From: a virus | Strand: one strand, 5' to 3' | Virus record (IMG/VR): IMGVR_UViG_3300032046_000144 | Span: 1-30,633 of that record | DNA length: 30,633 nt | Shown here: positions 1 to 30,633 of the stretch, one piece after another | Position numbering within the stretch: the stretch's first letter is position 1 | Layout: each line of letters opens with the position of its first letter | The notes under the pieces: generated by a model | Databases searched by the model: none | Told to the model about the DNA's origin: nothing | What the model saw: the letters and a program-made list of their open reading frames with translations, nothing else | Made by a program: the position numbers and the translations under genes

Positions 1-222
1 TGGGGAGAAGCTAAGACCTATTGTTCGTGTCCTTATATGAAGTGGTGGGGGCCTAATTGGAACAGTTTAGTAGAGGGGTTTAGGCTCTGGAAGATGGGAA
101 AGGACCTGCCACCGGAGATTAGGGATCCAAAAAGAAAGAATAAAGTATGTAAGCATATTATGGCAGCTTTTAATAAGGTTCCGGAAATAAAAGAAAGGCA
201 ACTTGAATTCAAATTCAAGTAG
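1..222 (+). CDS. SWIM-type zinc-finger protein, C-terminal fragment
   Basis: The reading frame is open from the first base and ends in TAG at 220-222, so only the last 73 residues are present. Residues 8-10 read C-S-C and residues 50-52 read C-K-H, giving the CxC...CxH spacing of a SWIM zinc finger, a fold known from DNA- or protein-binding proteins. The finger is basic (PKRKNK just before the second Cys). The last residues are RQLEFKFK, which resembles a bacterial sliding-clamp-binding tail (QLxLF-like). A second SWIM finger occurs at the C terminus of the 1286-residue protein near 26650. The true start and full domain content lie outside the window. The SWIM call is from motif only. Confidence 0.6.
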   Translation, partial: WGEAKTYCSCPYMKWWGPNWNSLVEGFRLWKMGKDLPPEIRDPKRKNKVCKHIMAAFNKVPEIKERQLEFKFK

Positions 223-229
223 AAAAGTA

Positions 230-394
230 ATGGAAAACCATAAAAAAGATAAGATTGGTGATAGTCCTTTTAGTTCTGGTGAGAACGGAAAGAAACTCGA
301 TAAGATTCGTAAACAGATTCTATTTCAAGAGGAACTGAGTCGGATACACGATAGAGAGAAGAAGTACAAAGAAAGGCAGAAAGGAGTACTATAA
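230..394 (+). CDS. Small charged hypothetical protein
   Basis: This 54-residue protein is very rich in Lys, Glu and Asp, with a predicted helical, coiled-coil-like C-terminal half (roughly residues 25-50). I chose the ATG at 230 over an upstream TTG at 203 that overlaps the preceding gene. It is followed 5 bases later by the membrane-protein gene and belongs to a tight string of short + strand genes. No family is recognised. Confidence 0.45.
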   Translation: MENHKKDKIGDSPFSSGENGKKLDKIRKQILFQEELSRIHDREKKYKERQKGVL

Positions 395-399
395 ATAAT

Positions 400-915
400 A
401 TGGAAATATTACTCGCAATTTTGTTCGTTATATGTATGTTTTTTGGGTGGGCTATCGGAGGGGAATCTCCATTTGGTAAGGGAAAGCGTGGACTTTTACT
501 TTCTATTCCTATGGTACTTTTCTTTCTTACGTCTATACCTTGGGTTTATCTTATGCTTACACCCCTGTTTCTATACATAATCTACCAGATACTTTTCTAC
601 GATATGGGTATAGAGATGGTATATGACCAACATAAGTGGTATGGGTGGTTTATAATAGGTCTAAACGGAGCTATAATAGGTCTTACACCGATTATGTTGG
701 CAGCGGCCACAGCCAACTATATAGGATTGGTTTCATCTGTTGTGGCGGGTATTCTTGGTTTTAGTGGAGTGGTTTGGTTCGCAAACAGTCCAAAAACTAA
801 AAGCATACGGGATTGGATGAGTATTCATCTTCCTTGGAAGTTTAAAGATGCGTGGTTTGTGTGCGAAGGTGTAATGGGAGCAATATTAGGAGTTGTAATT
901 AAGTTATTTTGGTGA
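400..915 (+). CDS. Multi-pass membrane protein
   Basis: This 171-residue protein begins with a hydrophobic helix (residues 2-19) and has about three more hydrophobic segments (roughly 28-60, 82-104 and 106-127), with a final hydrophobic stretch at the C terminus. A short basic, aromatic loop lies near residues 130-150. It would sit in the host inner membrane. A cell-wall hydrolase gene lies about 470 bases downstream, so a role in lysis (holin-like) or in modifying the host envelope is possible. It is longer than most holins and matches none that I recognise. An AGGAG sequence lies 15 bases before the start. Confidence 0.6.
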   Translation: MEILLAILFVICMFFGWAIGGESPFGKGKRGLLLSIPMVLFFLTSIPWVYLMLTPLFLYIIYQILFYDMGIEMVYDQHKWYGWFIIGLNGAIIGLTPIMLAAATANYIGLVSSVVAGILGFSGVVWFANSPKTKSIRDWMSIHLPWKFKDAWFVCEGVMGAILGVVIKLFW

Positions 916-920
916 CCCTT

Positions 921-1088
921 ATGGACAGAATACTGTATTGTCCAGAAGAATGCAGAGATCTAAACAAAACGAAAAAGATAACCTGCAAGAAGTATAGTAT
1001 GGATTTGGAGTTGCATTTCCCTAATATTATACGTTGTTTTCCTTGTAGGAATAATGGAGAATACAATGGCAGAGAGCGTAAGAGTTGA
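921..1088 (+). CDS. Small Cys-rich protein, probable zinc binder
   Basis: This 55-residue protein starts MDRILYCPEEC and has five Cys (residues 7, 11, 22, 39, 42), including a C-F-P-C pair. That pattern suggests a small zinc-binding fold. It begins 5 bases after the membrane-protein stop, and its last 35 bases overlap the next gene in another frame, as is common for compact phage genes. Function is unknown. Confidence 0.5.
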   Translation: MDRILYCPEECRDLNKTKKITCKKYSMDLELHFPNIIRCFPCRNNGEYNGRERKS

Positions 1089-1230
1089 CGTAGAAGAAAT
1101 TTATGGTGGGACCGTCCCTGGTATAAAAGAACTACGTATAGACCTTGGACCGAATAGCACAAAAACAGCACTAGAACAAGAAAAGATAAGACTATATTTA
1201 AAAAAGATAGGAGCTTTAGTAAGAAAATGA
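1054..1230 (+). CDS. Small hypothetical protein
   Basis: This 58-residue ORF starts inside the end of the Cys-rich gene; an alternative ATG at 1066 would shorten it by four residues. It reads MENTMAESVRVDVEEIYGG, followed by a helical, basic C-terminal end. Its stop overlaps the next start as ATGA at 1227-1230, which supports translational coupling. No family is recognised. Confidence 0.5.
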   Translation: MENTMAESVRVDVEEIYGGTVPGIKELRIDLGPNSTKTALEQEKIRLYLKKIGALVRK

Positions 1231-1397
1231 AAGGTAACCCGAAACCGATAAAAATTAGGAAAAGCTGGGGTAATATAAGTCCTATTACCAAGATAAAAGA
1301 TTCTGATAGGTTTTATGATAGGGATAAGTCAAAAGACCAATTCCGGAAAGGTAAGGAAGACGAGTGGTTAAGGAAATCAGGTGATGAGAAATCTTAA
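1227..1397 (+). CDS. Small basic hypothetical protein
   Basis: This 56-residue, strongly basic protein starts MKGNPKPIKIRKSWGNI and is probably disordered. It is coupled by a 4-base ATGA overlap to the gene before and overlaps the hydrolase gene by 14 bases at its end. The chain of overlaps is the main support for it being real. Function is unknown. Confidence 0.45.
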   Translation: MKGNPKPIKIRKSWGNISPITKIKDSDRFYDRDKSKDQFRKGKEDEWLRKSGDEKS

Positions 1398-1938
1398 TGA
1401 GGAAGCTCAGAAGGTAATAGACGACTATGATATGCTGTTAGAGTTTGATTTAAAGAAGGCTCTTGCGACAGCTATGATAGGAACGTCTCTTGCCGCTGCT
1501 CCATTTCAGGCTCAAGCACAGCAAGTTCATCCAGTAACCCAAGTTGGTAAGGAATGGGTACACGATAATAGTATCGTTCCGAAAGTTCTGGCTGGGGAAG
1601 CTGCGGGTGATGGTGAGAGTGGGATGTATGCTGTTGCGTGTGTAATCCAGAACAGAATGGGTCATACAGGTAAGACAGCAGAGCAGGTAGTTACTAAACG
1701 TAAGCAGTTCAGTGCTTTAGCAGATCCTACTATGATGGATAGGAATTATCGGCAGGTAAAAGAAACAGCCGATAAAATAGCTAAAGAGATAGGAACTATT
1801 ACAGATGTTACTGGCGGAGCCACTCATTACGTAACAAAGAAACTATATAACAAGAAGAAAGGTAATCCGAAACACTGGATTAGTAAGATGCGTGTTACCA
1901 AAGTTATAGGAAATCACGTGTTTGGAACAGTGAAGTAA
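1384..1938 (+). CDS. SleB-like cell-wall hydrolase (endolysin candidate)
   Basis: This 184-residue protein matches the cell-wall hydrolase family of SleB and CwlJ (Hydrolase_2), which cleaves peptidoglycan. The core runs GEAAGDGESG-MYAVACVIQNR (residues 71-91), with Glu72 the likely catalytic acid. It continues with QFSAL (109-112), the GGATHYV segment (144-150), and a C-terminal W...VTKVIGNHVF segment. Residues about 26-46 form a hydrophobic stretch ending AQAQ, resembling a signal peptide placed after a charged 25-residue leader, so export by the host Sec pathway is plausible. I used the ATG at 1384; GTG at 1381 is also possible. It is likely the lysis enzyme. A virion or DNA-injection role cannot be excluded. 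Confidence 0.8.
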   Translation: MRNLNEEAQKVIDDYDMLLEFDLKKALATAMIGTSLAAAPFQAQAQQVHPVTQVGKEWVHDNSIVPKVLAGEAAGDGESGMYAVACVIQNRMGHTGKTAEQVVTKRKQFSALADPTMMDRNYRQVKETADKIAKEIGTITDVTGGATHYVTKKLYNKKKGNPKHWISKMRVTKVIGNHVFGTVK

Positions 1939-1940
1939 AA

Positions 1941-2042
1941 GCCCGAAAGGGTGGTATAAAGTGCCGAAAGCCATCGGTGGATAAGGAAAAATAAACGCAG
2001 GTGTTGAAACCTGTCATTCCTTTACAAGACCAACCAATGGCC
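1941..2042 (+). ncRNA. Structured leader or small RNA between hydrolase and next gene
   Basis: No ORF fits here, but the 123-base gap folds well. A GAAA-tetraloop hairpin GCCC/GGGT lies at 1941-1952. An 11-position stem at 1970-1980 pairs with 2031-2041 (GCCAT/ATGGC, then GGT/ACC, with single mismatches). It encloses AAGGAA (1983-1988) with TTCCTT (2017-2022), and innermost CAGGT (1998-2002) with ACCTG (2009-2013). The ribosome-binding site AAGGAG at 2048-2053 lies directly after, so the fold could govern translation of the 301-residue gene. I see no known riboswitch or ribozyme core. Confidence 0.45.
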
Positions 2043-2061
2043 ATTTCAAGGAGAACTAGAA

Positions 2062-2967
2062 ATGGCATATTCCAAGAAAGTAGCAACGTGTATCATAGGA
2101 CCGGATGGGAAGGTTTATGACGAAGACCCAAGAGGGGTAGTCGCAGTTCCTTTCGATTCTGAGTTCAAAGTCAGAGTAATAAACAAAAATGACAGAAAAA
2201 TAGGGTTTGATATCTTCGTAGATGGTGAGAAGGTAACAAAGACAGGCCGTATTATCGTTAATGCTCACGATAGGGTAGATTTAGAGCGTTATATTGAGAA
2301 TGACGATAATGGAACTAAGTTCAGATTCGTTTCTAAAGATTCACAAGAATCGAAGATGGAAGGGAAGGACAAAGAGCCGTATACAGGCTTGGTTGAGGTA
2401 AAGGTCTATTTTGAGAAGGAAAGACCTAGGGAAATTATAAGGGAAGTCCACCACGACCATATCTGGCACGACCATCATCATCACTATCCGAAACCTTTTG
2501 TGTGGTATTCCGATAATTCCGGAGGGTTTCACGGATATAGCGGCATAAGTGGGTGGAGTGGATGTACTGGATCAGCAGGACAAACTGGTAGTGCTGGATC
2601 TAATAACTATTCTATGTTTTGCTCTACATCAGACGTATCGGCAAAGAGTATGAATTGTAACTTTACTTCAAGTCTGGATGAGGGGGCGGTTGTTAGAGGT
2701 GGGAACTCAAATCAAGCTTTCGGTCATTGTTACGTGGATCTGGAAGAGGACTATGTATCCCTTAAAATGTATCTTATGGGATATACTCTATCTGAAAATA
2801 TAAGGCAGAAGGTAGAGGAAGCTATGACAAAGAAAGACCAAAAAGAAAAGCAGTTGGAATTTGACTTTATGAAGGATCCAAAATACGTAACTAAATTTTG
2901 TAGAGGTTGTGGGAATAAAGTAAGTAAAGACGACAACTTCTGTGGAAAATGTGGAGGAAAATTATAA
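2062..2967 (+). CDS. Collagen-like, His-rich, zinc-ribbon protein
   Basis: This 301-residue mosaic has no recognised whole-length family. Residues 1-120 look like a beta-sandwich domain rich in short strands. Residues 130-141 are a His cluster (HHDHIWHDHHHH) that could bind metal. Residues 155-179 hold eight Gly-X-Y triplets, a short collagen-like stretch. A Cys-containing middle domain follows. The C terminus (280-301) is a zinc ribbon, CRGCG...CGKCGGKL. A QLEFDF motif lies at 264-269. The start has a strong AAGGAG nine bases upstream and sits behind a structured RNA. Its stop overlaps the next ATG as TAATG. Collagen-like runs in phage proteins are often in fibres or virion decorations, so a surface role is possible but unproven. 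Confidence 0.6.
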   Translation: MAYSKKVATCIIGPDGKVYDEDPRGVVAVPFDSEFKVRVINKNDRKIGFDIFVDGEKVTKTGRIIVNAHDRVDLERYIENDDNGTKFRFVSKDSQESKMEGKDKEPYTGLVEVKVYFEKERPREIIREVHHDHIWHDHHHHYPKPFVWYSDNSGGFHGYSGISGWSGCTGSAGQTGSAGSNNYSMFCSTSDVSAKSMNCNFTSSLDEGAVVRGGNSNQAFGHCYVDLEEDYVSLKMYLMGYTLSENIRQKVEEAMTKKDQKEKQLEFDFMKDPKYVTKFCRGCGNKVSKDDNFCGKCGGKL

Positions 2968-3251
2968 TGTTTAAAAAAGAGAAAAGGTTCACTAAAGAAG
3001 AGGTAGAGAAGTTAGTAGAGGTAGCAAAAGAGTATAACAAACTTAAAAAGTGTCTTGGTATCGGTCAGGCTGAATATGATTATGATACGAAAACATATAA
3101 CCTGACACAGAGGTTAGACCTAACTAATCCTGTAGTTAAGGAATTGGGTATATTGTCGGTAAAGGTGAATATGATTCTAAATCATCTTGGTCTGGCTTAT
3201 AACGAGGAACCAAGCTTGTTGAAACTTAGGAAGTGTGTTGAAACAGAGTAG
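2967..3251 (+). CDS. Hypothetical protein
   Basis: This 94-residue protein starts MFKKEKRFTKEEVEKLVEVA. The start at 2967 overlaps the previous stop (TAATG); an earlier in-frame ATG at 2949 lies inside the zinc ribbon of the previous gene. It has a helical N-terminal half and no recognised domain. It is the last gene of the left + strand unit and ends 9 bases before a terminator hairpin. Confidence 0.55.
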   Translation: MFKKEKRFTKEEVEKLVEVAKEYNKLKKCLGIGQAEYDYDTKTYNLTQRLDLTNPVVKELGILSVKVNMILNHLGLAYNEEPSLLKLRKCVETE

Positions 3252-3260
3252 TAAAACTGG

Positions 3261-3294
3261 AAGGGCTGGGACAACTAGTCCCAGCCCTTTTATT
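3261..3294. terminator. Strong, probably bidirectional terminator
   Basis: A perfect 12-base-pair GC-rich hairpin (3261-3272 with 3278-3289, loop AACTA) is followed on the + strand by TTTTATTT. Read on the - strand it ends the tRNA unit, with a weaker T-run (CCAGTTTTA). It separates two convergent transcription units, which fits a two-way terminator. Confidence 0.85.
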
Positions 3295-3380
3295 TGGTAG
3301 CCCGAGAGAGATTTGAACTCCCACGCCATTTCTGGCAACAGGTTCTAAGCCTGTCGTGTCTGCATTCCATCCATCGGGCC
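3295..3380 (-). tRNA. tRNA-Leu(UAG)
   Basis: The anticodon arm is ACAGG-CTTAGAA-CCTGT. The 15-base variable arm has a GCCA/TGGC stem, as expected for leucine (class II). It has A73, encoded CCA, and a paired acceptor GGCCCGA/TCGGGCT. It is the last gene before the terminator on the - strand. Confidence 0.9.
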
Positions 3381-3384
3381 AAAA

Positions 3385-3461
3385 TGGTAGCACTGGTGAG
3401 ATTCGGACTCACACTATACGGCTTTTAAGACCGTCGCCTCTGCCAGTTGGGCTACAGTGCC
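3385..3461 (-). tRNA. tRNA with anticodon UAA (nominal Leu), short variable loop
   Basis: The anticodon arm is ACGGT-CTTAAAA-GCCGT, so the anticodon is UAA (leucine UUA codon). The variable loop is only 5 bases (ATAGT), whereas leucine tRNAs normally carry a long variable arm. A73 and encoded CCA are present. All four stems pair. The amino acid actually attached is uncertain. Confidence 0.8.
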
Positions 3462-3462
3462 T

Positions 3463-3539
3463 TGGTGCGTGAGGAAGGACTCGCACCTTCAGAACAATAG
3501 GTTTGAGCTATTGATGTCTGCTAATTGCATCACTCACGC
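3463..3539 (-). tRNA. tRNA with anticodon CAA (nominal Leu), short variable loop
   Basis: The anticodon arm is AATAG-CTCAAAC-CTATT, anticodon CAA (UUG codon). The acceptor GCGTGAG/CTCACGC is perfect, with A73 and encoded CCA. As in its neighbour, the variable loop has only 5 bases, unlike normal leucine tRNAs. Confidence 0.8.
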
Positions 3540-3540
3540 C

Positions 3541-3617
3541 TGGCAGGCCTAGTAGGAGTCGAACCTACTACCCTCAGTTTAGAAAACTGATGCTCTGTCC
3601 AAATGAGCTATAGGCCC
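3541..3617 (-). tRNA. tRNA-Arg(UCU)
   Basis: The anticodon arm is TCAGT-TTTCTAA-ACTGA, with T-loop TTCGACT, G73 and encoded CCA. It reads AGA codons, which are visibly common in the phage genes. Confidence 0.92.
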
Positions 3618-3623
3618 ACAAAA

Positions 3624-3699
3624 TGGTCTGCCTAAAAGGACTTGAACCTTTATCCTACTCCTTAGGACGGAGTTGTGCATCCAATTACACCATAGGCAG
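3624..3699 (-). tRNA. tRNA-Arg(CCU)
   Basis: The anticodon arm is ACTCC-GTCCTAA-GGAGT, with acceptor CTGCCTA/TAGGCAG, A73 and encoded CCA. It reads AGG. Its 5' end directly follows the CCA of the Arg(ACG) gene with no spacer. Confidence 0.92.
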
Positions 3700-3775
3700 T
3701 GGCTCCCCAAGAAGGAATTGCACCCTCACTTTCTCGGTCCGTAGCCGAGCGGTTTCTCTATTAACCTACTGGGGA
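3700..3775 (-). tRNA. tRNA-Arg(ACG)
   Basis: The anticodon arm is CTCGG-CTACGGA-CCGAG, with G73 and encoded CCA. A34 would normally be deaminated to inosine by host TadA to read CGU, CGC and CGA. It abuts the tRNA genes on both sides with zero spacing. Confidence 0.9.
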
Positions 3776-3850
3776 TGGTCTATGCGAAAGGAATTGAACC
3801 TTTATAGGACGCCTTATCGAGACGTTGCTTTGCCGGTCAGCCACGCATAG
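3776..3850 (-). tRNA. tRNA-Ile(GAU), with C33
   Basis: The acceptor CTATGCG/CGCATAG, D, anticodon (ACGTC/GGCGT) and T stems all pair; the T-loop is TTCAATT, with A73 and encoded CCA. The anticodon loop is TCGATAA, so the anticodon is GAU but position 33 is C instead of the almost universal U. Confidence 0.82.
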
Positions 3851-3857
3851 GTAAAAA

Positions 3858-3949
3858 TGGTAGTAGGGAGTGGATTCGCACCACTATCACGCTCCAGTCC
3901 AGAGCTTCTGGTTTATAAGGCCAGTGTTTTACTGTTAAACTACCCTACT
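3858..3949 (-). tRNA. tRNA with anticodon UAU (nominal Ile), long variable arm
   Basis: The anticodon loop is CTTATAA, anticodon UAU (AUA codon), on stem CTGGC/ACCAG with a C-A mismatch next to the loop. The variable region is 22 bases with a GCTC/GAGC stem, a class II feature not expected for isoleucine. The acceptor AGTAGGG/CCCTACT is perfect, with A73 and encoded CCA. Charging identity is doubtful. Confidence 0.75.
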
Positions 3950-3950
3950 A

Positions 3951-4024
3951 TGGTAGGCAGTGAAAGAATTGCACTCTCATCTTCTGGGTGTAGACCAGAT
4001 GTCCTTCTGTTGGACGAACCACCC
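3951..4024 (-). tRNA. tRNA-Val(UAC), with C33
   Basis: The anticodon arm is TCTGG-TCTACAC-CCAGA: anticodon UAC with C at position 33. The D stem GTCC/GGAC encloses a short 7-base loop. The acceptor GGGTGGT/ACTGCCT pairs with several G-U wobbles. A73 and encoded CCA are present. Confidence 0.78.
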
Positions 4025-4041
4025 TTTCAATGAACTATAAA

Positions 4042-4125
4042 TGGCTCCGAGGACAGGACTCGAACCTGTATGCCTTTCGGCGGCTGGTTAACAGCCAGCT
4101 GGGTGACCAATTACCCGACCTCGGA
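4042..4125 (-). tRNA. tRNA-Asn(GUU), with extended variable arm
   Basis: The anticodon arm is GCTGG-CTGTTAA-CCAGC, anticodon GUU, with G73, encoded CCA and a perfect acceptor TCCGAGG/CCTCGGA. The variable region is 13 bases with a GCC-GAAA-GGC hairpin, unusual for asparagine and closer to serine-type tRNAs. Confidence 0.82.
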
Positions 4126-4126
4126 A

Positions 4127-4201
4127 TGGTGCCGGAAGAGGGTGTCGAGCCTCATCTTTGGCTCTTCAGACCAACGCTCTTACCAGTTGAGCTATCCCGG
4201 C
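4127..4201 (-). tRNA. tRNA-Phe(GAA)
   Basis: The anticodon arm is TTGGT-CTGAAGA-GCCAA, with A73 and encoded CCA. The T arm is one base short (four firm pairs, loop near TCGACA), so it is slightly degenerate there. Confidence 0.87.
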
Positions 4202-4217
4202 ATATTACAAATAACAA

Positions 4218-4291
4218 TGGAGCAGGTGATGGTAATCGAAACCACGTATCGAGTTTGGAAAACTCGCATTCTGCCATTGAATTACACCTGC
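4218..4291 (-). tRNA. tRNA-Gly(UCC)
   Basis: The anticodon arm is CGAGT-TTTCCAA-ACTCG. U73 is the discriminator expected for glycine. CCA is encoded and the acceptor GCAGGTG/CACCTGC is perfect. Confidence 0.92.
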
Positions 4292-4297
4292 CTAAAT

Positions 4298-4372
4298 TGG
4301 AGCTCCGTCCCAGATTTGCGCTGAGCTCCCCGGTTTACAGGACCGGAGCATCGCTATCAATGCTTACGGAGC
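4298..4372 (-). tRNA. tRNA-Thr(UGU), with C33
   Basis: The anticodon arm is CCGGT-CCTGTAA-ACCGG: anticodon UGU with C at position 33. The D arm GCAT/ATGC and acceptor GCTCCGT/ACGGAGC are perfect. The discriminator is U, and CCA is encoded. Confidence 0.82.
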
Positions 4373-4375
4373 AAA

Positions 4376-4450
4376 TGGAGCCCGGTAAGGGAATTAGACC
4401 CTTTCTTTCACCTTGGCAAGGTGACGTACAAATCATTATACGAACCAGGC
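4376..4450 (-). tRNA. tRNA-Gly(GCC)
   Basis: The anticodon arm is TCACC-TTGCCAA-GGTGA, with U73 as in glycine tRNAs and encoded CCA. The acceptor has one G-U pair. Its 3' end is 3 bases from the 5' end of the Thr gene, and its 5' end abuts the CCA end of the Ala gene. Confidence 0.92.
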
Positions 4451-4524
4451 TGGTGGACCTTGCCAGAATCGCACTGGCATCTGCTGATTGCAAGTCAGCC
4501 ATCCTACTATTGAAGGAAAAGCCC
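4451..4524 (-). tRNA. tRNA-Ala(UGC)
   Basis: The anticodon arm is GCTGA-CTTGCAA-TCAGC. The acceptor GGGCTTT/AAGGTCC places a G-U wobble at 3-70, the classic alanine identity element. A73 and encoded CCA are present. The D arm is short and weak. Confidence 0.88.
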
Positions 4525-4539
4525 TTTACAAAGAACAAA

Positions 4540-4626
4540 TGGTGGTAGGTGATGGACTCGCACCATCGAACCCCTTTCGGGGACCTGGTTTACAGCCAGG
4601 CGGAATTGCTACTATCCCAACCTACC
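4540..4626 (-). tRNA. tRNA-Tyr(GUA)
   Basis: The anticodon arm is CCTGG-CTGTAAA-CCAGG. The long variable arm CCCC-GAAA-GGGG fits bacterial tyrosine tRNAs (class II). A73, encoded CCA and a perfect acceptor are present. Confidence 0.93.
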
Positions 4627-4629
4627 AAA

Positions 4630-4703
4630 TGGGGTGACCGGAGGGAATTAAACCCTCTTGTCGTGGGCCACAACCACGTGCCTTATCATTAGGCTACGGC
4701 CAC
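4630..4703 (-). tRNA. tRNA-His(GUG)
   Basis: The anticodon arm is CGTGG-TTGTGGC-CCACG. The discriminator is C73, specific to histidine tRNAs, with encoded CCA. The base before position 1 is T rather than the usual encoded G-1. Confidence 0.9.
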
Positions 4704-4715
4704 AGCGTTAGTGGG

Positions 4716-5219
4716 CTACAAATACTTTTCCCACAAATCGTGTATTTCACCTATCTTGATACGTATGATTTCCCTGAAGCCGTGAGGCTTGCTTGGAATA
4801 CGTATTAAATGCATACCGGCTTCTTGTGGTGTCCTGTTGTCTTTTACAGCATTACAACCGCTACAAGCAGACACCGTGTTATCCCATACCGATAGACCTC
4901 CCCTAGATTCAGGTATAACGTGGTCTACGGTTATCTTTTCCTTACGTGTCTTTTCAGCACAGTATTGGCATACGAAGTCGTCTCTGCGATGTATGTTATT
5001 CTTGGTGTAGGATACGTAAGTTATACGAGCATACACTACTTTTACATACTTCCTTAGACGGATAACTGCCGGAACCTTCATTTCCATACGTTGAGAGTGA
5101 ATTACCTTATCATACTCTTCCTCAACGATAGCCCTGCCTGTAACAGCAGCGCAAACTGCCGACTTCCAATCAGTTACACCAAGAAACTCATAACTTGCGT
5201 TTAACACTAATACTCGCAT
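4716..5219 (-). CDS. HNH endonuclease
   Basis: This 167-residue protein has a standard HNH nuclease core. Zinc-binding pair C84-x-x-C87 is followed by VDHVIPESRGG (98-108, D99-H100 catalytic) and W-D-N (112-114). A second zinc pair C119-x-x-C122 then begins a C-N-A-V-K run (122-126). The N terminus, RVLVLNASYEFLGV, matches a widespread family of free-standing bacterial and phage HNH proteins. It has a good ribosome-binding site (AGGAG, 8 bases before ATG). It sits among tRNA genes on the same strand and is the only confident protein gene in that unit, as expected of a homing-type endonuclease inserted in a tRNA array. A role in DNA packaging or host DNA cleavage is also possible. Confidence 0.88.
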   Translation of the reverse strand: MRVLVLNASYEFLGVTDWKSAVCAAVTGRAIVEEEYDKVIHSQRMEMKVPAVIRLRKYVKVVYARITYVSYTKNNIHRRDDFVCQYCAEKTRKEKITVDHVIPESRGGLSVWDNTVSACSGCNAVKDNRTPQEAGMHLIRIPSKPHGFREIIRIKIGEIHDLWEKYL

Positions 5220-5237
5220 ATACTTCTCCTTTATAAA

Positions 5238-5313
5238 TGGTCAGGATGGCTGGTTCTGCCCCAGCGGCCCTCTGGCCCCAAACCAGATGCTCTGCTATCT
5301 GAGCTACACCCTG
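5238..5313 (-). tRNA. tRNA-Pro(UGG)
   Basis: The anticodon arm is TCTGG-TTTGGGG-CCAGA. A73 and a first pair C1-G72 fit proline, and CCA is encoded. The T-loop reads GGCAGAA rather than the usual TTCnAnn. Confidence 0.88.
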
Positions 5314-5352
5314 TTATTTGCTCATTAACATTAACTATGTTAAAGTGCATAA

Positions 5353-5426
5353 TGGCTGTGGAGTATGGAATCGGACCATAACCTTAACTTTCAGAGAGTT
5401 ATGTGCAACCACTACACCACTCCACA
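5353..5426 (-). tRNA. tRNA-Gln(CUG)
   Basis: The anticodon arm is TAACT-CTCTGAA-AGTTA. A weak first pair U1-A72 and G73 fit glutamine. CCA is encoded and the acceptor TGTGGAG/CTCCACA is perfect. Confidence 0.92.
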
Positions 5427-5429
5427 ATA

Positions 5430-5505
5430 TGGCTGACGAGGGAGGTACCGCCCCTCCACCCCAAGATTCAAAGTCTTGTACGCTACACTACTACGCCACT
5501 CGTCA
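5430..5505 (-). tRNA. tRNA-Gln(UUG)
   Basis: The anticodon arm is CAAGA-CTTTGAA-TCTTG. U1-A72, G73 and encoded CCA are present. The acceptor TGACGAG/CTCGTCA is perfect. Confidence 0.92.
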
Positions 5506-5506
5506 A

Positions 5507-5583
5507 TGGTGGACCCGTCTCTCCTTTCAGGGAGAGGTATCTATTCAGACTACAACTGCCTAGGCAGCTAGCCTACCAGGCCC
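5507..5583 (-). tRNA. Degenerate tRNA-like gene, anticodon uncertain (GUA candidate)
   Basis: It is 77 bases long with encoded CCA and A73. A 7-pair acceptor (GGGCCTG/CGGGTCC, with G-U at 3-70), a D-like arm AGGC-TAGCT-GCCT and a strong T-like hairpin CTCTCC/GGAGAG are present. The anticodon arm keeps only three pairs (CAG/CTG) around TTGTAGT, giving GUA if functional. An extra A separates the T hairpin from the acceptor, and the T-loop (CTGAAA) lacks TTC. It could be a decaying tRNA or a tRNA mimic. Confidence 0.45.
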
Positions 5584-5588
5584 AAATC

Positions 5589-5663
5589 TGGTGAACGAGG
5601 TGAGATTTGCACTCACAATCTCCTGGTTAAGAGCCAGGTGCTTTAACATTTAGCTACTCGTCC
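5589..5663 (-). tRNA. tRNA-Lys(CUU)
   Basis: The anticodon arm is CCTGG-CTCTTAA-CCAGG. A73 and encoded CCA are present. The acceptor GGACGAG/CTCGTTC has one G-U wobble. Confidence 0.92.
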
Positions 5664-5664
5664 G

Positions 5665-5737
5665 TGCCTGTGGCGAGAATTGCACTCACAACCTTCTGGT
5701 TAAAAGCCAGATGCTCTGCTAATTGAGCTACACAAGC
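5665..5737 (-). tRNA. tRNA-Lys(UUU), no encoded CCA
   Basis: The anticodon arm is TCTGG-CTTTTAA-CCAGA, with A73 and acceptor GCTTGTG/CACAGGC. Unlike its neighbours the 3' end is not CCA: after A73 there is a single C, then the first base of tRNA-Lys(CUU). Maturation would need CCA addition. Confidence 0.9.
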
Positions 5738-5743
5738 AAAATT

Positions 5744-5818
5744 TGGAAACCGTGAGAGGATTTGCACCTCCATAGGAGAGCTCTGCAGGCTCCCGCCTAT
5801 CTAATCAGCCACACGGTC
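5744..5818 (-). tRNA. tRNA-Cys(GCA)
   Basis: The anticodon arm is GGAGC-CTGCAGA-GCTCT. U73 is the cysteine discriminator. CCA is encoded and the first acceptor pair is G-U. Confidence 0.9.
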
Positions 5819-5819
5819 T

Positions 5820-5893
5820 TGGTAGCGGGGCTGAGAATTGCACTCAGGTTCAGAGCTTATGAGACTCTGCGGCTGCTACTGCCATACCCCGCC
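5820..5893 (-). tRNA. tRNA-Met(CAU), elongator or Ile2 type
   Basis: The anticodon arm is AGAGT-CTCATAA-GCTCT, with A73 and encoded CCA. Position 1-72 is a G-U pair, not the C-A mismatch of initiators, and the anticodon stem lacks three G-C pairs, so it is not an initiator. An isoleucine tRNA with modified C34 has the same anticodon and is not excluded. Confidence 0.85.
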
Positions 5894-5900
5894 CGAAACT

Positions 5901-5975
5901 TGGCGAGTCGACTAGGACTTGCACCTAGAACTGCTGTTTTGGAGACAGCGGTGATTCTAATTTCACCATCGGCTC
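5901..5975 (-). tRNA. tRNA-Trp(CCA)
   Basis: The anticodon arm is GCTGT-CTCCAAA-ACAGC. G73 fits tryptophan, and CCA is encoded. The acceptor has one A-C mismatch. The 5' end abuts the CCA of the Ser(UGA) gene with no spacer. Confidence 0.9.
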
Positions 5976-6061
5976 TGGCGGAAGGTGGTAGAGTTGAACT
6001 ACCAAGCCCTTGCAGGCTCCTATTTTCAAGACAGGTAAGCTCGCCAATGCTCAGACCTTCC
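5976..6061 (-). tRNA. tRNA-Ser(UGA)
   Basis: The anticodon arm is CCTGT-CTTGAAA-ATAGG. It has the long variable arm of serine tRNAs, G73, encoded CCA and a perfect acceptor GGAAGGT/ACCTTCC. Confidence 0.93.
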
Positions 6062-6068
6062 GTAAAAT

Positions 6069-6158
6069 TGGCGGAAGGTGCGAGATTTGAACTCACATAG
6101 GATTTGGTCCTAACTGGTTTAGCAAACCAGCGCAGCCAACCGTATCTGCCTACCTTCC
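6069..6158 (-). tRNA. tRNA-Ser(GCU)
   Basis: The anticodon arm is CTGGT-TTGCTAA-ACCAG. The long variable arm has an AGGA/TCCT stem. G73 and encoded CCA are present. The acceptor is identical to that of the Ser(UGA) gene, suggesting shared ancestry or a shared identity constraint. Confidence 0.93.
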
Positions 6159-6163
6159 TAATC

Positions 6164-6431
6164 GGTGAACTATAACCCGGATTCTGTATTTGGTAATCAT
6201 CTATCTAAGCTCCCTACCCGATACTATTGACCGAGCCAGCCAGTATCCTATGTGGGATTGCTCCGCGTAGAGATTGGCCGTTTCACATTACTCGTCTCTG
6301 TTCCTCTAATCCTCACGTAAACGTGGGTAAGTTTATTAGACTTACTACACTGCTCTATGGAGTCCGGAGTTTCCTATGTATAGTAGACTAAACACGTATA
6401 TAGTTTACTAAACATCGATTACCTGTTCACC
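6164..6431 (-). ncRNA. rnpB: RNase P RNA (catalytic RNA), compact type A-like
   Basis: Read on the - strand, this 268-base RNA has the conserved blocks of bacterial RNase P RNA in order. They are GGAAACTCCGGACTCC followed by ATAGAGCAG (from 6374), AACAGAGA, GTGAAACGG, CGGAGCAA...ATAGG, TCGGGTAG, TTAGAT-GATGA, and ACAGAATCCGGGTTAT (6187-6172). The ends close as P1 (GGTGAAC 6164-6170 with GTTCACC 6425-6431). A GATACT/AGTATC hairpin encloses a GGU (6232-6230), at the position of the L15 loop that binds tRNA CCA ends in the bacterial RNA. It is shorter than typical bacterial forms (about 350-400), mainly in the specificity domain. It lies between Ser(GCU) and Asp tRNA genes in the same transcript, and would need a protein subunit, probably from the host. 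Confidence 0.93.
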
Positions 6432-6436
6432 AAGTT

Positions 6437-6515
6437 TGGCGGTCTGTACGGGCTTCGCTCCCGTGGTCTCTGGATTGACAATCCAGCGCATTCGGCTGGG
6501 CTATGCTAACAGACC
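6437..6515 (-). tRNA. tRNA-Asp(GUC)
   Basis: The anticodon arm is CTGGA-TTGTCAA-TCCAG, with G73, encoded CCA and perfect acceptor GGTCTGT/ACAGACC. The T-loop AGCGAAG departs from TTCnAnn. Its CCA end lies 5 bases before the RNase P RNA. Confidence 0.9.
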
Positions 6516-6530
6516 TAAATCAAAGAACAA

Positions 6531-6604
6531 TGGTAGGGCTGGTCGGTACTGACCCGGCGACTTCAGGCTGAAAACCTGATGTGTTACCTTTACACCACAG
6601 CCCC
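6531..6604 (-). tRNA. tRNA-Glu(UUC)
   Basis: The anticodon arm is TCAGG-TTTTCAG-CCTGA. A73 and encoded CCA are present. The acceptor GGGGCTG/CAGCCCT has a G-U first pair. It is the first tRNA of the unit, just after the leader terminator. Confidence 0.9.
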
Positions 6605-6615
6605 AAATAGACAAC

Positions 6616-6696
6616 AAAAAAAGACCTAATCCTTTTAAGTCGCAGTTCGTCCGTTTTTACTTCTTTGGAGAACTGCTACCTAATCGAATCGGTCTT
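6616..6696 (-). terminator. Leader terminator or attenuator
   Basis: On the - strand AAGACC (6696-6691) pairs with GGTCTT (6626-6621), enclosing GCAGTTC (6676-6670) with GAACTGC (6648-6642); TCC/GGA adds three more pairs past one bulged C. The structure ends in seven U (6622-6616). The GCAGTTCTCC arm can instead pair with GGAGAAACTGC just upstream (6720-6710). It stands between the promoter and the first tRNA, so it would control how much transcription enters the tRNA unit. Confidence 0.7.
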
Positions 6697-6810
6697 ATTT
6701 ATATACAGAGCAGTTTCTCCTGTCACTGGACAGAGTGCGACGCCTAACGTCGGTTGCTGTTTGCACCCGGCGAATCGCTCGCACCACATATGTCTACTTG
6801 ACAGGATCAT
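6676..6810 (-). CDS. Possible 44-residue leader peptide
   Basis: An ATG at 6810 follows AAAAGGAG with 9-base spacing, so translation is plausible. The frame runs 44 codons (starts MILSSRHMWCERF) and stops with TAG inside the arm that switches between antiterminator and terminator. The encoded antiterminator strand (6720-6710) lies within it, so a translating ribosome would change which hairpin forms. The peptide has no recognised motif, and the stems crossing it argue that this may be non-coding RNA only. Confidence 0.3.
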   Translation of the reverse strand: MILSSRHMWCERFAGCKQQPTLGVALCPVTGETALYINKTDSIR

Positions 6811-6848
6811 TGAAAACTACTCCTTTTAAACTTCTACTATACTATGTA

Positions 6849-6882
6849 GTAATAAGTATATCACAAGAACGTGTTTTGTCAA
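6849..6882 (-). promoter_or_regulatory. Sigma-70-like promoter of the tRNA/RNase P unit
   Basis: On the - strand a perfect TTGACA (6882-6877) is followed after 16 bases by TATACT (6860-6855), close to TATAAT. Transcription would start near 6848 and run left through the leader, tRNAs, RNase P RNA and HNH gene. It would be read by unmodified host RNA polymerase, suggesting early expression. Confidence 0.75.
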
Positions 6883-6894
6883 ATTTATTTTTAA

Positions 6895-6948
6895 TGAGTA
6901 GAGGTTGGAATATGCCAACTTAGCCACCCTTTGGTGGACCTCTACTCA
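6895..6948. repeat. Three-way-junction inverted repeat
   Basis: TGAGTAGAGGT (6895-6905) is the exact inverse complement of 6938-6948. Inside are two further hairpins, GTTGG/CCAAC (6904-6908 with 6915-6919, sharing two bases with the outer stem) and CCACC-CTTT-GGTGG (6924-6937). No T-run follows on either strand, so it is not a simple terminator. It could be a structured 5' leader of the nucleotidyltransferase operon or a protein-binding cruciform. Confidence 0.6.
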
Positions 6949-6954
6949 CAACTA

Positions 6955-7000
6955 TATTAATATGAAAGTATGGAAAATAATACATTTTTTCATATTAATA
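6955..7000. repeat. AT-rich 13-base inverted repeat
   Basis: TATTAATATGAAA (6955-6967) is exactly inverted at 6988-7000, with a smaller GTAT/ATAC pair inside. It lies 30 bases before the start of the nucleotidyltransferase gene, so it could be an operator or part of an mRNA leader. A TATATT sequence at 6953-6958 could be a -10 element, but no good -35 accompanies it. Confidence 0.5.
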
Positions 7001-7029
7001 TATATGACTGCATCTAAATACAAGGTAGT

Positions 7030-8454
7030 ATGAATAAGTTATCTAAAAGGATAGATATATTGTTTGAGTCTCTTACTAAAGAGGATTGGTATGGGTATGT
7101 TAAATCTATGCCGATGCTCCAGGCCGCTGTTGAGGTATTAAACAAGTTGAATACAGTTGGAAAGGCATATATCGTGGGTGGGGCTGTTAGGGATCTCATT
7201 ACTGGTGATAAAGAACCAGACGATATTGATATTGCCACTGACGTTCCAATAGAACAAATATCGAGTATGTTTGAGACATTTGATAAAGGAAAAAGCAAAG
7301 GATTTGGGATAGTTGCGGTAAAGCATAATAATTATGTATTTGAAGTAGCTCAATTTAGGGAAGATGGAGAATACCTTGATGGTCGAAGGCCGGAAACAGT
7401 AAAGGTAGGCGTAGACTTCAAAACTGACGCAGCTCGTAGGGATTTCACTATCAATGCAATGGGTATAGATAGTGAAGGTACTATATATGACTATTTTGAC
7501 GGTATAGAAGATATTAAGAATAAGACTTTACGCACGGTAGGAGATCCTAATAAGCGGTTTGAGGAAGATTACCTGCGTATGTTACGTGCTGTTCGGTTCA
7601 GCTCAAGAATGGGGTATGAAATAGACCCGGAAACTTACTCTGCACTAAAGAAACATTCCAGCAAGATAACAAAGATAGCCCCAGAACGTATAATGAAAGA
7701 AGTGGTAAAGATGGCCGAACAGGAAGGTCCAAAGTTCGCATCTGCGCTACAGGTGCTTAAAGACACAGGGCTACTTCAATACATAATACCAGAAGTAGTT
7801 GATTTAGAGCGATATGAGCATAGTCCAGAACACCATCCTGAGGGTAGAACTGTATATGACCATATTATAGCCGCACTACACCAAAACAAACTAGATAATC
7901 CCATGATTAACTTAGCTATTCTTTTACACGATATAGGTAAACCTCCTGCGTTTAAGAAAGAGGGAGATAAGATGTCGTATATAGACCACGCAGAGAAAGG
8001 GGTCCATATAATAGAGCAGATTGCAGATAGGCTTAAAATGGATAATGAGACAAGAGAAGCTCTTATCTTTGCCTGCCTACATCATATGAAGTTTTCCAGA
8101 TTTGTAGAGATGTCCGATAAGAAGATACTTGACCTCATAAACCACGATAAATGGGAAGTTCTAAAACAGACAGCTTATTCTGATAGCGCTGCCAGAAAGC
8201 ACTTATTTGACCCGGCTGAGTGGAAACAGGTTGAGGATAAGGTAGAACAGATTAAACAGAAGTTCAGTGGTAAGCAGGCGTTAGATAATATCAAGAAAAT
8301 AGTCAACGGAAAGCTTGTTATGCAGTTGCGTGGTATATCTCCCGGGCCGGAGGTAGGTAAATACATTAAGTCCACTATTGAATGGATAGTGGAGAATAAT
8401 ATCAATGTAGAGGACATAGATAAAATAAAGGGATATATACAAAGCCTTCCTTAA
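7030..8454 (+). CDS. cca: tRNA nucleotidyltransferase (CCA-adding type) with HD domain
   Basis: This 474-residue protein is a class II nucleotidyltransferase. The head has the signature VGGAVRD (49-55), then the metal-binding D65-I-D67, followed by RRDFTINAM (136-144), FEEDYLRMLRAVRF (177-190), and the ERIMKE motif (219-224). A C-terminal HD phosphohydrolase domain follows, with YDH (275-277), LLHDIGK (298-304) and H320. Such enzymes add or repair CCA at tRNA 3' ends; a poly(A) polymerase or a partial (A- or CC-adding) enzyme has the same motifs and cannot be separated by eye. The phage encodes about 30 tRNAs next door, one without CCA, so CCA addition or repair is the natural role. It is the first gene of the long + operon, with AAGG 9 bases before ATG. 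Confidence 0.92.
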   Translation: MNKLSKRIDILFESLTKEDWYGYVKSMPMLQAAVEVLNKLNTVGKAYIVGGAVRDLITGDKEPDDIDIATDVPIEQISSMFETFDKGKSKGFGIVAVKHNNYVFEVAQFREDGEYLDGRRPETVKVGVDFKTDAARRDFTINAMGIDSEGTIYDYFDGIEDIKNKTLRTVGDPNKRFEEDYLRMLRAVRFSSRMGYEIDPETYSALKKHSSKITKIAPERIMKEVVKMAEQEGPKFASALQVLKDTGLLQYIIPEVVDLERYEHSPEHHPEGRTVYDHIIAALHQNKLDNPMINLAILLHDIGKPPAFKKEGDKMSYIDHAEKGVHIIEQIADRLKMDNETREALIFACLHHMKFSRFVEMSDKKILDLINHDKWEVLKQTAYSDSAARKHLFDPAEWKQVEDKVEQIKQKFSGKQALDNIKKIVNGKLVMQLRGISPGPEVGKYIKSTIEWIVENNINVEDIDKIKGYIQSLP

Positions 8455-8469
8455 CTAAATATTAAGTGT

Positions 8470-8826
8470 ATGGAAGATCTAATACAGAAGGTAAACTATC
8501 TTTTTGAGCAACAGATGGATGATATTGAATCTATGTGGAAAGACTTCTCACAAGATAAGCCTGTTCATAGGGTTAATAAAGTCACTGACCAAGAGATAGT
8601 AAGTCCAAAAAAGACATTTGAAATATGGTTCCCGTTATCAACAAAAGAGTATATTGGAAAGGTTCGGTCTAGGAACATTAAAACAGCATTGTTTACTTTA
8701 CTTACGAAGTTCCCCCAGATTACTTATAGAGATAAGACCTATACTTCTGATACATATTCGGAACTATATAGTTTACTAGATTCACGTGGGGATTTTGGAG
8801 CAGCTTTAGCCCATAACACTAAATAA
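8470..8826 (+). CDS. Hypothetical protein
   Basis: This 118-residue protein has a helical N terminus (MEDLIQKVNYLFEQQMDDIE) and a compact alpha/beta C-terminal half in which residues about 55-100 contain KVRSRNIKTAL and FPQITYRDKTY. It starts 15 bases after the nucleotidyltransferase stop and precedes a membrane protein, so it is co-transcribed. No family is recognised. Confidence 0.6.
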   Translation: MEDLIQKVNYLFEQQMDDIESMWKDFSQDKPVHRVNKVTDQEIVSPKKTFEIWFPLSTKEYIGKVRSRNIKTALFTLLTKFPQITYRDKTYTSDTYSELYSLLDSRGDFGAALAHNTK

Positions 8827-8842
8827 TAAGAAAGAGGACATT

Positions 8843-9271
8843 ATGGATTTATCTGAAATAGGAAAAGTTATTAGTGAACTTGGTTTTGGAGCAGTGGCTA
8901 TGTCGGCAGTTATATTTGCCTCCTGGAAATTGATGGTTTGGGGTAAAGATATTGTTGATAAGGCAATGGTTCAGTTAGAACGTGAGAGAGAACGTTCTAG
9001 TGAGGTATATACTAAATTATCCAGAGCAATTGATGACCATACATCTCAAGCTAAAGAATTTCATATGGAAGTAAGAAATGCTCACGGATACCAGAGAGAT
9101 GAGCATAATAAGATAATGGACGGAGTTGTAACTGTATGTTCCGAACTAAAAAGATGTTCGGATCAACAGCAAGACAATGCGGACCAAAGGCAGAAAGAAC
9201 ACGAAAAAATGATAACTAACTTAGATGAACAATATAAAGTTCTTTTAAGAATAAATGGGGAGAAACATTAA
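8843..9271 (+). CDS. Single-pass membrane coiled-coil protein
   Basis: This 142-residue protein has a short N terminus, one membrane segment (about residues 13-34) and a long charged helical tail with coiled-coil periodicity (about 40-135). The layout resembles small phage holin-like or spanin-like membrane proteins but no signature confirms it. The ribosome-binding site is AGAGGA, 6 bases upstream. It lies in the unrecognised block ahead of the packaging genes. Confidence 0.6.
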   Translation: MDLSEIGKVISELGFGAVAMSAVIFASWKLMVWGKDIVDKAMVQLERERERSSEVYTKLSRAIDDHTSQAKEFHMEVRNAHGYQRDEHNKIMDGVVTVCSELKRCSDQQQDNADQRQKEHEKMITNLDEQYKVLLRINGEKH

Positions 9272-9272
9272 T

Positions 9273-10949
9273 ATGAAAGAGATTAATTTACAAGATATGG
9301 CAAGGATGTATAAAAAGGAATATGAGTTCCTTAATAAAGAGTTAGAGAGATTAGAGAACGTAATGGATAATGACGATTACGAGCTCACATCTAGGGACGA
9401 TATGATTTTAAGTATAGCAAAAAGCTTAACAAATCCTCCCCACACGATATCGAATTCACAGATTGCTTTTCTATGGAATATGGACAAGAGATCTACAAAT
9501 AGGATTACTACCGACCTTACAACAAAGAAGCTTAAAGGTAAGATGGAACCTAATAAGAAGTTAAGGCCGGGAGCTTTTAATCAAGACACTACTGCTGACG
9601 CTCCCCACCTTCAAGAGCCGGAAGATATAATGGAAAGTTTTTATAGATTATCTGGCACCACTGCCGTTGTTAATGAGCAGTCTGATGGGGATTATGAAAC
9701 AGCTCGTAAGATAGCTGATAGGCAAGAAAATAAAGGCCCGGTAACATCCTCGTCTGCGAGTGCTTGGGCTAAAGAAGCTGGTATTTCTATAGATAATATT
9801 GATACTGTCGTTCATTTAGCAAACGAGATACTTGGATACGAGGGTTTAGATGAAGGAAAGAAACGTAATTTTAGTATTGGGTCGTTGAAGAAGAAAGCAA
9901 TAAGTCTACGTAAAAGAAGTATGGATATAGTAGATAAAGTATATGAAATGGATGAAGCTGAGGGTGACCATCTAAATGAACTTCTAAATGACGAGAGTTT
10001 TATGCGTGGTGTTAGTGGGAATTACGCAATGCAGGAAGTAGAATCGGAACTAGACGAGCAGGGGGCAGGTGCGGCTGTAGCTGGAGTTCCCGGAGCGGCA
10101 AAACCAGGTGAGGGTTATACTATGGTTGGAGCTGGAACTGGTGGAACTGGTCCTAGTTATGGTAAAGAAGAATTAGAGGAAAAGAAAGCCCCTAATTCCG
10201 GAACAGTTGCTTTTCACTTTACAACAGAAGACGGAATACCTTATTTCGGTGAAGCGGACGTGGTTGTAAGCAAGGACGTAGATGATGCTCAGGGCCCTAT
10301 GACTACAATTGATAGTATTAGGGTAAAGTCGATAGTAGACCAAGAGGGTAACCCGGTTGCTGTAACAGACGAAATGAAGTCGGCTGCCAAGCAGGCGGTA
10401 GAGGAAATGGAAGACCTTGACCTTATGGTAAGTGCTGGATACGAAGATGACGATTACTCAGGTGATGATATAGACGAGAAGGCTATAACAGCAGATACAT
10501 ACCTCGCAAAAGAAGCGGAGCCTCAGGGCCCCCGTTCTCCGAAACCAGGAAGTTCGACTATAAGTGAATCTAACGAAGGCGTTATGAAGACCCTTGCCAC
10601 AAGAAAGCTTTATAAAGGTAAAGGTAAGCCGGAAGATGAAGATCCTATGAAACAGCTCCAAAGGAAAGATGTATGGATACCGAAAGAGAAGAAGTCTGAT
10701 ATTATCGCAAAGTTTAAGGATAGGGTCCAGACAATGTTGAAAGAGATGCAGTTGGAGGAAGCCCCTGCTACTGAAACAGAGGTTGAGCCGACAGTTGAGC
10801 CGACTACCAGGCCGGATAAGACAAATGAGCCTAGGAATCCAGTAAGAAAGTCACCTGGGATAACTCCGAAACCGAAAGCAGAGGAATCAAAGTCAACTAA
10901 TCCAGACGTAGACTTATTTTTAAAGAATAGGGGACTTAATAGGAATTAA
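9273..10949 (+). CDS. Large acidic hypothetical protein
   Basis: This 558-residue protein begins MKEINLQDMARMYKKEYEFL. The ATG at 9273 is preferred over 9255 because GGGGAG precedes it at good spacing and it does not overlap the upstream gene. A helical N-terminal region (1-110) contains an SNSQIAFLW segment that could be a helix-turn-helix. A Gly/Ala-rich linker (about 260-295) and a beta-rich domain (about 305-370) follow. The C-terminal third is long, acidic and Pro-rich (repeated VEPTVEPTT), probably disordered. It ends one base before the next start. A head or DNA-associated structural role would suit the context but is not shown. Confidence 0.6.
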   Translation: MKEINLQDMARMYKKEYEFLNKELERLENVMDNDDYELTSRDDMILSIAKSLTNPPHTISNSQIAFLWNMDKRSTNRITTDLTTKKLKGKMEPNKKLRPGAFNQDTTADAPHLQEPEDIMESFYRLSGTTAVVNEQSDGDYETARKIADRQENKGPVTSSSASAWAKEAGISIDNIDTVVHLANEILGYEGLDEGKKRNFSIGSLKKKAISLRKRSMDIVDKVYEMDEAEGDHLNELLNDESFMRGVSGNYAMQEVESELDEQGAGAAVAGVPGAAKPGEGYTMVGAGTGGTGPSYGKEELEEKKAPNSGTVAFHFTTEDGIPYFGEADVVVSKDVDDAQGPMTTIDSIRVKSIVDQEGNPVAVTDEMKSAAKQAVEEMEDLDLMVSAGYEDDDYSGDDIDEKAITADTYLAKEAEPQGPRSPKPGSSTISESNEGVMKTLATRKLYKGKGKPEDEDPMKQLQRKDVWIPKEKKSDIIAKFKDRVQTMLKEMQLEEAPATETEVEPTVEPTTRPDKTNEPRNPVRKSPGITPKPKAEESKSTNPDVDLFLKNRGLNRN

Positions 10950-10950
10950 T

Positions 10951-12084
10951 ATGGGATTACTAGAGAAATTTAATAGAATAGTAAAAGAAGCCGATATAAT
11001 CCATCCTGAAAAGAAAAGATGGGGAAAGACCGGGGATGAAGATCTGAATAAGATACTTCCTCAACTTTCCACTGAAGAGGAAAAATCGTATTTTACTACT
11101 ATTTTTAGTGACCATTATAAGAGTGTAGTAGCAATGATAGAAAAGTATACTGGAACAAGGGTTACCCACGCAAATCTACCAAGTTTAATACAGCTTCTCC
11201 AATCTTCTTTAAATAAAATTACCTCATTAGAGAGAAAACATAAGAAGTATTTAGAGGAACTTGTTCTTACTACTATTTTTAAAGTAGACGAATTTAAGAT
11301 GATAGAAGAGCTGTATATGAATAACGAATTGAAGTTTGATATTAAATTAGATACCCCAGACTTATCTAGGGCGTTGGAGAAACTTCCTCCAGAAGAGGAA
11401 GAAACAAACCTATCTCCGGAAGAGCAGTTTAATGCTGTAATGTTTGATGGGTTTTCAAACCTTTCGGAAGAGAAGCTGATGAGGCGTTTCCAGAATATGC
11501 TTATTTCTGGTGGTTCTTTCTCTAAATTTGAGCTATTTACAGAGGTAGCAGACAGTTTGAATAGGATAGACCCAACACTAACAAATCTGTATGGCATAGT
11601 TTCATCACTCGCACAATTAGGGTATTGGGTTACACCGTTCGGTGTAGAAGAGGCTGCCGCTGGTAGTAGCGCAGGTGGATCTGAGGAAGTGAAGCCGCAG
11701 GGTGATATTTACGTTATTAAGGCAAGAGGGATGAACTTCCCATTCTTAGTCCACGAAACGTTAAAGGGTATATACGAATATCAAGCAATGGACCCAGAAC
11801 ATCAAGTAGCTATGAAACACGATACTATAGGGGCAGAAACAAAGGATATATTAAGTGGGGTTGGTGTATTTAAGACAATAGCTTCATATCTCACACCAGA
11901 ACAGCAGGAGTTACTGCCTGTTATTCAAGCTAGGTTAGTTAAAGTTAATCCACAGCAGATACAAGATATACTAGCAAAGAACGATAATGGTAAGAAGCTA
12001 ATGGATACGTTCATTAAAGATGCTGAGAATAGTGTTGGAACTTTCAAGAAAGCTAAGACAGACAAATATGCCGATTTTAAATGA
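10951..12084 (+). CDS. Hypothetical protein, mostly helical
   Basis: This 377-residue protein is predicted almost wholly helical, with an acidic stretch near 145-160 (PPEEEETNLSPEEQF) and a Gly/Ser-rich loop near 235-245. It starts one base after the previous stop and overlaps the next gene by 17 bases, so translation is likely coupled. No known family is recognised. Confidence 0.6.
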   Translation: MGLLEKFNRIVKEADIIHPEKKRWGKTGDEDLNKILPQLSTEEEKSYFTTIFSDHYKSVVAMIEKYTGTRVTHANLPSLIQLLQSSLNKITSLERKHKKYLEELVLTTIFKVDEFKMIEELYMNNELKFDIKLDTPDLSRALEKLPPEEEETNLSPEEQFNAVMFDGFSNLSEEKLMRRFQNMLISGGSFSKFELFTEVADSLNRIDPTLTNLYGIVSSLAQLGYWVTPFGVEEAAAGSSAGGSEEVKPQGDIYVIKARGMNFPFLVHETLKGIYEYQAMDPEHQVAMKHDTIGAETKDILSGVGVFKTIASYLTPEQQELLPVIQARLVKVNPQQIQDILAKNDNGKKLMDTFIKDAENSVGTFKKAKTDKYADFK

Positions 12085-12814
12085 CGATGTATTTAAACCA
12101 GCTGATAAAGACGATATCCAAAGACGGAAGGTTGAGTTTGCGAAGTCTAGGGGTGCTTGGGTAGAGACAGCTCGCAGAGAATTGGGGGAAGTTGAAGGCG
12201 TCGAGGTTGAGATTACTACTTCTTGGGAAGGGGACGCCGGTGTGTCAATGGAATCCCAGTCTAAGGGTAACTCTGGTGAGTCGGAATGGATAGTATATCC
12301 AAACTATGAATCTGCCGAAAGAGCGGCTATAAACCAGGCTAAAGATGATTTGGATGCAGATATAGGAAACTTTAAACCAGAGTTTATTAGGCAGTTTATG
12401 TATATATCTGATACAGATAGAAGGATTATAGCAGGTGAAGAAGCAGATTCGAGAATGGAAGGTGTAGACGAGCGGGAAATGCTTGAACTTACCGGTAATG
12501 AGCAAGATTATGATGAGGCTGAGGAAGCCGGGCTCGTGGATGAAATGAGTAGGATTTTGGATGAAGCTAAAGAGCAGCTACAAGAGAAATACTATGATGA
12601 CATCTATGCAAGATTAGAAGACCCTATTAACTATTTTGTTGTAGAATTAGGAGCATACACAGAAGAGCAGTTGTTTAAAGTAAATTGGATTAGCATACAT
12701 TCGGATGCGGCGGCAGAAGCGGCCATAGATGCTGACGGTGTAGCTCATTTTTTAGATAGATATGACGGAGAAGGAATAGAACTACCATCCGGTGCGATAG
12801 CATACGGAACATAA
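12068..12814 (+). CDS. Hypothetical protein with N-terminal DVFKPAD motif
   Basis: This 248-residue acidic protein starts MPILNDDVFKPADKDDIQRR. I chose ATG 12068 because that N terminus matches motifs in two other proteins here (near residue 155 of the 13647 product and the N terminus of the 26664 product); the longer frame from 12020 adds residues wholly inside the preceding gene. The middle contains a short alpha/beta region (about 40-80) and the rest is helical and acidic. No family is recognised. It overlaps the upstream gene by 17 bases. Confidence 0.6.
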   Translation: MPILNDDVFKPADKDDIQRRKVEFAKSRGAWVETARRELGEVEGVEVEITTSWEGDAGVSMESQSKGNSGESEWIVYPNYESAERAAINQAKDDLDADIGNFKPEFIRQFMYISDTDRRIIAGEEADSRMEGVDEREMLELTGNEQDYDEAEEAGLVDEMSRILDEAKEQLQEKYYDDIYARLEDPINYFVVELGAYTEEQLFKVNWISIHSDAAAEAAIDADGVAHFLDRYDGEGIELPSGAIAYGT

Positions 12815-12826
12815 GGGAGAAATAAA

Positions 12827-13669
12827 ATGGAAATAGGGTCTAGGGTAAAACATATTACAGAGGGTAAACTGGGACATATAGTAAACGCAAGTTCGGAATG
12901 GAACTTAGTGCTTTGGGATGACGGGAATATCGTTCCCGAAGATGATGAAGCTTTAGAAATTTTAAAAGAAGATATTGGAAGAGTGCAGGAAGAAATTGCG
13001 TTTGATGAGGATAGGGTTATAGAGTTAATGAAGGATGCTGGTTGGGGAGACGCAGTTTACGCCAACAAAGACGATTTCGAGAATTCGCATTTCTTTAATA
13101 ACCCCGCAAACGAAGATGAGTATGCCAAGCAGTTTGATATGTATATGCATACATTATCAGTAGGGGATGATATAGAAGAGGATGCATCGTCAAGCACTAC
13201 CCAAACCCTAGACCCGAATAAACCGAACACACCTCAGACTTTTACAGACCCAAATAAACCCCAGACTCAAACGTTAAGCCCTAATCCGAACCCAACACCA
13301 ACGTTAGAACAATTACCTACTCTTAAATCCCAGGATAAGATTACTATAAATGGTATTCCATCTGGGGACCAGATGAGTTCCTATAATGGTAAGCAGGCCG
13401 TGGTGGTTTCAACAGGTCCGGAGGGAACTACTCTTAATGTCGGTGGTGAGAACGTTATATTCAATAAGCCGCAATATCTTAAGAAATTGAATGAGAAAGA
13501 TACTGCTACTTTTGACCGTAGCGCAGATAGGGGCGTCGGTAAGGGTGATGACGATAAGAAGAAAGAAGATAAGAAAGAAACTGAAATAGAGACCCCCGTT
13601 TCAGCTTGGAGAAAGAAGTTTAAGTTTAGTAAAAAGGAAGATAAGAATGTTAGTGAAGTTCAAGATTAA
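12827..13669 (+). CDS. SH3/KOW-like domain protein with Pro-rich linker
   Basis: In this 280-residue protein, residues 1-45 (GSRVKHITEGKLGHIV...LVLWDDG) resemble an SH3-like or KOW beta-barrel, as found in many phage structural proteins. A helical region (50-110) is followed by a Pro/Thr/Asn-rich linker (about 123-165) built on repeated DPNKP and NPNPTPT units. A second small beta domain (about 172-225) and a very basic C-terminal tail follow. It has a GGGAGAA ribosome-binding site. It overlaps the next gene by 23 bases. A linker-tethered architecture suggests a binding or scaffold role, but function is unknown. Confidence 0.55.
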   Translation: MEIGSRVKHITEGKLGHIVNASSEWNLVLWDDGNIVPEDDEALEILKEDIGRVQEEIAFDEDRVIELMKDAGWGDAVYANKDDFENSHFFNNPANEDEYAKQFDMYMHTLSVGDDIEEDASSSTTQTLDPNKPNTPQTFTDPNKPQTQTLSPNPNPTPTLEQLPTLKSQDKITINGIPSGDQMSSYNGKQAVVVSTGPEGTTLNVGGENVIFNKPQYLKKLNEKDTATFDRSADRGVGKGDDDKKKEDKKETEIETPVSAWRKKFKFSKKEDKNVSEVQD

Positions 13670-14705
13670 AGGACTTACAAATGTTCCGTCGTTCCAAGAG
13701 CATATACAAGGCAAAGCCGGAGACGGATTTGTATATAGGAACTTGGGAAATAGGATGGAGTTGGATATAGTTAGAATGTTTGTATTTGATTTGGCGGGGA
13801 AGTTAAAGAAGGCGGGTGTTCCAGAGTTTAAAGTATCTAATTCTCCATTCTTTTTAGGACAGACAGCCGCATTTTGGGTATGGCTATCTGATCGGTGGAG
13901 AGATTACGTAGAGGTAGAACAAGTGAGTGAAATGAAAGATAGATTTTCTGAAGCTATTGACCGAGATGAGGAAACAGGTGATCTTGCTTGGTATGAATCC
14001 CCTTCTGGGCAGAGTAGACGTGGTAAGATTACGCAGATAAATCAATCTGAGGGATATATGGTTATTTCCGATATCGTGACAAAATCTGAATATACAGTTG
14101 CGATACACGAAGACGTATTCAAGCCTGCTGATAGGAACGACCTTAAAAAGAGAGAGCAAGATAGACCTCCCCTAACCATTGACGATTTAGAGGAAATAAA
14201 TGTCCTTAGGGGTATATTTGATGAAAACCATAGTCAGGGGAGTAAAGTTGCCGATAATGTTTGGGTGAATATGATAAATGCTTTACTTAAAAAATCCAAA
14301 CGTCCTTTTTCGGATTTGACACATTTAAGCGATGAGATTTTAAATCTACTAATGACTTTAGATGACATTCATCTTGATAATGAGCGTACGCATATGGCCG
14401 GAGTTATAAAGCGTGATTCTGCAAGGCGTAGTGCTTTAAGAGAGGAAAAAGGAAAGAAGTCCTTTACAACCGAAGAAGCTAATAAGCTGGCTAAGGAACA
14501 AGGATATACTGGGGATTCGCAAGAGTTTGCTTGGGGTCTGGATATAGAGTTAGAACACGGAACTATAACACCCGATACAAATGTTACAGATGACGATCCT
14601 ACTAAGACGGCAAAGATAGCTTTAGCGCATTTGAATGAGATACCGGACTATTATACAAGGTTAAGAGCATTAGAAAAAGCGGGTAAAGCAGCTAAGAAAG
14701 GGTAA
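13647..14705 (+). CDS. DUF5661-type C-terminal domain protein
   Basis: This is a 352-residue protein. Residues about 290-347 match what I know as DUF5661: the chain GLDIELEHG, TNVTDDDP, KIALAHLNEIPDYYTRL is characteristic of that uncharacterised family, seen often in phages. Residues about 123-150 (RRGKITQI...YMVISDI) look SH3/KOW-like, directly followed by EDVFKPADRNDLKKRE, a motif shared with two other proteins in this window. The N-terminal domain (1-95) is alpha/beta and unrecognised. The start overlaps the previous gene by 23 bases, preceded by AGGA. DUF5661 function is unknown to me. Confidence 0.65.
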   Translation: MLVKFKIKGLTNVPSFQEHIQGKAGDGFVYRNLGNRMELDIVRMFVFDLAGKLKKAGVPEFKVSNSPFFLGQTAAFWVWLSDRWRDYVEVEQVSEMKDRFSEAIDRDEETGDLAWYESPSGQSRRGKITQINQSEGYMVISDIVTKSEYTVAIHEDVFKPADRNDLKKREQDRPPLTIDDLEEINVLRGIFDENHSQGSKVADNVWVNMINALLKKSKRPFSDLTHLSDEILNLLMTLDDIHLDNERTHMAGVIKRDSARRSALREEKGKKSFTTEEANKLAKEQGYTGDSQEFAWGLDIELEHGTITPDTNVTDDDPTKTAKIALAHLNEIPDYYTRLRALEKAGKAAKKG

Positions 14706-14706
14706 T

Positions 14707-15198
14707 ATGCTTATAAATCCAGAAAATGCAATAGCAACACAAGATGATAAGGCTGTCATAGAACAGAAGATAACCGAGCTTGGTAATGCCATAGTAAATA
14801 GGGCTAATCAAGATAGACAGACAACTAAGGATATATATGAATTTATACGTAGTGAAATTGCTACGATAGAGGAAGATTACGAGAAGGCAAAACACATTTA
14901 CAATTCTGCCTTTGAAGCTATACAGGGGGAACCTAACGACCAGATAAGAAGTGTAATGCTGTGTAAGTTGGGTAAGCCTCCGAGAAAGCAGAATATAGTG
15001 CATTACATAGAGCAAATGAACAAGGCAGTTGAAAATAGCATTAAGTCTTCGGATAGTATAGTCAATTTGCTAAATACAGTAGCAAGGGCTAATACTACGA
15101 AGGTTAAAATAGATAAGGTTGAAGTAAACAACCGCTCCCTCTTATTAGACCAAATTATTAGGGAAGAGGAAGAAGAAAAACTAAATAATAAGGTATAG
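14707..15198 (+). CDS. Hypothetical helical protein
   Basis: This 163-residue protein is predicted helical throughout, with coiled-coil-like segments (about 15-75 and 95-130) and an acidic Glu-rich end (REEEEEKLNNKV). It starts one base after the previous stop; the sequence AAAGGG gives a modest ribosome-binding site. No family is recognised. Confidence 0.6.
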   Translation: MLINPENAIATQDDKAVIEQKITELGNAIVNRANQDRQTTKDIYEFIRSEIATIEEDYEKAKHIYNSAFEAIQGEPNDQIRSVMLCKLGKPPRKQNIVHYIEQMNKAVENSIKSSDSIVNLLNTVARANTTKVKIDKVEVNNRSLLLDQIIREEEEEKLNNKV

Positions 15199-15211
15199 GA
15201 GCTAAAATACT

Positions 15212-16147
15212 ATGGCAGATAAAAAGAACACACTCTCACAAGAGTTCGATAGGATCCAGGGAAAGATAGATACTCTGTTTAGACCTATCTACGACCCAAT
15301 CGATGAATTTTTCTTTAAACTCGTAGGCGAGTTTCAGAAAGCCGGAGTTGATTTCCTGGAAATAAATCATGGAAAGAAATCAGCAATTGCAAAGCATAGC
15401 AATTATTACGAGTACCCTGAAAGACGATATGCAGTTACAGTTAATGACAATAATAAGGTTAAGTTCTATGAACTTGAATTTTCTAATAATGAGGCTGGGT
15501 CTAGTCCTGCCAAAGAGATACCACAGAAAGAGTTTGAAGACCTTACTATACCTACCTATTTGAAACCTAATCCTTTAATGAGTAAGGAAGACCAGGAGCA
15601 GGATAAAACACCGGACGAAGCCAACTATCCTGAGGGGTCAAAGAAGAAAGACGATAAGGACGCCATAACAAAAGAGAATCCTAAGGACCATCCGGAAATT
15701 AAGAAGAAAAACGTTAATTATGGTGATACATTAGCTCCTAAGAATAAGATTAAAGAAATGAATGAAGAAGCTCAGACTTCATACACCGGAACTGTTGGTA
15801 ACCTCGGACCTATGGAGGGTTTTAATACAACTGGGTATGATTGGATGAACAAAATACCCAGAAGAACAGTAGAGATGATAGAAGATAAAGTAAAGAACGG
15901 GCTTATATCAAGAGAAGACGCAGATGAGATATTATCTTCTATTGCTAAGTCAGAAGGAACTAAGAAAACATCGGCAGTTCCAGCTCCTGGTTTAACAGAT
16001 GGCAGACCCGGAGATGAGGTTGAGGGGATGTATGAAGATAGAGCAAGCCAGTTTGTTAAAGATAAGCAGGGCATTTCTATAACAAAGGACCAAAGAAAGG
16101 GTCAAGAACTTAGGAAAAAGAAAGATGCCAAGAAAAAAAGCAGATAA
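15212..16147 (+). CDS. Hypothetical protein with disordered charged middle
   Basis: In this 311-residue protein, an N-terminal alpha/beta domain (1-110) contains FFFKLVGEFQKAG and a small beta-sheet region. A Lys/Asp/Glu-rich disordered segment (about 120-180) follows, then a helical stretch (VEMIEDKVKNGLISREDADEIL, about 220-242) and a very basic tail. The ribosome-binding site is TAGGAG. It overlaps the next gene by 23 bases. No known function. Confidence 0.6.
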   Translation: MADKKNTLSQEFDRIQGKIDTLFRPIYDPIDEFFFKLVGEFQKAGVDFLEINHGKKSAIAKHSNYYEYPERRYAVTVNDNNKVKFYELEFSNNEAGSSPAKEIPQKEFEDLTIPTYLKPNPLMSKEDQEQDKTPDEANYPEGSKKKDDKDAITKENPKDHPEIKKKNVNYGDTLAPKNKIKEMNEEAQTSYTGTVGNLGPMEGFNTTGYDWMNKIPRRTVEMIEDKVKNGLISREDADEILSSIAKSEGTKKTSAVPAPGLTDGRPGDEVEGMYEDRASQFVKDKQGISITKDQRKGQELRKKKDAKKKSR

Positions 16148-16406
16148 AGAAACACTAAACGAAGAGCTTGAGATTGAACAGGAATTGTCCAAAGACAATA
16201 TTACTCCTATTCAAGATAGAGTTACTAAGCTTTTTGATGATATAGGAACTGATACAGTTGTAGATTCGGATACAGAAGTAGAAGAAACTAATTCGGTTAT
16301 TGGGTTAGATTGGATAGATATTTCAGAGACTCTGAATAGTCATATAAATGACCCAGAACTAGAAGACGCTATTATGGAAGAACTACACTCTAAAGCGGGG
16401 GAGTAA
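16125..16406 (+). CDS. Small acidic hypothetical protein
   Basis: This 93-residue protein starts MPRKKADKETLNEELEIEQE inside the end of the preceding gene. After a basic first seven residues it is strongly acidic and helical. It is likely translationally coupled. No family is recognised. Confidence 0.5.
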   Translation: MPRKKADKETLNEELEIEQELSKDNITPIQDRVTKLFDDIGTDTVVDSDTEVEETNSVIGLDWIDISETLNSHINDPELEDAIMEELHSKAGE

Positions 16407-16409
16407 ATA

Positions 16410-16859
16410 ATGAAAATTGTAAAACTTTTAACAGAGCATTCTTGGGTATCTCCTTGGGATTTGGACCTGGATAAAACAACAATAGACCAAAAAGGTAAAA
16501 TTGATTCTGTCTATCCGGAACTAAAAGGAGAGGGGCAGTGTCCTTTCTGGAAAACACTTAAATCAAAGATACACGGAGAAGATGGAGAGGGAGCAAAGGT
16601 TCCAAAAAGCTTCGCTTTAGAGGTAGCAAAAGAATACAAGATACCATTAGACCCAAGCTATTCAACTCCTTGTTGCATTTGTTCTGGTAAGTCTTGTACG
16701 TTTTTTGGTGGTGTCGCAGGTGGTAAGATTAGCTGTAACTTTAAGGTCGGAGCTAAGCCTATAAAGAAAACAGCCGCTCCGAAAGTAGAAGTTCCGGGAG
16801 CTCCTAAAACAGAGGCTCCGGCGCAGGAAGGACCGAAAGTTGATGTGGAGAGACGATAA
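16410..16859 (+). CDS. Cys-rich small protein, probable zinc binder
   Basis: This 149-residue protein holds a cluster CCICSGKSC with a further SCNF about 15 residues on, and an earlier QCPFW near residue 44. Together these could form one or two metal sites. The C-terminal 40 residues are Ala/Pro/Lys-rich and disordered. The start follows GGGGAG. Its stop overlaps the next ATG (TAATG at 16857-16861). Function is unknown. Confidence 0.55.
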   Translation: MKIVKLLTEHSWVSPWDLDLDKTTIDQKGKIDSVYPELKGEGQCPFWKTLKSKIHGEDGEGAKVPKSFALEVAKEYKIPLDPSYSTPCCICSGKSCTFFGGVAGGKISCNFKVGAKPIKKTAAPKVEVPGAPKTEAPAQEGPKVDVERR

Positions 16860-18448
16860 TGGATCTTAATGAATTTTTAACTTCGATAGGATTTGGTAGA
16901 ACTAAATCTAGTAGTCTAGATGATATCTTAAAAGAGTCATATTCTCTAGCTTTTCCTTATAAAATAGTACAAGAAGAGGTTGGGGTTAGCGTACTTTGTC
17001 CGAAGTGTAAAGGAACAATAGATTACTACGGAGATGCTTTACGTGGTGGTCCTGAAGGATCAGAAATGGCTACTGAGTGGAAATGTCCTCAGTGTGGTGA
17101 GATTTTAGTTGGTGACGATTATAATGAAATGGACGAAGATACTCCCTTTGATAAGTCGGCTAGTATATGGGGATCCCATCCTCCGAAAAGACAGCCAACC
17201 TCTATGGTTACGAGAGATACTGCTTTAACTCCGGAAGTCTTACCAAAGCACTACGACAAGAATAGAAAAGCTCTTATGCAGGTTTTAAGCACATTTGGAA
17301 TTCCATCCGAAACAGCCGATGAGATTATACGTAATAGTGAATCTCCGGAAGCTAAAGAGAAGATGAAACGAGTTATATTTAAGGTTTTAACATTGAAATA
17401 TGGACTACCTGAGACAGAAGCCAAAGAGTTTATGGATAAGTATGGAGAGGCTGATGTTGACGATATGATTAAAGGTGTTATGGGTATTTTAGGTAGAGAA
17501 GCCCTCCCAGGTGCTACCAGAGGAGCTCCCAGATTAAGCCATATTAGGGAAGCTATGGATAGGGTTTATAGACATTTGAGCTTTTATAACTTATTTGAGG
17601 GATTTGGTTCAGCAAAGAGGACCTATGTGGATACAGGCAAACTTCATAAGAATCCAGCAGAAGGATTAAGAATACTAAAAATGCTGGCAGAGAAAGACCC
17701 CACGTATCCAGAGAAGGGGAAGTATGTTGAATGGATGGCTAAGACATTTCGTTCTATGCCTTCTATGGCAAAATATGAGGCTATAAGAGACTTTGATAAA
17801 TACTGTGAATTAAACCAGATAGAGAAGAAGGATATTAACCAATACGCAAATATAGAACAAGTGGATGATGCGGTTAGGGTAGCCGCCGCAAAGTATCAGG
17901 CTAAAAAAGGAGAAGCCGAGTCAGAGACCGAGCATTTCCGAATAATTCGTCTTTCTAAGGATATAAAGAGTTTAGATAAGGCAATAAAAAAAGAGACAGA
18001 TCCAGCAAAGAAAAAGAGTATGTTAGCCAAGAAGGCAAAATTAGAAAATGAAATACAATCTACAAAAGGATTCCTGAAAGATTTAGATCCAAAAGATATT
18101 GTTTGGAAGGGCGCAAAAGTTATAGTTGTCCGACCTCCTAGTGTAGAAAAGAGTTGTAAGTATGGTGTAGGAAGTAACTGGTGTACTGCGGCTCAGGGGT
18201 CTAGAAATTATTTCAATAGCTATTACTTCGGTAGGGGTGTTAATCTCTACTATATGATACCGCTCATAGATTTAGGTGATGAGAAGTATAATAGGATTGC
18301 TATTGCCACATACCCCAATAGCAAAGAGAGGGAATATTACGATATTCACGATTCTCGTATAGATAATAAAACTCTTATTGACATAATGCGTAAACTCGGC
18401 TTCCCAGAAGACGAGATCACTGGACCAAACGGAAGCGTAAAAGAATAG
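16859..18448 (+). CDS. Zinc-ribbon and Trp-Cys domain protein
   Basis: This is a 529-residue protein. The N-terminal zinc ribbon has C47-x-x-C50 and C76-x-x-C79. A helical middle region runs about 130-400. The C-terminal domain (about 415-520) opens SCKYGVGSNWCTAAQGSRNY (C433 onward) and continues FNSYYFGRG. A closely similar block occurs near residue 1098 of the 1286-residue protein encoded between portal and protease. I know this YGxGxxWCtA...N.F..Y...G pattern as a recurrent but uncharacterised domain of phage and bacterial proteins; the conserved Trp, Cys, Arg and Tyr suggest a ligand- or nucleotide-binding site. It lies 7 bases before terminase, so a packaging or head-linked role is possible. 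Confidence 0.6.
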   Translation: MDLNEFLTSIGFGRTKSSSLDDILKESYSLAFPYKIVQEEVGVSVLCPKCKGTIDYYGDALRGGPEGSEMATEWKCPQCGEILVGDDYNEMDEDTPFDKSASIWGSHPPKRQPTSMVTRDTALTPEVLPKHYDKNRKALMQVLSTFGIPSETADEIIRNSESPEAKEKMKRVIFKVLTLKYGLPETEAKEFMDKYGEADVDDMIKGVMGILGREALPGATRGAPRLSHIREAMDRVYRHLSFYNLFEGFGSAKRTYVDTGKLHKNPAEGLRILKMLAEKDPTYPEKGKYVEWMAKTFRSMPSMAKYEAIRDFDKYCELNQIEKKDINQYANIEQVDDAVRVAAAKYQAKKGEAESETEHFRIIRLSKDIKSLDKAIKKETDPAKKKSMLAKKAKLENEIQSTKGFLKDLDPKDIVWKGAKVIVVRPPSVEKSCKYGVGSNWCTAAQGSRNYFNSYYFGRGVNLYYMIPLIDLGDEKYNRIAIATYPNSKEREYYDIHDSRIDNKTLIDIMRKLGFPEDEITGPNGSVKE

Positions 18449-18455
18449 AGAAAAT

Positions 18456-20189
18456 ATGGCTCGCCCAACAGATGAATTTATAGACACAGAGTTGAGGAAG
18501 TGTCGGCAGGATTTTGCTTATTTCTGTCGGACATACGTTACTATCCAGCACCCTAAGCTGGGTTTTATTAAGTTTAATCTATACGATTACCAAGAAAGAA
18601 TATTCGCAGACTTCCAAAATGAACGATTTAATATCATAAAGAAACCCAGACAGATGGGGTTATCTACCCTTGTGTCGGTCTATGTCCTATGGTTGGCTAT
18701 GTTTAATAGAGCCAAAGAGATAATGATTATATCTATAGGAGCAAGAGAATCCAAAGAGTTCCTAAAGCATATAAAAGTAGCACACGATAGGTTGCCACAG
18801 TGGTTGGGTGGGTCATTAGAGCAAGATAATAAGTCTACTATGGTGTTTGATAATGATTCACGAATACAATCCATACCTTCTCCTAGATACGCTGCCAGGT
18901 CATTTTCGGCTTCCTTGTTGGTAATAGACGAAGCGGCTTTTATACAGAATATAGACTCTCTGTGGACATCGGCATTCCCTATTCTATCTACTGGTGGCAA
19001 ATCAATAGTTCTATCAACTGTAAATGGAACATTCGGAACAGGGCAATGGTTTTATGAGAAATGGAATGAAGCTAAGCTTAAAAATAATAACTTTAATCCT
19101 GTTGATATTGCATATACAGAACACCCTGAATACCGATTACCTGGTTGGGCCGAGGCTCAGAGAAAGGACTTAGGAGAGCTTAAGTTCGCACAAGAAGTAT
19201 TAGGGGATTTCTTGGGAGGCACGAACACCTTTATCGCAAGATCTATTATAAATAGGTATCTTGATATAGAGGGTAATGGTGAACATAAGCTTACGAAAGA
19301 CCCCATAGAACATAGGTTACAAGGACAGCTTTGGATATGGGAAAAACCAGATCTACAGTCTTTTTATGTTATGGGCGCTGACGCTGGTAAAGAAGGAACC
19401 GGTCAGTCTAATTCTGCGTTTCACGTAGTTAATGTCGCAACAGGGGCGCAGGTAGCAGAGTTTTGTGGAAAGATAGATACCATAACTTATGCCAAACATA
19501 TGAACGACATTGGTAGAGAATACAATACAGCTTTTATAGTATTAGAGACTAACAATATGGGATTAGCGGTAATGAACGAGTTATATCTGAATTTAAAATA
19601 CCCCAGTGTGTATTTCAGAAAAACTGGGGCTCCTGGGTGGGATACTAATTTAAGAACTCGACCTTTTATTATTCAAGCAATAGAACAGATATTTACCAAA
19701 GAACTATTAAAGGTATTAAGCATAAGGACTATAAACGAGCTCCAGACCTTTGTGGCTGACATAGAAACTGGTAAGATATCCAAACAGAGGGGGGCTACGG
19801 ATGACCTGCTTATATCGTTAGGATTGACGTTTTTAGGCATACAATCTGCTGTTATGAGCAACCCTGCTATGGCAGCTCTATATGGGAAACTACGTGAAGA
19901 ATCTTTACTTGATGTTAACCAATTTGTAGAGTTAAAGGAAGATTACGAAGGATTACGAAAGGGAACAAGAGGTATTATAACAGGTAGCACATCAGATAAT
20001 TTAACTGCTTTTGTAAGCTTCCAGAACTTAGGTGTATACTCTGTGCGTAAAGATAAGCTACAACCTCTTAAAAGCTTTAATGAGTATGACGTTATTCGAT
20101 GGGCCTTAAAAGAAGACCCATATACAGTTAAGGTTAAAATGGAAGAGGGTAGGGAAGTGAGTGAAGATATAAGATGGCTACTGGGATAA
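18456..20189 (+). CDS. terL: Terminase large subunit (DNA packaging motor)
   Basis: This 577-residue protein, close in size to T4 gp17, pumps DNA into the prohead and cuts it at the end. The N-terminal ATPase has a Q-motif-like YDYQERIF (43-50), Walker A RQMGLST (65-71), Walker B LLVIDEA (154-160, D158-E159) and the coupling motif STVNGT (187-192). The C-terminal RNase H-like nuclease shows GADAG (D309), VLETNN (E364) and GATDDLL as the third acidic motif. The protein extends beyond the nuclease by roughly 100 residues, including a KLQPL-containing small beta domain. It is followed by a small gene and portal, consistent with T4-type order. No small terminase subunit was recognised nearby. Confidence 0.96.
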   Translation: MARPTDEFIDTELRKCRQDFAYFCRTYVTIQHPKLGFIKFNLYDYQERIFADFQNERFNIIKKPRQMGLSTLVSVYVLWLAMFNRAKEIMIISIGARESKEFLKHIKVAHDRLPQWLGGSLEQDNKSTMVFDNDSRIQSIPSPRYAARSFSASLLVIDEAAFIQNIDSLWTSAFPILSTGGKSIVLSTVNGTFGTGQWFYEKWNEAKLKNNNFNPVDIAYTEHPEYRLPGWAEAQRKDLGELKFAQEVLGDFLGGTNTFIARSIINRYLDIEGNGEHKLTKDPIEHRLQGQLWIWEKPDLQSFYVMGADAGKEGTGQSNSAFHVVNVATGAQVAEFCGKIDTITYAKHMNDIGREYNTAFIVLETNNMGLAVMNELYLNLKYPSVYFRKTGAPGWDTNLRTRPFIIQAIEQIFTKELLKVLSIRTINELQTFVADIETGKISKQRGATDDLLISLGLTFLGIQSAVMSNPAMAALYGKLREESLLDVNQFVELKEDYEGLRKGTRGIITGSTSDNLTAFVSFQNLGVYSVRKDKLQPLKSFNEYDVIRWALKEDPYTVKVKMEEGREVSEDIRWLLG

Positions 20190-20200
20190 TACTAAATACT

Positions 20201-20833
20201 ATGTATATGACTCTTAATGAAACCCTATCTAAAATAGATAAGATATTTGAAGATGGAATTACTCCTTTAGCTTCAGTTCCTACCGAGCCGGTAGCAAGTG
20301 GTTTGATGGCTACGGTTACTAGTAAATTAACTGGTATATGGAGTAATCCTGGGTTAAGTAAATATAGAAAAGTTACACATAATGAGGTTGAATCAGCATA
20401 TACTAAAAGTTATGATAAAGCTATTAAGGGTTCCGAACAGATCAAAAGAGAACTACATCTTGTAAATGAAGTAGACCCTAGTATAATGCCGGGTAATGTA
20501 AGCAATAAAACTAAGGCAGTTGTTAGTGAGGTAGCTGAGACTACTGGTTTAAAGATAGATCAGATAAAGAAAATGCTTTTAGAAATATTTCAAGAAGTGG
20601 CTAACTTGAAAGCAACTATGCCTGCGGATAAAAGAGCTAAGGCAATGTTAAAACTTGTTGGTAGGGTAGCTGCTAATTATAAATTAAAAGAACAGGATAT
20701 AAATACTCTTATGTATTTAATATGGGAAGATGGTTCTCAAATTGATATAACTTTTGGAGATCTGGTTAAGAAAGTTTCAAGTAGCACTATTGGTCAGGGT
20801 ACTGCCGGTCAGACCGGTCAGAGGGTTCCTTAA
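20201..20833 (+). CDS. Hypothetical protein between terminase and portal
   Basis: This 210-residue protein starts MYMTLNETLSKIDKIFEDG; ATGs at 20174 (overlapping terminase) and 20207 are alternatives. It is mostly helical, with a Gly/Gln/Thr tail (GQGTAGQTGQR). The opening resembles the short EILxE/FED N-terminal pattern of other proteins in this block. In T4 this interval holds tail sheath and tube genes; this protein resembles neither. The codon use is more AT-rich than in terminase. No family is recognised. Confidence 0.55.
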   Translation: MYMTLNETLSKIDKIFEDGITPLASVPTEPVASGLMATVTSKLTGIWSNPGLSKYRKVTHNEVESAYTKSYDKAIKGSEQIKRELHLVNEVDPSIMPGNVSNKTKAVVSEVAETTGLKIDQIKKMLLEIFQEVANLKATMPADKRAKAMLKLVGRVAANYKLKEQDINTLMYLIWEDGSQIDITFGDLVKKVSSSTIGQGTAGQTGQRVP

Positions 20834-20864
20834 TGAGTAAAATAAAAGAGAGGGTACAATAAAA

Positions 20865-22778
20865 ATGGCGAATAATAATGACGAGTTGATTTTTAAGGAT
20901 AATTCAGAATTCATAGACAAGGTGATGAAGCCGCAAGAGGATAAGTTCTTTAAGAAACAGACTACCTTTACTAAGATAAAGAACTACTTCAAAAGGCAAG
21001 AGATACAAACAGCGGATTCCCTTGATTCCAACCTTAAAGTCGCAACCAAAGATTCTTTATGGTATTACTCGCAGTTGGGGTGGGCTTGGGCGTGGTATGA
21101 AAAGAACATAGCCAAGCTATCCATAGATAGACGTAGACGATACGAGGAATATAACCTTATGGACCAGGATGCTATGATATCCGGTTCTCTGGACGTGTAT
21201 GCCGATGAATGTTGCTCTATGAGTATAGAAGAAGGAACGACCATAAATGTAGAATCAGAGAATGATAAGGTTACAGAGGAAGTAGAAGACCTTTTCTTTG
21301 AGACACTTCAGTTAGAAGACCAAGTATGGGGATTATCTAGAGATCTTATTAAGTTTGGTGATTCTCCATTTGAAATAGTAATGAACGAGGCCGAGGACGG
21401 TCTGGCAAAACTTATACCGATACCTCTTGACGGTTTCTACAGGATAGAGGAAGACAGAACACTTAAAAGGTTTGAATTCAGATTACAGGAATCTCTTACA
21501 GATGCCACAGCTAACCTAGACGCACAGGGAGTTCCTCAGACCATACAAAAGATAGAATACGAGCCTTATCAGGTCTGCCATTTCACATTAAAGACCAATG
21601 ACCCAAGACTTTCTCCATATGGACTTTCTATCCTAGAGGGAGCAAGAAAGACGTGGAAACAGCTTAAAATAATGGAAGAATCTCTCATTATTAACCGATT
21701 AACGAGAGCTCCTGAACGCAGGGTATTCTATATTGACGTAGGTAATATGGGTCCTGCCGAAGTTAAGACCTTTATCAACCAGATTAAGCAGGATTACGCA
21801 AAAAGGCAGTTCTACAACCCAGTATCGGGTGAAATAGACCAAATGGCAAGTCCTCTCGCACAGCAAGAGGATTTCTATATACCTACCAGAGAAAGCACAA
21901 CCGGGCAACGAGGAACAAGGATAGAAACACTTCCGGGTTGGACTACCGGCCTTGACCAGATAGCGGATATAAACTTCTTTAGGGATAAGATTATGGCAGC
22001 CCTAAAGATACCGCCTGCCTACCTTGGTAGGCTTACTGGAACACCAGACGGTTCTACAAACGTAGATATGACCAAATCCGGTCTATCTGTATTAGATAAA
22101 CGTTTCGGCAGAACTATAATGAGGATCCAGAAGGCTATCGTATCGCAGTTGTTTAAATTGGCATATATACAGCTATTTTTGAAAGGTTACTCTGCTGAGG
22201 ATATTAAGTCCTTAAAGATAACTATGACTATACCTTCAAATATAGATGAACTTACGAAACTTGAACTTATCAACGCAAGGTTGAATGCACTGAATGTTGC
22301 TAAGAGTATAAATAGTATAGATGGTCAGCAATTACTTTCCGACCAGTATGTATTAAAGAATATACTTCGTATGGAAGATGAAGAGATTGAGGAAATGAAG
22401 AAACAAAGAATGCAGGAAATGCCGGCTGCTGGTCCAGCTGAACCAGGTGGCGGTGGTGGTGGCGGTGGTGGAGCTACTGGTGGGATAGAAGGTGAGTTTT
22501 CGGAGTTTGCTAAGGGCAAGGAAGGAGAAGAGCCTAAACCAGGAGAGGAAATTCCTCCTGAAGAGGGTGAGGTTCCTCCTGAAGAAGAGGGCGGTGAAGT
22601 TCCGGGTGAGGAAGTTGCCGAAAGACCGGAAGAGATGGAAGAAAGCAAACTTCCCCACAAGCATATAACTAAATATATTACAAACAGGCATAATCACTTT
22701 GATTACCTATTATATGAAGGGCAGTTCAAAGGTCTGATAGAAAATGGTGGTAAAAAAGAAAGTAAATTAATAACGTAG
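20865..22778 (+). CDS. Portal protein (T4 gp20-like)
   Basis: This 637-residue protein would form the dodecameric ring at the head vertex through which DNA passes and on which the prohead is built. Recognisable T4-like portal features include the acidic RRRRYEEYNLMDQDAMISGS region (about 89-108), DSPFEI (about 165-170), APERRVFYIDVGNM (about 284-297) and the stem/crown portion with YLGRLTG and DGSTNVD. Unusually, the C terminus adds a nine-Gly run (about 527-535), a Glu/Pro-rich disordered segment to about 590, and a His-containing end (HKHITKYITNRHNHF). The ribosome-binding site is AGAGAGGG. It sits directly before the 1286-residue protein. Confidence 0.93.
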   Translation: MANNNDELIFKDNSEFIDKVMKPQEDKFFKKQTTFTKIKNYFKRQEIQTADSLDSNLKVATKDSLWYYSQLGWAWAWYEKNIAKLSIDRRRRYEEYNLMDQDAMISGSLDVYADECCSMSIEEGTTINVESENDKVTEEVEDLFFETLQLEDQVWGLSRDLIKFGDSPFEIVMNEAEDGLAKLIPIPLDGFYRIEEDRTLKRFEFRLQESLTDATANLDAQGVPQTIQKIEYEPYQVCHFTLKTNDPRLSPYGLSILEGARKTWKQLKIMEESLIINRLTRAPERRVFYIDVGNMGPAEVKTFINQIKQDYAKRQFYNPVSGEIDQMASPLAQQEDFYIPTRESTTGQRGTRIETLPGWTTGLDQIADINFFRDKIMAALKIPPAYLGRLTGTPDGSTNVDMTKSGLSVLDKRFGRTIMRIQKAIVSQLFKLAYIQLFLKGYSAEDIKSLKITMTIPSNIDELTKLELINARLNALNVAKSINSIDGQQLLSDQYVLKNILRMEDEEIEEMKKQRMQEMPAAGPAEPGGGGGGGGGATGGIEGEFSEFAKGKEGEEPKPGEEIPPEEGEVPPEEEGGEVPGEEVAERPEEMEESKLPHKHITKYITNRHNHFDYLLYEGQFKGLIENGGKKESKLIT

Positions 22779-22791
22779 AGGTGGAGGATAT

Positions 22792-25700
22792 ATGAACCTA
22801 AAATACGAGGATTTAGTAAAGATTGAAGGGAATTTTTTGAAACCGACTCTTGAAAAAGTCAGGAAAGCAATACAAACAATTTTTGAGGGAAAAACAACCA
22901 GACTTGTAGGATCTGACTTCGATAAGAAGATTGTATTCTTCGTCGATAAGGACCTTAAAACAGCACAGTTTGAAGTGAATGAAGATAAAGTAAAAATTCA
23001 CTCCATAGACGAAGTGTCTGTAGATTCCGAATCCTTTGGACAGAAGTTCACGTCTTTAATGTCTGAAGCCATTGATCTACTTTCCGAAAATAAAGAAGTC
23101 GATTCAAAGAGCAAGTTTAATGATGCTATTGAAGTCCTCCGTAGAAATCTATCCGGCGACAAGACAACTATTTTCGACAAACGTCCTCCACTTTGCGAAC
23201 ATAAGGTCTCTGTCAGAAAAATAAAGATACTCAAAGAAAATAAGAAACAGATAATTAAAGACCTTGCTAAAAATCTTAATGAGATTATGGAAGGTTATTA
23301 TGGTAAAGACGTTATAAAGAACTCTTACTATGAAGTTTCTTTGAATGAGGGGAAATCTAATGAAGTCAGGACATTTGAGAAAGAGCCTTCACTTCTTAGG
23401 AAGGTAGACCTCGCAAAGAAATCAGCAAAGTCAGTGGATATGAAACCTATATTTGAAAACGTCCAGAATTGGATATCTGAGAACGAGGAAGTTTTCTTTC
23501 TTACATCAGATAAGTTCAAAGAGAGGTTAATCGAGTCTTCCAAGACTAATGTATCGGCAACGAAAGATAAGATTAACGAAGCTGTTAGGACGTTTGTGAA
23601 GATGCGGTCTGAGAACGCAGAGTTTAAGAAACTCGCAAATCAGATTCTAAGAGAACAGACAACAGACGATAGTGGTATTAATGAACCTGAAATCGGTAAT
23701 GATAGAGAGCCGGATAGGGACGATCTTGACGATAAGGTAGTTTCGGACGTTGACCGGAAGTCTGATGAAGATAAGCTTGGGTTTATGAGACAGTTTGTAG
23801 ATATCCTTGAGAAGCTGTTGACCAAGATTAAAGAAGTATCAGATGACGAAGAGATTCAGCGTAGGGTTGATTTCGCAGTAGAAACAATCCTTAAAGCAAA
23901 GGAAGAGCAGAGATGGGATAAAGACGAACTGGCCGAGATAGCAAAAGAAGCTATTGAATTAGCGGCTAAAGTTGAAGGTATAGAACCTATTGACACCGAG
24001 ATATCCAAAAGGTCTGAGGAAGAGGATTCCGAAGCCGAGATGGATAGAGAGACTATTTCTGGGACAGAGGGTGGAACTGGGGAAGTTGGTTCATCGGAAG
24101 TTGGAATGGAACCAGAAATCGGTGGGGAAGAGGAATTTGAAACACCTGGCGAAGAGAGAGCCGAACATCTTCCTGGTGGTGAGGAAGAGGGCGGGGAAGA
24201 GGAAGAGTTTAGGCCCCGTAAGAAAGTCAGGAGAGAGTTGACCGAGGAACTTGATGTAGATAATACTGTTATTTCACCGGATGGTGATATAAGTTTTGGC
24301 GATGACGAGGAAGGACTTGAAGGCATAGATATTCCTACGGAAATGGAAAAGCTGACTTGCTATGGATGTGAGAAGGACTTTTCTGTTGAAGGTGGAAATC
24401 CATCCTATAATTGTCCTTATTGTGGTGAGGACGTAGACGGATTTGGTGTTGGGGATCCGGAAGTAGCCGCCTTGTCAAAGGCGGAGTATAATCCTCATCC
24501 TGCTGAAGAAGAGTTAGAGGAAGTTCCTGTATCAGAAGATGATGGTATGGGTAATGCCGATCAATCTTCTGTTAATGAAGCTTCTAAAATGTCTACTAAT
24601 CCTGCCGTTGGTAAGATTACAGACGTTGGTGGAACTGAACTATCAGACAGCGGACCGAAGATGTCAAACAAACCGAAAGTCGGAAAGATGGAAAAAGTCG
24701 TGGGGTCAACAGAGGGTATTATAGATAAGAGTGGTGCGAAGATGGCCACTAACCCTGCTGTAGGATCGCAGACAGTAGTTGACGGAACAAAACTTCCTAC
24801 TGGCGGAAAGAAGATGTCAAAGAATCCAAAGACAGGTAAGATGGAATACGTAGACGGAACAAAGCTCCCAGATAGTGGAAAGAAGATGTCAAAGAACCCC
24901 GCAGTTGGAAAGCAGGAAGTTGTAAAGGGGTCTACTGGCGAGATATCAGATAGCGGTGAAAAGATGTCTACACATCCGAAAGTTGGTAAGATAGAAACTC
25001 TTAAAGAGGGTGTTCCTTCAGCTTCTAAGAATTTAACAGCAAAGAAGTTCGGAAAGGCACTTCCTAAAGAGGATATATTCAAAGGTAAGAAAGACGATAC
25101 AGATATAGATAATATAGATGATACCGATGACGATACTGGTGGCGGTGATATAGCACCTGATACAGATGTATCAGATATAGATCCGGCTGGTGCGTCAGCT
25201 CCTGAAGCTGATGTTGCTCCGGTTGACGTGGATGCAGAAGCTCCGGTTGATATGGGTACGGATGATACAGAAGCTCCGGTTGATACAGATATAAGTGTTG
25301 GTATGGATACGGAAGCCCCTGTAGACACCGATATTCCGGTTGATACGGACACGGACACGGACGATGTATCTCCAATTGATACCGATATTCCGGTTGAAGT
25401 TGGCGCAGTTGGTGTTGATATATCGGTTGGTGGAACTGATGTTGACGTAGCAGGTGGAGCTTCGCAGACTTCCGGTAAACTTCCGGATACTGGGGAGCAG
25501 ATGTCGACTAACCCTCCGGTTGGTGAAGTAGAAACTCTTGGTGAGGAAGGACAGCCTCCCACATCTCCAGTAGCAAATTGTCCCACTTGTGGTGGTGAGT
25601 GTGGGGATGGTGAGTGTGCGGGAGCCGAAGAAGCTGGGGTTTCTGGCGATATGAACACACCTCCTATTGAATTAGAGGGATGTGGTAATGAGGGGTGTGG

Positions 25701-26652
25701 ACATAAGAAGTTAAAGGATAAGAAAGCCCTAAAATTAGCAAGAGAAGATATAAAGAAGATAAGGGAAAGCATAGAAGCTGAGCAGAAACCGAAGTGTAAT
25801 TCTTGTAGCAAGGAGACAACAGACCTTTACGAAGATCCTAAGACGTGGGGGCCTATGTCTAATGCTGGACAGGGTTACCTTTGTCTAGAATGTATGCGTA
25901 GAGACTTTCCTTATATGGTAAAGAAAGAGAAACTTCAGGAAGGTTTACTCGCATTTGCTAAGGCTCACGGAAATGATGATGATTCTGCTCCGATTGAGGA
26001 AACTGAGCAAGTAAACGAGTTGTTAAAACTCACAGATACCGAGTCGGCTAGTGTGTTTAATCCAAGAACACAAGATGATGCTTGTAAGTATGGTAAAGGA
26101 ACTAATTGGTGCATAGCTGCTAAAGGGAGCAGGAATTATTTTAATAGCTATTTTTACGGTAGAGGAATAGAATTGTATATAGTCATTTCTAAAGAGAATC
26201 CGAAAGAGAAATATGCTATTGCGGTGGCTCCAGACGGTACTAAAGAGATGTTTGATGCCCAAGATGGTAGGGTTGAAGATATGGAAGGAACGTTAGCTAA
26301 ATTCGGACTTGACCCTAAAACTATAGGTAAACCTCAGCTGGGCCGTCAGGATAATCAGGAATGGCTTGGAGACGAAGCGGATATAGATGAAGGTTCCTAT
26401 CTTCCGAAAGACGCAACGGTAAACGCAACGTATGGTAGTAAGTCTAATCCAGATAGAAAGTATTACATCGTGAAAGGTAAGGACGGCGTTACCTATTGTA
26501 CGTGTCCTGCTTGGAAGTTTAGCAAAGACCAGCCGAAGTGCTGTAAGCACCTTTCGGATTATACTGGTGGTGGTTCTGGTAGGGTTACGGACGAGAATAA
26601 TGAGGAGTTCATTAGGGAAGCTAACTCCCCGGCAATCGACCCAGAAGTCTAA
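22792..26652 (+). CDS. Giant multidomain protein between portal and prohead protease
   Basis: This 1286-residue protein has no whole-length match that I recognise. Residues 1-300 are helical and charged. 300-480 are very acidic. A zinc ribbon follows (C523, C526, C541, C544). Residues 599-740 hold six tandem repeats of about 25 residues built on KMSxNPxVGKxExVxGTxLxDSG, with a seventh copy at 903. 760-900 is an Asp/Thr/Val/Pro low-complexity tract. Cys clusters lie at 930-942 and 1002-1034 (CxxC...CxxC). A Trp-Cys domain starts at C1098 (CKYGKGTNWCIAAKGSRNY). A SWIM finger ends the protein (C1236-x-C1238, C1251-x-H1253). In T4 this slot holds the small core proteins gp67 and gp68, so an internal head or core role is a fair guess. 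Confidence 0.75.
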   Translation: MNLKYEDLVKIEGNFLKPTLEKVRKAIQTIFEGKTTRLVGSDFDKKIVFFVDKDLKTAQFEVNEDKVKIHSIDEVSVDSESFGQKFTSLMSEAIDLLSENKEVDSKSKFNDAIEVLRRNLSGDKTTIFDKRPPLCEHKVSVRKIKILKENKKQIIKDLAKNLNEIMEGYYGKDVIKNSYYEVSLNEGKSNEVRTFEKEPSLLRKVDLAKKSAKSVDMKPIFENVQNWISENEEVFFLTSDKFKERLIESSKTNVSATKDKINEAVRTFVKMRSENAEFKKLANQILREQTTDDSGINEPEIGNDREPDRDDLDDKVVSDVDRKSDEDKLGFMRQFVDILEKLLTKIKEVSDDEEIQRRVDFAVETILKAKEEQRWDKDELAEIAKEAIELAAKVEGIEPIDTEISKRSEEEDSEAEMDRETISGTEGGTGEVGSSEVGMEPEIGGEEEFETPGEERAEHLPGGEEEGGEEEEFRPRKKVRRELTEELDVDNTVISPDGDISFGDDEEGLEGIDIPTEMEKLTCYGCEKDFSVEGGNPSYNCPYCGEDVDGFGVGDPEVAALSKAEYNPHPAEEELEEVPVSEDDGMGNADQSSVNEASKMSTNPAVGKITDVGGTELSDSGPKMSNKPKVGKMEKVVGSTEGIIDKSGAKMATNPAVGSQTVVDGTKLPTGGKKMSKNPKTGKMEYVDGTKLPDSGKKMSKNPAVGKQEVVKGSTGEISDSGEKMSTHPKVGKIETLKEGVPSASKNLTAKKFGKALPKEDIFKGKKDDTDIDNIDDTDDDTGGGDIAPDTDVSDIDPAGASAPEADVAPVDVDAEAPVDMGTDDTEAPVDTDISVGMDTEAPVDTDIPVDTDTDTDDVSPIDTDIPVEVGAVGVDISVGGTDVDVAGGASQTSGKLPDTGEQMSTNPPVGEVETLGEEGQPPTSPVANCPTCGGECGDGECAGAEEAGVSGDMNTPPIELEGCGNEGCGHKKLKDKKALKLAREDIKKIRESIEAEQKPKCNSCSKETTDLYEDPKTWGPMSNAGQGYLCLECMRRDFPYMVKKEKLQEGLLAFAKAHGNDDDSAPIEETEQVNELLKLTDTESASVFNPRTQDDACKYGKGTNWCIAAKGSRNYFNSYFYGRGIELYIVISKENPKEKYAIAVAPDGTKEMFDAQDGRVEDMEGTLAKFGLDPKTIGKPQLGRQDNQEWLGDEADIDEGSYLPKDATVNATYGSKSNPDRKYYIVKGKDGVTYCTCPAWKFSKDQPKCCKHLSDYTGGGSGRVTDENNEEFIREANSPAIDPEV
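24586..25011 (+). repeat. Six tandem 25-residue coding repeats
   Basis: Within the 1286-residue gene, six units start with the codons for K-M-(S/A) and carry (N/H/K)P.(V/T)G(K/S) then V.G(T/S). Unit lengths vary from 24 to 27 residues. A seventh unit lies apart at about 25498. DNA identity between units is only partial, so the repeats are kept at protein level, not recent duplications. Confidence 0.85.
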
Positions 26653-26663
26653 GAGAGGGTAAT

Positions 26664-27329
26664 ATGCTGGAAGATATTTTTAAACCGGCTTCTACTGCTG
26701 ACTTAGAGAATAGAAATGCCGAGTATTATAAGACACCAGACGCCATAGAGCTCAAGAGAGCTTTAGATGTGGCAGATGAAGCTATAAAGCATTATGATTG
26801 GATCTTTGAAGATGAGTTCTCTGCCGGACACGCAAGAGATAGTAAGAATATGGTAGAGTTCAATATAAAGATGAGCTCTGTAAATGTTCCAGACGAGGTC
26901 CTAGATAAAGCAGAGAAGTTGGGTGTTAGAGAGCAACTTGACCAATACTTTTGGGAAGAGTTGCCGGATCAATTGAAGTTCTTTGTAGAGTGGTTGCAGG
27001 AGGACTTCCCGTTCATAGAAGATTATTACCAAGAAGGTAGAATGGGAGGATGGTTGTTATTGAAGTTAGCTCCTCCGGTGAACTACTACGAGGATGATTT
27101 GAACGGAATAAGGCAAGATTTTGAAAACCTTAATATGGATGTCAGGGATATTAAACCGGCCATAAGAGAGGTTAAGAACACAACAAAGCAATTGGAGAAA
27201 AGAATAAAAGAAATATATAGAATTGCGAGGCGTGTAGAGAACGGAAGAAAGTCATTATCGAAGGAAATGTCCTCACCCAAATACTGGGAGAGGTTTTTTG
27301 AAAACTATGCAGAGGCGGTAAATATATGA
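26664..27329 (+). CDS. Hypothetical protein with N-terminal DIFKPA motif
   Basis: This 221-residue protein starts MLEDIFKPASTADLENRN, related to the N terminus of the 12068 product and to an internal segment of the 13647 product. The rest is helical, with aromatic-rich segments (YFWEELPDQLKFFVEWL, about 94-110) and a coiled-coil-like region (about 150-200). It overlaps the protease gene by 4 bases (ATGA), implying coupled expression. It may be a head-core protein by position only. Confidence 0.6.
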   Translation: MLEDIFKPASTADLENRNAEYYKTPDAIELKRALDVADEAIKHYDWIFEDEFSAGHARDSKNMVEFNIKMSSVNVPDEVLDKAEKLGVREQLDQYFWEELPDQLKFFVEWLQEDFPFIEDYYQEGRMGGWLLLKLAPPVNYYEDDLNGIRQDFENLNMDVRDIKPAIREVKNTTKQLEKRIKEIYRIARRVENGRKSLSKEMSSPKYWERFFENYAEAVNI

Positions 27330-27931
27330 ACAATAACTTGCTTGTAGAACAAACACTTTTTGAATACAAAGTAATAAAGGACGAACACGGAAAGAAGCTT
27401 CGTGGCTTGTTCCAGAAGGCAAACTGCAAGAACGAGAACGGCAGAGTATATAATAAAGAAGTTCTGGCTAGGGAAGTTCAGAAGCTTGTTGAAGCCGTAA
27501 AGAACCGTTCTCTGGTAGGACAACTTGACCATCCGCAGACAGCAACAATTGAATACGCAAAAGCAAGTCATCTAATAACAGGATTACAGGTAAACGAAAG
27601 CGACATATATGGGGAACTGGAAATACTTAATACTCCTAGTGGAAAAATCGTAGAGTCACTCGTCGACGCAAACGTTAAAATTGGAATATCAAGCAGAGGA
27701 CTAGGAACGACACGAAAAGAAATGGACGAAAGTGGATCAGAAATCCAGGTAGTTAACGACGATTTTCAGCTTATCACGTGGGACGTGGTAGCAGAGCCGT
27801 CAACACCCGGAGCATACCTACAATTATCAGAAAATACATTAAGACGTATATTCTCGAAAGACACAAAACCAGCTAATTTCAAGCACGAAATATACAAAAT
27901 AGTCGACGAGTTTCTACGAAATAAGAAATAA
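27326..27931 (+). CDS. Prohead core protease (T4 gp21-like)
   Basis: This 201-residue serine protease would cleave scaffold and capsid proteins during head maturation. The catalytic His is in GQLDHP (H69), followed by the family's strand pattern, and the nucleophile Ser is in KIGISSRGLG (S122 or S123). The WDVVAEPST segment (152-160) matches the conserved stretch after the active site. It lies directly before scaffold and capsid genes, as in T4. It overlaps the upstream gene by 4 bases and is followed by a terminator. Confidence 0.93.
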   Translation: MNNNLLVEQTLFEYKVIKDEHGKKLRGLFQKANCKNENGRVYNKEVLAREVQKLVEAVKNRSLVGQLDHPQTATIEYAKASHLITGLQVNESDIYGELEILNTPSGKIVESLVDANVKIGISSRGLGTTRKEMDESGSEIQVVNDDFQLITWDVVAEPSTPGAYLQLSENTLRRIFSKDTKPANFKHEIYKIVDEFLRNKK

Positions 27932-27945
27932 TTTATAACTCTATT

Positions 27946-27979
27946 AAACACCGTTATTTACAAAAATAGCGGTGTTTTT
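27946..27979 (+). terminator. Rho-independent terminator after the protease gene
   Basis: CACCGTTATT (27949-27958) pairs with AATAGCGGTG (27965-27974), extended by A-T pairs on both sides, and runs into TTTTT. It ends the long unit that starts at 7030, separating it from the scaffold and capsid genes. Confidence 0.88.
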
Positions 27980-27990
27980 ACGCTAAAATG

Positions 27991-28072
27991 CAACCTGGAT
28001 TTAAAAAAACACTACATATATAGTATAAAGGTAGAAAAAAGGTACTTTTAGATAGGCAGTGAGGAGGGAACA
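27991..28072 (+). promoter_or_regulatory. Possible promoter and strong ribosome-binding site for scaffold/capsid genes
   Basis: Between the terminator and the scaffold start lies an AT-rich stretch with TATATAGTATAAAG (28017-28030), which could contain a -10 element. No convincing -35 is present, so a phage-specific late promoter is an option. GAGGAGGGA just before the ATG is a strong ribosome-binding site, fitting high expression. Confidence 0.4.
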
Positions 28073-28074
28073 GA

Positions 28075-28779
28075 ATGAAAGATAAATTACTGGGTATCCT
28101 TAAAGAAGCGAAGATTGATGACGCCGCTGCCAAGCAGATTGCTGAAGGTGTAATGGAAGCTGTTGATGCTCACCTTAAGACGCTTAATGAGACTCGTGAG
28201 AAAGAAGAGAACGAGGCTGTTGAGCTGATTAGGGTAAAAGTTTCTGAGCTGAAAAACAGAGCTGCCAAATCTCACAAAGCACTCTACGAGGCCAAGGAAG
28301 ACTTCAAGAAACGTTTTGAGGAAGCTCGAAATGGCGTTAAGAAGCTGATTGAGGAAGATTACAAATCTCACAAAGCTGAACTATCGCAGAAGACAAAACT
28401 TTTTGTTGAGTCAAAGTGGAAAGAGATTGAGAACACTGTAAAAGAACAGATCGTAAAAGAAGCTAAACCTATTGTTGTTGAATCAAAAGTAGAACCCAAA
28501 GTAGAAATCAAACTAGTCAAAGACGAAACCGAAATAAAGAAACTCAACGAAAACCTGACATCTAAAAATACAACTATCAAAACTATGACAAACGAAAACA
28601 CAACACTCAAAGCTAAGGTTGCGGAGTTGGAGAAGGTATCTAAGACACCTCTCAAAGCGCAAGTGAACGAATCAAAAATCGGTAAGATTCTACCTACCGG
28701 TGAAGATAAGATAGAACAAGTAGATGGATTCTTAGGCGAAATAGTTCGCTTAGCATATCATAATAGCAAAGTCCAATAG
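28075..28779 (+). CDS. Prohead scaffold (core) protein, T4 gp22-like
   Basis: This 234-residue protein is almost entirely charged helix with coiled-coil segments (about 38-125 and 150-195), linked by a Lys/Val/Glu-rich stretch (VVESKVEPKVEIKL). Its place between protease and major capsid protein, its length and its composition fit the T4 gp22 scaffold, around which the head assembles and which the protease later degrades. The last residues, VDGFLGEIVRLAYHN, form a conserved-looking amphipathic end that could bind the capsid protein. Identification is by position and composition more than by sequence motif. Confidence 0.8.
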   Translation: MKDKLLGILKEAKIDDAAAKQIAEGVMEAVDAHLKTLNETREKEENEAVELIRVKVSELKNRAAKSHKALYEAKEDFKKRFEEARNGVKKLIEEDYKSHKAELSQKTKLFVESKWKEIENTVKEQIVKEAKPIVVESKVEPKVEIKLVKDETEIKKLNENLTSKNTTIKTMTNENTTLKAKVAELEKVSKTPLKAQVNESKIGKILPTGEDKIEQVDGFLGEIVRLAYHNSKVQ

Positions 28780-28792
28780 GAGGAATTTGAGA

Positions 28793-30436
28793 ATGTCTGA
28801 TACGTATAAGGATTTTATTAAAGAGAATGCCGGTAGACTTATGGTCGAAGGCAAGAAATATGTTGAAAAATACAAACCGCTTCTAGAAGGCATTAACGAT
28901 GAGTACAGCAAGGTTTCAACTGCTATCCTCATGGAAAATGAAGTCCAGTTCGCAGATAGGCTTCTCCAGGAATCAACATCGTCTGGTAGCTCAATCGGCA
29001 CAGCTGGTCAGTTCATTAAGTACGCATTACCCATCATACGCAGGGTGTTTCCGAACCTTATAGCTAACAAGCTCGTAGGCGTTCAGCCCCTTATGCAGCC
29101 TGTTGGATTTATCTTCTATCTGAGGTATAAATTCGAGCAGACACGTGGTTCAGCCGCAGCTGGAACGCAGCTTAACCTGTTGCAGACAGCCGGTCTTACC
29201 GGAACGTCTCCTTACAACGTATCTTCACCGTATAGGAACTTCCCGGTTAACCCGTACTATGCAAAGCAGATCGTCGATAACCATATGATAGTAGACGGAA
29301 CAGACGTTAGAGTGGCGAACATCGCTGCCGATATCGCTGCCGCTGACTACTACTCAGCTGGTCCGACAAATGCTGGCGATGGAACGGTTGGCGCAGGCGA
29401 CTACGCACTTCCGCTTCAGACTTCAGCTCCTGCAGTTGCTACACCTTTCAGGGTGAACATCCTTGAAGGCGACACCGCACTTGCTGATTTTAACAGGATT
29501 ATAACTACGTATCTGTGGACCGGCGCAGCTCTCACAATCGAGAGTGGCTCTGCTACACCGTCGTTAACTGTTAACTCAGTGACGTATAACCCTGGCACCA
29601 GAGTTGCTACAATCAATATGACTTCCACCGCTGCGACCGATAAGGTCATTCGTGGTGCGTCATTACAGTATGTATACAACCTTGAAGCCAATGCGGATAT
29701 CTCTGAACTGAAAATCACCATAGATAAAGATACAGTAGAAGCGAAGACCCGTAAATTGAAGACGGTGTGGACACCTGAATCAGCTCAGGACTTTAAGAGC
29801 TATCACGGTATCGACATTGAGGCCGAGCTGACTGCACTTATGAGTCAGGAAATCGCCCTTGAAGTTGACCGAGAGATCCTTTCGGACCTCATAGTTCTTG
29901 GAGCGCAGGTTACACATTACTTCGACCAGGGCGCTGCGACCAACTACAACTACCTTGATAGGCACGTTGCGTTGATGCAGAGGATCTTGCTTGAAAGTAA
30001 CGTAATCATGAGAGACACACTTCGTGGAAAGGCCAACTGGCTCGTAACTTCCCCTGAAATCGCCTCTATACTTGAAACTCTGAAAGAGTTCAAGCCTTAT
30101 GGCGGACAGGTGTTTACAGGTTCCAATCAGGCTGGTATCGGAGCTCGTGGTACACTTCTGAATCAGATAGACGTGTATGTAGACCCGATATTCCCGAAGA
30201 ACAAAATACTGCTTGGTTATAAGGGCGCAAGTGTGGTCGATGCTGGCTATTACTATGCACCGTATATCCCGGTTGAGTTGACCCCTGTGGTCTACGACCC
30301 GTACGATTTCACACCGAGACGTGGTCTCCTTACTCGTTATGCGACTAAGAAGATTGAGCTTGGCGAGAAGTTCTACAGGACAATCAAAGTCCAGAACAGC
30401 GCATCGGACACTGATTTCAACCCAGTATTAGTTTAA
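28793..30436 (+). CDS. Major capsid protein (T4 gp23-like)
   Basis: This 547-residue protein is close to T4 gp23 in length. The ATG at 28793 follows AGGAGG with 8-base spacing; the frame also extends to a TTG at 28787. The N-terminal 60 residues are a helical pro-region ending LLQE (residue 60), a good site for gp21-type cleavage after (I/L)xE and close to the T4 site at residue 65. The mature part begins STSSGSS. Family-typical segments include FIKYALPIIRRVFPNLIANKLVGVQPL (about 74-100), split here into the ALPIIRRVFPN core and the QPL end, and the C-terminal VDPIFPKNKILLGYKG. Codon use is visibly more regular and C-rich than in neighbouring genes, as expected for a very highly expressed protein. 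Confidence 0.95.
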   Translation: MSDTYKDFIKENAGRLMVEGKKYVEKYKPLLEGINDEYSKVSTAILMENEVQFADRLLQESTSSGSSIGTAGQFIKYALPIIRRVFPNLIANKLVGVQPLMQPVGFIFYLRYKFEQTRGSAAAGTQLNLLQTAGLTGTSPYNVSSPYRNFPVNPYYAKQIVDNHMIVDGTDVRVANIAADIAAADYYSAGPTNAGDGTVGAGDYALPLQTSAPAVATPFRVNILEGDTALADFNRIITTYLWTGAALTIESGSATPSLTVNSVTYNPGTRVATINMTSTAATDKVIRGASLQYVYNLEANADISELKITIDKDTVEAKTRKLKTVWTPESAQDFKSYHGIDIEAELTALMSQEIALEVDREILSDLIVLGAQVTHYFDQGAATNYNYLDRHVALMQRILLESNVIMRDTLRGKANWLVTSPEIASILETLKEFKPYGGQVFTGSNQAGIGARGTLLNQIDVYVDPIFPKNKILLGYKGASVVDAGYYYAPYIPVELTPVVYDPYDFTPRRGLLTRYATKKIELGEKFYRTIKVQNSASDTDFNPVLV

Positions 30437-30458
30437 CCTTAAATAAATAATAACGAAT

Positions 30459-30492
30459 ATCAGGGGAAGCCTAAAACTTCCCCTGATTTTTA
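30459..30492 (+). terminator. Rho-independent terminator after major capsid gene
   Basis: ATCAGGGGAAG (30459-30469) pairs perfectly with CTTCCCCTGAT (30477-30487), followed by TTTTTA. The 11-pair stem and U-run mark the end of the scaffold/capsid unit. Confidence 0.92.
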
Positions 30493-30501
30493 ACCTAAAA
30501 G

Positions 30502-30527
30502 GGGAGAGGACAAGGGAGAGGACAAGG
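30502..30527 (+). repeat. Duplicated ribosome-binding segment
   Basis: The 12-base unit GGGAGAGGACAA occurs twice in tandem (30502-30513 and 30514-30525), followed by GG and then the ATG at 30528. It gives two purine-rich ribosome-binding sites in front of the next gene. Confidence 0.8.
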
Positions 30528-30633
30528 ATGGAACGAGGAACGTGTACAATTCCAGGATGTACTAATTTAAGAGCTATGGCGGGGTATGGAATTTATAGAA
30601 AAATATGTCAAAGTCATCATATGAAAAAGTATG
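30528..30633 (+). CDS. Cys/His-containing small protein, N-terminal fragment
   Basis: The frame is open to the end of the window (35 codons). It starts MERGTCTIPGCTNLRAMAGY and continues to C-Q-S-H-H. The C-x4-C...C-x2-H-H arrangement looks like a compact zinc-binding fold, of the kind seen in small phage DNA-binding or HNH-related proteins. It follows the capsid terminator and a duplicated ribosome-binding segment. Confidence 0.55.
   Translation, partial: MERGTCTIPGCTNLRAMAGYGIYRKICQSHHMKKY

Follow-up and report, generated by a model that had tools for sequence, protein, structure and literature searches.

A Size-Reduced Class A RNase P RNA in a Phage tRNA Array

The tRNA Array and Its Phage Context

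The window, i.e., the whole stretch of DNA analyzed here, is 30,633 bases long and is recorded as a linear virus sequence. ARAGORN places 24 tRNAs at 3295-6604 on its minus strand, and cmscan adds several more, for a total of 28. An RNase P RNA takes up the space separating tRNA-Asp(gtc) from tRNA-Ser(gct); it lies on the same strand as all of these tRNAs, in line with an earlier sequence-only reading of this DNA. The array and its neighborhood contain the following features, listed in the direction of the array and followed by its divergent neighbor:

6855-6882 (-), sigma-70-like promoter TTGACA-16-TATACT with a TG extension (extended -10), 11/12 (promoter scan)
6676-6810 (-), 44-aa leader ORF, with similar ORFs in viral loci L002 and L010 (MILSSRHMWCERFAGCKQQPTLGVALCPVTGETALYINKTDSIR) (read from the sequence)
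6616-6696 (-), long leader hairpin plus trailing U run, just ahead of tRNA-Glu, z -5.2 (folding)
6531-6604 (-), tRNA-Glu(ttc), the first tRNA of the array (ARAGORN)
6437-6515 (-), tRNA-Asp(gtc), CCA encoded, directly upstream of the RNase P RNA (ARAGORN)
6164-6431 (-), class A RNase P RNA, from P1 end to P1 end (RF00010 match, alignment, covariation)
6069-6158 (-), tRNA-Ser(gct), its 5' end 5 nt after P1 (ARAGORN)
3295-6061 (-), the other 25 tRNA genes of the array (cmscan, ARAGORN)
4716-5219 (-), HNH endonuclease within the array (protein-family match)
7030-8454 (+), CCA-adding enzyme with PolyA_pol, RNA-binding, and HD domains (protein-family match)

The array is compact, many of its tRNAs being spaced by 0-7 nt, and CCA is encoded by 27 of the 28. 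The only exception, tRNA-Lys(ttt) at 5664-5737 (-), runs directly into tRNA-Lys(ctt); the phage encodes a CCA-adding enzyme. P1 of the RNase P RNA starts 5 nt past the CCA of tRNA-Asp and ends 5 nt short of tRNA-Ser. At the junctions, tRNA-Asp ends with GACCGCCA, the RNase P RNA stretch runs from AACUUGGUGAAC to GUUCACCGAUUA, and tRNA-Ser begins with GGAAGG. The ends of the mature RNA are likely set by the flanking tRNAs, at approximately 6159-6436.

The TTGACA-16-TATACT site is the sole strong promoter-like site on the minus strand and lies upstream of the whole array; the promoter scan revealed no strong site between tRNA-Asp and the RNase P RNA. As the total number of promoter-like sites equals that in shuffled sequences, the site is a lead rather than proof. 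The leader hairpin is also present in L010 (z -3.7). Together, the 44-aa ORF and the hairpin resemble a leader peptide plus attenuator of the tRNA operon, or else an unnamed structured RNA.

The remainder of the window contains head and packaging genes, all identified by protein-family matches:

18456-20189 (+), terminase large subunit, T4 gp17-like (Terminase_6N)
20865-22778 (+), portal, T4 gp20-like (Portal_T4, E 2e-77)
27326-27931 (+), prohead protease, T4 gp21-like (Peptidase_S77)
28787-30436 (+), major capsid protein, T4 gp23-like (Gp23, E 7e-85)

Judged by these homologs of gp17, gp20, gp21, and gp23, the window is a fragment of a T4-like phage. Its capsid protein is closest to those of the huge phages LR756511 (595 kb) and LR756508 (484 kb), with 33-35% identity. 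Two otherwise different window proteins (16859-18448 and 22792-26652, +) share a CKYGxGxNWCxAAxGSRNYFNSYxxGRG-type motif. A short (E)D(V/I)FKPA-type motif is common to three proteins located among the structural genes (12020-12814, 13647-14705, and 26664-27329, +), and perhaps is a prohead targeting or processing signal.

Identity and Limits of the RNase P RNA

The sequence-only reading had made its proposal of a phage RNase P RNA dependent on a significant full-length covariance-model match and on retention of P4 and of the universally conserved residues. The first was obtained with cmscan and Rfam 15: RF00010 (RNaseP_bact_a) matches at 6434-6157 (-) with 143.3 bits (E = 2.3e-44; the gathering score is 100 bits), spanning model positions 1-367 without truncation, and a separate genome search of the window yielded the identical match. 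Class A is the best match within the clan, and class B (RF00011) is not. The second holds as well, as P4 is intact and the conserved core is kept.

All conserved blocks named earlier are present in the sequence and follow in the right order. These are the J3/4-P4 5' block AGGAAACUCCGGA (6375-6363), the CR-II block ACAGAGACGAG, GUGAAAC, the J5/15 block GGAGCAA, the L15 block CGGGUAGG, which adjoins P15 and carries GGU, and the P4 3' block ACAGAAUCCGGGUUA. The core of the specificity domain, P7-P11 with CR-II and CR-III, is retained as ACAGAGAC and GUGAAAC. The proposed perfect terminal stem is found in P1, GGUGAAC/GUUCACC, which pairs 6425-6431 with 6164-6170, so that the limits given for the RNA, 6164-6431, coincide exactly with the outer ends of this stem. 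In known RNase P, the GGU of L15 pairs with the tRNA CCA, and the class A RNA together with RnpA cleaves the 5' leaders of pre-tRNAs. We conclude that this is almost certainly a genuine phage RNase P RNA of class A.

Fold, Reduction, and Covariation

The helices were assigned manually with the RF00010 alignment as guide. In this arrangement, the RNA forms P1, P2, P3, P4 with its bulged U, P5, P6, P7-P11, P15, P16, and P17, the main elements being as follows:

6425-6431 (-), P1 5' strand, partner 6164-6170 (alignment, covariation)
6363-6371 (-), P4 5' strand with bulged U, partner 6174-6181 (alignment, covariation, phage copies)
6352-6355 (-), P6 5' strand GAGC, forming a pseudoknot with L17 GCUC (6233-6236), a class A feature (alignment, covariation)
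6265-6350 (-), reduced specificity domain P7-P11, without P12, P13, and P14 (cmscan, alignment)
6211-6257 (-), P15-P16-P17 with the L15 block (cmscan, alignment)
6174-6181 (-), P4 3' strand (alignment, covariation, phage copies)

P12, P13, P14, and P18 are absent from the RF00010 alignment of the window RNA. The suggestion that the RNA is minimized in the specificity domain therefore holds for P12-P14, but the reduction is not restricted to that domain, since P18 of the catalytic domain is absent too. These helices are usual but not universal in class A, and are not needed for membership. At the place where P12 is missing from the window RNA, L010 carries a P12 insertion.

The window RNA was aligned with its relatives from L010, L002, and L015, which are 67-90% identical. 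In this alignment of four sequences, 97.3% of 292 pair cells stay paired, and double-sided changes are observed in 26 of 76 pairs (11.2 expected), with none of 500 shuffles reaching any of the covariation measures. As a control, sliding the partner by 1-3 columns reduces pairing to 30-36%. The structure was partly derived from the window, which biases the paired fraction toward it; the double changes are independent of this bias. Hence, the fold is under selection. All eight pairs of P4 are formed in all four sequences, two of them with double changes (C-G to G-C in L002 and A-U to G-C in L015); P6 is GAGC/GCUC in three sequences and GAGU/ACUC in L015; and the P7-P11 helices are 100% paired.

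A set of 36 phage copies was collected using patterns that leave certain P4 positions free. These positions pair in 36/36 and 34/36 copies: one pair is G-C in 33 copies and C-G in three, while the other is G-C, A-U, U-A, or G-U in 34. Given the covariation among four phage homologs and the pairing at free positions of the scan, the likeness to RNase P RNA is not due to chance. Folded thermodynamically on its own, the window RNA is only weakly better than shuffled sequences (z -1.5), as expected for an RNA with pseudoknots, and this value was not used as evidence.

RNase P RNAs in Other Viral tRNA Arrays

IMG/VR was surveyed by portal-based and pattern scans, followed by Rfam searches of the recovered records. 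RNase P RNA was identified in 33 loci surrounded by at least three tRNAs; approximately 30 remain distinct after removal of near-copies. In 19 of these loci, the distance from the 3' P4 core to the start of a tRNA is at most 30 nt, roughly the P1 3' strand plus a short leader, so that RNase P cleavage at this tRNA would also make the 3' end of the ribozyme. The order Asp-RNase P-Ser is exactly that of the window in L002 and L010 and recurs with wider spacing in L015 (67% identical).

Many of these contigs have phage hallmark genes. Terminases are encoded on contigs G013 (together with a portal), G020 (with a DnaB-like helicase and ribonucleotide reductase), G028, G029, G031, G033, G057, and G066, and weaker terminase matches were found on G037, G056, and G058. 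Other contigs encode a tail sheath (G018), PhoH and a clamp-loader-like AAA protein (G010), or DNA polymerase and primase (G014). For contigs without visible hallmark genes, the viral origin rests on the IMG/VR assignment.

The phage RNAs range in length from about 207 nt (L068, 118.5 bits) to more than 330 nt. Eight divergent copies (L014, L016, L017, L020, L023, L069, L096, and L098) keep P1-P4 and the 3' core and score below the RF00010 cut-off; their specificity domain seems to have been rebuilt, and strong alteration of this domain is evident in the distant copies L014, L017, L020, and L023. The L020 copy (core approximately 4931-5186, -) contains about 50 nt that also occur, mostly unannotated, in phages of Klebsiella, Cellulophaga, Pectobacterium, and Bacillus; this may perhaps be an insertion, e.g., a small intron or mobile piece within the RNase P RNA. 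L065, a 115-kb viral contig, combines a GOLLD RNA, tmRNA, and RNase P RNA in one tRNA array (2438-2853, 6827-7195, and 8917-9151). TROVE/Ro60-like genes lie near the RNase P RNA in L046 (6732-8390, a weak Pfam match below the cut-off) and, identified by eye only, in L002 (389-1867). In bacteria, Ro60 binds small structured RNAs.

Several candidates were rejected. L018, L022, L025, L063, L064, and L070 are chance pattern matches, with no Rfam match and no UUA after P4. A further group (L074-L076, L078, L080, L083, L085-L088, L090, L092, L094, L095, L099-L101, L103, L104, and L109), with zero or one tRNA and mostly high scores, was not counted, because these loci may be bacterial rnpB genes beside proviruses.

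Searches of 50,697 deposited phages by blastn, one with the window RNA and one with six other phage copies joined together, gave no hit to RNase P RNA; what they returned were tRNA or chance fragments, apart from a single shared motif that is unexplained. Similarly, RF00010 had no match in any of 12 deposited huge or T4-like phages.

Origin of the Phage RNAs and Their Protein Partner

Three other viral records contain the motif of the window type, GAGCTTAGANAGATGATTA...ACAGAA; it is absent from all 84,980 bacterial and archaeal species genomes searched. A looser motif lacking P18 occurs in 81 bacterial contigs, mainly from Bipolaricaulota, Actinomycetota, Dependentiae, Gemmatimonadota, and Chloroflexota. 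When 33 phage RNAs and 74 others were compared in a maximum-likelihood tree, the window fell into a phage-only clade of 12 rows (support 99/98). The tree needs six label changes, at least three of them by starred branches, so that the phage RNAs probably have several origins. Caution is required, since the tree brings long branches together, the RNAs differ in composition, the alignment ignores structure, and the bacterial rows were either chosen by the P18-less motif or are provirus-borne.

RnpA (PF00825) was detected in none of 39 viral records that carry RNase P RNA or are closely related, all of which are fragments, the largest being 497, 463, and 372 kb; the same model found RnpA in 10 of 14 control genomes. 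Because all these records are fragments, the absence is only suggestive, and an RnpA gene could still lie in an unsampled part of these phage genomes. The earlier expectation of a host protein subunit fits this result. Since no phage RnpA gene was found, we infer that the window RNA uses host RnpA, which we consider reasonably likely.

Proposed Function and Alternative Explanations

Our preferred interpretation, to which we assign a probability of roughly 80%, is that the phage's tRNAs are matured by an RNase P RNA that the phage itself carries, a class A form of reduced size. It agrees with the earlier proposal that the phage makes its own 5'-maturation ribozyme, which is supported by the phage contig, the full-length match, and the intact core, with catalysis remaining an inference. 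In this scheme, the array would be transcribed as a single precursor. Processing of the 3' end of tRNA-Asp would release the 5' end of the ribozyme, and cleavage at the 5' end of tRNA-Ser would free both this tRNA and the ribozyme 3' end, so that the enzyme may help to mature itself. The RNA would then join host RnpA, and the holoenzyme would cleave the closely spaced phage pre-tRNAs at their 5' ends, with the GGU of L15 pairing with their encoded CCA. The presumed benefit is RNase P activity that remains available once the host enzyme is swamped with phage pre-tRNA or transcription of host rnpB ceases during infection. Support for this interpretation comes from the full class A core and its covarying helices, the location in the array, the ends abutting tRNAs, and the single strong promoter-like site, as well as from the phage hallmark genes on the contig, the 27 CCA-encoding tRNAs, the lack of an RnpA match in the 39 fragmentary records, and the recurrence in about 30 distinct viral arrays. 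Counting against it, most tRNA-rich phages do without an RNase P RNA of their own (none of the 12 deposited huge or T4-like phages has an RF00010 match), and some distant phage copies have strongly altered specificity domains and fall below the family cut-off; it also remains inferential insofar as the transcript, the activity, and the protein partner are all unobserved.

A product of recent capture, contamination, or chimeric assembly involving bacterial rnpB is conceivable in principle, as IMG/VR contains proviral or bacterial stretches with rnpB, and L074-L076 (>330 bits) are probably such cases. For the window, this is already contradicted by the T4-like genes on the same contig, the same position of the RNA in independent assemblies at 67-90% identity, the presence of the lineage motif in three other viral contigs and in none of the 84,980 species genomes, and the well-supported phage-only clade, leaving it a very slim chance. 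Nor does the loss of P12, P13, P14, and P18, which could point to a decaying pseudogene of a captured rnpB, make that reading any more credible, as the peripheral helices were lost without loss of core pairing, and the intact core covaries strongly.

Two other explanations accept a functional RNA and assign it a different role. It could be a decoy or competitor whose RNase P-like fold mainly titrates host RnpA (or host pre-tRNA), slows host tRNA maturation, and shuts down host translation; without an RnpA found in the phage it would draw on the host pool, and the altered specificity domains of distant copies could be read in the same way. However, compensatory preservation of the catalytic P4 core, L15, and P6 would not be required of a decoy, nor would a location in the phage's tRNA array with ends set by tRNAs, and we consider this role unlikely. 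At least as doubtful is a ribozyme with another main target, i.e., host or phage RNAs outside the array, such as transcripts of defense systems or repaired tRNAs. The specificity domain is indeed reduced and varies between phage lineages, but the location in tRNA arrays of about 30 viral contigs and the CCA-encoding tRNAs point to the array tRNAs as substrates. Thus, the most likely reading of the window RNA remains that of an active ribozyme, its activity being inferred, which recruits host RnpA for the maturation of phage tRNAs.

Relation to Known Systems and Implications

Few ribozymes are near-universal in cells; RNase P RNA is among them and is regarded as a cellular core gene, and phage tRNAs, those of T4 first, are textbook substrates of host RNase P. 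The window RNA resembles class A rnpB as modeled by RF00010 in its full-model match, helices P1-P11 and P15-P17, the P4 and P6 pseudoknots, the L15 GGU, and the conserved regions. It differs in being encoded by a phage, between tRNA genes that set its ends, and in lacking P12, P13, P14, and P18 at a length of about 268 nt. Naturally small class A RNAs without some peripheral helices are known from Mycoplasma fermentans and Chlorobium, and are similarly reduced; in contrast to the window RNA, these are chromosomal genes, and the motif of the window lineage is absent from the 84,980 species genomes, though the looser P18-less motif does occur in bacterial contigs. tmRNA and GOLLD are likewise structured RNA genes among phage tRNAs, all three RNAs occurring together in L065, but are unrelated to RNase P RNA and have other functions.

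The tRNA arrays with translation genes in T4 and in huge phages (PMC7162821) resemble that of the window in being accompanied by a CCA-adding enzyme, whereas in T4 RNase P is supplied by the host, and T4 pre-tRNAs are described as its classical substrates in a review (PMC11143913). At the keyword level, phage-encoded RNase P RNA is absent from two RNase P reviews of 2024 (PMC11143913, PMC10941002), from a paper on rnpB annotation (PMC7191817), and from the huge-phage paper (PMC7162821), which does not mention RNase P. No earlier report was found in the open full-text literature. As subscription papers, preprints, and Rfam member lists were outside the scope of this search, the novelty is provisional.

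A broader generalization, which we regard as evenly balanced between true and false, is that tRNA-rich phages repeatedly carry RNase P RNA genes, which form phage-only lineages of several origins, have moved far away from bacterial rnpB (shrinking to as little as about 207 nt, with rebuilt specificity domains), and act with host RnpA as a hybrid, self-maturing RNase P specialized for phage tRNAs. If so, such phages would gain autonomy from the host in the first step of tRNA maturation. A phage-carried ribozyme widens the known reach of phage control over translation and raises the question of whether a viral RNA can take over host RnpA, while the phage copies constitute a set of naturally minimized and diverged RNase P RNAs for structure-function work.
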